This document shows positions 1 through 64,000 of a stretch of DNA of 64,000 nt, in pieces. Origin of the DNA: Brachyhypopomus gauderio (lineage: Eukaryota > Chordata > Actinopteri > Gymnotiformes > Hypopomidae). The DNA lies in contig NW_027506914.1 in the NCBI RefSeq assembly GCF_052324685.1, positions 1 through 64,000 of the forward strand, given 5' to 3'. A program made the position numbers and the translations under genes. The notes beneath the pieces are model-generated. The model worked only from the letters and a program-made list of their open reading frames with translations. It was not told where the DNA came from and searched no databases. Within the stretch, counting starts at the first letter, position 1. The number at the start of each line of letters is the position of its first letter.

Positions 1-1603
1 GGTCTTTGCCTGGCTTTAGAAGTACACTGATGTTAGCAGAATTCATGTCTGGAGACAGGACATGATCTTTTTGAATTTGATTTACCATTCTAAAAAAGGT
101 TGGTTCTAGCACAGACCATAATTCTTTGTAGAATTCTACAGGAAATCCATCTGGTCCTGGAGCTTTGTTATTTGGTAGCTGCTGTAAGGCTTCATGTAAT
201 TCGGGCAGAGCAAGTGGTGAATCCAGTGCAACAATTTGTTCGTTTTCTAGCTTTGGGAGATTTATATTATTAATAAATTCTTCAATAGCTGAATCTGATG
301 GATTAATCTGTGATGCGTATAAAGCTTTATAAAACTCTTTAAAAGCTTTATTTATTTGTTGTGGGTCGTGAATAATGCTGCCTGTTGAGTTCTTAATAGA
401 GGAGATAGTTGTTTTTTCCTTATTAAGCTTTAACTGATTAGCAAGGAATTTTCCAGATTTATTGCCATGTTCAAAATTCTGCCAGCGCAGTCTTTGCAGT
501 AAAAATTGTGTCTTTTTATCTATTATTTCATTCAATTCCAGTTTGAGTTTCCTCAGCTTGTTCAGTGTGTGTTCTTGTGGTGAAGCAGCATGGGCAGCTT
601 CTAAAGATTTTATTTTTTCTTCCAATTCTAATACCTGTGTTTTTTCTGTCTTTTTCTTATGTGTGCAGTAGGATATTATTTTCCCCCGCATTACTGCCTT
701 CCCTGCTTCCCAAAGAACACACGGAGAGGTACCTGGTAGATCGTTATATTCTAAATATGTTGCCCATTCTTTTTTGAAGTAATTAATGAAATCTTGTTCC
801 TTAAGTAATGATGTATTTAATCTCCAGTTCCTCGTTGCTGGTGTGGTTCTTTTCTGTGTCAAAGAGAGAGAGACCGGTGCATGGTCACTGATAGTGATAG
901 GGTGAATACAAGTGTCTGTGACATCTGTCATAATGGAATTGCTAACTAAGAAGTTGTCTAAACGAGAATGTGAGTGGTGTACTGCCGAAAAGAAAGAGTA
1001 GTCCCGGAGAGTGGGGTGTTGTGAACGCCACGCATCAGAGAGCCCAAAATCGTTCATATATTGTTTTAGGGTGTCTGCAGACTGCCAGTTCCTTTGACTC
1101 ACTGCTGTACTGAGCCTGTCGATATCTGGATCAAGTACCAAGTTGAAGTCTCCTCCTATTATTAGTTTGGTGTCAGAGTGATCAGAGAGTGCAGTGAAAA
1201 TATTGTGGAAAAAGGAGGGGTCGTCAACATTCGGCCCATATATGTTAGCAAAACATAAACGCATATTTAGAATGGATAGGTTGAGTATTATGTATCTACC
1301 ATCTGGATCAGTTATATTGTTGCTAATGGAAAAGCTTATCCTTTTATTAATTAATATGGCCACCCCCCTTTGTTTTGAGTTGTAACAGGCTGAGTACAAG
1401 TGTGGGAACTGAGGAGAGGTCAGTGTGTATGTAGGTGTTTTAGACATATGTGTTTCCTGTAGAAAGACAATATCTGCTTGTAAGTCGTTTAGCCGATTAA
1501 AAATTTTCAATCTCTTTTCCCTCGAACCAGCTCCACGTACATTCCATGTGACGAACTTCAGTGAACTAATGTTAAAACTACTTGTTTGAGTGTTGGACGG
1601 TTG
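1..1603 (-). CDS. L1/Tx1-clade LINE ORF2: endonuclease and start of reverse transcriptase, cut by window edge
   Basis: Reading the minus strand, one frame stays open from just after a stop at 1606-1604 to base 1, about 534 codons, so no inactivating lesion is visible. Apurinic endonuclease motifs occur in order: VTWNVRG near 1552-1532, LQETH near 1464, ANIYGPN near 1249-1229, GGDFN near 1155-1141 and SDHAPVS near 889. A Lys/Glu-rich linker follows, then the reverse transcriptase motif NKAPGPDGFP near 169-140. In this family the endonuclease nicks the target and the reverse transcriptase copies the element RNA there. The first in-frame ATG (1447) lies after the endonuclease start, so the true start is either non-AUG or lost. 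No ORF1 is present upstream; the next sequence is TG-rich. The clade (L1 group, possibly Tx1) is from motif style; the subfamily is uncertain. Confidence 0.88.
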
Positions 1604-1608
1604 CTAAA

Positions 1609-1830
1609 GGTGTGTGTGTTGCACTTCTGTGTAGTATGCCTGTGTTGAATGTTTCGTGTATGTGTCTGCGTCTGCGCTACATGCCTATGTGTCTGTGCCT
1701 GCATGAATCGGTCGTGTGTGTATCTCCTGTGTGTTAGTGTGAGAATGTGCTATATGTCTACGTGTGTGTCTGTTTTGCCTACCTGCCTGCATGTGCGTGT
1801 GTGTGTGCATACAATACATTGCAGTCTTGA
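1609..1830. repeat. TG-rich imperfect repeat
   Basis: Imperfect TGTG/TGCCTG runs lie directly upstream of the LINE ORF2 (in its orientation). Short open frames across it are low-complexity and not credible genes. Confidence 0.6.
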
Positions 1831-2823
1831 AAGTGGGTGAACAAATCGCTGGGTGTGTGTAGAAAGAGAAAAAGAGAGGGGAAGGGAAAAGGAGACGTAC
1901 ACTGAAAGTGCATATACAACAAAAAAAGTATAAACAACTAGGACTAATGACGGAAAACATACAGTACGGTGCTAATTAGACCGGCATTAGTTATTTAAAT
2001 TAAACATGTCTTGTTGTTCTAGGCGAAAAGTAATGTGTGTATTTAACTTTGTACAAAGAAGTTGTAGAAAATGAGGGCCCCCGCGCATAACGTTTTATGG
2101 TACGTTCGCGATAGACGCCTGACGTCGGGCGACGTGACATTTCGCGGCTGTCGAGGTGAGCGGTGATACATGTAAGGATGGGAAAGTGTAAATTCAACGA
2201 CAAATGGATGGAAGATGATGTAGTTAAGATGTGGCTGGCACCAGCCGAAAACAAAAATGAGGCAATGTGCAAATTTTGCAAAAAAACGTTTTCTTTAGGG
2301 ACCATGGGCGTCAAAGCTGTCGAGTCGCACATGAAGGGAAGAAAGCACCTGCGGTATATGGCAGCAGCTAACTCTAGCAAGTCCGGGCTAATCCCTGCAT
2401 TGTTTGCACCTAATGTTGCAAGTTCAGAGGCCACCTCTCAGGCGACTATTAAAAGCTTTATTTCACCACCAGAGACCCAGAAGGCAGAGGTAATGTGGGT
2501 TCTCCATACTGTAACAAGGCACAATTCATTTAAATCTAATGAGGAGATAAGTGAAGTCTTTGCTGCCATGTTCCCCGATTCCCAGCTTGCAAAGTCATTC
2601 AGCTGTGGTGAAAATAAAACTGCATATATCGCCAAATATGGCATCGCTTCGTTCATCAAGAAGGAACTATCGCGCAGCGTTAGTGAGAAGCCGTATGTTA
2701 TTATGTTTGACGAAAGCATGAATAAAACGACAAAGAGTAAACAGATGGACCTTCATTTGCGGTTCTGGACTACTGATGATGAGACGGGCACACACAGTGT
2801 CATCTCCCGCTATGGGTCGGAGT

Positions 2824-3499
2824 CAGTGGGGAACCGTCAGGGCCCTCTACGCCCTCTCAGAGGGCCTAAAATATTCTTAAAGCATTATATATATAATTAT
2901 CCAATTTTATTTTATCTACTTACAGTTTGACATTCGACATCTAAACAATTACAAAAATATAAGCAAATAAAATATTCACCCGTGTCTATTCAATCTGTGT
3001 TGGAAGGTGAGGGGTTGAGTGGAAGCCTGTGAGCCTGTGTCTCCCCCTATCAGGACTGTGATGCCCGCTGTTCGTTTACAGAGGGCCTGGCAGTTATAAT
3101 TCAGCGCAATACCAGTTTCAAATGACAGCAAAATTGACCAATCATATCTTCTCTCTTAGTGGGCGGGCTTAACTGTATGATAATTTCCGCCCGCTGTGGC
3201 GACGCTAGCTGTCGTTAGCACCATCGCTAGCTAGTTTCGATTCATCCCTTTGACGTCCTCGTGCGCGTTGTTTACATATTCCGCTTCCGAGAACCACGGA
3301 GCTGTGAACCTTATTTTGTTTGGAAACTTATTTTGCTTAAGATGTTATCTAGTACAGATATTATTGTTTATTGCGTTTTTAAAGCTGTACTGTCGTCTCA
3401 GTTTTTCTTTATTTAGTTTATTAAGAAAGGAAAAAAAAAATTTCGGGGGGGAGGGGGGGGGGTAGCGGGCCCAGGTTTAAAGGTCACGGTTCGCTACTG
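2824..3499. mobile_element. hAT-type MITE inside exon 1 of the transposase gene
   Basis: The ends are inverted: left CAGTGGGGAACCGT, right (reverse complement) CAGTAGCGAACCGT. It is flanked by an 8-bp duplication GTCGGAGT at 2816-2823 and 3500-3507. Removing the element plus one repeat restores the exon frame into a consensus GT donor at 3552. It holds no transposase. Confidence 0.88.
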
Positions 3500-4182
3500 G
3501 TCGGAGTTTATGGGTCACTCGAGAGCCGAGGACATGTTGGGACATTTCAGTGTAAGTAACGTTACGACGTGTTTGAAATTGTATACCATTGTTCTATTCG
3601 CAACACATTAGCTCAGAGTTTAAGGGGTATATCTGTTGCTAGTTGATTTTTTGGGGGGGGGTTCAGACGGTTGGGCAAATCTAGCTAACAGCTGGTAACG
3701 TTAGCTGTCACTTGTTGCTATAGCAACTGTAAACATTCACCTAAGAGCCATAAAGAGTTAATTTGCAAAAACCTATCTCCATTTTTATTATTAGATGTGT
3801 ATTTTTTATTGATATTGTGCATTGAACGCACTAACACAACTTATGAATTAAATTGAATTTGAAATCCTTTGTTTTTTTGTGAACCTGCAAAGCACAAAGT
3901 TTTTTTCAAGTTTTTTCATGGATTTTACCTGTTTTGCAAATTAACTCTAAGATGCAGAATCAAGCCATGTTATAAGTACAGATTAGAAATGTTGATTTTA
4001 CCAGTTAGTGAACCTGTAGAAATAATAATACACACACAATTATTTTAATGTGTATGAGTGTATGTATATATAAGCAAGAAATCATTAAAATAACAAATGG
4101 TAGCAAAAGAATGCTTGTGATTATCACAATTAAGATGTCAGGTGTTTTGGTGGATGTTTTTTGATCTCTACTATATAAGCTG

Positions 4183-4184
<2 letters not shown>

Positions 4185-4258
<74 letters not shown>

Positions 4259-4260
4259 TC
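4185..4260. repeat. (ATT)n then (AGT)n microsatellite
   Basis: About 11 ATT units turn directly into about 12 AGT units within intron 1 of the hAT-like gene. Confidence 0.95.
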
Positions 4261-5368
4261 ATCCTTACAATAATGGAGCCTTTTTTTTCTAATGTGTATT
4301 ACCTGGCATATTGAATTTATAACCCCTTCCACCCCTTATATGTGCAGGAAGGTACAAAAGAGCTGAATCTGAACAACATGCTCTCACTCTCGATGGATGG
4401 GCCCAGTGTTAATTGGAGGTTTGTTGAACTCTTACAAGAGGAACACAGAGAGCAGTGTGGTGGAGCCCAACTACAAATAATTGGAAGCTGTGACCTTCAC
4501 ACAATGCACAACTCATTCAAGAATGGCTTCACGGTTTGGCAAGTTGAAAAAGTTCTGAAAGCCCTGCACTACCTGTTTCATTGTGCACCTGCAAGGAGGG
4601 AAGACTTTGTGTTAGTGACCAAGTGTGATAGATTTCCTCTGCCATTTTGTGGACATCGCTGGCTGGAAAACCTTCCAGCAGTTGAGAGAGCGATTGAAAT
4701 TTGGCCATATATTGTCTCCTATGTGGATACGGTCAAAGCCAAGAAGCTCCCCAATCCAAGGTCATCATCGTATGACACCATTGCAGAAGCACGCATGGAT
4801 CCCATTATCCTGGCAAAGTTGCACTTCTTCATGAGTATCTCAAGAACATTTCAGCCATTTCTCGCCAAGTACCAGACAGATGCCCCTATGATTCCCTTCT
4901 TAGGCAGAGATTTGGAGGATCTAATCAGGGTAGGCCTAATGACAGCTGAAAATGTATTAAAGGTTTAGTCATTTAAGCATCGTTACTTACAGAGTATATG
5001 AAAGAAAACAAAGCAATGAATTTTCAGCATGTTGATGTTTGTAGAATATATTGTAAATACAGTAATACTTATTCAGATTTTGATTATAATAATTAGTATG
5101 CCTGTGCTTTTCTGTTTTCAGAGCCTTCTCAGGCGGTTTATAAAGCGAGATGTCCAGTTCGATGTTCCCACAGTAAATCTGGTCAAGCTTGATGTGACAG
5201 ACCAAAAGTTTTGGGTCAGTCCAAAGCAAGTAGACATTGGCTTGGGAGCGACAGCTGCCCTCAAGGTACCATTTATTATCTTGGATGACTTCAACAATGT
5301 GCTACATCAGCTGCAAGTCATTTCACTACTTAAGTATTTATTCTAAAACAACCAAGAGATTAGATTAA

Positions 5369-6340
5369 CAGACCCTCCAGAAAGTTGCGATGTTGCGATT
5401 TGCAACTTCAACGCAACTTCAAGCAAACCCCGCGAATTCAGGGCGGTGTTGCAACTTCAGCCAATCACCGCAACTTTCCCGAAAATTTGACCAATCACTG
5501 ATGTCGTCTTGATGTGATGTCGACAAACTCCCGCCTTACTTCCGTATATACATTCAGGAGGAGCAGACTGAAAGCAGCATGAGCGACGAAAATAACGGCA
5601 AAAAGATCGGGAAAAGCAGTATTCCGTACACTACATGAAAACGGGGATAAACTGTCCAGATCCGACCCGCGAATTGATTATCTATGGCCCCCTGGATGAT
5701 ATTTAATTACTATTAGAACCGGCCCACAGGCCACAGCCGCCCGATGGTGTTTTGCACCCACAAACACTACATTCCCCACAATGCAACGGTAGCCCGCGAA
5801 GTCACTGCAGCGCACGCAAGCGGCGAGGGTCTGAGATAAAGTTTATAAGTTTAAACTTTGAACTGAGATTAAGTTTAAAGTCAGAGATAAAATTTATTTA
5901 TCTCTGATCCATATCTATGAGTTACTAGTTCGCTCTGGCGCCAACCACTGGCGATCGATGTCGATATAATACTTAATTTGTGTCCATTTTACAGGCCGCC
6001 CGGTAACAACTTACGTTCGCTAACCCCGCCCCCCCTCCCCGTCAACAATTAATGTTCGCCACCCCCCCCCAAAAGGTTCAAATCTCACTTCAAGCGATCT
6101 TGAAAAGTTGGCAACCCTGAATAGATAGATTAATTAAATAATAGATTAATTAATAGATAATTAAAATGGACTACTAAATAGAGGAAACCATACAACATTT
6201 ACTCCCTATTGTAATGTACTCACAAAAAAGCAAAAACACACCGCAACTTCCATCGCAATTTTTTTTAAAAACACCCGCAACATCAAACATTTTAGCCCGC
6301 AACAATCACAGAAAAGGCCCGCGAAATCCTGGGGGGACTG
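5369..6340. mobile_element. Non-autonomous DNA transposon with 6-bp target duplication
   Basis: Inverted ends read CAGACCCTCCAGAAA (left) and CAGTCCCCCCAGGAT (right, reverse complement), flanked by GATTAA at 5363-5368 and 6341-6346. It lies in intron 3 of the hAT-like gene. The superfamily is not assigned; the duplication length is unusual for hAT. It includes two copies of a short module (TTACGTTCGC-like, 6007-6060) also found in other MITEs of this window. Confidence 0.8.
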
Positions 6341-8270
6341 GATTAAGATTAGACATCAAGCAGTTGACTTATTCACAGGATTTGTAAAATGTTGTGTAGT
6401 GTAAGTTACACATAGGGAGAGTTTATTTGATGTTTCAGGTGACATATGACTTTTGTGCATTTGTCAGGGCGTGTCAGGCAGTCAGGGTGGAAGTGAGCGT
6501 GATGTGTTACAGTTCATGCGAGACAGCCAGTGTTCTGTCAAAAATTTGTCAGAACATTCTGTTGAAATGTACCCCACTGTCCGAAATATGCTGTGCCTGG
6601 ACCCCCAAAAGATGCACACTGAACCAGACATGTGCTTGAAAAAAATGAAGGCCCTCATCATGAAGTTTGTGCAGGACAAGAAATTGTCAGGAGGAGTCAC
6701 AGCGGGTAACATCTGTAGTTATATTAGAAATAAGAACAGTTACCTATGGTTTAGCAAAGGGAGTCTTTAGGCACCTTCTTTAAACCAGTGGTTTTAAAAG
6801 TGAACTCCAGGGGAAAAATTATTCTCACTATAATTCCAACAATAAATCACAGTGACAGAAGGTATGACGATTTTGGTCATAGGATTCATACACTTTTTTG
6901 TAATAAGACCTCTAAAAGCAAAACTCTTAAAAGATGGGGACTTGTGGTTTAATTTGTGCCAGGGGTCCTTGACATGAGAAAGCTTGAGAACCACTGCTCT
7001 AAATGTTATTGCATCTCTCCCTTCAGTGTCGTTGACTAAGACAATATCTTATTTCAGTAAATATCCATTTCTTCGATGTCAAGTTATACTTGCCTATTAC
7101 TTGCATCTTTTTAGTATTTTATTTTATTGGAAATATAGCCTTGTAGGAGTTGTAACACATGTCTGTAGGCCTAATAAATGTTCTTAGACTTGGTTCAAAT
7201 ATAGTTGGAAATGTGAGATTCATTTTCCAGTGTATATTGAATATAAATTTCCACAAAATATAATTTTAACTGGAAAATATACAAATGTTTGTCTTTATGT
7301 AAATGCAGGTGATAAGATTGCACAACAATTTCAGAAGTTCCTATTCAATGAGGCCAGAGGAGAGGAATTCATGGTCTTCAGTGCATTGGATGGGACATTG
7401 AGAGTTGACAGCTTCCTGCATAAGGCCATGAATGGATATGCAGAACTTTGGAGCTTTGTGGAAAAGCTACTGCTTCTGTCCCATGGACAAGCCACTGTGG
7501 AGCGTGGATTCTCCATAAACAAGGAGGTGGAGATGTGCAATATGAACGAGGACACTATAGTCTCACAGAGACTGATCTGCGACTATGTGAGGATGTGTGG
7601 TGGAGTGGTCAAAGTGCCACTAACTAAAGAGCTGCTAAATGAATGTGCAACTTCACGCAACCGGTATAGGATCTTCCTGGAAGATGAGAGGAAGAAAAGG
7701 GAAAAAGCAAAACAGACGAACAAGAGAAAAGGGGCTGAAAATAAGCTTGAAGAGCTACGCAAGAAGAGAAGAACAATCTTAACTGTGTGTGACACTCTAG
7801 AGAAGGAGGCAGATAGCCTTGCAGAGAAGGCTGAGAATACAGCTGGGACCAAGATGGCAGAGCTCATCACTAAATCCAACACCATGAGAAAAAGATGCAA
7901 GGACAAGAGAGGGGAGATGATGGACCTAGACCATGAAATTGAGAAGAGGGTGGCAGAGCTACGCTACACGTCTTGAGCAGAATTTTGACCTCTCTGTTCA
8001 TTGGTTTCTCTCTGATCCATGTGATAACATTTTGTGTTTTGCAGATAGGCTGTTTTGAGGACTTTTTTTTTTGCTTATTTACAACACAGACTGCTTTACT
8101 TGTTATTTTATAATTCTGTATGGTTTCTACATGCAAGTCAGTGTGTTGTTTAATGTAATGCAGCTTATGTGTCTTATGCTGGCTCTGTTCTGCATCCCAG
8201 TGGAACAAAATTGAAAAGATTGTTGATGACAAATGGCAAACATTAAGTTTTGATTTCCAATGTGGGAGTG

Positions 8271-8276
8271 AATAAA
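8271..8276 (+). terminator. Polyadenylation signal AATAAA of the hAT-like gene
   Basis: This is the first AATAAA after the stop at 7976, about 295 bp downstream, followed by a T-rich stretch. Confidence 0.5.
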
Positions 8277-8390
8277 TTGAAAACCGAAATTTTTTTTACA
8301 TTTTTGGGTCTTATTATTATATGCATTGAGGTCTTTAAATGTCTTAAAAAGCATTAAATTTGACTTTTAAAATGGTGCAAGAACCCTGCT

Positions 8391-9000
8391 GTTCTCATTT
8401 TAGTTCTTGTGCAGTCAATGGCAATAGAAAATGGCAGTTTGTTTAGGTGTTTTAAAAGAAACATTTCTAAACACTGGGTCTATACTTGAACATAACCAAG
8501 GAAATAACCTGTAACACACTGAGAGACAGATGAACTGATATACTGGTAGACGTACATTGTAATGGAAAGTCTAATTTGCTAGGAACGTCACCGACTATTC
8601 TATCGCTAATGATTAATAGTCACATAAAATTTTGGGTGGCAGACATTAATGGGGTTTTTTAAAAAATCCACCTCTATCACATTCTGTGGTGGCTGAATAT
8701 TGTACCGTCAGCCAATGGGCAGCGTTGAGGGGTGGAGTCTACAGACTTCCCAGCAGGCCCTGCGGTGAGTTCGCCCTGTTTCTCTGGATGTGTGTTGTAT
8801 GTGCGTTAGTGTTCTCCCTTCCCTTTAGTGGGTTGCTTATAAAATAACAGTTCAACATTGGTGTAATGGCTCATTCTTGTCCTTCTGACTCAAAGCCATT
8901 ACAATATGTAAAGAATATGAACAGACTTAAAACTGCGGTATTTTTTGTCAAAATCTTTCCAGATTAATGGAGAAAATCCTATGCAATTAAAATTCATCTT
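8391..9000. other. Unassigned sequence
   Basis: No open frame, repeat structure or family recognised. The preceding 8300-8386 resembles a hAT terminus (ends GAACCCTG), but its partner end was not found. Confidence 0.3.
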
Positions 9001-9002
9001 GC

Positions 9003-9260
9003 AGCTGGATTGTAATAATTAATTGTAATTATAATAATTCAGTTAAAAGTTATAAAAATAATATTTCTCTGCAAAAATATTAGTGGTGTCACTTTTTTTA
9101 AGTGCTTAATCATAATAATTCAGGGAAAAGTTGTAAAATAATGATATTTCTCTGCAAAAATATTAGTGCTGTCACTCCATTAAAAGTGCTAAATCATAAT
9201 AATCCAGGAAAAATCTGTAAAATAACGGTATTTCTCTGCAGAATGTTTAATGAAATTTTT
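9003..9260. repeat. Three-copy tandem repeat, period about 84 bp
   Basis: ATATTTCTCTGCAAAAATAT recurs near 9061 and 9144 and in diverged form near 9229, each with an AATCATAATAAT-type flank. The array is followed by a poly-T/ACAGTG end at 9365-9384 resembling a MITE terminus. Confidence 0.7.
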
Positions 9261-9434
9261 CTGTAAATTTATAGTTTTTCTACTTAATTTAAATCAGGGT
9301 TTTTTACTTTAAAATTAAAGTTTTTGGTCGGCAGCCGCTGCTGCCAGTCGTTTACCGTTTTTTTAGGACTTTTTTTTTTACAGTGTGGTCATTCCTAACT
9401 GGACGGATTTCTCGTTTGGTCTGTTGTTTCCCAG

Positions 9435-10427
9435 GCGTACAAGCAGAAGGTTGTTCCCAGCATACGCTCTCTGAAAGTGGACAGCAATGAAAAGGAGTTC
9501 TCCGATGAGCATCTACTCAAGAGTCTTAAGCTGGTGTGTGCAGGGTGGCCTTTGCTACCTAGCACCACATGACGGCTCACATTCTCCAGCAGTGTGCTAA
9601 TGGAACTGTGTCTCCTTATGAGGATTTAGTTATGTTTATGTACTTTCTTTTAACAGGAACACGACGAGCAAATTACCAAGTTGAGGAATTAATTTAAGAG
9701 ACAAGTACAAGGTATATGTGACGCTGGGAGCGCAGCGAAGGACGAGACACAGAATCCTTCTTGTAGCAACAAATGTCACTGCTTTATTCACTGATTGCGC
9801 AATAGCGCACGTAGAACATCTAACATACACACACAACGTGCAGACTGAGACAACGACGAGCACGGGACACTGCGCGAGCGCACATTAAATAGACAAACCA
9901 CATTAGCCCCACGTGATTCACGAGCCAAGCCACAGGTGCGACATATTATCACGGGACAATAACCACCACCACGGAGATCCACAGACGCAGACGATGCACG
10001 TGGACAACGTAAACACACGCCCAAAAGGGAGGGGCCGGGGTCCTCAACGTGACAGTATACTTAATCGTACCTGTGTCTTTCACTGTATTTTGTGAAATCT
10101 GATGTTCAGCTTTATTTCTGCGTGATGTGGTAATTTGTCATATTTAATATATTTCCTGTTTGTGTGGTTTTGGTTAAAAATATGTATTTGTGCACTCTGG
10201 GAATTTGCTATGTTGCTCTTATGCAGCAAATATGCTGATCTTGTCCTGCAGAAATAGAAGCTATATTTGAGAAGAAAGTGGAGGCTCTGCGTGAGGAGCT
10301 CCATGAGACAGAGAAACGGAAGAACACTCAAATAAAAACACTGATTAATGACCAAAAAAGAGCTTTCAGCAAAATTAGGAAATACAGCAAAAACATCACT
10401 AACGTTTCCCTCATCAACTCACTTCAG
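9435..10427 (+). pseudogene. gas8: gas8/drc4-like exons, copy A
   Basis: Three exon-like blocks with splice sites: 9435-9533, 9657-9711 and 10252-10427. Joined, they encode a coiled coil matching the middle of GAS8/DRC4 (dynein regulatory complex subunit 4 of motile cilia): a SLKVDSNEKEF block, then EHDEQITKLRN, then RQVQEIEAIFEKKVEALREE and an ERKN-type segment. The second block has a TAA (9690-9692) where the family has Asp, so the frame is broken after LRN. A solo LTR sits in the following intron. The first block starts YKQKV and then skips about 45 residues expected from the family. Identity is from memory of the family; the paralogue is uncertain. Confidence 0.7.
9717..10054 (-). mobile_element. 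Solo LTR, 338 bp, copy A
   Basis: On the minus strand it begins TGTCACGTTGAGG and ends CAGCGTCACA, with a TATTTAA box and the 5-bp duplication GTATA at 9712-9716 and 10055-10059. It lies just inside the intron after the second gas8-like exon. It is related to the LTR at 28271-28618. Confidence 0.9.
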
Positions 10428-11037
10428 GTATGGCAGAGAGAACTAGCGCTGATGGCCAGTTAAGGTTATATCAAATGCTCGATTCAAAAATCATAACCCA
10501 TCACCTAGTCAGACCTCTCTGGCTCTCTCGTGTCTCATTCGTGGCTCTCTCTCCTGCCATTGGGCTGCCATTCCACATTTCACATTAACGAAGTCCTGTT
10601 GTGCACTGAAGTGCACATGTAACATTTTTTTAAAAATTTGTTAAAAATAAAACAGTCTTTGCTATATGTTTGTTTCGACCCCAACACTTGATTTATATGA
10701 AAAAAAATCATAATGAAGTCTTTTTTTCCTGGGTCTCAGGAGGATATAATACAATACACAATAAATTTTTTAAAAGTCAATACATTAATATTGTGAATCT
10801 GCGATACTCAAACGCTACCGATGTTTTCAATTCTCGTATCGCGATATTTGAGCATCTGTTGCCATAATGCTGTATTGTATACAAACAACTTGGTGATTCC
10901 ATGCGAGCTGACTAACCAACTATTTAGCTACTTAGCTTTAAAGCAAAAACATGGTAAGTATGAATATAACGGCTAGCTAGCTAAAAGCTTCCACTTTAGC
11001 ATTTTGACTAACCGGGGTTAGTTATAGACTAGCATAA
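10428..11037. other. Unassigned AT-rich sequence
   Basis: No gene or clear repeat seen between gas8-like copy A and the MITE at 11038. Confidence 0.3.
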
Positions 11038-11327
11038 TGTAGGGACTTGGACATTTTTTTCAAAATTATTTAATCACATTTAATATAACTAAGAAAAAGA
11101 TGCCTCAATTGTCAAATTTGATTAAGCCAGTCGAAAGATATTCACATTTAAATCGGCCTTATTTTTTTAATGCAATTGACCTAAAACCTGTGATCAAGAA
11201 ATATGCGCTAGTTTTAGTCCGATTTATTACAGCGCGCTTGTGATGACTGATTTCGCTTAGACAGCGCGACCGGAGAAAAATAGCCGCGGCTCAATCATTA
11301 TCACGCGGAAATATCCAAGTCCCTACA
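11038..11327. mobile_element. MITE with 3-bp TAA duplication (Harbinger-like)
   Basis: Inverted ends TGTAGGGACTTGGA match for 14 bp, flanked by TAA at 11035-11037 and 11328-11330. A 3-bp TWA target is typical of PIF/Harbinger. Confidence 0.75.
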
Positions 11328-11514
11328 TAATGCTAGCTAATTAGCCAGACTGATTAAATTATATGACCGGTGTGCAAATGTAGTGCTCAACCTGCAATAT
11401 TTCAGTTGAGATCAAGGTATCGGGACGTACAAGGAAGAACGTTCATCTGTGGCTCCACATTGACATGGTCATTCCTAACTGGACGGATTTCTCGTTTGGT
11501 CTGTTGTTTCCCAG

Positions 11515-11791
11515 GCGTACAAGCAGAAGGTTGTTCCCAGCATACGCTCTCTGAAAGTGGACAGCAATGAAAAGGAGTTCTCCGATGAGCATCTACTCAA
11601 GAGTCTTAAGCTGGTGTGTGCAGGGTGGCCTGTGCTACCTAGCACCACATGACGGCTCACATTCTCCAGCAGTGTGCTAATGGAACTGTGTCTCCTTATG
11701 AGGATTTAGTTATGTTTATGTACTTTCTTTTAACAGGAACACGACGAGCAAATTACCAAGTTGAGGAATTAATTTAAGAGACAAGTACAAG
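11515..11791 (+). pseudogene. gas8: gas8/drc4-like exons, copy B
   Basis: Near-identical duplicate of the first two blocks of copy A: exons 11515-11613 and 11737-11791, with the same splice sites and the same in-frame TAA. Homology starts at about 11466 (9388 in copy A) and continues into the same LTR, where it is cut. Confidence 0.8.
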
Positions 11792-11796
11792 GTATA

Positions 11797-11949
11797 TGTG
11801 ACGCTTGGAGCGCAGCGAAGGACGAGACACAGAATCCTTCTTGTAGCAACAAATGTCACTGCTTTATTCACTGATTGCGCAATAGCGCACGTAGAACATC
11901 TAACATACACACACAACGTGCAGACTGAGACAACGATGAGCACGGGACA
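11797..11949 (-). mobile_element. Truncated LTR (copy B of the 338-bp LTR)
   Basis: Same start point as the copy A LTR (after GTATA) but interrupted after about 153 bp by another LTR at 11950. Confidence 0.85.
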
Positions 11950-12491
11950 TGTTGGAAAAAAGAAAATTAAAGGCTAATAACTTGATGTGTCAATTTAGTG
12001 TTTTTCAGGAAGACTGTGGGAAAGCAGGAGTAAGGAGGCCTCAGTGGCCTTGAGGAGAACAGAAGGGGCCTATTCAGTGCAGGATGTGTAGCAAGCAGTT
12101 TTTAGATAACCAGGCACACAGGCTGGGAGAAGAGGAGCAGGTGATTTTCCATGGAGAGCAGCCAGGATTGGGGAGTTATCGAAACTTAACAAATCAAAAC
12201 TTATGGACAGAGAGTATGAAAGAAAGGACATCGCCCAGCACGAGAGGCTTTTCGCTTGGACACTGCTGAGATCCACTTGGGTTAGGTAGATTCCTAGGCA
12301 ACTAGCACCAGTGCACTGAAGAGTTTGTACCACGTATACATCTATTATATTGCATTCATTAATATTCTATATAAATCATTTTAAAAGAACTTTTGTTGTC
12401 AAGACTTTGCTTGGACCACTCAGTCAAAAACCAGTCGGTTCATCGGGGCGGTGTTGGGGCCCGTCTGGGTCGGAGAAGAAAATTCCCAACA
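11950..12491 (+). mobile_element. Solo LTR, 542 bp, same family as the element at 62609
   Basis: It begins TGTTGGAAAAAAG and ends AATTCCCAACA. It differs at only a handful of bases from the LTR at 62609-63150 and has the same length. It inserted within the 338-bp LTR, with GACA on both sides (11946-11949 and 12492-12495), consistent with a 4-bp duplication. Confidence 0.85.
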
Positions 12492-12502
12492 GACACTGCA
12501 CT

Positions 12503-13185
12503 GAATTAATTTAAGAGACAAGTACAAGGTATATGTGACGCTGGGAGCGCAGCGAAGGACGAGACACAGAATCCTTCTTGTAGCAACAAATGTCACTGCT
12601 TTATTCAATGATTGCGCAATAGCGCACGTAGAACATCTAACATACACACACAACGTGCAGACTGAGACAACGACGAGCACGGGACACTGCGCGAGCGCAC
12701 ATTAAATAGACAAACCACATTAGCCCCACGTGATTCATGAGCCAAGCCACAGGTGCGACATATTATTACGGGACAATAACCACCATCACGGAGATCCACA
12801 GACGCAGACGATGCACGTGGACAACGTAAACACACGCCCAAAAGGGAGGGGCCGGGGTCCTCAACGTGACAGTATACTTAATCTTACCTGTGTCTTTCAC
12901 TGTATTTTGTGAAATCTGATGTTCAGCTTTATTTCTGTGTGATGTGGTAATTTGTCATATTTAATATATTTCCTGTTTGTGTGGTTTTGGTTAAAAATAT
13001 GTATTTGTGCACTCTGGGAATTTGCTATGGAATTTGCTTATGCAGCAAATATGCTGATCTTGTCCTGCAGAAATAGAAGCTATATTTGAGAAGAAAGTGG
13101 AGGCTCTGCGTGAGGAGCTCCATGAGACAGAGAAACGGAAGAACACTCAAATAAAAACACTGATTAATGACCAAAAAAGAGCTTG
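12503..13185 (+). pseudogene. gas8: gas8/drc4-like exons, copy C (partial)
   Basis: This copy starts inside the second exon (from about 12503, with the same TAA) and ends that exon at 12528. It then contains a full 338-bp LTR and the start of the third exon at 13071. That exon diverges at about 13185, losing its 3' part and its donor site. The join to copy B lies just after the 542-bp LTR, at a short shared GAATTAATT. Confidence 0.75.
12534..12871 (-). mobile_element. Solo LTR, 338 bp, copy C
   Basis: Same length, ends and GTATA flanks (12529-12533, 12872-12876) as copy A. Insertion therefore predates the segmental duplication. Confidence 0.88.
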
Positions 13186-13740
13186 TCAGACAAGTAGGCG
13201 TGTTTCTACTCCAAGGACTCTCTGAACTGTTTTCCCCCCACTGGTTTTTTTATGATGGTGCAAAATCCTTAAATTTATCAGAAGCCTAAATGACAGACAG
13301 AAAATTGTTTTCTTCAATTTGTCTGTATGTTTCCTTTTGTATTTTGTAGTGTTCTTACAATTGCTGTTGTGTTTGAAAAGTGCTATTCATATTTATAGTA
13401 TGTATTATTATAAATACATATATTTCCTAAAATTTACTAGATGTAAATTACAAATAATTCCATATGCATTTCAAAGGCTTCAGTCAAAACACCATTAACA
13501 TTAACCTGTACCTTTGATTTGGCATAACATTTTTATCATTAACCAGTGCTTCTGGTACTCTAAATTACTCCATAACCTTTCATATATGTTCCTTTTGCAC
13601 AAGACCAAAACCTTTCGTCTGGTCCAAGCCCACAATAAAGTAGTTTTTCTCTTCTCCTTCACACAACAGATGCTTTAATGTACACAAGTTATCCCTCATA
13701 TGATGACCCCTAATTGCACACGTCTGTTCCTTGCCAATTA
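13186..13740. other. Unassigned; part shared with 45140-45180
   Basis: No gene seen. A segment near 13403-13440 (TATTATTATAAATACATATA and following) recurs near 45140, so this is probably repeat-derived. Confidence 0.35.
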
Positions 13741-15187
13741 TATTGGGTAATATTATTGCAAGCCTGTTTACAATTCTGTATTACCACTCCCAGAATGTGG
13801 ACATATGTGGGCAAAGAATATTAATTATTATAATTATATATAATAGGGGAAGACTGGGTTTGGTTGTAACACTTTTTGCTTCTGAACCTTTATCTCACTG
13901 AATTCTTGAGCTAGTGTCAGGAACAGCACGTGACCACCTACTTAGTCCTTGCACCTGCCGCTCGTTATCTCCCATAGCCACGTGTACTTAAGCCTTCCCC
14001 TCTCACCACCGGGTTGCGAAGTATTGTTGGCATGCCACTGACTAAGCGTTATCTCCTTGTGATTGCTCTCCTGTGTTCTGACCTCTGCTCTCGTTCCAGA
14101 CCTCGTTCCCAGCCTAGCCCTCTTGTATCTCCAGTCATCTGTCTACCCGGCGTGAACTCGGACCGTCTCGACCTCGGCTATTACACACATACACCGCACA
14201 CACTCCACAGTGTTGCTCGTCTACACGAGTACTCCGCATTCACTTCAAAAAATAAACAGAAAACGAAAATCCGCAATTGGATCCCTGTCTTCCTTGTGGG
14301 AACGTTACAGCTAGACTTCTCAAACTTTTATACAAAGTACACACATTTGTTTACTACAAATGGCACCAATTCAAAACTCAATTCAAATATCACAATAGAC
14401 AAAAGAAGCAACAACAGAGGCCACACCATGCAATATGCTTCAAAAAGAGGTTTTTGAAATAAAATAATGAAAGAACAATCCAGAACAATGTCTCTCTCTC
14501 TGTGACTGACCATAACTCATATCCACTTTCTGTTTTGTTTGAGTGTGTGTAAATTAGTGTACTAGAACAAACTTATTCAAAAATATGTATGTACCTGTGT
14601 AAAGAACATGAATGTCAAATAATAAACAATGTCAATGTGTGTGTGTGTTATATGGCAGATACCATGTGCCTTCGCAACTGATCTGACTGACTTGCCCTTC
14701 TTTGTGACCTCATCAGATGCTTTAAGAAAAAACATTTGTCTTTCATGTCAGTCTTTCTTTTACACTGCCTAGGCATTCTGTAAAATTATTAAATTCAATA
14801 ATGTTTTCTTAGTTGTATGTAAGGTGATGGTTGTAACACTTATAAAAGCTGTGTTACAACCCACCCCACCCCTGTCAGCCATTGTTTAGCTAGCTGTTTT
14901 AGCAAGGTGATTTGAACTTAACAGGGCAAAATGCATCACAATTTACCTACTACAATTAATGTAATAGTTCAATGTAATATAATTCTTATACTATTGCAGA
15001 TAAACCATAAGTACTAAACTAAAAACTCTTTCACCTCATTTTTTTCTCTATGGAATCTGCATGTGTCTGTTTCCATCCTTGATATTCACCATGTGTGATC
15101 AGGGAGTAATTGGGTAAATACCAGAACGATCATATGACTCATATCTGATCCATGATCGGTGGAATTGATGGTGTTACAACTCTCCCT
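13741..15187 (+). repeat. Interspersed repeat R1, copy 1
   Basis: It shares long stretches with 49143-51062 (same strand) and 38684-41770 (opposite strand). It contains GGTTGTAACAC near 13862 and again near 14830, with GTGTTACAAC near 14852 and 15171, suggesting terminal and subterminal inverted repeats of a DNA element. No transposase frame is evident. A solo LTR is inserted at 13915. Confidence 0.75.
13915..14309 (+). mobile_element. Solo LTR, 395 bp
   Basis: It begins TGTCAGGAACAG and ends GGGAACGTTACA, flanked by GCTAG at 13910-13914 and 14310-14314. The paralogous R1 copy near 49437 has the uninterrupted empty site, which confirms the boundaries. AATAAA occurs near 14253. Confidence 0.92.
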
Positions 15188-15204
15188 ATGTTACAACAAT
15201 ACCC

Positions 15205-15880
15205 GGTCTCCCCATACAGTATATTATATTCTCCTTTCTTACACGTCAACATGCAGGTGTCTTGACCCTCCATCATCCAGGACACATGGGAGACAAGCAT
15301 CCAGACTTTTCTCTGTCCTGGCTCCAAGGTGGTGGAATGAACTTCCCTTGTGTGTCCGAACATCGGAGTCACTTGCTGTCTTCAGACGCCGACTGAAGAC
15401 CCACCTCTTTCAAGTGCACTTTGCATAATTATGCTTCGTCTATTGTGCTTTCATGTCTCTTTCCTCAGGTGTTTGTTACAGGTATTGTTTACTGTCTTTT
15501 TCCTCAGGTGATGTGTATGTTCTAGTGCTGTCAATTCCAGATGCCGCGATTAAAAGTCCTGACCAGGATTTTGCTCAAGCTTGCTAGATTTTCTAATTAG
15601 CAAGCCAGGTAAAATTAGTGGAATCAATACAATCCAGGAAGCCAGAGCAAAATCCTGGTGAGGACTTTTAATCGCGGCACCTGGAATTGACAGCACTAGT
15701 ATGTTCAGGTATAATTGTTAGGTATCATTTGACTTTCGTCTAGTGGTTTTTCCAGCTTCGAGTACCTTGTGTTCAGGACTATCTATTCTACCTTGGAGAT
15801 TCCAAGCAACTACATAGCACTTTTGTAAGTCGCTCTGGATAAGAGCGTCTGCTAAATGCCATAAATGTAAATGTAAAACG
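15205..15880 (+). mobile_element. 3' end of an L2/CR1-type LINE
   Basis: A frame ending at 15428 carries FSVLAPRWWNELP and FRRRLKTHLF, the typical C-terminus of L2/CR1-group reverse transcriptase proteins. The 3' tail near 15820-15880 (GGATAAGAGCGTCTGCTAAA) is a widespread fish LINE tail. The 5' part is missing. A MITE interrupts the 3' UTR. Confidence 0.75.
15523..15698. mobile_element. Palindromic hAT MITE, copy 1
   Basis: Ends TAGTGCTGTCAATTCC are inverted, flanked by GTATGTTC at 15515-15522 and 15699-15706. It is related to the MITE at 49624-49784, as both share the CCAGGATTTTGCTC subterminal part. Confidence 0.9.
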
Positions 15881-16099
15881 CGCACACACACACAAGCTGA
15901 GATGCTGAAAAAGAAACCGTACAGCAGTGGATACAAAGTTGTACAGATCATATACATTATAGAACACAACATGAAATACATTCTAGGCTGCCCAACAAAG
16001 CACAGCACGTGGGAAAATTAACAGGACAGAAATAGCTTTAATCTAATTATTGTGCAAACACATTCCTAAGGAAAAAACTCTTTGGGTGAAAGTGTGGGT

Positions 16100-16115
16100 G
16101 GCTCTTAAAAGAGCC
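16100..16115 (-). terminator. Histone 3' stem-loop of H2B
   Basis: GGCTCTTTTAAGAGCC on the minus strand, followed by ACCCA, 32 bp after the H2B stop. Stem-loop binding protein and U7-guided cleavage use this element in place of a poly(A) tail. Confidence 0.95.
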
Positions 16116-16147
16116 TTTGGGTTGGTTAAGTCGCACTATTCGGCCAT

Positions 16148-16582
<435 letters not shown>

Positions 16583-16641
16583 TTAAGAGTTTGGTATTCT
16601 AATTAGGTCACGCCCTCCCTCCGCGGTCATGACTACGCATC

Positions 16642-16646
16642 ATTGG
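16642..16646 (-). promoter_or_regulatory. CCAAT box upstream of H2B
   Basis: CCAAT on the minus strand, about 120 bp before the H2B ATG, in a GC-rich promoter-like stretch. No strong TATA box was recognised. Confidence 0.5.
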
Positions 16647-16714
16647 TCAAAAACAAGCCCTCCTCTGACAGGACCTCCTATCGTGGCTCCGCCACCCCAC
16701 TGTGCCGTAGCGTT

Positions 16715-17400
16715 TACCTCTTAATCCCGCCCAGCCATTTCTGCCTTCAACTTTCAAACGAAAACTATGATAGAACATCAAAATCTGTTTAGTTCTGCTT
16801 GCGCAAGGAATTTCTAGCTTTTCATTTTATTAGACTAAAATTCTTTGGATGTGGTTCTAAACTAGCTAGGTCATAACTTTGATTATCATTACAAAAAAAA
16901 AATCTTTATTTGTATAGTATCTTTCATAGATACATGAAACTCAAAGTGCTTTACAAAATAAATAAAAAACATTTTAAAAAACCTAAAGAAAAAAAGGAAA
17001 CAAACATAATAAAATAATATAAAAATGACAATTTATTAAAATAGACAGAGTAATGTAATAAAGTAAATAAGACAACTTAAAATAATTGGAACAGACATAG
17101 AATGTTAAATAATGTCATAACGTCATAAAATTATTTACCATTAGTTTCAATAATGCAGTTTCATTGCATTATTTCGTCATAAAGCGTCTCCATTCATTTA
17201 ATATGTCCATTTATTTAAATGTTTTAGGATTCAGAGACTACAAAGGGCATTTTAAAACTGTTGTAGTACACGGCAACGTCGGACATTCTGTGTGATAAAT
17301 GGTGTAGAAATTATCTGGGGGTTCATGTAACAGAGTTCATGTAGCCTATAAAATGAAATGGTATAAAGCGTATGCTGTTTTAATATTGTAATGTTTGACA
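16715..17400. repeat. Histone intergenic spacer, duplicated in inverse at 30740-31365
   Basis: Spacer between the H2B promoter and H4 3' end. Blocks such as GGAGACGCTTTATGAC and TTGCAATGAAACTGCATTAT-like stretches reappear reverse-complemented near 30920-30965. It includes a fish-type short repeat near 16900-16970. Confidence 0.8.
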
Positions 17401-17562
17401 TTATGGATTTTGCAATGATTGTGTATTGACCCTTCCATAATTTTAATAAAAGTACCTTCAAAAAGCAAAGTCGGACAAAACGTTCTCTGTGCGCGTTTAA
17501 GTAATTGACGCTTGTGGTTACCAGTAAACGCATGAAACAGCTCTTTAAATGAGTATATGGGT

Positions 17563-17578
17563 GGCTCTTAAAAGAGCC
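17563..17578 (-). terminator. Histone 3' stem-loop of H4
   Basis: GGCTCTTTTAAGAGCC with ACCCA following, 25 bp after the H4 stop. Confidence 0.95.
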
Positions 17579-17603
17579 GTTGGTTTCGTGTCGAGTTGAG
17601 CGT

Positions 17604-18836
<1,233 letters not shown>

Positions 18837-18889
18837 CGCTAAACAACGGAAAAGAGAAACAATAAAGCTGCAACACCCAGCGCGCCTCT

Positions 18890-18897
18890 GTTATACT
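18890..18897 (-). promoter_or_regulatory. TATA-like element of H4
   Basis: AGTATAAC on the minus strand, about 54 bp before the ATG, with GGTCC just upstream, an arrangement resembling the H4-specific proximal promoter. Confidence 0.5.
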
Positions 18898-19178
18898 TCT
18901 CTACAGGACCTCTTTGAAGACACTGGCGCACTGGAGGAGGCGGAGCTAAATGCCACGTTCCTCCAAAGCCTCCAGCACCACATTTAGACCAACTGGAACA
19001 AGGACTCCACGCTAAGTCACAAAAAGTACAATTTTACAATTTGAGATAGTTTAGGCAAGCACAACAAGCAGCAAATAAAAGGGAAAAGAGAAAGCAAAGA
19101 AAGACAGCAACAGCCAGCCTACAACTCTTTCTGTTACTACTACTGCTAATAACAAGAATAAGACTTGGCATAGAAGTA

Positions 19179-20011
19179 CACTATATTGCCAAAAGTATTC
19201 ACTCACCCATCCAAATGATCAGGATGAGGTATTTCAATCACTTCCTTGGCCACAGGGGTATAAAATTAAGCACCTTTGCATGCAGACTGTTTTTACAAAG
19301 TATTTGTGAAATAATGGGTTGTTCAATTAATCCAGCATGAAATTGTAATAGGATGCCACCTGTGCAACAAATCCAGTCCTGAAATGTCCTTGCTCCAAAA
19401 TATTCTGCAGTCAACTGTCAGCTGTATTATAAGAAGATTGAAGTGTTTGTGAACCACAGCAACTCAGTCACTAAGTAGTAGGCCAGGTAAACTGATGGAG
19501 CAGGTTCAGCGGATGCTGAAGCACATTGTGTAAAGAGGACATCCAAAATGCATGTGGCCTTCAGATTAACTCAAGAACAGTGTGCAGAGACCTTCATGGA
19601 ATGGGGTTCCATGGCTGAGCAGCTGCATCCAAGCCATACATCACCAAGTGCAATGCAAAGCATCAGATGCAGTGGTGTAAAGCACTCCACCTCTGTACTC
19701 AAAAGCAGTCGAGGCGTGTTCTCTGGAGTGACAAATCACGTTTCTCTATCACGTTTCTGGCAATCTTATGGACCAGGCCTTCTGCTCCAACATCAGTATA
19801 TGACCTCACAAGTGCGCTTCTGGAAGAATGATCAAAATCTCCATGAACACACTCCTAAACTTTGTGCACAGCCTTCCCAGAAGAGTTGAAGCTGTTCTAG
19901 ATGCAAAGTGTGGACCAACGTCAAATTGAACCCTATGGATTAGGAATGAGATGTCACTTAAGCTCATATGCGAGTCAAGGAAGGTGAGCGAATACTTTTG
20001 GCAATATAGTG
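19179..20011. mobile_element. Tc1/mariner-type element, degenerate
   Basis: 29-bp inverted ends (CACTATATTGCCAAAAGTAT...) with one mismatch, flanked by TA at 19177-19178 and 20012-20013. The inside holds only a decayed transposase-like stretch (about 19440-19900) with broken frames. Confidence 0.88.
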
Positions 20012-20019
20012 TAGATCCT

Positions 20020-20640
20020 CAGCACTGGGAACTAGAGTTTCAAACATCTACGTTAGAGGAGTCCTGCTGTAAAATGGAGAAATATGCACTCTTTCTTTAA
20101 AATGAGAAGTCTGAAACCTGTTCCTCAGGGCAACCTGAACACAGCTCAGGAAAATTATTTTATAATAATAAATATTATTATTATTAGAGGGCTTGAAAAG
20201 TCTTATTTTGTTATGCCTCATACTTCTTCTTATTATAGGACTTGTGCTATGTTTGTGCTATATATAGGACTTTTTTGAGTTGACAGCATTTGTAATTGTT
20301 TATGAATTTAAACATTCTTAAAGCCCCATAGAAATTAATGGCGAAATTTTCAGAATTTAAAATTATAACTGCCAGTTAGAGTGTGCTGTAGTGAAAAATG
20401 ATCAAAAATCTCCTGGATAAACTGCTGTAAAATTTTTAAGCATTTACCTAGAAGCTCCATTTAAATTTTACATAGGAGAGAAACTTGTCCTTTCCGGCAG
20501 TCCTAAATATCTATCATTTGAATAATTACTTTTTAAAGTTATGACCATTTGTTTGGCCCTATGCACCACAAATTGCCCCATGGGCTCTCATGTAAACTTA
20601 TCAAAATAAGAGTTAAGCTTTTTCTCAATTTGCCTCGGTG
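20020..20640. other. Unassigned
   Basis: AT-rich, with an (ATT)n-like patch near 20160-20185. No gene recognised. Confidence 0.3.
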
Positions 20641-20654
20641 TTTAACTTGTCATA

Positions 20655-21065
20655 AATCAGACAATACATACATACATCTCTCTCATACACACTCCACACA
20701 GACACACACATACCTACATCTCTCTCATACCCATGCCACGTACACAGACAGATACATAGCTAAGGAGGTGGTCATACATACAATACACCTTCATACACAC
20801 AACATATGCATCATATATGCCATAAACATACACACCACATACAATCCCATGAACCATAACACACAACTAGACTCTACACACATTGCACTCTAATCCTGTC
20901 ACAACAGGTAGCTCCCCCCACACACCCACACACATACATCTGTCTCTTACCCATTCCACACAGACACACACACCACACAGACACATACATACATACATCT
21001 CTCTCATACCCATAGCACACAGACATACAGCACACTGTGCACCTTCATACACATCACACTATACA
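20655..21065. repeat. CA-rich imperfect tandem repeat
   Basis: Recurring ACATACATCTCTCTCATACC and CACACAGACACACACA blocks, 40-100 bp apart. Confidence 0.8.
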
Positions 21066-21117
21066 CACTATTCACCTTCATGAACTACACGCATCTGGGC
21101 TTTAGAAAGTCCTAGAG

Positions 21118-21366
21118 CAGGGGTACTCAACTGGCGGACCGCGGTCCGGATCCGGACCCAATCTCATTCCTGATTAACTGGATACGGACCAAAAAAAAAA
21201 ACGGAGCATTTATTTCAGGGCTATTGAAAAATAAACACTCCGTCACGAGTGTTACGTTTGCCACCCCCGCTCAACAACTTACGTTCGCCACCCCCGCCGC
21301 ACCTGACCTCAGGTCACAGGTATCTGCCAAAATTGGACCGTGGACAAATTTAGTTGAGTACTCCTG
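21118..21366. mobile_element. hAT MITE
   Basis: Inverted ends CAGGGGTACTCAACT and CAGGAGTACTCAACT, flanked by TCCTAGAG at 21110-21117 and TCCTAGGA at 21367-21374 (6 of 8 match). It contains a doubled short module (GTTACGTTTGCC..., CAACTTACGTTCGCC) near 21249-21300 that is shared with other MITEs here. Confidence 0.85.
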
Positions 21367-21444
21367 TCCTAGGAGGAGTAGTTAATGGGGATTGACAAAC
21401 CAGAGCAGAGGCCAGGCAGCAGATACACAGGCTAGGCTGTTCTA

Positions 21445-21995
21445 GTGTTGTGTTGTTCGTGAACGATTCGTTGAAATGAACGAATCATTTGAGAGAACGT
21501 ACTGAATCGATTCACTTCCTCAGCTGATTCGTTCCTTTTTCAGTTCAGTAGTTGAGCTCAGCAGCGACCGTGCAGGCCGGCAGGGGGAACTGCTGTGTGG
21601 CCTGTGAATCACTGATTCACCCGTGAATCTAGAGGCGGAGACATTCATTGTGAGGGAACTGCGCATGCTCAGTGATTCGTTCACTGTACTGAGGGATCTC
21701 GTTCACTCTCTGATTCGTTCACTGTACTGAGAGCTCTCGTTCACACTCTGATTCATTCACTGAACTGAGGGCTCTCGTTCACTCTCTGATTCGTTCACTG
21801 TACTGAGAGCTCTCGTTCACTCTCTGATTCGTTCACTGAACTGAGGGCTCTCGTTCACTCTCTGATTCGTTCACTCAACTGAGGGCTCTCGTTCACTCTC
21901 TGATTCGTTCATGAACTGAGGACTCTCGTTCATTCTCTGATTCATTCACTGTACTGTGGGCTCTCGTTCATTCTCTGATTCGTTCACTGAACATA
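21445..21995. repeat. 38-bp minisatellite with palindromic GAATC motifs
   Basis: From about 21674, eight and a half units of 38 bp (GATTCGTTCACTG..., CTCTCGTTCACTCTCT) run to about 21995. The preceding 230 bp has related GAACGATTCGTT/AACGAATCA motifs and is likely the element the array arose in. Confidence 0.9.
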
Positions 21996-22180
21996 CTGTC
22001 ACCCAGAGAACTGTTGCTAAGGACGTGATTTACGTTTACACTGCTACTCACTCACATTTTCTTTTTGATTGCATATTTAAGTTGATATTTTCTTCTGAAT
22101 GTACAGTTTTTATCCTAATTTTATATTTATTTTGCACTCAGTTGTAGGTTAGTACATACTTATTTTTTGTATTAAGTTAC

Positions 22181-22500
22181 AGTGATCCCACGCCACTTCA
22201 CGCTTCAGCTTTTGCGAATTTACTCTTTCACGGGTTTTTATAAGATATTAATGGGGAAAAATAATTTGTGGGTCTTCACTTTTTCGCCAGTTGTCTGCGG
22301 AATTCGATCTGCTGAAAAAAAATATATTTTATGATTTTTTACATGACAAAATCCCAAAATGTATAAAAAAAATTATAAGTATTAATTCTAACAATTAACA
22401 AGGAATGTTATAAATAATAAAATAGTACGAATTACAGGAAATAGAGCATATTTACTCTCGAAAACGAGAACCAGCATCACTTGCCTGAGACTCTACTCGC
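22181..22500. other. Probable MITE remnant, boundaries unclear
   Basis: Starts CAGTGATCCCACGCCACTTC, reminiscent of Tigger/mariner-type MITE ends. The partner end was not found. Confidence 0.3.
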
Positions 22501-22511
22501 CTACATGAGAT

Positions 22512-22720
22512 TGTATAGAATAGAATAGAATAGAATAGAATAGGTACTTTATTAATCCCGAAGGAAAATAAGTATGCAACACAACTGCTCGCTGGACAAG
22601 CACACATGCACAGAACAGTGTGGGAATGGTTATTAAGTGAATGGGAAAAGTTTATGTAAAGGTGTGGGGAGGGTTTATAAAGCCTTAATATAGTGTATAA
22701 AAACTTAAATAAATATACCA
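22512..22720. repeat. (ATAGA)n and LINE-tail-like repeat
   Basis: Six AGAAT-type units precede TACTTTATTAATCCCGAAGG, a 3'-tail motif common in fish retroelements and also seen at 52176. Confidence 0.6.
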
Positions 22721-22734
22721 TTTCTACTTCGTGG

Positions 22735-23870
22735 ATTGCAGGTAGTTCTGGAATCTCCAGAATGTGATAAAGTACCGGGAGTACCTGGAGTGCAGTGTGC
22801 TGTGCTTTTCTGAGACCTGGCTGTGTACTGACTGTCCGTACTCTAACGTGTCGGTGCCCGGCTTTCGGATCGTGAGGGCCGACATGAAAAATGGTGCCAT
22901 CCGCAACATCTTACTATTAAGGAGAGTCATTGTTGCTCAAACGCTGAACTTTTAGCAGTCAGTTCACGTCCGTACTACCTGGCGAGGGAATTCACCGCCA
23001 CCATCTTTGTTATTGTTTACATTCCGCCAATTGCGGATGCGGAGGTAGCGTGTGACGTTATACTCTCATGTATCGCAAGACTTCAGACTCTGTATCCAAA
23101 TGCTCTTCAATCATGACTTCAATCACGTCACACTCTCCACCACCTTACCAAAGTTTTACCAGTTTGTAAAGTGTGCAACAAGGGAGAATAAAGTCCTGGA
23201 TCTTCTGTATGCAAATGTAAAAATTGCATACAGCTCATCTGCACTTCCCCCACTTGGTAGGTCCGATCACAATTTGGTCCTGCTGACCCCCACATACCGA
23301 CCAGTGGTCTTAAGACAGCCTGTGACAGTAAAGACCATCAGGAGGTGGACTCCAGAGGCAGAGGAGGCTCTACAAATCTGCTTTGAGACCACAGACTGGG
23401 GAGTTTTGTATGAGTCAGCTGGAGAGGACATTAACAATGTGACGAACCGCATCACTGACTACATCAACTTCTGTACTGACACCATTGTTCCAGTCAGGCG
23501 GGTGCATTGTTTTCCCAACAACAAAGCATGGATCACCAGTGATATGAAAGAACTTTTAAATAAAAAGAAGCAGGCTTTCAAGCTGAGAGACAAAGATCTT
23601 CTTAGGAGTGTGCAAAAGCAGCTGAAGGTGAGACTGAGGGTGAACAAGGTGGCATACAAAAGGAAGCTGGAAGGCCAACTACAGCAGAACAATGCCAAGG
23701 AAGTCTGGTCAGGAATGAAGATGATCATGGGTTACAGTTCACAACAACAAGCTGCTGGGGGTAGTCTGGACATGGCCAATGAGCTAAATGCTTCCTTCAA
23801 TAGATTTAGCACACCCACACCCATCACCAGCAGCACCCTGTTCACACCCTTGTCACCTTAACAGCTTTCT
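22735..23870 (+). pseudogene. LINE A endonuclease and linker (Rex1/CR1-like), first half
   Basis: Frames with shifts between 22740 and 23060 carry CFSETWL and an AREFTATIFVIVYIPP block. From about 23090 a long frame carries LDLLYANVKIAYS, GRSDHNLVLLTPTYRP (catalytic SDH) and the basic linker to 23861. In an intact element this nicks DNA and leads into the reverse transcriptase, which resumes at 26484 after an inserted LINE. The clade call is tentative. Confidence 0.7.
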
Positions 23871-23925
23871 CATTCCTTTTCACACCCCACCACTTCACAG
23901 CCATTGTCTGCAGATACACATCCAC

Positions 23926-26483
23926 CTCAATCAATCAATCAAATTTTATTTATATAGCGCTTTTTACAACAGTTGTTGTCACAAAGCAGCTTTACAAGTG
24001 CCGAGTCCAAGCCCCCAATGAGCAAGCCAAGGGCGAAAGTGGCAAGGAAAAACTCCCTAGTTTTTTTGCATGAGGAAGAAACCTTGAGAGGAACCAAGAC
24101 TCAGGGGGGGAACCCATCCTCCTCTGGCCGACACCGGTCACCATGACAACAACAACAACAATTTAGACAGAAAGAAGAGAAAGAAAAGGAAAAATATGTA
24201 ATAATGTCCATCATGATGTATGCATCCGGTTAGGCAGGAGGTGGCTGGCTCAGGATGGATCGCTGGTCTCCTCATCTCATTATTCCTCAAGCAGGCGGGC
24301 AGCCATGTGGAGAAATGAAACAGGGAAAATTAGCTCTGTATGAGGACATATACAGGACAGGTAAAATTATAAACATTTCCGGAGTGTGGCAGCAACTCCG
24401 GCATTTAGTTAAATTATTACAGCCTAGCTAAAAAGGCAGAACCAGAAGGTAACATAGGCTTGGGGGCATTCTGAGACAATGGCATCCGTCCACTGCACTG
24501 TCAACAAACTTGAGTGACCACGAGCAGTGACAGGACGACAGCACCAGCGCCCCAGTCTACCATAAAACCCTTCGTCTATGAACCCCTGGATCTGTACTTT
24601 TATCTAAGGGGGGATATTAATTATCAAACGCTAAACTAAATAAGTGGGTTTTCAACCTAGACTTAAAGATTGTGACTGTGTCGGAGTCCCGGATGCATTT
24701 AGGAAGATTATTCCAAAGCTGGGGGGCCTTACAAGAAAAGGCTCTTCCCCCTGCTGTTACCTTATTAATTTTTGGAACTAATAAAAGACCAGCACCCTGT
24801 GATCTTAGTGGGCGTGGGGGTTCGTAATAGGAAATAAGTTCCTGAAGGTACTCCGGAGCAAGCCCGTGCAATGCTTTATAAGTTAATAAAAGAATTTTAA
24901 AGTCAATACGAAATTTAACTGGGAGCCAATGCAGGGCTGATAGGACTGGACTGATATGCTGAAATTTTCTAGTTCTGGTCAGAACCCTGGCTGCGGCATT
25001 TTGAACTATTTGAAGTTTATTTAGATTCCTATTTGAACATCCTGACAGTAGTGCATTGCAGTAGTCTAATCTAGAGCTAACAAAGGCGTGCACCAATTTT
25101 TCCGCATCATCCTGTGATAATGCATTTCTTAATTTAGCAATGTTACGGAGATGTAGAAAAGCTATCCTAGTAGTATTATCTATGTATTTATCAAATGATA
25201 GGTCAGAGTCGAGTATGACGCCTAGGTTTTTGGTTACTGTGCCAGGTGTAATGGGGTAGCCTGCGAGATTAAGCATTAGATCTGGAATTTTCTGTTTTGA
25301 GGCCTTAGGGCCCAGAAGGAGAACTTCTGTTTTGTCCTCATTAAGTTGGAGGAAGTTTAGAGACATCCAGCATTTAATATCTTTTACACAGGCCTCAATT
25401 TTTTCTTAAACTGAGTTTGTCATCAGGTTTGGCTGATATGTAAAGTTGAGTGTCATCTGCATAGCAGTGAAAATTGACACCATGTTTGTTTATAACTGTG
25501 CCCAATGGTAGCATATATAATGTAAATAATAGTGGTCCTAGAATGGAGCCTTGCGGGACCCCATATTTAACTTTTGTACGTTTGGATGGAACATTATTGA
25601 GCTCTACAAACTGATAGCGATTTGTTAAGTAAGAATGAAACCATGAAAGGGCTGTGCTAGAAACTCCAACCCAGCGTTCTAACCTTTCTAGCAAGATCCT
25701 ATGATCAATTGTGTCGAAAGCTGCACTAAGATCAAGAAGCACTAACAGCGATACATAACCTTGATCTGAAGCAAGGAGGAGGTAATTTGTTACTTTAACG
25801 CTGTTTCAGTACTGTGATGGGGCCTAAAACCAGATTGCAACTTTTCAAATATGTGATGCCTATGCAGATATAGGCATAATTGCTGGGCAACAGCTTTTTC
25901 TATGATCTTAGATATAAATGATGTGTTTGAAATGGGTCTATAATTAGATAGTACAGTAGGATCAAGATTTGGTTTCTTAATCAGAGGTTTAATAACTGCT
26001 AATTTACATGATTTGGGCATGTGACCTATTGTAATGGATGAGTTAACTATAGTTAGAAGAGGTTCAGTTACCGCTGGTAATACCTCTTTTAATAACTTTG
26101 ATGGAACCGAGTCTAGTGTGCAGGTAGCACAATTTAAGGAAGAAATTTTTTTTCTAATTCTGATTGTGGGAGTGGATGAAAAGCATCAAGTTTTTCTCCC
26201 AGTATGCGATTTAAATCGATGTCAACCAAACCAGATGACATACCAGTTGTATTACTAATAAAAGGTTTTATATTTTGTCTAATATTCTCTATTTTATTAT
26301 CAAAAAAATCTATAAATACATTACTAGTGAGGTTTACTGGAATCTGAGGTTCTGCGCCTGCTTGATTTTTTGTAAGTTTGGAAATAGTATTAAAAAGAAA
26401 TCTAGGATTGTTTTTATTTTTCTCTATCAGTGAGGCTAGGTATGCTGAGCGTGCTTTAGCGAGTGCCCGTTTGTAGTCAATGA
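23926..26483 (-). mobile_element. L2-type LINE B, 5'-truncated, inserted in LINE A
   Basis: The 3' tail (AATC)n begins at 23926 and is followed by the typical fish L2 3' UTR to about 24610. Minus-strand frames then give, in order from the 5' side: a linker (26483-26134), a reverse transcriptase block with NYRPISNTSFISKI (26020-25790), [24 protein letters not shown] and CYADDTQLY (25742-25395), and the C-terminal KIQIVQNAAARVL-type region ending LKTHLF (25366-24617). Frames break near 26135, 25793 and 25400, so it is dead. The endonuclease is missing. The YADD active site is present. Confidence 0.88.
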
Positions 26484-26880
26484 CCACCTTTGGAGGTGAC
26501 CGCCTACCAGGTGAAGAGGCAGTTGGAGAAGCTGAAGCCAGGAAAAGCTGCAGGCCCTCATGGAATTGTCCCAAGAGTCCTGAAGGTCTGTGCCTCTCAG
26601 CTGTGTGAGATCCTCCAGCAGGTGTTGGGGAAATCATCATGTCTGGTTCCTGTTGCAAAAAAAGTCTCAGACTTCCACTCTCAATGACTACAGACCAGTG
26701 GCTCTCACATCTCATGTCATGAAGGTCCTTGAAAGACTTGTTCTGACACATCTCAGACCTCAGGTCAGCCCTTTCCTGGACCCCCTGAAGTTTGCTTACC
26801 AGCAGAAGGCTGGAGTGGATCATGCTGTGATCAGGCTCACTATCATCTTGACCAGGCCAACACATCTGTGAGAGCCGCCT
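26484..26880 (+). pseudogene. LINE A reverse transcriptase start, second half
   Basis: Continues LINE A: a KLKPGKAAGP motif near 26530 with His replacing the usual Asp (GPHGI), then after a frame shift NDYRPVALTSHVMKVLERL and FAYQQKAGVDHAV. It ends abruptly at about 26870. Confidence 0.75.
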
Positions 26881-27262
26881 TTTTGACTTTTTCGTCTCAA
26901 GTGCTTTTAAGATATCTAAAATGACGTCACTGGATTCGTCATTTTATGAGTCACACATCCGTAATTCTTATTCAAGATATCTCTAACGTAATTATGACTA
27001 GTCAAAATGACATTTTTAGATATCTGAATTAAAGAAGTACGTGCATTACGCCCCTTTTGCGATGTTGCCGAGTCGTCGAAACTGCTGCCTGCGGAATTTT
27101 GGGTGGGTAAAATGGCGTTAGCTGTTCTTGAAAAAATTGACAGAAAATGCCACAATCTTGAAAGAGCTCAACAGTATGGATTATGCGGCACTAAAAATAG
27201 TATTAAAAACGCGAGAATGTGAGTTCGACTGTCCTGACATCGCGTACAGACCACTGATTAGC

Positions 27263-27832
27263 TAGAGTGACCAGATGTCCTCTTTTTCCCGGACATGTCC
27301 TACTTTTGAGACCTAAATAAATGTCCGGGGGGAATTTCAAAATCGTCCAGGGTTTTGTTCGACTGACTCAATCATAATACATGTACAGTGCATTGTGATT
27401 AGAATTGCCACTCCGTTCCATTCCACTTAATTCCAGGTTTTTCTGTATCGCAAATTAGTCACGTATTTCTCCTCAAATCTATCTACTTTATATTGTGTGT
27501 GTGTGAAGAAGAAAGTGTGGGCCTGTCAGTCTACCCCCGAGTGTTTACAAGCGAAAGCACGTGTGTCCGCCGGTTCTACGGCAATGCCGAAACTAAAGTG
27601 AACGTTTACGGAGGAGTTAAAGAAAAAAATTCCTGTGCTTCCGCCAGGGTCGTGAACCATATGAGGCAGAGTGCTTGATGTGTACGGCAGGTACTATGTT
27701 GTTTTGTGGTGTTCAATAAATGCAATTTTTACACAGACACCATGTCATTTGTGTCATATCAAACACAGATACACCGATGACCCCGGCAAAAAAGGTGTCC
27801 TCCTTTTCAGAAACCCAAATCTGGTCACCCTA
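27263..27832. mobile_element. MITE with TAGRGTGACCAGAT ends
   Basis: Inverted ends TAGAGTGACCAGAT and TAGGGTGACCAGAT, flanked by a 7-bp GATTAGC at 27256-27262 and 27833-27839. No transposase seen; short open frames inside are not credible. Confidence 0.85.
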
Positions 27833-28270
27833 GATTAGCAAATACAAAGAGTGCCAAGTTTGGCGCCAAAATGCTACGTAAATCTGGGACGTATTGACTA
27901 GACAAAATGATTATTGAAGATATCTACAAACACATTCCGACTAGTCAGAATAATTATTCAAGATAACAGGAATAAAAAAAACATCTAGATAAAAAATATT
28001 CAAGATATCTGCAATTTATTTGTAGACATTTTTAAATGACTTTTGACTAGTCTGTGTGTGTGTTTGTGAATGTTCCGTTTGGTGTGTCTAACGTGTTTTC
28101 CCCTGTCTTCCCAGGGAGGGTGTGCTAGGCGATTCGTGGCGGACGCTTCGCCAAGGGCAGTCACCTCCCAGACGCAGGACTGAGCGCGTCGGATACGCCC
28201 ATCGTCGTGGGTTCGGGGCACTCGGTCCTGTTGGCACCCCGGGACGGGTAGTGCCCTTGGAGGGGGCGTC

Positions 28271-28618
28271 TGTCACGTTGAGGACCCCGGCCCCTCCCTT
28301 TTGGGCGTCTGTCAACGTTGTCTACGTGCTTTGTCTGCGTCAGTGGATATCCGTGGTTAGGGTTTTGTCGTGTGATTAATAAGTCTCACCTGTGAATCGT
28401 CTCGTGATCACGTGGGGCTAATGTGGTTTGTCTATTTAATGTGCGCTCGCGCAGTGTCCTGTGCTCGTCGTTGTCTAAGTCTGCACGTAGTGCACGTCTA
28501 GTGTGTATGTTTCTGTTTAGTGTTGCGTTATTGCGCAACACTTGTGTATTAAAAGTGACGTTTGTGACGCAAAGACGGGATTCTGTGTCTCATCCTTCGT
28601 CCAGCCGCCAGCGTCACA
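28271..28618 (+). mobile_element. LTR (348 bp) of the non-autonomous element
   Basis: TGTCACGTTGAGG start and CAGCGTCACA end. Strongly similar to the 338-bp solo LTRs at 9717 and 12534, including the GTGGGGCTAATGTGGTTTGT block and the TATTTAA box near 28434. Confidence 0.88.
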
Positions 28619-28646
28619 GAACGACGAGCCTTCAAGAGACACCACG

Positions 28647-29858
28647 ATGCCAGGCTATAAAACCAAGCAAAAGAAAGGCAAGAAGCCCAGCAAGCGGCGT
28701 CACCTCACTTCTTCCTCCCCCCCTCGCCGCAGAGCCACGCCGACACTGGCGCAGCTCGAAGAGGACCCAGAGTGCACCTATATGCTGTGCGCGGCTCGGG
28801 AAACCGCGATCCCAGAGCTAGCGGAGGAGTACCGCCAGACAGCTGTCCGGGTGTGGCAGGAGAGGCGTTTCTCTCCTTCCCGGGAGCTCTCGCCCCTGCG
28901 GGTGGGGCTCCACGAGCTGGAAGGGGATCCCGCCTTTCGTGACGAGGGAAAGGAGGAGGAACAAGACTCCACCACGCACCAAGAAGCCACGCCTACTGTA
29001 GAACAGCTGGAGCAGGATCCAGTAAGCGCGGCTCAGCTGGCCGCGGCACGGGAGAGCCAGGACCCCGTGAGGGCGGCCTTGTTTCGCGAGGGCGTGGTGA
29101 GGATCTGGAGACACCTGCACCCGTCTCCTTCCCGCGCCCTCTCGCCTCCGAGGGTGACCGCCTGTGTCATCGGTGCCACCGAGTCCACCCCAGAGGGTGA
29201 GTTCGGAGAGGGGGAGTCCGAGGAGGAGGAGGAGTACCTCCCTCCGTCTGTGGATCCCTCTCCTACCGTGGACCACGGCGAGGAGGAGGCGGAAGACCCA
29301 GCTTCCTCGGTCTGTCACGCCCCCACGGTGGGTTATGGAGGGGGTGGCCAGGACTATTCCCCGTCGGAGTACGACGATACGTCGACCGTATACTACGGTG
29401 AAGGGGAGCAGGTGAACTATCCCCCGGTGGAGTATGACGATACGTCGACCGTATACTACGGTGAAGGGGAGCAGGTAAACTATTCCCCGTCGGAGTATGA
29501 CGATGCGTCGACCGTAGACTACGGTGAAGGGGAGCAGGAGGACTATCCCCCGTCCGTGTGCTCGGGAGTGTCCGCGCTGCTCCTGGCACGTCTGCCCGCC
29601 GCGCTGCTCCTGGCACGTCTGCCCGCCGCGCTGCACCGGGCACGTCTGCCCGCCGCGCTGGACCTGGCGGAGAGCCCGCAGCGAAGGCAGGAGGGGGACT
29701 GCCTAACGCAGCACCAGCAGCACCGGACTTCTCTCCCCTGCTCGCTCTCCTCCTGGCGCGAAGCCTGGCGCCTGTTATGTGTTTGTCTGTGCCAGTGTTC
29801 GTCAGTCTTCCCTTGTGTGTGCCGAACCCGTTTTTCCCTCTTGTGCCACTATGTGTAA
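28647..29858 (+). CDS. Repeat-rich acidic protein of the LTR element (gag-like position)
   Basis: An open frame of 403 codons starting at the first ATG after the LTR. The N-terminus is strongly basic (MPGYKTKQKKGKKPSKRR). A doubled module follows with a TPTLAQLEEDP and TPTVEQLEQDP core, each followed by a SPSR(E/A)LSP motif. Then comes a Glu-rich stretch, about three 21-residue repeats (EYDDTSTVYYGEGEQ...) and three 9-residue repeats (LLLARLPAA). There are no zinc knuckles, protease or polymerase motifs. The position suggests a gag-like or accessory protein, but I do not recognise the family. The opposite strand is also largely open because of the GC-rich repeats; I take the plus frame since it follows the LTR. 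Confidence 0.6.
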   Translation: MPGYKTKQKKGKKPSKRRHLTSSSPPRRRATPTLAQLEEDPECTYMLCAARETAIPELAEEYRQTAVRVWQERRFSPSRELSPLRVGLHELEGDPAFRDEGKEEEQDSTTHQEATPTVEQLEQDPVSAAQLAAARESQDPVRAALFREGVVRIWRHLHPSPSRALSPPRVTACVIGATESTPEGEFGEGESEEEEEYLPPSVDPSPTVDHGEEEAEDPASSVCHAPTVGYGGGGQDYSPSEYDDTSTVYYGEGEQVNYPPVEYDDTSTVYYGEGEQVNYSPSEYDDASTVDYGEGEQEDYPPSVCSGVSALLLARLPAALLLARLPAALHRARLPAALDLAESPQRRQEGDCLTQHQQHRTSLPCSLSSWREAWRLLCVCLCQCSSVFPCVCRTRFSLLCHYV

Positions 29859-30067
29859 GCGTGCCTGTGTGTGTGTTTGTGAATGTTCCGTTTGGTGTGT
29901 CTAACGTGTTTTCCCCTGTCTTCCCAGGGAGGGTGTGCTAGGCGATTCGTGGCGGACGCTTCGCCAAGGGCAGTCACCTCCCAGACGCAGGACTGAGCGC
30001 GTCGGATACGCCCATCGTCGTGGGTTCGGGGCACTCGGTCCTGTTGGCACCCCGGGACGGGTAGTGT

Positions 30068-30181
30068 GTATGTTTCTGTTTAGTGTTGCGTTATTGCGCA
30101 ACACTTGTGTATTAAAAGTGACGTTTGTGACGCAAAGACGGGATTCTGTGTCTCATCCTTCGTCCAGCCGCCAGCGTCACA
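30068..30181 (+). mobile_element. Partial LTR (3' third)
   Basis: Matches 28505-28618; the 5' two-thirds are missing, fused directly to the 3' internal segment. Confidence 0.8.
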
Positions 30182-30244
30182 ATTTAATTGACTAGTCAGT
30201 AATTAATTGCAGATATCTTGAACATGAGTGATCCTACACATATA

Positions 30245-30312
30245 ACATACGTATACACTATATATATATATATAATACATTTATATATTTATATATTATA
30301 TATATATAAATT
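30245..30312. repeat. AT dinucleotide-rich tract
   Basis: TATATATATATATAATAC and similar. Confidence 0.9.
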
Positions 30313-30739
30313 TGAGTTGACTTGACTAGATATTAGATTATTAGACTCATTTTCTTCACTATAGTGAATGTAAAATTTAGTTCATTGAAAACGAGTGTTA
30401 TATTGTGAGACGAAAAGTGAATGGAACAAAATAACATTCAAAAAGGTCTTTACGTGGATTTAAATTTATCTAAGGGGTGACTAACAACATCGGATGATGT
30501 TGTTTTTGAGTATTTTCAAGCTGATTTGAATCGGATCAAAACCAACCCGCTAACACCAAAGATGTGTGCAGTTTTCTAATACAATACAAGTTAAAGATCT
30601 ACACCAATCAAGGTTCTGATTCCTATATTTAAATTGAAAGTCCCCATATACTAATTTATTTAGGTTCTTTTAATGTTTTTATTTATTTATTCTGTAAAAA
30701 CGATATTTAACTGTCTTCCAATTTCTACAGCTCCGAAGC

Positions 30740-31365
30740 TTACATTATTCCTCATTTTATACATTCACTCAATCTTTGTTACTTCTGTTATTTCCCCAGA
30801 TAAACCGTACACACAATTTATCACCCAAAATGTCCGACTTTGCCGTGCACTACTACAATTTGCCACAATTTAAAATGCACGTTGTAGTCTCTGAATCCTA
30901 AAACACGTTTTATAAAATAAATGGAGACGCTTTATGACAAAATAATGCAATGAAACTGCATTATTGAAACTCTAATGGTAAATAATTTTATGACGTTATG
31001 ACATTATTTAACATTCTATGTCTGTTCTAATTATTTCAAGTCTTGCCATCTTATTTACTTTATTACATTACTTTGTCTATTTTAATAAATTGTCATTTTA
31101 TTATTTTATTTTATTATGTGTGTTTTCTTTTTTTAGGTTCTTTTAATGGTTTTATTTATTTATTCTGTAAAGCACTTTGAGTATAAATGAAAGGTGCTAT
31201 TCAAATAAAGATTATTATTACGTTTGTAATGATAATCAAAGTAATGACCTAGCTAGTTTGAACCTCATCCAAAGTATTTTAGTATAATAAAATGATAAGA
31301 TATTCCTTGTGCAAGCAGAACTAAAGAGGAGGTTGAAGGTAGAAATGGCTGGGGCGGGAGTTAAA
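30740..31365. repeat. Inverted copy of the histone spacer
   Basis: Reverse complement of 16715-17400: near 30830 AAAATGTCCGACTTTGCCGT, near 30920 GGAGACGCTTTATGAC, near 31335 GAAATGGCTGGGGCGGGA. Histone genes themselves are absent at both ends. Confidence 0.8.
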
Positions 31366-31379
31366 TGTGTTTAAATGTG

Positions 31380-31665
31380 TGCTGTATTTTTGTCAATTGT
31401 GATTTTTACACCGCAATCGAAATTTGTCATCCGCTTTTAACCCATCTGTGCAGTTAGAACAGACACACACTAGTGATTACTAGGGGGCTGTGGATCACAC
31501 GTGCCCAGAGCGGTGGGCAGCCCTAGCCCGGCGCCCGGGGAGCAGTTGGGGTTAGGTGCCTTGCTCAAGGGCACCTCAGTCATGGCCTCAGGTCTGGGAA
31601 TCGAACCCACGACCCTCCAGTCACAAGACCAGTTCCCTACCACCAGGCCATGACTACGTTTTCTT
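31380..31665 (-). mobile_element. tRNA-derived SINE
   Basis: On the minus strand a tRNA-like head has an A-box-like TGGCCTGGTGG and a B box GGGTTCGATTCCC (about 31594-31607). It is followed by the core CCTTGAGCAAGGCACC, widespread in fish SINEs. Family assignment is tentative. Confidence 0.65.
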
Positions 31666-31768
31666 TTTCACTATCTCAGCTTGAGTATATGTGCGTGTGT
31701 GTTCAAATACACCTGTATGTTGACGTGTGAGAAATAGTGTGAGAGTATATTTAATATACTACAGGTGG

Positions 31769-32085
31769 TGTTGGAGCCATTTTTGTCTTTTGTCTTTACT
31801 GTTCCCTAGATCCCTTGTGTTTGTACCCAACTAGACCTCCCTCATGTGGTGAATACCGGTCACTGCATCCATCGGGTTATCGGGTCCTGATTTAAGGGAA
31901 ATGGGTAGACCTGGCTGGGGCCCGGTCAGAAGAGCAAACAGTTTTTCCACCGCAAGCTGTAAATTGATATGTTTCTTATTTTAATTTGAGTTGTTGTTAA
32001 TTTTATATATTATGTTTTGTTCAAATAAAACACCAACAAACCTGCAAGACAGCGTCTGCGCGTGAACTGGAGTATGGCTGGGACA
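31769..32085 (+). mobile_element. 5' LTR of BEL/Pao element (317 bp)
   Basis: TGTTGGAGCC...GGCTGGGACA; differs from the 3' LTR at one base that I can find (A at 31851 against C). Flanked on the left by GGTGG (31764-31768). An AATAAA lies near 32026. Confidence 0.95.
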
Positions 32086-32183
32086 AATAGTGGAAAAACT
32101 GCTTTGGACAATCGGAAGTTTGGAATGCTCTCATCTATCCCTCAACCAAGAAGGTCGTGAGTAAATAATTGCCTTGATTAAGC

Positions 32184-35100
32184 ATGGAGGCTTTAGGCAG
32201 TGCTGAAGCAACTGAAATGGATAATGATGGGGATTACATAAAGACAATAATGGGTTCCCGTAGAGGTAAACTGGGAATGTGCACACGTAAAATGAATGAA
32301 ATTATGACAGTGCGTACTGGGAATGGAGAAGCCAAAGAAGTGAAGTTGCTTATGGACTCCTTTTGTGCTGCTTTGAATGAATTTAATCAAGTGCATGATT
32401 TGGTACAAATGTCATTAGACACTGCAGAAAAGGAGCATGACCAGACAGAGTGGTTTGAACCAAAAATGGCCCATTTCAAGGAGTTTTTGACAGAAACTGA
32501 AACATGGCTGAGAGCTAAATTTGAGAAACAAAACGGAGGTGAAGATGAGATACAACTGGATGAAAACATTGATAATATAACACCGTTTGACAGTGTTTCG
32601 GTTAGTTTAAAGAGACAGTCAGAAGACTCAGTAACATCATCAAAGTCCTCAATAGCCTCTTCTGCAATATCGGCAAGAATGAAGGCTGAAGCAAGAAAAG
32701 CAGTTTTAATGGCACGTGCAGCTGCACTCTCTAAGAAGCATGACTTAGAAATGAAAGAAGCCCAATTAAAAACTGATGAGATAAGAATAAAAATGATGAA
32801 GGAAAAGCTTCGGGTGGAGACAGATATTGCAGCCTCAATTGCTGAAATAAGAGTGTACGAGAGCTTTGAATCTCCCTCATCGGAAGCCAAACAAAAGGAT
32901 GGCATGAATGAGTATTATGATGAAGCACAGAAGTACCTGCATTCCTCAATTGATACTGGTGGTCATAAACATACAGCTGATTATGCCTTAATACAAACTG
33001 TTCCTAAAACACCATTGCAAAGAACTGTTCAACTTTTGCAACCTCCCCAGTTAATAATTGAGTCTGAGCCTCAAGCTGTAGCAGAGCTAGGTAACACAGG
33101 TGTGAGCTCCTCTCAGGGTCAAGTGATCCTTAATGCAATGCAGCAACAGCAACATTTGACTGAGGTTCTATTGCAGCAGCAAAATCTGTCATTGCTTCCA
33201 ACAAAAGCGATCCCTGTGTTTGATGGAGACCCATTATGTTTTCTCTCCTTTATGAGGGCCTTTGAACATAGTATTGAAACTAGAACACAAAGTAATAAGG
33301 AAAGGCTTTATTATTTGGAGCAGTTCACTGCTGGTCAGCCAAGAGAGCTTGTTTGCAGTTGTTTACATATGGATGCTACAACTGGATATGCAGAGGCTAA
33401 ACGACTACTGAAAGAGAATTTTGGAGATGAAATAAGGATTACAAATGCCTATATGGATAGAGCTCTGCATTGGGCTAACATAAAACCTGAAGATTCTAAA
33501 GCACTGCACGCGTACACATTGTTTCTGAGAGGATGCTGCAATGTAATGCAAGAATTACGATACCTTAAAGAGTTGGACAGTGCTGCAAATCTTAGGATAG
33601 TCATCTCAAAATTGCCATACAAAGTAAAGGATAAATGGAGAGCAGTAGCTTATGATATCTCAGATAAAACGAAGCAAAGAGCAGGGTTTGATAATCTTGT
33701 TGTGTTTCTTGAGAGGCAGGTTCGAATGAGTTCTGATCCTCTTTTTGGCGATATCTTGGTGCCAGCATCAAGCCGAAAATCTGTTACATATGAGATTAAA
33801 CTCCCCTTGAGGTCAAAGAGTAGTAGAACCAGCTTTGCTACCACAGTGGTACCAGTTACTAAGTATGTGTCTGGCACTGCTAACGACAAAACAAAGCAGG
33901 CACGAACATTATCTTCCTCATGTTTTTACTGTTCATGTGATCATGTGTTAGCCAGCTGCAACCACTTCAAATCTCTGGATCATAGGAACAAAGTGCAGTT
34001 CTTGAAACATAATGGAATCTGTTTTGGATGCTTCTCCAAAGGCCACCTGAGCAAGGACTGCAGGAAAAGGATGACCTGTGAGATCTGCCATTACAGACAC
34101 CCTACTCTACTGCATATTTCAGAAAAGGTCATGCAGAAACGATCTGTAGATAACTCAAGTGATCCAAATTCTGAACAGCCAACATTAGAGGGACAGCCAG
34201 TTAATAGTGCATTTGTTTCTCTCAGATCTGGTCGTCATAATGGGGCCAGTAAAGACTGCATACTTGCAATAGTACCAGTACAGGTCAAGGTAGCAAGCAG
34301 TAACCAGTTTCTTGTAACATATGCCTTTTTGGATCCTGGAAGTTCAGCAACCTTTTGCACTGAAGGCTTGATGAGAAAACTACATGCGAAGGGAACGAAA
34401 ACTGAAATATTGCAGAGAACAATGGCTCAAGAGAAACCTGTCACCACTTACAGGGTGTTAGATTTAGAAGTGGGGGACAAAGATGGGAAGAATTTTATTC
34501 AATTGCCTTGTGTTTACACCCAGGACGTAATTCCTGTATCAAAGGAGAATGTCATATCTTCAAAGGATCTTGAGAAATGGCCATATCTCAGAAATGTGGA
34601 CATCAAAGAAATCGATGCTGATGTGGAACTCTTGATCGGAGTTAACACTCCAAAGGCCATGGAACCATGGGAAATCATAAACAGCATAGGGAACGGACCC
34701 TACGCAGTGAGAACCCTGCTTGGATGGATAGTGAATGGTCCACTTGGTAGTATGGGGGATGCAACAAATCATGTCGTAACCACCAACAGAATATCAGTGT
34801 CGGAAATTGAAGAACTCCTGATGAAACTATACAACCAAGAGTTCCCAGAAACACACTATACTGAGAAGAGAGAAATGTCACTAGATGATAAAAAATTCAT
34901 GAAGATTCTGACAGAACAAGTGACTTATGAGAACAGTCATTATTATCTGCCACTTCCATTTCGTAATGATAATGTGATGATGCCTAATAACAGAGATATG
35001 GCAATCCAGCGTGCTGCGAGTCTTGCAAAAAGGTTAAAAGGGGATAAAAGCTTCCGAGCAGAGTATAAGCAATTCATGGACAAAATGTTGGAACAGGACT

Positions 35101-38100
35101 ATGCTGAGAAGATACCATCGGACCAGGTACACGTTGTTGAGGGTAAAACATGGTACATACCACATCATGGTGTTTACCACAGACGCAAAGGCACTTTGCG
35201 TGTTGTGTTTGATTGTACCTCATCGTTTCAAAACACCTCCCTCAATAAAGAGTTACTCCAGGGTCCTGATCTGACAAACAATCTACTAGGTGTGCTCATG
35301 CGATTCCGTCAAGGACACATAGCTTTAATGGCGGATATCCAAGCTATGTTTCATCAGGTGAGAGTCCACAGAAAACATGTGGACTTTCTTAGATTTTTGT
35401 GGTGGCCAGATGGAGATTTTAAGAAACAGCCTGAAGATTATCGTATGAAGGTGCATCTTTTTGGTGCTGTTTCATCACCCAGTTGTGCAAATTTTGCTTT
35501 GCAAAAAACTGCTCAAGACAACCAGCACAAGTATGACAAAGAGATAATTGAGACAATTCAAAACAATTTCTATGTCGATGACTGCCTTAAGACTGCAGAA
35601 ACAGAAATGCATGCTATCAGATTACACAAAGGCCTCTCTGATTTGTGTGCCACAGGAGGATTCAAGCTTACGAAATGGGTCAGTAATAGCAATAAAGTGC
35701 TAGAAGTCATCCCTGAAAAGGAAAGAGCAGACATGGTAAAGGATTTGGAGTTGGACAGGAAAGACCCTCCAATTGAAAGAGTGCTCGGGATTCAGTGGAA
35801 CTTGGAGGATGACACATTCGGATTTAAAGTGTCTGAGAACAGCAAGCCCCTCACTAGAAGAGGGATTTTATCCACTGTAAGTTCCATATATGACCCTTTA
35901 GGATTTCTTGCACCTGTCATTCTGAAAGGCAAGCAGATTTTGCAGGCTCTCTGCAAGTCAGGTTGTGGTTGGGATCAAGTTGTTTCTGATGTTATGCTCA
36001 ATCAATGGAAGACATGGCTACAAGACACTGAACATCTCTCTGGTCTGAGAATCGATAGATGTATGAAACCAAAAGACATTGGCACGGTCATATCAGTCCA
36101 GCTGCATCACTTCTGTGATGCCAGTGAAGTAGGTTATGGTACCGTTAGTTACATCAGGTTCGTCAGTGATAGTAATGTACACGTTAGCTTCGTCATGGGA
36201 AAGGCGAGAGTAGCCCCATTTAAACAAATGACCATCCCTAGGCTCGAACTTCAAGCAGCAACGCTTGCTGCACGGATGGATAAAATGCTTAGAGTAGAAC
36301 TTCAAATTAATCTGGAACCTTCTGTATTATGGACTGATAGCCAGTCAGTTCTGAAGTACATTAATAATGAACAAACAAGATTTTCAACCTTTGTGACCAA
36401 CCGACTTACTGTCATCAGAGATCTTACAACCAAAGAACAATGGAGATATGTAGACTCAGCAAACAATCCGGCTGATGCTGCATCAAGGGGTGTAAGAGCA
36501 GCCTCTCTAATGTCCAAACACTGGTGGACAGGCCCAGACTTCTTACGAAGGAAAGAAACACATTGGCCGATTAGTAGCAAACTAATGTCTACTGATTTGA
36601 AAACCCTTGAAGTGAGAAATGTTCAGGTCCATTGGACAACCGTAACTGATAATCCTACAAGCAACTTCCTAGAATATTATTCCCAGTGGAGTCACTTAAA
36701 AAGGGCAGTGGCATGGTTTCTACGACTGAAAGATATCCTTAAAGCAAAGGCTCATGGAAAGCATGCTGTGAAGAACAACAATGCCCAGAATGTGGGATCC
36801 CAGTGTTTGTCTGTAGATGAACTGGAAAGAGCAGAAAAGGCTGTGATCTCTTATGTACAGAACTCGAGTTTCCATGAGGAAGTGGAAGCCTTACAGAAAG
36901 GTAAACAGGTTAAACTCTCTAGTAGCATCTCATCACTGGATCCGATTCTTGAGGCTGGGATTCTAAGGGTAGGGGGCAGAATTAATAGAATGGCCATGCC
37001 CGTAAGCCAACAGCATCCAGCCATATTACCCAAGAAGTCCCATATCTCTAGACTAATCATGAGGCACATCCACCAGACAATAGGTCACTCTGGGAGGAAT
37101 CATGTTCTATCAAAATTGAGACAGCATTATTGGATTCCAAGTGCAAATGCCTTAGCACGCAGGATTATTACGGAATGCGTCCTCTGTAGACGTCTTCAAG
37201 GGAAACCGGGAGAACAGAAGATGGCAGATCTCCCTCCAGAACGAATCACCCCAGACTTACCACCTTTCACCCACGTAGGTATTGATTATTTTGGACCAAT
37301 AGAAGTCAAGAAAGGTCGTGGAACTGCAAAACGATATGGCGTGATCTTTACTTGTCTTGTGTCACGTGCCATCCATCTTGAAGTAGCAACTTCTTTAGAC
37401 ACAGATGCTTGCATTAATGCCCTGCGGCGATTTATCTGCAGAAGAGGGCCAGTTGACACTATAAGAACGGATCAAGGTACAAATTTCATTGGAAGTCATA
37501 GAGAACTAGAAAACAGCTTGAAAAATGTTGATCATGAGAAAATCCATGGAACATTAACAAAAGAGGGAATCAAGTGGATGTTCAATCCACCCTTTGCACC
37601 TCACCATGGAGGTGTGTGGGAACGCCTAATCAAGTCACTGAAGACAATTCTTCATTCACTCTTTAGAGAGCAAATTCTTGATGATGATGGATTATTAACA
37701 GCACTCTGCGAAGTTGAAACAATAATGAACGATCGTCCACTAACAACTGTATCAGACGATCCACTTGATCTGGAACCTCTGACACCTAATCATTTACTAA
37801 GAATGAAAGTTCAACCAGTCATACCACCTGGAATCTTTCAGAGCACTGACTTGTATGTACGAAGAAGATGGAGACAGGTACAGTACATCACAGACTTATT
37901 CTGGAAACGGTGGATAAGGGAGTATCTTCCCATTATGCAAGAGAGATCCAAATGGAACCTGATCAAAAGGAACTTCCAGCCAAATGACTTAGTGGTCATT
38001 GTTGATGACAAGGCACCAAGAAACTCATGGCTGTTAGGGAGAATTCTGAAGACCTTTCCAGATAAACAAGGTCTTGTCCGAGCGGCTTTGATTAAGACCA

Positions 38101-38165
38101 AGAACACTGTCCTGCAAAGACCAATCAGTAAGCTCTGTTTGCTGATGGAAACATCACAGCAGTGA
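32184..38165 (+). CDS. BEL/Pao Gag-Pol polyprotein, intact
   Basis: One uninterrupted frame of 1993 aa from the first good ATG after the 5' LTR. Domains in order: a coiled-coil and gag-like region (FDGDPLCFLSFMRAFE near residue 350) and two CCHC-like knuckles (near 580 and 613). An aspartic protease has FLDPGSSATF at Asp717, with Pro instead of Ser/Thr after Asp as in many BEL elements. Reverse transcriptase follows with YVDD at 1130-1133, then RNase H (CDASEVGYG, Asp1312). The integrase has an HHCC finger from about 1625 and catalytic Asp1701, Asp1763 and Glu1813, the last two 49 residues apart. It makes the element's DNA copy from RNA in cytoplasmic particles and inserts it in the nucleus. 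No lesion seen, so potentially active. Confidence 0.96.
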   Translation: MEALGSAEATEMDNDGDYIKTIMGSRRGKLGMCTRKMNEIMTVRTGNGEAKEVKLLMDSFCAALNEFNQVHDLVQMSLDTAEKEHDQTEWFEPKMAHFKEFLTETETWLRAKFEKQNGGEDEIQLDENIDNITPFDSVSVSLKRQSEDSVTSSKSSIASSAISARMKAEARKAVLMARAAALSKKHDLEMKEAQLKTDEIRIKMMKEKLRVETDIAASIAEIRVYESFESPSSEAKQKDGMNEYYDEAQKYLHSSIDTGGHKHTADYALIQTVPKTPLQRTVQLLQPPQLIIESEPQAVAELGNTGVSSSQGQVILNAMQQQQHLTEVLLQQQNLSLLPTKAIPVFDGDPLCFLSFMRAFEHSIETRTQSNKERLYYLEQFTAGQPRELVCSCLHMDATTGYAEAKRLLKENFGDEIRITNAYMDRALHWANIKPEDSKALHAYTLFLRGCCNVMQELRYLKELDSAANLRIVISKLPYKVKDKWRAVAYDISDKTKQRAGFDNLVVFLERQVRMSSDPLFGDILVPASSRKSVTYEIKLPLRSKSSRTSFATTVVPVTKYVSGTANDKTKQARTLSSSCFYCSCDHVLASCNHFKSLDHRNKVQFLKHNGICFGCFSKGHLSKDCRKRMTCEICHYRHPTLLHISEKVMQKRSVDNSSDPNSEQPTLEGQPVNSAFVSLRSGRHNGASKDCILAIVPVQVKVASSNQFLVTYAFLDPGSSATFCTEGLMRKLHAKGTKTEILQRTMAQEKPVTTYRVLDLEVGDKDGKNFIQLPCVYTQDVIPVSKENVISSKDLEKWPYLRNVDIKEIDADVELLIGVNTPKAMEPWEIINSIGNGPYAVRTLLGWIVNGPLGSMGDATNHVVTTNRISVSEIEELLMKLYNQEFPETHYTEKREMSLDDKKFMKILTEQVTYENSHYYLPLPFRNDNVMMPNNRDMAIQRAASLAKRLKGDKSFRAEYKQFMDKMLEQDYAEKIPSDQVHVVEGKTWYIPHHGVYHRRKGTLRVVFDCTSSFQNTSLNKELLQGPDLTNNLLGVLMRFRQGHIALMADIQAMFHQVRVHRKHVDFLRFLWWPDGDFKKQPEDYRMKVHLFGAVSSPSCANFALQKTAQDNQHKYDKEIIETIQNNFYVDDCLKTAETEMHAIRLHKGLSDLCATGGFKLTKWVSNSNKVLEVIPEKERADMVKDLELDRKDPPIERVLGIQWNLEDDTFGFKVSENSKPLTRRGILSTVSSIYDPLGFLAPVILKGKQILQALCKSGCGWDQVVSDVMLNQWKTWLQDTEHLSGLRIDRCMKPKDIGTVISVQLHHFCDASEVGYGTVSYIRFVSDSNVHVSFVMGKARVAPFKQMTIPRLELQAATLAARMDKMLRVELQINLEPSVLWTDSQSVLKYINNEQTRFSTFVTNRLTVIRDLTTKEQWRYVDSANNPADAASRGVRAASLMSKHWWTGPDFLRRKETHWPISSKLMSTDLKTLEVRNVQVHWTTVTDNPTSNFLEYYSQWSHLKRAVAWFLRLKDILKAKAHGKHAVKNNNAQNVGSQCLSVDELERAEKAVISYVQNSSFHEEVEALQKGKQVKLSSSISSLDPILEAGILRVGGRINRMAMPVSQQHPAILPKKSHISRLIMRHIHQTIGHSGRNHVLSKLRQHYWIPSANALARRIITECVLCRRLQGKPGEQKMADLPPERITPDLPPFTHVGIDYFGPIEVKKGRGTAKRYGVIFTCLVSRAIHLEVATSLDTDACINALRRFICRRGPVDTIRTDQGTNFIGSHRELENSLKNVDHEKIHGTLTKEGIKWMFNPPFAPHHGGVWERLIKSLKTILHSLFREQILDDDGLLTALCEVETIMNDRPLTTVSDDPLDLEPLTPNHLLRMKVQPVIPPGIFQSTDLYVRRRWRQVQYITDLFWKRWIREYLPIMQERSKWNLIKRNFQPNDLVVIVDDKAPRNSWLLGRILKTFPDKQGLVRAALIKTKNTVLQRPISKLCLLMETSQQ

Positions 38166-38361
38166 TGGATCAGTGGTAAAGGCTGAATCCCAACGGTGGG
38201 TTAAGTGCTAGTGACCTCTAACCCCCAACTTCGAGACGACAACTAAGGACTGATGTGTAGTTTGTGATTTTGACATTGTTGATTTGAGTTTTGTTGATTC
38301 TGACATTATGGCTCCTTTTATTTACATGCTATAATTGTGAGATACACAATTAGGGGCCAGG

Positions 38362-38678
38362 TGTTGGAGCCATTTTTGTCTTTTGTCTTTACTGTTCCCT
38401 AGATCCCTTGTGTTTGTACCCAACTAGACCTCCCTCATGTGGTGCATACCGGTCACTGCATCCATCGGGTTATCGGGTCCTGATTTAAGGGAAATGGGTA
38501 GACCTGGCTGGGGCCCGGTCAGAAGAGCAAACAGTTTTTCCACCGCAAGCTGTAAATTGATATGTTTCTTATTTTAATTTGAGTTGTTGTTAATTTTATA
38601 TATTATGTTTTGTTCAAATAAAACACCAACAAACCTGCAAGACAGCGTCTGCGCGTGAACTGGAGTATGGCTGGGACA
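38362..38678 (+). mobile_element. 3' LTR of BEL/Pao element
   Basis: Same 317 bp as the 5' LTR with one difference; followed by GGTGG (38679-38683), which completes a 5-bp target duplication. Element span 31769-38678. Confidence 0.95.
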
Positions 38679-39956
38679 GGTGGAGAGTTGTAACACCATG
38701 AATTCCACCGATCATGGATCAGATATGAGTCATATGATCATTCCGGTATTTACCCAATTCCTCCCTGATCCCATATGGTGACTATCAAGGATGGAAACGG
38801 GCACATGCAGATTCCATTTAGAAAAAACTGATTTCGAGGTAAGAAAGTAAATTTCTGAATCAAGACTTTATTTTTTTGTTTAGTACTTATACTATTGCAG
38901 AAAAAAACGATGTGACTTCTATTACATTAAACTAGTTTCTCAGGTAAATTTTGATGCATTTTTGCCCTGTTAATTTCAAATCACCTTGCTAATACAGTTA
39001 GCTAAACAATGGCAGACAGGGGTGGGGTGTGTTGTAACACAGCTTTTTAAACTAGAACTACCAAGCCGCCTGCTTTCGACAGTGTCCCAACTAGACTCTT
39101 GGTCTCTTGACAGGTGTGATAAGCCCTTCTTACCTCCAGTGTTATGTAAATGAGGTGTGTGTCAGCTGTGGGTGGTTGCTGTTGACACACCTTTCAATAC
39201 ACACCTTTGGCTGCCTCATGAGACTGCAACCTCTCTTGGCAGAAGTCTGCTCAACTCAGGACCATGTTTGAGATTTGATTTGTGGAAGGTTGAAATAATG
39301 TGAAATTGACACAAACATAATATTTGAATTATAGTGGCATATTGATTATTCAAAATGGCTCTGATTTTTTAACCTTATTTTAAGTAGTTAAAACTGTCAA
39401 TAGGTATAGGTAAAGATATTTTTACATAAATTTATACAAAAAACCCTCAGCTACTTGAAATAGAATAATATTCTTGAGCAATTTTAACTCATCAAGATGG
39501 TACTTTTTGCAGTGTGTCTCTTTCAAAAACACAACAGCCATAACTAGCAAACACAAATAGAAAATTTACTTTTCTCTCCCTACTCTCTTTTTTTGGCCTA
39601 CCTCCACCCCCCCCCCCCCCCCCCCACACCTTCTTTGGAGGACAACTTTATTTTTATGTAAGGATCAGAAAACAATTCTGTACCACCACCATCACCACAC
39701 AGAGAGTAGCCTGTTCAGCCATACCAGTGTTATGAAAATGAGGCCATTACATTGATTCTAAATGTAGGAGTACTGTTTGTGTGTTTGTATGGGGAGGGGT
39801 GGAGGTGGGAATATGCAGGTCCAGAAGAAATGGTCCTCTGGAACAAGGTGAAGTTGAATTGGTGAAGCCACCCCCCACCCCCAAAAAAAGTCAACATTGC
39901 CAGAAATTTATATTCAAGTTAGATTTATTGGTATACAGGTGTATATATAAATACAC

Positions 39957-40648
39957 CTATGAATATTCTGCACACACCTGGCACTGCCACATCATCTCTT
40001 TTCTGCACTTGCCACATGTGAACCTATCACAAGACACACAATGATTAGTGGCACGGTTACTTTTGCAACAACACTTGACCTGGCACCATGCCCTTTTCCC
40101 TGTGTCAGGTGTGGGTGGTTGCTGCTGCTGAGCCTTTTCCTTGGCCACCTCCTTGGCTGCCACATGAGCCTGTGCAAGCTCTTCTGTAAGATTGACCAAA
40201 AACTCCGACCGTCTCTCCTTTACCCCAGTGCATGCTTGAAAAAGCACATAGGCATTCAGTGCTGCAATGTCAATCATATTATAAAACACAGCGACTGGCC
40301 AACGCCGTGTTCCGCAACGCACTGTGTACTTTCGTACCATCTGGTCCATTATATCCACACCACATTTTAGGGAGTTGTAGTCAGTGATTGTGTTTGGCTT
40401 TTTTTTGTGTGTTCCCAGTCTCCACCGTACTGTGCATGGTACTGAGGATGCAGACAGTCTAGACGGGTCTTGGATGGGAAAAGTTGCTCATCTATGGTGA
40501 TATGCCTTCCTGGGTGGTACGAAGTGATGCAGTTGCCAACGAAAGATTTCCAAATATTAGAAATTGCAGCAAACCGGTCAGTTGCAGCTCGTTCATGAAG
40601 TATCTCCAAAGAGATGAAACAGAGGAAACTTTGCAAGCGACTAGTCAC
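39957..40648 (-). pseudogene. piggyBac transposase remnant
   Basis: The first fragment (40648-40367) has ERAATDRFAAISNIW and YHPGRHITIDEQLFPSKTR, including a catalytic-type Asp of the family (TIDEQL). The frame then shifts and a central part is deleted. The second fragment (40358-39957) has DIMDQMVRKYTV, RWPVAVFYNMIDIAALNAY and a C-terminal Cys-rich finger (C-x2-C pairs, ending CQVC). A second catalytic Asp region is missing, so it cannot be active. Confidence 0.88.
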
Positions 40649-40654
40649 TTTTCA

Positions 40655-41020
40655 CTATAAAGGTGCTATAGAAATAAAGATTATTATTATTATTTATATT
40701 ATAAAAAGGGAAGGGCAGAAAAAAAACACAGCTCAAATGACCACTGCAATGGTTCACCAACTGCTGCTACATTGGGCATCCATATTCACCCAAACACATA
40801 TGCACACACACACACACACACATCCTCACACACATACACCCACAAACCTTATTTTCAGTAGTTTTTAGCACATGCATGTATGTATGAAAGGTGCTATAGA
40901 AATAAAGATTATTTATATTATAAAAAGGGAAGGGCAGAAAAAACACAGCTCAAATGTCCACTGCAATGCTTCACCAACTGCTGCTACATTGGACATCCAT
41001 ATTCATCCAAACACAAAGAC
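40655..41020. repeat. Direct duplication inside the piggyBac element
   Basis: About 130 bp beginning AAGGTGCTATAGAAATAAAG (40659) recurs at 40888 with few changes, separated by a CA repeat. Confidence 0.85.
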
Positions 41021-41464
41021 AATCTCCCTCAATCTCCCCAAAGGGAGGCCAGAGTTTTTTCTTCTCTATCTGAGTCAGTGAACACATCCAGCTGAACAAT
41101 GAACTGATGGTTCACACCATCACCCCCCCTCCACCCACTCCCCGTCCACCTATAATGGCTGCATGTGCATAACAAAGGGTGGCCTAATGGGATGCAAATG
41201 TCCCCAGAACTGCCCCCTGGTGGAGGCCAGGTAGAAAAGTTTGGAATTAAAATGGTGGTAGTCCTAGTGTTAAAGTGTTATAATCATCACCTTACTAAGA
41301 AAACATTCTTGATTTTAATAATTTTACAGAATGTCTAGGCAGTGAAAAAGAAAGACTAACAGTGGTGAGCCTGCAAATGTAAAAAAAAAAAAAAAACATC
41401 TTATGAGGTCACAAAGAAGGGCAAGTCAGTCAGATCAGTTGTGAAGGCACATAGTATCTGTGAT

Positions 41465-41465
<1 letters not shown>

Positions 41466-41502
<37 letters not shown>
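41466..41502. repeat. (CA)n microsatellite
   Basis: About 17 CA units within R1 copy 2, where copies 1 and 3 have short GT runs on the other strand. Confidence 0.95.
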
Positions 41503-41505
<3 letters not shown>

Positions 41506-42234
41506 ATTGCTTATTATTTGACCTCCATGTTCTTTACACAGGTACAATGTATTAGAGTGTTCATTAAGCATAATGAACCTATATTGTTAAATAAGTTTGT
41601 TCTATTACACTAATTTACACACACACTTGAATAAAACCAAGTGGATATGAGTTATGGTCAGTCACAGAGAGAGAGAGACATTGTTCTGGATTGTTCTTTC
41701 ATTATTTTATTTCAAAAACCTCTTTTTGAAGCATATTGCATGGTGTGGCCTCTGTTGTTGCTTGTTTTGTCTAATTGTTACAATTTACCCCAGCATGTGG
41801 TAAAATAAGGAGTAAAAAATAAGGAGTAAAGGATTTTATATGCTGTGATTCTATAAGTTTACATAATGTACCATAATCAGTCTCCTTAATTCGCATACAA
41901 TCTGCTTAAAAACAGACTGCAGGTATAACACTGTTATTTTATGTCTCTGGTACCATATAATCCTACATTTCTCACCTGCCAACACTGCTGGCTTTTATTA
42001 GTTGCCAGCAGCTTATGCTTACTGTCCTATATTCTGTTCATAGGAGCAACATCATGTCTGTCTTTATGCACACGTATAAATTCATGTGTGCATATGCAAC
42101 ATTACTGAGTGATTGTGCGCATTTAAACGAAGTGTGCGAATGCTTAGACGTGAAACAGCAGCATCCAATAATGACAAGAGCGCAGAATAAAATCTGCATG
42201 AATGAAAAGTTGCACTTCATAAGTCGATGTGGGT

Positions 42235-42250
42235 GGCTCTTAAAAGAGCC
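42235..42250 (-). terminator. Histone 3' stem-loop of H2A
   Basis: GGCTCTTTTAAGAGCC then ACCCA, 27 bp after the H2A stop. Confidence 0.95.
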
Positions 42251-42277
42251 GTTGGATTCTGAAAACAGAAGGGAAAT

Positions 42278-42712
<435 letters not shown>

Positions 42713-42743
42713 CTAAGAGGGCTGGAGATATAGCTAAATAAGC

Positions 42744-42757
42744 TGCTCTCCTATTGG
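42744..42757 (-). promoter_or_regulatory. CCAAT region upstream of H2A
   Basis: AGCCAATAG on the minus strand about 90 bp before the ATG, with a TATTTAGCTATAT stretch between (42727-42740) as a candidate TATA box. Confidence 0.55.
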
Positions 42758-42779
42758 CTTAAAGAAGGCATGACGAATA

Positions 42780-43600
42780 ACCAACCCGAAGCGGTCGACA
42801 TCCAAAGCCAGCCTCCATCTCTTTCCCCTGCAACACTCCATGTGGCACGTCTTTTCTTGTTGTCCTTCGTATATGCATTTCAATATTGAATAAAGTTTTA
42901 GAAATCTTCTAAGCTATTCAGGGTACACGCATATGTATGACAAGGACAGGAGAGATTGGCAAATTAAAAAATAGCATACAATAGAATATTACTGTGTACA
43001 TGTCCATATGTTGAATGAGATGCAAAATGTTTTACGCGCGTTTACTCTACAAAACTCCCTCTCGTAATAACGTTTTTCTATATGTATGCACTTCAATTTA
43101 ATGTAGAAATGTACTCAAGTTATTCAAGCTACGTACATGTATGACAAGGAGAGGAGAGATGGGCAGACTAATGTATTCATAGCATACAATAAAATCTTAT
43201 TATATACAATATTTCTGTGAATAATGAAATGCAACATGTTTACTATGGATACAGTAAGAAAAACTGATTGTCGTTGGACCCTAATAGATATATAAAGTTA
43301 CATATATGTTGTTTTACCGTCATATTGATATTGTAATGTTATGAGTATGGATTGCTTGAAATGCTTGTGTATTGACTTTTCATTCTCCATTTTAATAAAG
43401 TACACTTGGGCAAATAAAACACACGTATATAAAATAGAATCTTATTCTACACAGTATTTCTGTATTTAGGACGGGATGAATGTTTTAGGTTGTCATTTTT
43501 CTTCCCAATGTCCACGCACTTAATGTAGAGCAATGGATGAAACTGCACCTTAAAATCCACCAACGACACAAAATATTTAGAGTTTAAAGAAAAGCGCTCT
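42780..43600. other. H2A-H1 spacer
   Basis: AT-rich, no gene. ATACGTACATGTATGACAAGG-like stretches occur twice (near 42928 and 43130), so part is an internal duplication of about 200 bp. Confidence 0.45.
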
Positions 43601-43618
43601 TTAGAAAAAAAGGTGGGT

Positions 43619-43634
43619 GGCTCTTAAAAGAGCC
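43619..43634 (-). terminator. Histone 3' stem-loop of H1
   Basis: GGCTCTTTTAAGAGCC then ACCCA, about 34 bp after the H1 stop. Confidence 0.95.
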
Positions 43635-43668
43635 TTTTGGGGAGACCAAGACATGAAAACATGCACGT

Positions 43669-44283
43669 TTACTTCTTCTTGGGGGCTGCTTTTTTCGCCT
43701 TTGCTGCTTTTGGCTTGGCGGTCTTGGGCTTCGCAACCTTTGCCTTCTTGGGGCTCTTGGCTGCTTTCTTCGGAGCGGCCGGCTTCTTCGCTTTCTTGGG
43801 ACTCTTGGTAGCTTTGGCGGCAGCGGGCTTCTTCGCCTTCTTGGGCGACTTCTTTGCAGCGGCGGCGGGCTTCTTTGCCGCGACCTTCTTGGGCTTTTTA
43901 GCCGCGGCAGGCTTCTTAACGGGGGACTTTTTCGCCTTAGGCGCGGCTTTCTTGGCGGGCTTCTTCTTAGTTTCCGCTTGCTTGTTGATCTTAAACGAGC
44001 CAGACGCTCCGGTGCCTTTGGTCTGCACCAAAGTCCCTTTCGTCACCAGGCTCTTGATGGCGAGCTTGACGCGAGAGTTGTTCTTCTCCACGTCGTAACC
44101 GCCAGCAGCCAAAGCTTTCTTCAGCGCGGCGAGAGACACGCCGCTCCGTTCTTTGGAAGCAGAAACAGCTTTAACGATAAGCTCACCGACGCTGGGTCCC
44201 GCTTTCTTGGGTCTAGCGGCAGCTTTCTTCTTGGGCGCTTTAGCCGGCGCGGCAGCGGTTGAGGCTGGAGCCACTTCTGCCAT
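43669..44283 (-). CDS. Linker histone H1
   Basis: Intact intronless frame of 204 aa. A short Ala/Pro/Lys N-tail precedes the winged-helix globular domain from about residue 29 ([20 protein letters not shown]) to about 100 (SGSFKIN). A Lys/Ala/Pro tail follows with several SPKK/SPVK motifs, sites of CDK phosphorylation. It binds linker DNA at the nucleosome. An H1 box (AAACACA) lies at 44452-44458 upstream. The length is normal for fish somatic H1. Confidence 0.98.
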
Positions 44284-44451
44284 CCTTGAATTTTCTAAGA
44301 GAAATAAACACTGAACGAACTGATCTGTGAACGCGAACCTCCCTCCTCGCGACGGACTGTGGTCTTAAAATACACATGAGGACGGTGTAGACTCAACTCG
44401 CCCGACACTGCGTGCCTGTGCTTCCGTGAGTAGATGGTACTTGTGTTTTCT

Positions 44452-44458
44452 CACGACA
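44452..44458 (-). promoter_or_regulatory. H1 box (AAACACA)
   Basis: AAACACA on the minus strand about 170 bp before the H1 ATG, with a TATTTTAAG TATA-like box near 44363-44371. Confidence 0.65.
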
Positions 44459-44459
44459 A

Positions 44460-45340
44460 ATCTCGACCTAATATATGCATCCAAACACTATTTGCAGTGC
44501 ATCAAAAAACGCGAATGGCAAGAGAAGGCTCTCTCGTTTATTTGCGTGCCAGGGAAGCCCATGCAGTTTCGGGTCGTTTTTCACAACTGCCACAAAAATG
44601 CAACCTGCGACTGTCTCACCTAAGAAGACATGCTGTGTTTTGTGTGATATGTGGGGTGAAATTGACAGAAATGAAGGAGTAGGTCTAACAGCTCATAGTG
44701 TGTGCTATGAAGGAGAGTCTGAGTAAAGGCATGGAGGTGTTTTGAACGTGACAATGGTGTGTTTATTAGTTAAAAAACCCCTTGTGTAGGTGTGACTAAA
44801 ACACAAGCATGGGGTGCAGGAGGCCGTGGCCATATGTACAAATACTATGAGATAACAGTGGTGCTCTCAAGAATCAGGACAAATTAAACTTATGCACATG
44901 TAGTAGTAACACACAAATAATACAAAAGAAGAGTGTGAATGGTCAGTAGTCCAGAAGAAAAGTAGGCATGGTGCAATGATCATTTATACCTGTGGACAGA
45001 CATCTATGTAGTTGGAGACATGTGTCCATGATGTAGTAACACGTAGGAGGTGTACTGTGCAATTTAGAGCATTAGGCATTCCTGCAATGCCATAAACACT
45101 AACAGCTCTCAGTGGTTTAGAAGCAAACCTGTCCAACAGCAATTATTATAAATACATATATTTCCTAAAATTGATTAGATGTCAACTCCAATTAATATGT
45201 ATATGGAACAGCTTCATTGTACCCCTGATGTGCATTACCCCAAGTTCACACAAATCCTAATGTGGAACCCTAATCTAAATAATAGGAATATCATGTCAAG
45301 CAGTTTTTCTGTGTCCTTTCCTCCGTGTTGTTTGTGTAGT
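44460..45340. other. Unassigned sequence
   Basis: No credible gene. Near 45140-45180 it shares sequence with 13403-13440. Confidence 0.3.
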
Positions 45341-45347
45341 GTCCACC

Positions 45348-46111
45348 ATGGTTTGCTGTGCTGCATGGGGATACTCCAATCGATCAGAGAAAGGAGCAAA
45401 AATGTATGGTTTCCCCACTGATACTGAGAGGAGAAAAAAAATGGTTGTCTCAACTAAGCAGGAACAATCTTACCCTCACTAAAGATTACAACAGCAAATA
45501 TATATGTGAGGTAATCATCAAACACTGCATTTGCACTTTTCACAATAAACACACTATTGGAAAGCTTAATGCCTGATTTATTAAAATACAGAATAGTGAA
45601 CAAAAAAAATCAAAGACTCCAGACAGACTCGGGTGCAGGGTGAGGGTGCTATCTAGTTGCAGGCTCCATTGAATCCCCTATGGTTCTTTGGCTTAAAGAG
45701 AGAGAGAAGAAAAAGACAGGAGAAAATGATTATTATGAGTATTGATGTGATATGAATTAGAATTTGTTGCACATCCTTGGTTGTTTTTTATACGTGTAAT
45801 GAGTGTATACATATCCAGTAAGTGTTCTCTAATACTGTGTATTCACCCACTATGGGATATATATATGGGTAGACAAAACTGAGTTGTCATGTGTGAGGAG
45901 TAAACTCACATCACTCTGCAGGCACATTTTGAGGCAGACCAATTCATCAAAACCAAACAGGGCAAGACTAGGCTGAAAGCAGATGCTGTTCCCACCATTT
46001 TTGTGCATCGCCCCGCACTCAGAAAGAGGAAGCCCCCTGCACTACGATGCACCACTGGACCTGTAAAGACAGGCCCCATAGCTGCTGATAGTGTTAGGGG
46101 TGACACAGGTA
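45348..46111 (+). pseudogene. THAP-domain gene fragment, frameshifted
   Basis: An ATG in a strong Kozak context (CCACCATGG) opens a THAP (C2CH) domain: MVCCAAWGYSNRSEKGAKMY, then GFPTDTERRKK. An A8 run at 45434-45441 shifts the frame by one. The next frame continues WLSQLSRNNLTL and YICE to a GT donor at 45511. A second exon (45921-46111) gives AHFEADQF, AVPTIF and a basic tail to a donor at 46112. The Cys usual before the SNR motif is Tyr (GYSNR). THAP domains bind DNA in P-element-related transposases and host regulators. Later exons were not found. Confidence 0.8.
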
Positions 46112-46217
46112 TAATAAGTATGAATTCCTAATAATTAATATTATTTCTTTAAGTGATATACTATGTAGTGTGATGAAGTTTTAAATATTCTATGTCTTTT
46201 ATATCCAGCAGTTTCAA

Positions 46218-46325
46218 AAACTGAGGAAATACGTTAATAAAATAAAATAAAAATAAATAAAATGAAATAAAAAGGAAAATAAAATAAATAAAAGGATAAA
46301 TAAATAAAATAAAAGGAAATAAAAC
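46218..46325. repeat. A-rich (AAATAAAA)n tract
   Basis: Irregular AAATAAAA/AAAGGAAAT repeats. Confidence 0.9.
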
Positions 46326-46329
46326 GTTA

Positions 46330-47230
46330 GCTGGTACTCCAAAATTGATATCCTCACTTCACCTTCTCGACCCAACACACTCTACAATCACACTCAAATG
46401 TTATATTTAACCAATACTTAGCTACCCCGCAAAAACTTCGCTGAAAAGAGTAACTGGCTCTAATGTGTGCTGATCTGGTAAACGTTGGAGGTTGGAAGCT
46501 CCGGTCAGAGAGCTAGACTCAGAGAGATTTTGGTTATCCACCTTTTATTTATTGAACATGGAATATTACAAGGATTGGATGAGAGATGGATGATACAGAC
46601 ATGATTTGGGATAGATGCCCGTGACGATATGTGTAGAGGGTTGTATGTGTGTGGCTGTAATTACAGGAAAAACAGATTAATTACTTTAATAGTACATTCA
46701 ATCAATTACTACAAGGCTAAGCAAACAAACACATCCTCCAAATTAGTACAGTGACAAACAGAAATTAATCCAATGAATGAAAATGTTACATCTAACAGAT
46801 CACCAATCATGTGTAGATAAACTGAATGACATAACAGAACACCTGTAAATTACTCAATCGCTCGTAACGAGCTAACAAGGCTACTGAATTTCTCCCGCAC
46901 CGGTATGCTAATTAGCTCGCTAGCGAAACTAACAACAACACAGGTCGAAATAATAACGACTCGCATCGACCTAGTACATATTATATCACACTCGTTGCAG
47001 CATGTACTACATTAGTACTAACCATGGCCGGAGTGAGCCACTTTTTCAGCCCGGGAGTTTCATGCGCAAATCCGGCCCAAAATTATGTTTCCATCCCAAT
47101 CGGCCCAAACTAGAGATTGACATGAGCCGTGGCTCCGCCCGTGCGCGAGGGCCTCGCTCGCTGTCGATTTGCGAGGTCGTGCACCTCTCGAATTTTGTAA
47201 CTTCGCGTGCGCGGCACCTCAGCGCAATGA
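46330..47230. other. Unassigned, possibly LTR-like on the minus strand
   Basis: An AATAAA-type signal (minus strand, near 46545-46552) and a GC-rich stretch at 47110-47225. The latter is shared in inverse with 52780-52870. No coding motif seen. Confidence 0.3.
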
Positions 47231-47231
47231 A

Positions 47232-47455
47232 CAAGGTTATTTTTGCAGGGTTCATACACCTGTACAAGTGCTTGAATTCCACCTTGTATGTCACTTTAAA
47301 GGTCCATTTCAATATTTCCCAGCACGTTAAACTTAATTAAGTTGAATATTTATACATATACTCGAAATGATTCGAAATAATTCGCTTTTTATCACATTAT
47401 TTAATGGTTGTTTATTTTCAAAACGCCCAATCATCAGCAGTCAGAGCAGATATCA
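47232..47455 (+). repeat. Interspersed repeat R2, copy 1
   Basis: Starts GGTTCATACACCTGTACAAG and contains TCCCAGCACGTTAAACTTAA. It matches 52975-53165 closely in the same orientation. Confidence 0.8.
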
Positions 47456-47481
47456 ACGTTCAGCTATCCCCCTCCTCAAAA

Positions 47482-47850
47482 ATGGCTAAACGTAAGGTGG
47501 ACACTGAGACCAGGGGGTTTCAAGTCAGGTCGGAGACAAGAGTACATGTTCACGGAGGTAAAAGGTAAACCTGTGTGTCTTCTGTGTGGAGAAAGTTTGG
47601 CTGTAATGAAATAATATAATCTAAGCAGGGGCGCAGATGGCACTGGGGACGGGGGGGACATGTCCCCCCCCAGATTTATATTCACCCCATCTGAAATGTA
47701 GCATCTACAAGCATATATATATATATTTGGGTGACCAAACGTCCCCCCCGCTCAACAACTTACGTTCGCTTGGTCCCCCTCACTTCAGAATTTCCATCTG
47801 CGCCCCTGAATCTAAGGCGGCACTATCAAACGTCTCAGAAACACTTTGAA
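47482..47850 (+). pseudogene. hAT transposase N-terminal fragment (GTF2IRD2/Charlie-like)
   Basis: MAKRKVDTETRGF at 47482, then after a frame shift EYMFTEVKGKPVCLLCGESL with AVMK, TAA, then YNLRRHYQT. This is the N-terminal zinc-finger start of a widespread vertebrate hAT family. The stop replaces a Glu codon, and a MITE sits within YNL-RRH. Confidence 0.65.
47626..47808. mobile_element. hAT MITE
   Basis: Inverted ends CAGGGGCGCAGATGG, flanked by perfect 8-bp AATCTAAG at 47618-47625 and 47809-47816. It carries the GCTCAACAACTTACGTTCGC module (47748-47769). Confidence 0.93.
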
Positions 47851-47869
47851 GGAAGTTTGTTTTTATCTG

Positions 47870-48700
47870 TTTGCCTGTTGAAAAATGTTTTCACTTGAAA
47901 TTACTGACAGATCCATAAGAAAATATTGCTTTATTCATTTAAGCATTAAATAATATAGCCTACACTGTGTTAGGTCTTGGTTCAATAGGCTATGTGCAAT
48001 CATTTCAATATGTTTTAATAAACATTGAACCAGTCCGGCCCTCCGGCTTGTAGAAAATTTGGTTTTTTGGCCCTCGGTGTATTTGACTTTGACATCCCTG
48101 ATCTAGTTCATCCTGATTTCTTATCAGAACAGTATCATCATCTGTATATGTTGACATTTTCCAATTATCTCCATGTATTTTAACTCCACTCAGCCTGGCA
48201 CCATTTTTAATCTAATGTAACAAGGGACCAACCGCTATTACATATAAAGCCACTGTTACGACTACTCTAGGCAATAGCCCTAACAGAGAATGAGTATTGA
48301 GAGACTGTGATAGATATGATGAAATGGTAAATGTTTTTATTCAAAGTATGGCCAAGGGATGTAGCTCCAGGACACAACCCAATGCTCAAAACAATAAACA
48401 AAATGTCTCTAACCAAAATAATATCGACTACCTTACCTGAAGTATGTTTAAAGAATTGAAAGTAAAACACAATAACCTATAACTACCTATACAAAACAAA
48501 GATAACCAAAATAGCATCTTAGTCCTTTCTTCCCGTCTGGGCCGGATTAACAAGCACAACTATTTACACAGATATTTACACTTATACACACTATATTTAT
48601 ATACATATACACATACAATATCTACATCAGCTACCAAACCAAAAAGGGGCAATTCCAGACTCAAGTTCAGGGACAATATAATTCAAATTCAAACAAACCA
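47870..48700. other. Unassigned repeats
   Basis: 48030-48102 resembles the end of a hAT MITE (minus strand CAGGGATGTCAAAGTC). The rest is AT-rich without a gene. Confidence 0.35.
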
Positions 48701-48715
48701 GGAAATCAACTACAC

Positions 48716-49042
48716 CAGGAGTGGCCAACCCACGGCTCGCGAGCCGCATGCGGCTCTTTGCCTGGTTTCATGCGGCTCCCCAGCCGGTCCGCGGGCTTGC
48801 CTGCACAAACGGGGCGACACACTGTTACATTTTAGTGGTGCGAGGTTTGTTTACAAGCCTAGCGAGCCGCTAATACTTTTAAAACCGGCGTAGTGGAAAA
48901 CACGCATTTGACTGTCTTCACAGCTAATAATTTACACTCCACACTCCCCCCCCCCCCCCCCCCCCCCCGCCGCCCATGTATGATGTGGCTCTTTGCTACT
49001 AAGAAAAGTAGCTCTTGGTCTATGACGGGTTGGCCACCCCTG
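48716..49042. mobile_element. hAT MITE (MER5-like ends)
   Basis: Inverted ends CAGGAGTGGCCAACC and CAGGGGTGGCCAACC with perfect 8-bp AACTACAC at 48708-48715 and 49043-49050. It includes a C24-type homopolymer near 48945. Confidence 0.93.
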
Positions 49043-49623
49043 AACTACACAATCAAACGATACCAAACCACACCAAACATCAATATGAAGAAAGATTCTC
49101 CCTTTCTAACTGCTTTGTGGGTCTTTTAAGGCGGCACCGTGGGTCAGGTATATTGGGTAATATTATTGCAAGCCTGTTTACAATTCTGTATTAGCACTCC
49201 CAAAATATGGAGTTAAATATGGAGTGATCTTAGGGACTAGGCAGAAGTCTCTCATAACCCTGCTCAGAAAATCATGAGTCAACATATGTGGGCAAAGAAT
49301 ATTATTAGCTAATAATGAAATGTAACAAAGGAAAACATGTCAATGATTATATTATAATTATATATAATAGGGGAAGACTGTGTTTGGTTGTTTGGTAAAA
49401 CTTTTTGCTTCTGAACCTTTATCTCACTGAATTCTTGAGCTAGATTTCTCAAACTTTTATACAAAGTACAAACATTAGTTTACTACAAATGACACCAATT
49501 CAAATATCACAATAGACAAAAGAAGCACAACAGAGGCCACACCATGCAATATGCTTCAAAAAGAGGTTTTTTTAATAAAATAATGAAAGAACAATCCAGA
49601 ACAATGTCTCTCTCTGTGACTGA

Positions 49624-49784
49624 CAGAGGTGTCAATTCCAGGGTCAGAAAGTAAAGGTCCTCACCAGGATTTTGCTCAGGCTTCCACTAATTTTACCTGG
49701 ATTGCACTAATTAGAAAATCTAGCAAGCTTGAGCAAAATCCTGGTGAGGACTTTTACTTTCTGAACCTGGAATTGACACCTCTG
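49624..49784. mobile_element. Palindromic hAT MITE, copy 2
   Basis: Ends CAGAGGTGTCAATTCCAG inverted; 8-bp GTGACTGA at 49616-49623 and 49785-49792. The empty site exists in R1 copy 1 near 14502. Confidence 0.95.
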
Positions 49785-49831
49785 GTGACTGACCATAACT
49801 CATATCCACTTTTTGTTTTATTGGAGTGTCT

Positions 49832-50943
49832 CAGAGGTGGGACCAAGTCAGTGTTTTGCAAGTCTCAAGTAAGTCCAAGTCTTTATCCTCAAGTCCCGAG
49901 TCAAGTCTCAAGCAAAGACAGTCAACTCAAGTCAAGTCTCGAGTCAAGACAAGCAACCGTCAAGTCAAGTCCCAAGTCTGAAACTTTGAATTTCAAGTCC
50001 TTTCGAGTCTTTTTTTTTTTTACAGGCACCAACGCTTTACGAATGCTACGCTGATGCGTTTCTTTACTCGTTTTGTTGGTGTCCACCAGCCAAAAGATGA
50101 CAGATCATTTACATTTTATCTTCTCTTAATTACATAAATGTACTTAAACAAGAATGTTTCGTTACACCATTTTACACGAAAATAGCAAGCTTCATCGTAA
50201 GCAAGATGCTGTCATTACGAATGGTTATTCTAAACATTTGGATAAAATGTTTAAATATAGACTAATAAAAAGTTAGGGTTATTTTTTCATTGTTTTCTGT
50301 TATTGTGGGGTCACGGTGTACTATTGTTACCTGGAGATTCAGTGGGGTCACATATTCTGATGGCTGACGTCAGAATTGGTGACCCCAGTTAAAAAGGCTC
50401 ACCTGTACATCCCATTCATGATTTCTTTGTTGGCTGCAATGGTGAGGGGATGGTAAATCTTGTTTAAGTACATTTATGTAATTAAGAGACGATAAATGTA
50501 AATATAAACATCTGTCATATTTTGGCTCGTCGACACCAACAAAACGAGTAAAGAAAGTGCATCAGCGTAGTTTACGTAGCATTCGTAAAGCGTTTGTGCC
50601 TCTGAACAGAAACTGTGAAATAGCGCCCCCTGTGGTCACAAAACTCGACGGTCACAGAATCTGGTGTAATGCTGGTCTGCGTCAGAAGGACGGAAATGAA
50701 ATTAATGTGGCGCACTTTATAAATATTAATATGCGTTTTAAAATTTAGATTTGGGATAAAAAAAAAAATCAAGTCTTTGCATGTAAACAGGTTCAAGTCC
50801 AATTCAAGTCCCAAGTTATTGGTGTAAAAGTCCAAGTCAAGTCTAAGTCTCTGAATATTTTTTCAAGTCAAGTCAAAAGTCTTAATATTAATGACTCGAG
50901 TCTGACTCGAGTCCAAGTCATGTGACTCGAGTCCCCACCTCTG
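49832..50943. mobile_element. Non-autonomous hAT element with AAGTC-rich ends and long internal palindrome
   Basis: Ends CAGAGGTGGG inverted; 8-bp GAGTGTCT at 49824-49831 and 50944-50951. Subterminal regions are packed with CAAGTC repeats. Arms of about 130 bp (50028-50158 and 50457-50600) are inverted to each other. No transposase. Confidence 0.93.
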
Positions 50944-51325
50944 GAGTGTCTGTGTAAATTAGTGTACTAGAACAAACTTATTTAACAATATGTATGTACC
51001 TGTGTAAAGAACATGTAGGTCAAATAATAAACAATGTCAATGTGTGTGTGTTATATGGCAGATGTGGTAAATTGTGAGAAGGTTTTTTGGTTTTGTGTGG
51101 ATAGCCTCGGTGATGTGAGCGTATTATGTCGCGCGAACAGAAAAATGGGTCGCGCGACTGATACTTCGTCACGAGACGTTCACGCGGTGCACAGCGGACA
51201 CATTTCCCAATACCGCGCGCACGCTGGAGCACTGCAGCACTGCAGGCTCGAGGATGAAAACACCCAGACACAAGCAGGCAAACCGTGACATATAAGACCA
51301 GGACATGGGCGGAGTAGTCTAAAAC

Positions 51326-51560
51326 CTACGGAGCCCTGGAGGGGTTACTAGGGAGAAAGCTACGGAGGCCCGGAGAAAGCAAAATCTGTACACACGTTTT
51401 ATAAATCCGTGCGTACGGTTTATAAATCTGTGCGTATGGTTTAGTAATCCGTACGTACGGTTTATAAATCCGTGCGTACGGTTTAGTAATCCGTGCGTAC
51501 GGATTTTGCTCTTCAAATTTTTTTTTTCGCCAGTGACCCCTCCGGAGCTCCGTAGGAAAT
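51326..51560. mobile_element. MITE-like inverted repeat enclosing a 24-bp minisatellite
   Basis: CCTACGGAGCCCTGGAGGGG at the left is inverted at the right (CCTACGGAGCTCCGGAGGGG). Between 51392 and 51504, about five units of 24 bp (ATAAATCCGTGCGTACGGTT) occur. Confidence 0.7.
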
Positions 51561-52154
51561 GTCCTTGTGATGCAAATTACTTTGTGCCAGTACACAAATA
51601 TTTTTAACCCTTTCTCTGCCAGATAAAATTCCTTATGGTAACAGGGCTGCGCGCATGTTGTGGGACACAACTGAATAGTGTAAAAACTGTGACATGCAAT
51701 ACAATGTAAACCAAAGAAGTTGTTTTCATAAGTAAAGGAGATGCATTTCAACAATATACAAAAGGAAGTAATTTATTTAGAGCTTATTTTAATTGTTAAA
51801 TTTGGCAAAGGATTTGGTCACCCAATGTTTGGAACAAGAGAAAACGGCCATTTGTTGAGGTGGTCCAAAGGTATTCGGTCTTTTAAATAATATCTAAGGT
51901 GCTTATTTTTCCACCAAATTTTACAGTTTGTCTTATAACATGTACATTGTTAAAAAAATAGTCATTTAGATATTTTGGATGTGTACATTTGAAATTTAAG
52001 TGGTGGGACAGGAAATGTACCAAAATCCTGGAATGACCCCTAAACAGCCTGTGTAAGGAGAGAAGAGAGAATCTATGAAGCAACAAAATGCAACACCTGA
52101 GCAATAAATGTACATAAATGTTTATACAATGGAGTTATCTGGGGGTGCTCTTCC

Positions 52155-52240
52155 AGAAAATAATTTAACATAACATAACAAACTTTATTGATCCCCGAGA
52201 GGAAATTCAGTTTCCCCAGGACCCGGTGTAAAGCACCGAG
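52155..52240. repeat. LINE-tail-like repeat (AACAT)n plus TTTATTGATCCCCGAGAGG
   Basis: Three AACAT-type units followed by a tail motif common to fish retroelements; compare 22545. Confidence 0.6.
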
Positions 52241-52974
52241 AACCTAGAATGGCCACACATCAAGAGAGCGCCGCCGTACAGATTACGGGAGAAACATAGA
52301 GATAAACATCAGGAGGAGACAAAAAAATATGACCACAGATTATTCTCACAAACAGGACAACAGTCTGTGTGCATGCAAAAAATCTCCATCGCACATACAG
52401 CATTGATAACACAGACAGTAAGCAGTGAGAGGCGTGATCCATTCAGAGAGGGAGGGGGGGGCAGAGGCCTGGCACACAGTTTTTGTGTCAAAGTTCACGG
52501 TGGAAGGCGAGAGCCATCTCTGACAGTCTCTGTGTGGGGGTAGGAGCAGGCAACCAAGACGACGACCTTCTGGGAGAAATTTGTTTGGGCGCCAATGCAG
52601 ATAATCATGAATGAAGAATTTAGCAGGGAGCTCGTCCTTGAGTGTTTGAGCACACGAACTCCCCTTAAGTCAGCGGTCATATTTAAAGATCAAGTCAAAT
52701 TTAGTGAATCCTGGTGAGTTTTAAAAGGTATGAGGCTCTCTTGTTTTTATCAGATTCACTATCGTAAAAACACAAGCCGCGTGCGAAGTTACAAAATTCG
52801 AGAGGTGCACGACCTTGCGAATCGCCAGCACGCGATGCTCACGCGCACGGGTGGAGCCACCGCGATTACATCATTTTTGGCGCGCGAACCCTCGATTATA
52901 TACATATATTATATTCTCTCACTGGCGCTCATCAGCGCTGGATGGATGACGGTGGTGTAGTCATGTTTGCGGAG

Positions 52975-53165
52975 TTCATACACCTTTACAAGGTGCAATT
53001 CAAGCACTTGTACGTCACTTTCAAGGTCCATTTCAATATTTCCCAGCACGTTAAACTTAATAAAGTTAAATATTTATACATATGCTCGAAATGATTCGAA
53101 ATAATTCGCTTTTTTATCACATTATTTAATGGTGGTTTATTTTCAAAATGCCCAATCTTAACGTC
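52975..53165 (+). repeat. Interspersed repeat R2, copy 2
   Basis: GTTCATACACCTTTACAAGG onward matches 47232-47455. A related right-hand part with TTCCAGCACTTTTCAAACGT lies near 53312. Confidence 0.8.
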
Positions 53166-53635
53166 TTCACGTTCTCTCATGTTTCGTCCTGGAATTACAA
53201 GAGGCTCGTATTTGTTAACATAATACAAGAGAACTGTTCAGTTAGACAGCTATTCGTTGTGAAACGAAGTAGTCACAATTTCAAGCATTTTCAAGTATTT
53301 TTGCCTAAATTCCAGCACTTTTCAAACGTGGAACACAATGCAACATTAAAATTCGTCAGGTTCATTCCCCTGTTTTTGAGGGGTGTTTCTTTCTACTAAC
53401 ACATCGTTTCGGAGACACGGTCACTCGAGAAAGTATAAGGAGGGAGGTAACTTTTCTACGTATTGTCCAAAAATCTGAAGGCGGACCCGCAAGTCAATCA
53501 AATGACACCGCCGTCATCCATCCAGTGCTGATGAGCGCCAGTGAAAGAATCATATTTCAGCCACAAAACAGATAGCACGCGTATGTGTGGTTTATTATGA
53601 TTTGACGGAATTGAAATTTGACGGAATGATTTGAT

Positions 53636-53824
53636 GTCCCTGATAACGTTCTCCAGGAACACTTTGAGCACACCACGGGTCTCCTCGTAAATCAGACCGG
53701 AGATACGCTTGACACCGCCACGACGAGCCAGATGGCGAATGGCGGGTTTAGTAATGCCCTGGATGTTGTCACGGAGAACCTTGCAATGACGCTTAGCGCC
53801 TCCTTTCCCAAGACCTTTACCACC
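53636..53824 (-). pseudogene. Histone H4 fragment next to a LINE (residues 7-69)
   Basis: 189 bp match H4 codons 7-69 (Met counted as 1), with two substitutions visible: Arg20 to Cys and Arg37 to His. The 3' part of H4, including stop and stem-loop, is missing at 53636. The 5' part is replaced at 53825 by a LINE 3' tail. No start codon is in the window. It is older than the H4 at 17604, as its coding sequence has begun to decay. Confidence 0.93.
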
Positions 53825-54712
53825 ATTTATTTTATTTATTTATTTAGAAATTTCAAAAGACTACATACATAATACACAAACACAAAAACATACAATCATA
53901 TCCTTATTACAAAAGCATCAAAGATCCAGATTGTCCCAATAGGCTAGAGTGTTGAAAGGGGTGTTTCCCATTCCTCACTTTTTTAAAATGTATTTTAACA
54001 GTCTTTAAAATCTGTTCACTAGGAATGTAGATGTGGTCAATTGTCATTCGTGTCCTAGTCTTCCACAATTTTGATTTCACAATATTAAGAATAAACCAAA
54101 AAAAATCTTTTTGCTGCTTAGAGAGATTTTCTTCAAAAATTCCATAACATATTGCATTACTATTCATATTAATATTAACTCCCATATCATAAACTTTTTT
54201 CCAAACATCTTTAGATCGATTACATTTGAAAAGAAAATGATCCAAAGTCTCCCGTTCATGACAACAAGGCATAGGACATTCAGTGGTTTTAACATAACAG
54301 CTCCACCTAACGACAACTCGTACAGGGAGCCTCCTTACTGCAATCAGCCACTGAATATCCCGAACCTCCTCAGACATATTTGCACTAAAAATGTTTTGTA
54401 TACACAAGCCATTATTACCACTATCCAAATTCCTAAAATTAACTTTATCCCCATACGCTTCTTCACAGATCAGGCCATAAATACTTTTATTAGATAAATT
54501 CACCCAATCAATATTCAATTGTTCATATTTGTTAATAAAGTCACTTTTTCCCTTTAATTTTTTCTTTCCAGTTCGAGATGTTACCCACCCACTCAACCTG
54601 CCTATTAATTCCATTTGCTATAATCTTGCAGAAGGCTATTTTAAGTTTCAAAGATACATCTAAAACTCCCAAACCCCCTAGGTGCCTACCTTTAAAAAGT
54701 AACTCTCTTTTA
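53825..54712 (-). mobile_element. Tx1/L1-clade LINE inserted in histone H4 (copy II)
   Basis: The 3' end, an (AAAT)n tail, abuts H4 codon 7. The minus-strand frame to 53907 carries NIDWVNLSNKSIYG, WLIAVRRLPVRVVVRWSCY, a CCHC knuckle and KLWKTRTRM, co-linear with copy I but only about 45% alike by eye. Further upstream (54710-54600) a shifted frame gives GGLGVLDVSLKLKIAFCK, so a frameshift lies near 54560. It is cut at 54713 by the EnSpm element; the 5' remainder would lie past the LTR element at the right edge, outside the window. Confidence 0.92.
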
Positions 54713-55259
54713 CACTGCAAAAAAGGCTAGTTGAAATATAAGAAAAAAATACTTAATTCAAGCATAAAGTTAATCAATACTAGTCAAATTATCTGTCCAT
54801 GCAGCAAGATAATTTTACTTGACAAGAATTCTCAAAATAAGTTTGTTCAAGTCTTGAAATTAGATTGCTCTGACAGGCTGCAAGAGCTTAAAATAAGTCA
54901 AAAGTACTAATATTTAGATAAAATTACTTGAAAACAGATGTGCTAGACCACAGTAACAAGTCTACTATTCTGAATATGAGCAAATAATGCTTATTTAGTT
55001 TTTGGAACTCTTAATATAGGTTTTCTAATGTAAGTGTAAAATACTTAGTACTAGGGTATTATGACTACTTGAAACAAGTTGTCTCATCTTAAAACAGGTA
55101 CTCTTAAAAACCACATTTTACTTGAAACTAGGTTTTAATCCAGGATCTTACATCTTAAAACAGGAAACCCATAAGTAATTCACCACCAAAACAAGTGAAA
55201 ATTCTGTCAACATTTATTGACCGTACTGTAGACCATCAAACCACTTTTAAACACAGGGG

Positions 55260-55338
55260 CTTAATACACACTAAACAACTGAAGTACACAGCAACTGACT
55301 TAATACACACTAAACAACTGAAGTACACAGCAACTGAC
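55260..55338. repeat. 39-bp tandem duplication
   Basis: CTTAATACACACTAAACAAC plus 19 bp repeated twice exactly, near the left end of the EnSpm element. Confidence 0.95.
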
Positions 55339-55475
55339 AGTGAACAACTGCACATCATCACTTTCCCAGTATACTGAGCAAACAGCAAGGTGAGGGAGGG
55401 AGGTAGGAGTGAGTAGAGAGAAAGAATGTGTGAATGAATGAGTGAGAAAGAGAGAAGAGGGAAAGAAAAAGATTG

Positions 55476-55485
<10 letters not shown>

Positions 55486-55521
<36 letters not shown>
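55486..55521. repeat. (AG)n microsatellite
   Basis: About 18 AG units. Confidence 0.95.
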
Positions 55522-55523
<2 letters not shown>

Positions 55524-55600
55524 TGGAGGCATTTAAATACACAGTGAACAACTGCATTTGAACATGACTTTCCCCACTAGTAAGCAAACAAAAAATGCAA

Positions 55601-58232
55601 CTACTTCTCAATAAATGATTTCCACTCTGCCATTGCCCTCTTATATGCACCTGTAGCATCTCGATCATGGATTGTGTCACACAGTACCTCAGTTTGAATG
55701 ACCGAGAGGAGGGTTGCAACACATTTTGGGTACGTCAGGTGCATCGTATAGTAGTATGCCATCAACATCAACATCCCATCAAAGAACTCCTCCTTTGGTA
55801 TGGTGCTTACAGGTACGTTTCCCACGGCAAGGATGCAGACCTTTCCATCAAAGAGTAACACAGGACTGGTGAGAGGGCGCTTTTCCAAGTAAAGTGACGG
55901 ATCCTCCATTGCCTTTAATTTGAAAGAAAAAGAAAAAATTTATAAATGTCTTTTTCTAAGACTAAGAAAAATCAATACACCAACTGAAATGCACAATAAC
56001 CTCACCTGAAGGACATGCAATAGTGCTTCACTGGGATTCCCGAGCCGTTTTGGTGGTGAAGTTGGTGAGGGAAAGAGTGATGGGAGACCAGTCAAACAGG
56101 CAATGGTGAAATCCGCTGGAAGAGGCATAATTAGATAAATTAACATCCGTGTATCAGAGGTCCTGCAGACACAAATAGGAAGCTGAAGGATTACAGTTTT
56201 ACAGAGTTCAGATTTGGAATAGAACTGCAACATACCTTCACGCATATTCAAGGGTATAGGTGGTTTCAGGACTTTCTTCCACACACCATAGAACTGTACA
56301 TTGGCACAGAAGGTTTCCCATCTTTTCTTTGTTTCATCAATGTATTTGGGGTTGGTGCCACCCAAGATTCGACGCAGCTCATCCATTGCCTAGGATAAAA
56401 TTGTGCATTTAGTGCAGCTGATATCATTACACAGAAACAAGCACACAAAAGAGTGAGATATGAAACTTACATTTTTAGGGTCTTTGAAACATGGATATGC
56501 TTCAAATATCTGCGCAATCCTGTCTTCCTCCTTCAACACACTTGAGTCGATGAAGGCCCGCCTTGCATCAAACTCAAGGTCCAAAATTTGAGCAACATCA
56601 CTTTGGTTAGGTTTTGAGTTGGGCTTGCTGTACATGTTGGAGAGTGTTTTGTAATGCCTTGCCTGCATTTTCAGGCTGTCCTGATGTTCTGAAATATAAC
56701 AGTAGAGTTCAGAAAGTTTAATTATTTCTAAATATATTTTCTTGATCAGCCAAAGAACAGGGAAAACACATAAATAAAACTCACTGGTAAATATTCAAAG
56801 TGCCAGTGTAAAAGGTAAGCTCTTTTAAATTTTATATTTTATACACGCACACAATAAAAACAATACTGCATGCAGTATTACCTGGATTTAAGTCATCATT
56901 GCTGACATCGCTCTCTGGAAGAATAACAGTTGAAGCAGTTGAAGCTGAAGAACTTGCAGTACCTTCTTCTTCTGTACTCGTTTCAAAGAGTGATCTCTTT
57001 GCGGACCCTCTTTGTGGCTTTGGGCCCTGCCTCTTTCTTGGAGACTTAATATTTTGCAGTCGCTTATACATTTTAGAGTAAATCGTCAGCTGTGGCAAAG
57101 GAAAGTTGATAAGTTAAGCTGTCATGTCATCCACCAAGCCCTTTAATGTTTTAGATGCAAAATAACTTACATATGGCAGATCTGAAGTGTCACGTAGCAT
57201 AGGGTAATAGTCAACGATCTTCTGTGACACTGCTCTCAGCTCATGTTTTGAGGGGTATCTTTCCTCTTTTCCCAGGGGACTAGCACGCAGAATGGCAACC
57301 ATGCTGGTGATTGTGTTTCTGATGAGCCTGCAACTTAGCTCCTTTGACATCTTGCAAACTTTTTCCTTTCCATTGCGGAGCAAATCAAAATACTGGCTGC
57401 GCACCATGTCCAACTCTGAGTCTGTGTACACTACATACTCTGGTGGGTCTGGCAGTTTCACCGTTTTGGCTGTAATTTCATGAACAGGGGTAGAGGTCTG
57501 AGGCTGGCTTGTCAACACTGCACAGGTAGCGGACACATTCCCACTTCCTCGATCTTGATCAGGATCACCATCCTATAAGAATTACAAAAACACACACAAA
57601 ACATTCTTTAAAATAAATTAATTTTATGCTTTCCATAAACTTCCTGAGTTCCTCCACAGATGCATTACCTTTGGGCCAATCATGTCCCATAATTTCTTCC
57701 TCTTCAGAAAATTCTCTGGTCCAGGAAAGAGGTCTTTCAAATCTTCCCGACTTAGGGTTTTCAGAACCTCCTCATCAATATTTGCAGCTTTAAAAATATC
57801 AGTAACATGCCTGGCATCAGTATCACATTACACATGTTTTGGTACGAATTCTTCATTGAAACATAGCCTACAACTGTTCATATCTATGAATATTTGCTAG
57901 CAGCATGACCATGCTAACTGAACAAAAATGGCACACATTTTAAAATACATACAAAACGAGATGAATACACGAAGAATTCTTACACATTGTCCATCCTGAT
58001 GAGCAAATAACCCCTAACTTAACAGGTCTTTCTTAGAAGTGCCAGCTATTTAATTTAGGTTTATCCTACATATTTCTGAAATGCTAACGTTAGCCTAGCT
58101 TGTGAACTTTATGTTGCTCCATCTGCGCATGATTCCATTAATGTACCAACTGACACCGTGCTTTGAAATAGCTTAGCTTAAACACAACTTACCCCGTAGC
58201 ACCGACAGTGTAGTCTCATCTAAATCATCCAT
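55601..58232 (-). CDS. EnSpm-associated second protein, SAMD3-like, eight exons
   Basis: Exons on the minus strand by frame and GT-AG sites: 58232-58193, 57810-57669, 57572-57171, 57089-56882, 56687-56471, 56390-56236, 56115-56006 and 55912-55601 (stop TAG). The second exon looks like a SAM domain (DIFKAANIDEEVLKTLSRED). The third has RLIRNTITSMVAILRAS and RYPSKHELRAVSQKIVDYYPML, typical of fish proteins annotated SAMD3-like. The fourth is basic, then Ser/Thr-rich. The phase between exons 1 and 2 does not fit by one base as I read it; the others do. Such proteins accompany fish EnSpm transposases; their role is unknown. Confidence 0.65.
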
Positions 58233-58820
58233 ACCATCCAAGAAAGTGGCTTTTCTTTCTGTCTCTGTTCTCAAATGTAAGCAGTTATCTGAGGACAAAA
58301 CATATCGATAAGTTTGCTAATGATACCTAGCAAAATCATTTAGCTTTGTAATGTAGACTTGCTGACTATGGCTAGCTTTCGATTATAACTTTAAGCTCCT
58401 CAGTCTCCAAGCTAGGAGAGCAGGTAAAATATTAAATAATATCGGAACAAATGTATACAATATACTACACCAAAGATATCGTGAACATAATGTTAAATCC
58501 GTGCTTACCCCGACGTGCACTTTTCAGGCTTCCGTTGAACACTGCTGCTTTTTATCTGAAAAAGGCGGCAATTCTCTTCAACGTTGAACTGACGCATCTG
58601 TTTGACGTGCGGGTGAGCGGAGAGCAGGTCATAGAGCAGAGGTGTGAGCAGCGTGCGCAAATATTTTCTCATATATAAAATTGTACGACATAAGTTGTTG
58701 TAAAAATTCATATTCATATTTCTGGCAATTCATATTTTTGGTTAGCAAATAGGAAGCACAGGTGTAACCAATCCCACAGACAAGCACCAAAACGAGCCTA
58801 CTAAATACTACTGGAGTGTC

Positions 58821-61800
58821 ATGGCGGTGTGGCGGTGCATGATCTGTTTCGTTTTTGTTGCGTTAAGTTTAAAATCGCTCCTCAGCCACATAAATGTCAC
58901 GCATGGCCGTAGTCAGGATTTCTGGGTTCTTTGTGGAATTGATGGTTGTGAACAAGATTTTAGAGTTTACAACTCATTTTATCGCCATCTTAAACGAACA
59001 CACCCTTTGTATTTGGCGACCGGATGCCCACCAAGCGGATGGAGGACAACACCTACATCAGCTGTACTTGGGTCAGAGAACTTTGGTGCATCTATCTTTT
59101 CTGAAGCCACTACTCCTGCAAGAACATACTTTGTAGAGGAACAGTCACACGGTAGTCAAATTGAAACTTGTATGGAAACAACTCCTGATTCCCATTCTAT
59201 TCAGGTAAGTTTTGATTTGGCAAATTGCAAAGTTAATTTTAATCCATGAGGCATATTTATGATGCTTGATTAAAATTACATGGTTTAGCCTACATGATTT
59301 CTGTATTTTGAAGTGAAGACAGTCAAAATGTATTCTATAAAATGTATTGTAGGTTATGAAACTTAAGTTGAAATTTAATATGTATTATGGATTTGGATAT
59401 GTGCATTTGTTATGACTATAATAATAATAATAATAATAATAATAAGTTAAACTTATATAGCACCTTTCTAGTACCCAAGGACACTTTACAAAATTCCTAT
59501 TTCAATTCAATTTCAATGTTTATTTCAAATATGGAAAACTAAAAACAAAACAAATGATAAAACAGATAACAAAACAATTTATCAAAATTCCTATGAGAAG
59601 AGAAAAAAATAATAAATGAATAAATACGAAAGACTACTGAGATATTCAATTTTATTTATGAAAGGAAAATAATGGCGCTGGAACATCTGTAACCAAACCG
59701 GATATTGGCAAGTCTGCGGCAGCATTTGCAATCAGTGTCCGGGAGGAATGCCATTTGTCACAGGTCAGTTTTGCATAAAAAATGCATGCAGATGGAGTGA
59801 ATGTAATAATAATTGATAAACTGACACCTTAATTGTAAAGTAGGCTCATTCTAATGCATCAGAATGTGTTGCATTTAATTCTGTGAGGTCATGACATTAT
59901 ATTAGTAAAAAATTAAGACCAATTGATGACTTTTCACAGAGGACCGTCAACAGAGTCATTGGGGGGGTGCAACAGTACCAAGCAACTCTCTTGGATACAT
60001 TAAGGATAAGAATGAGAAGAATTTTTGACAGACATCCAGAGACAACCACTCAGCTTCAAAATGAGGTTCTGAATACTTTTGATACTTTCAGAGATCCTTT
60101 CTCAACCACAGCATATGGACAGAATAGGACTATTTGTGAACTCTTCAGTCCAGTCTGCCCAGAGGAAGTTGTTGTCTCTCAGAAGATTTGTTGGGTGAAA
60201 CAAGGTAGTTCAAAGGTTATGGCCATAAGAAACAAATGTTTTTACTATGTACCACTAATTGAAAGTCTAAAGCAGCTACTGACCAATTCTAGAATTTTCT
60301 CCATGTTGAACACTGTACCACAGAGAAGCAGAGAGGGATTCTTGTATGACTTTTCAGATGGTGCTCTATTTACATCTCATCCTTTATATTCTGTGAGGCC
60401 TAATGCTTTGCAGATCATTTTGTACTCCGACGATATTGAAATATGTAACCCTCTAGGGCCCCATACTTCTTCAAATAAGTTGTTAATGGTTTACTACAGT
60501 TTAGGTAATATTGATCCAAAATTTAGGTCCAAGTTAGCAGCAATACGACTCCTTGCTATTGCAAAATCTGTTGATGTTTCTAAATGGGGTATAGATGTTA
60601 TTTTACAAAGAATTATAAAAGATCTTAATCTACTTTATAATGGTGTCAAGGTTGAAACACCACATGGTGAAATGAACTTGTTTGGAGCTGTGATAGCAGT
60701 ATGTGGAGATACACTTGCTCAACATGAGCTTGCTGGCTTTAAAGAAGGGGTTGGCTTTGCCTATAGCAAGTGCAGACACTGTGAATGCACCTTTGAGGAT
60801 ATGCAAATACATTTTGATGAGAATAATTTTGTCAGAAGAACACTAGAAAGGCACATTAGGCAATGTCTTGAAATAGACAAGGCAAGCACAGATACTTTAA
60901 AGGCCTCCCTCAAAACTACTTACGGAATTAATAGAAGAAGCAGACTTATTGATGTTCCTGCATTTGACCTAATCAGACAAACTCCACAGGACATAATGCA
61001 TGTAATTTTTGAAGGTGTTGCACCAATGGAAATCAAGCTTGTGTTAAAAAGTCTTATACTGTCAGGTAATCTAGAGTTAGATGTGTTCAATTCAGCCATT
61101 CAGAGTTTTCCTTACTCGCCTCTTGATATACGTGATAAACCTTGCCCTGTTAGTGTCAGCACTTTGACAGCAAGTGACAACAAATTAAAACAATCATGTG
61201 GGCAAATGTTAATACTGTTAAAAGTATTACCTTTTATTCTGTATGACTTGGACAATGAGTATGTTACATTCATTGTTAAGCTGATTGAAATTGTACAGAT
61301 TGTTCTTGCTCCTATTATTTCTTTACAGACAGTAATACGGCTTAAACTTATGATTGAAGAACACCTTAGTCAGTTCAAACATTTATTTCCCGAAACTAAT
61401 GTAATACCCAAGCAACATTACATGTTGCATTTGCCCAGTCAAATTCAATCCCTTGGTCCTTTAATAAGAACTATGTGCCTGCGATTTGAGGCCAAGCACA
61501 GTTATTTCAAACAGTGGGCTCCAAAATTGAATTTTAAAAATGTGTGCAAGTCACTTGCCAAACATAATCAATTTCTTGAATGTTGTCAGAACGAAATTGG
61601 CATTGAACATTCCATTTTCGCAACCGAGAGGGAATTGGGGCCTGTTACTGATATTTCAAATACTGATTATGTTAAGGCCAAATTTAGAGATTTTTTAAAT
61701 ATGGACATCAGTCAATCTGTTGTCTCTGTGAAGTGGCTAATTCTCAATGGAAATAAATACATCAGTGGCAGGTCTCTAATTATTGCAGATGTGAATGATA

Positions 61801-62075
61801 CTTTGCCTGTGTTTGGACTGGTTAAAGACATCTTTTTAGTAGATTCTTCTTTTGTTGCTTTTGAATATCAGCGTTATGAAACATTGCATTTTGATAACAA
61901 TTTGTTGGCATATGAAGTTACAGTTCCTACTATTGCCCAGGCAACAGAATTGGTGCATGAGCTTTTAGATCAAACCTCATATTTTCCAATAAATTTTAAG
62001 GATAGTGTGTTTGTGCCAATAAAATATACTCTCTGTGATGTTATTGTACATAGGAACGGCCCCAGGTACGTATAA
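58821..62075 (+). CDS. EnSpm/CACTA transposase, three exons
   Basis: Exons 58821-59204, 59665-59763 and 59940-62075, all phase 0, giving 872 aa without a stop. Two zinc fingers lie at the N-terminus: C-x2-C with H-x4-H, then C-x4-C-x12-H-x4-H (CGIDGC...HLKRTH). The large exon has QTPQDIMHVIFEGVAPMEIK (the D-x-MH...EGV...E motif of the superfamily), KQHYMLHLPSQIQSLGPL and RFEAKHSYFK. It would cut and rejoin the CACTG ends. It is divergent from the SAMD3-like gene, with about 590 bp between start codons. It appears intact, so the element may be recently active. Confidence 0.82.
59418..59640. repeat. (AAT)n and short fish repeat in transposase intron 1
   Basis: About eight AAT units at 59421-59445, followed by TATATAGCACCTTTCTAG, a common fish repeat motif, then A-rich sequence. 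Confidence 0.75.
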
Positions 62076-62608
62076 TGAGCTCTGAATGAGATGTCCTCCT
62101 ATACTGTACATTAGTTTGCTGTAGCTAGCTATGTATTGGCCAGTTGTAGGCTGTTTGTTTCACTGATCCAATTCCATTGTTGAAAAGTGGCCAAAGCCAA
62201 TCTTTTGTTGGTTTGCTTACTTTGTTCATCTAATTTCAATGATGAAATGGCATTTACCAATAAAAATTATTGTGAATTCTTCTCGAATTAAGAAATCAAA
62301 CTTAAATCAAGAAATGTAATGTATGAATCAAACTCAGTTTATGTGGCTAAATCTTGAAATTAGTTTTATGTTGTGGAATAAAAGAGTATAAATTGATTCC
62401 TAAGGTATTTTTACCAATAATTTACTAAATTTAAGATTTCTTGACTAAGTAAGATAAGATGGACACATTCATGATGAATTTTAAGATTATGCTATGGGAC
62501 CAAATGTAAGAAACTAGTGAATAACACTTGAAACAAGATAATCAATATAAAATTTCCTAATGTAAGATTTTAAATCTTGGTAAGAAGACAAAAATTTGCA
62601 GTGTAGTC

Positions 62609-63150
62609 TGTTGGAAAAAAGAAAATTAAAGGCTAATAACTTGATGTGTCAATTTAGTGTTTTTCAGGAAGACTGTGGGAAAGCAGGAGTAAGGAGGCCT
62701 CAGTGGCCTTGAGGAGAACAGAAGGGGCCTATTCAGTGCAGGATGTGTAGCAAGCAGTTTTTAGATAACCAGGCACACAGGCTGGGAGAAGAGGAGCAGG
62801 TGATTTTCCATGGAGAGCAGCCAGGATTGGGGAGTTATCGAAACTTAACAAATCGAAACTTATGGACAGAGAGTATGAAAGAAAGGACATCGCCCAGCAC
62901 GACAGGCTTTTCGCTTGGACACTGCTGAGATCCACTTGGGTTAGGTAGATTCCTAGGCAACTAGCACCAGTGCACTGAAGAGTTTGTACCACGAATACTT
63001 CTATTATATTGCATTCATTAATATTCTATATAAATCATTTTAAAAGAACTTTTGTTGTCAAGACTTTGCTTGGACCACTCAGTCAAAAACCAGTCGGTTC
63101 ATCGGGGCGGTGTTGGGGCCCGTCTGGGTCGGAGAAGAAAATTCCCAACA
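62609..63150 (+). mobile_element. 5' LTR (542 bp) of an LTR retrotransposon running off the right edge
   Basis: TGTTGG start and CCAACA end, nearly identical to the solo LTR at 11950-12491. A TATATAA box lies near 63031. It is followed directly by a primer binding site. Confidence 0.92.
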
Positions 63151-63153
63151 AAT

Positions 63154-63172
63154 TGGTAGCAGAGGATGGTTT
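63154..63172 (+). promoter_or_regulatory. Primer binding site for initiator methionine tRNA
   Basis: TGGTAGCAGAGGATGGTTT is complementary over 19 bases to the 3' end, with CCA, of vertebrate initiator tRNA-Met as I know it. It lies three bases after the LTR and sets the start of minus-strand DNA synthesis. This PBS is common in Ty3/Gypsy-type elements; pol is outside the window. Confidence 0.88.
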
Positions 63173-63469
63173 TTGGCTGGAGTCGAATTCTGCAATTAGG
63201 ACTAGAGAGGAGGTCAATCCGTCCGTGAGGTGACTGAACTAAACCGCGCGGTCTGAAAAAAGGTAAGGAGCCATTCTCTCCTATTGGCTGATGTTACTAC
63301 GTCATAGGCTAAATTAAAGTTCAGTCACTAAATGGTCGAGGCGAAATACTCTCTGTAAATTTAGTATTGAAATTGTATACGTGTTACAAACTCGATATAT
63401 AGACAGGAGGATTGCCCTACGACTCATAAAGTCGGGAGGAGGACGCCCTGTAAACTGCAGTAAACGGTT

Positions 63470-63785
63470 GAAGAGTAGGCAGCCCACGTTCTAAAAAGAA
63501 CCTTGGTTCTAAAAGAGAACGGTGGAGGACGTGCCCAGAGAAAGAGCAGGTAGCCCACGTTCTTAAAAAGAACTTTGGTTCTAAAAAAGAACGGTGGAGG
63601 ACGCGCTCAGGTGACGAGTAGGTAGCCCACGTTAAAAAAAAGGGGAACTATTGTTCTAAAAAAAAAAAAAAAAGAGAACGGTGGAGGACGCGCTCGGTCA
63701 CGGTTAAATGAATGAGTAGAATGAGTAGGTAGCCTGGGATTCCAAGAATAATATATATTCAAAGAAATTCCGGAGGACGCGCTCA
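63470..63785 (+). repeat. Leader tandem repeats with hairpins
   Basis: Four units of roughly 75-85 bp, each GTAG(G)(C/T)AGCCCACGTT... to GGAGGACGCGCTC. The first three include GTTCT...AGAAC inverted pairs that would fold as hairpins in RNA. They lie in the untranslated leader after the PBS. Confidence 0.75.
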
Positions 63786-64000
63786 GCCGGTTTTGGGGGG
63801 CCCCCGTGTGTTTTGTTGAAATTGCGTGCGTGATTGGTGAAACTACAGCTGTATCTGTGTATGCGTGTTTGCAAATTTGCAGTGTTGGGTTGGTTTTCAT
63901 GTACCGTGTGGTTTTATGTTGAATAAAGACCTGTATAAATTGTTTGAGCATACGTGCTATAATAAAACTTGAGAGCCTTTCATTGGGGGACTTACAAACC

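Follow-up and report, generated by a model that had tools for sequence, protein, structure and literature searches.

Two LINE families joined to the start of histone H4 genes in Brachyhypopomus gauderio: evidence for a target-specific lineage of the L1/Tx1 group

Histone genes occur in many copies, show strong conservation and are expressed at high levels during S phase. The 64,000 nucleotides analysed here (the window; C70:1-64000 of the host's own 796.5-Mb genome assembly) hold only two histone H4 copies at E<1e-3, and each is interrupted by a different LINE, in the same orientation relative to H4. The question raised by this locus is how two distinct elements came to join the same gene at nearly the same codons. 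We report that these interruptions, copies I and II, are very probably the 3' ends of two families of a LINE lineage aimed at the DNA coding for MSGRGK, the start common to the H4 and H2A proteins. The data are best explained by a target-specific LINE lineage, within the L1/Tx1 group, living as a parasite of histone genes.

Copy I occupies 17607-18836 on the minus strand with both of its joints present. The H4 start codon and following sequence to nucleotide 27 (18810..18836) lie upstream of a 5'-truncated family I LINE (17903..18809) with an ORF2 C-terminus of 258 aa (18032..18805), and the 3' part of the H4 gene follows (17607..17902). Read in the sense direction, ATGTCTGGAAGAGGTAAGGGTGGTAAA passes into the truncated LINE, which ends in AATAAAGATTCA and is followed by GTAAGGGTGGTAAAGGTCTTGGG. 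A 14-nt duplication, GTAAGGGTGGTAAA, borders the insertion, with one copy in the 3' part of H4 (17889-17902) and the other in the upstream part (18810-18823). A full-length element (L039:1415-6118) matches copy I at its 3' end, with 98.7% identity over 913 nt.

Copy II is preserved on one side only of its target. The H4 fragment that forms its target half (53636..53825, minus strand, codons about 6-68) is identical to the H4 of copy I at 188/192 nt (98%), and gave 87% in tblastn over residues 15-75. It ends at about codon 68, with the same cut in the C133 and C17 copies of this locus. Beside this broken end, at 52913-53550, two 46-nt arms of 93% complementarity form an inverted repeat with a separation of 546 nt. 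The family II LINE (53826..54712, minus strand) consists of an ORF2 C-terminus and an A-rich, AAAT-like tail, which in the sense direction stand directly upstream of the H4 fragment. One frame of the C-terminus covers 53910..54617, and the remainder (54547-54708) is in another; the longer frame piece carries zf-RVT PF13966 (E=1.3e-06) above the Pfam cut-off. The broken 5' end of the LINE adjoins a CACTA/EnSpm-like DNA transposon (54713..62603, no strand assigned) with the ends CACTGCAAA... and ...TTTGCAGTG. ORFs are found on both strands of the transposon, and that at 59967-62075 (702 aa) matches PF02992 Transposase_21 (tnp2) weakly, below the cut-off (E=0.0066). As the transposon starts at 54713, ordinary 5' truncation of the LINE at 54712 was rejected. 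The remainder of the LINE was not found within the window beyond the far side of the transposon; the C17 copy of the LINE, which is without the transposon, reaches about aa 708 in the numbering of family I ORF2.

A preliminary description of this locus had placed a second, clearly different LINE in the same orientation in another H4 copy, with a protein co-linear with, and about 45% alike to, that of the first. The different LINE, its orientation and the co-linearity hold; the measured similarity is lower, with 94/241 aa identical (39%). The unlike 3' tails seen at that stage extend to unlike 3' UTRs and 5' ends, and together with the low protein identity these differences uphold its view that two insertions, and not one duplicated event, are present. 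The contrary account is that array expansion multiplied a single ancient LINE-in-H4 unit, flanks included, and that the LINEs drifted apart later. Segmental copying is real: C133 and C17 carry further copies of both I and II with unchanged ends, and on C17 three copies of family I are found at 7.8-kb spacing. As an origin for both LINEs it is nevertheless highly improbable: the H4 flanks in the window are 98% identical against 39% for the LINE proteins, the 5' truncation points and tails differ and the duplications are separate, family I is also found in H2A and, with other flanks, on C10 and C20, and gene conversion of H4 would have had to spare the LINEs and rebuild each duplication. Within this one assembly C70, C133 and C17 share flanks as duplicates or alleles, not separable as alleles versus paralogues, and places sharing both flanks were counted as one event.

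Copy II was described as joining H4 at nucleotide 19. This is so in the window, where AAAT is joined to GGTGGTAAAGG, but it is probably not the original position. The joint of the C17 sister copy reads A(n)G followed by AAATGGTGG (AAATGGTGGTAAAGG), which fits entry at about nucleotide 15. The sequences suggest that the original joint of copy II was of this kind and resembled that of family III, a later G-to-T change and slippage of the A-rich tail having probably produced its present form. With an original family II joint near nucleotide 15, the joints of families I-III in H4 would lie no more than about 3 nt apart. Three LINE families would then be joined to H4 at codons 5-6 (nucleotides 13-16), the position of family II being the one deduced from its sister copy.

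The distribution of these elements was followed through the 796.5-Mb genome by searching the 3' end of family I as a pattern with up to 2 mismatches. Of 28 matches, 17 exact ones and one with a single mismatch (C133:175615) lie inside histone arrays on C17, C70, C133, C20 and C10. The other 10 lie outside the arrays, one (on C4) with one mismatch and nine with two, and a reversed control gave 2. When 700-1000 nt around each of these 10 were read, only 20-32 nt were found in common with the element end and no ORF2 match was present, so they are chance matches; the C4 match, which shares 22 nt only, was likewise rejected as a family I copy outside the arrays. All 18 true family I 3' ends found (18/18) are thus in histone arrays, and young copies elsewhere are absent. 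Seven of them are joined to H4 at codons 5-6 and six to H2A at codons 5-6. Three ends, from two insertions, are in the H4 3' flank at GGCAAAGTCRGACA, one lies at an H4-type duplication between tandem units, and one (C70:160856) at a rearranged antisense H4. At least ten family I insertions can be separated, all in histone arrays. Protein matches to family I at >=84% identity and family III loci at >=80% identity are also confined to the arrays, as are, to histone regions, the endonuclease-domain matches at >=35% identity among the 121 of 529 candidates scored. A scan of viral contigs with ORF2 gave no match.

The other families repeat this pattern, with exceptions among the older copies. In 6/6 of the family III places found with a C-terminus, the joint to H4 reads A(n)G followed by (A/G)AAGGGTGGTAAAGG. 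The window copy of family II and its counterparts on C133 and C17 all adjoin H4; a further copy in the C20 histone region (L004) abuts a dispersed repeat and not a histone gene. That repeat is about 130 nt long and was found 39 times more when 40 of the 537 candidates were scored; because the joint falls at its edge, the original target of this copy is unreadable. Our censuses placed no H4 or H2A on the stretches that hold two diverged C1 copies (40-48% identity) and short LINE fragments on C44 and at C20:9.64 Mb, so confinement of the wider clade is not absolute. Old LINE copies at C1:42.69 and 43.00 Mb (L034, L036, L038), though closely related to the histone families, have no histone gene within 1.5 kb.

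Could ordinary L1-type insertion at random, followed by selection that spared only the copies in redundant histone genes, yield the same picture? Its appeal is that the best solved-structure match of the family I protein is the LINE-1 ORF2 protein and that the insertions carry L1-like hallmarks. Such a process would leave intergenic copies across the genome, of which the histone arrays span roughly 0.2% as estimated from the places found; 0/18 family I ends are outside the arrays, and the insertions meet at single nucleotides. We therefore give this account practically no credence. Chance as the cause of the two H4 joints was rejected on the same genome-wide joints at one point.

The family I insertions enter H4 at GGAAGAGG^TAAGGGTGGTAAA and H2A at GGCAGAGG^CAAGACCGGTGGT, and a look-alike, CACGG^CAAAGTCRGACA, is used in the H4 3' flank. 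These share the core GG^NAAR when aligned on the 3' joint. Comparison of the two flanks in 10 family I insertions gave duplications of 14, 14, 11, 14, 9, 3, 4, 13, 13 and 13 nt, so that 8/10 have 9-14 nt and the remaining two 3-4 nt; an eleventh, on C10, is flanked by H2A at its 3' end alone and does not enter this comparison. Extended to 12 insertions, the comparison gave 0 nt for a family III insertion on C20 and 14 nt for a UBE2W cDNA considered below. One family I insertion in H2A (L024/L037, C17:1429k) carries a 5' inversion of the twin-priming type. The insertions accordingly display the hallmarks of target-primed reverse transcription, namely 5' truncation, target-site duplication, 5' inversion and a fixed or poly(A) 3' end, and independent copies have their 3' ends at a single shared nucleotide within a multicopy gene, as expected of a target-specific non-LTR retrotransposon. 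The conserved target choice through divergence proposed at the outset is borne out by family I, family III and the window copy of family II, which meet H4 at codons 5-6. An early worry, that a LINE consensus might itself end in H4-like sequence, was answered by insertions flanked at either end by H4 or H2A, and that candidate was rejected.

A census of H4 genes was drawn from 51 matches to a site pattern, less 4 that are clearly non-H4 and with two copy II places beyond the mismatch limit added; the resulting 49 sites miss more diverged H4 copies. At the LINE point 18/49 sites are interrupted, by family I (7), family II (3), family III (6) and UBE2W (2), a count of places and not of 18 events, as many are duplicates or alleles of one event. 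The start codon was in place in all of the 31 other sites read (31/31). Among H2A genes at >=96% identity, 3/34 start at residue 4 owing to a LINE.

The GG^NAAR core is short and must recur very often elsewhere in the genome, which implies a further component of specificity. Tethering by a host factor at histone loci, for example the histone locus body, might combine with a weak endonuclease motif to set the site. The confinement to arrays despite so short a core speaks for this, as do the two family I insertions at the look-alike motif in the H4 3' flank. We regard tethering as possible though doubtful, since insertions meet H4 and H2A at the same codon and none of the family I 3' ends (0/18) is joined to H3, H2B or H1, which lie in the same arrays; tethered elements, TRE5-A among them, are described in PMC3706591 as inserting near and not at a fixed point.

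Evidence on what chooses the nucleotide comes from a sequence that is not a LINE. At two places (L040 and L006) a processed cDNA, about 1.5 kb long and with the coding part of UBE2W uninterrupted, ends in poly(A) joined to GTAAGGGTGGTAAAGG at the H4 site; its best PDB match is UBE2W (E=1.6e-69). In L040 it lies on the minus strand at about 4396-5956, the H4 start codon precedes it, and both copies of the same 14-nt duplication were read. Uninterrupted coding region, poly(A) and target-site duplication are the features of a processed pseudogene, and the two places may represent one event. An intron-bearing UBE2W parent was not clearly found in the genome, where three pieces on C19 match at 81-89%. 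Because a non-LINE RNA sits at the same nucleotide, the site appears to be set by the enzyme; this suggests that the endonuclease, and not pairing of the element RNA, chooses it.

An apparently intact 4.7-kb family I element (L039) allowed the proteins to be characterised. Its ORF1 (421 aa, from GTG) has ZCCHC3-like RNA-binding domains and CCHC knuckles. ORF2 (1096 aa) contains Exo_endo_phos PF03372 (E=3e-12), RVT_1 PF00078 and, below the Pfam cut-off, zf-RVT, and its LINE-1 ORF2 match has E=3.6e-75. Inspection of the endonuclease domain, as recommended in the preliminary description, showed an AP-type enzyme aligning over its whole length with the L1 endonuclease, including the LNI, QE, GDFN, RID and SDH segments, which we take to have a catalytic role. 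An AP-endonuclease, a reverse transcriptase and a C-terminal zinc-binding region in ORF2, with a CCHC ORF1, are the features of the L1/Tx1 group, and the presence of PF03372 separates the element from the R2 superclade, which has a restriction-like and no AP endonuclease.

The best-sampled relatives in this genome are Keno elements in U2 snRNA genes, whose ORF2 is about 25% identical to that of family I. A tree of the C-terminal part of ORF2 was built from 14 rows aligned to the family I protein, with no named Tx1 or fish L1 references among them. The expectation that H4-flanked copies form one clade held in part: families I, II and III together with the two old C1 copies stand apart from Keno, and families I-III may or may not exclude the C1 copies (AU p = 0.08 for the histone families as one clade). 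Within the window, short reverse transcriptase fragments at 13464-13774 (39-62% identical to histone LINE ORF2) and 48101-48259 (48%), both on the minus strand, are possible decayed relatives between the histone genes. The window also holds the N-terminal half of a LINE ORF2 (2-1582, minus strand), about 24% identical to Keno and to family I, and an uninterrupted 1993-aa Bel/Pao-type polyprotein frame (32184-38165, plus strand; Peptidase_A17, rve, weak RVT_1).

The Keno-related elements served as an internal comparison. They occur on C26, C113, C395 and C334, many with long open ORF2 frames and tandem-like spacing. Three were read (L043-L045, one each on C26, C395 and C334); all lie in U2 snRNA genes as identified by Rfam and are joined to TCTGTTCTTATCAGTTTAAT, and two of the three loci also hold U5. 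The published Keno target is this same U2 sequence (PMC6136364), so target-specific relatives behave as published in the same assembly. Keno, of the Tx1 clade, resembles the histone LINEs in its AP-endonuclease, CCHC ORF1 and precise entry into a multicopy gene, but its target is an RNA gene; the histone LINEs join H4 or H2A and not TCTGTTCTTATCAGTTTAAT.

Several other systems share single features with this lineage. R1, TRAS and SART, of the R1 clade, likewise combine an AP-type endonuclease with a fixed target, in their case rDNA and telomeric repeats; these elements, set apart here by description and not by sequence, belong to another clade and have other targets. L1 insertion shows a loose AT-rich preference only, to which the fixed histone target of the present lineage stands in contrast, although vertebrate L1 resembles it in ORF2 domain order, 5' inversion and poly(A) retrocopies made in trans. 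R2 likewise enters a redundant gene array, the 28S rRNA genes, by target priming, but is carried in a pre-rRNA transcript, whereas an RNA polymerase II histone transcript is proposed here. PMC4640811 gives R2 a restriction-like endonuclease, unlike the AP type of the histone LINEs, assigns an AP-type endonuclease with a fixed target to the R1 clade, and names Tx1 and R1 as AP-endonuclease groups with fixed targets. In fish and others, Dada DNA transposons have multicopy small RNA genes as targets (PMC3706591), but move by a DDE transposase, an unrelated mechanism; the word "histone" is absent from the main text of that paper. Among the open-access papers searched, covered through titles and the starts of abstracts, with Repbase and subscription papers outside, no LINE targeting a histone or other protein-coding gene family was found. 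The associations that did appear are not LINEs: ERV1/Gypsy pieces in fish histone genes (PMC6136364) and a Gypsy-H3 association in turtle (a title cited by PMC10651099).

How such elements might be transcribed is indicated by their 5' ends. A full-length insert on C133 (L046, 170817-175639) lies in H4 between copies of GTAAGGGTGGTAAA, and begins with an H2A leader of 31 nt of 5' UTR, the ATG and the first H2A codons, after which LINE sequence follows. The first 57 nt of this leader are identical to the H2A gene at C10:18601143, beyond which it resembles C70-type H2A. The identity begins 36 nt downstream of TATATT in the C10 gene, and before it one A only is common. The L039 insert on C70, bordered by a 13-nt H4 duplication, has an H2A leader identical over 61 nt to the intact H2A gene of the window (42281..42664, minus strand), a gene of the second target kind. 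Upstream of this gene is a promoter stretch (42665..42732, minus strand) with a TATA-like TATATCT at 42732-42726; the leader starts at 42698, 34 nt below it, and no base upstream is shared. Judged by these sequences, the two leaders are probably cDNAs of transcripts begun at two different H2A genes. They might instead have arisen by recombination between histone genes, as array DNA does recombine and the L046 leader leaves the C10 gene after 57 nt for a C70-type sequence. We consider this unlikely, because both leaders start 34-36 nt below a TATA-like box with no promoter sequence ahead, are bordered by H4 target-site duplications and derive from two different H2A genes.

Under the preferred reading of a histone-targeting LINE lineage, the following cycle can be proposed. 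The AP-type endonuclease of ORF2 would nick the bottom strand at GG^NAAR, the freed 3' end would prime reverse transcription of the element RNA, and a second cut about 13-14 nt further on would yield the duplication. A LINE lying sense-wise in H2A would be transcribed from the promoter of the histone gene, in the manner of R2 in rRNA genes, and its RNA may then be copied into fresh H4 and H2A genes, the redundancy of the gene array presumably tolerating the damage.

We think it likely, on the whole, that this LINE lineage is specialised on protein-coding histone genes. Its endonuclease would read the MSGRGK codons, one specificity serving two gene families, and its H2A copies would be expressed from an S-phase histone promoter, with a possible coupling of retrotransposition to replication; the target would be common to three or more diverged families, and the same machinery would deliver host mRNA there. 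A protein-coding multigene family would thereby become a new niche for target-specific LINEs, with a possible route to cell-cycle-coupled expression and with a cost to the host that is visible in the H4 sites counted as interrupted (18/49, in places and not events). The lineage would also provide an AP-endonuclease whose defined target lies in a conserved gene, together with a test case for the shift in target choice between Keno-like and histone-targeting relatives.
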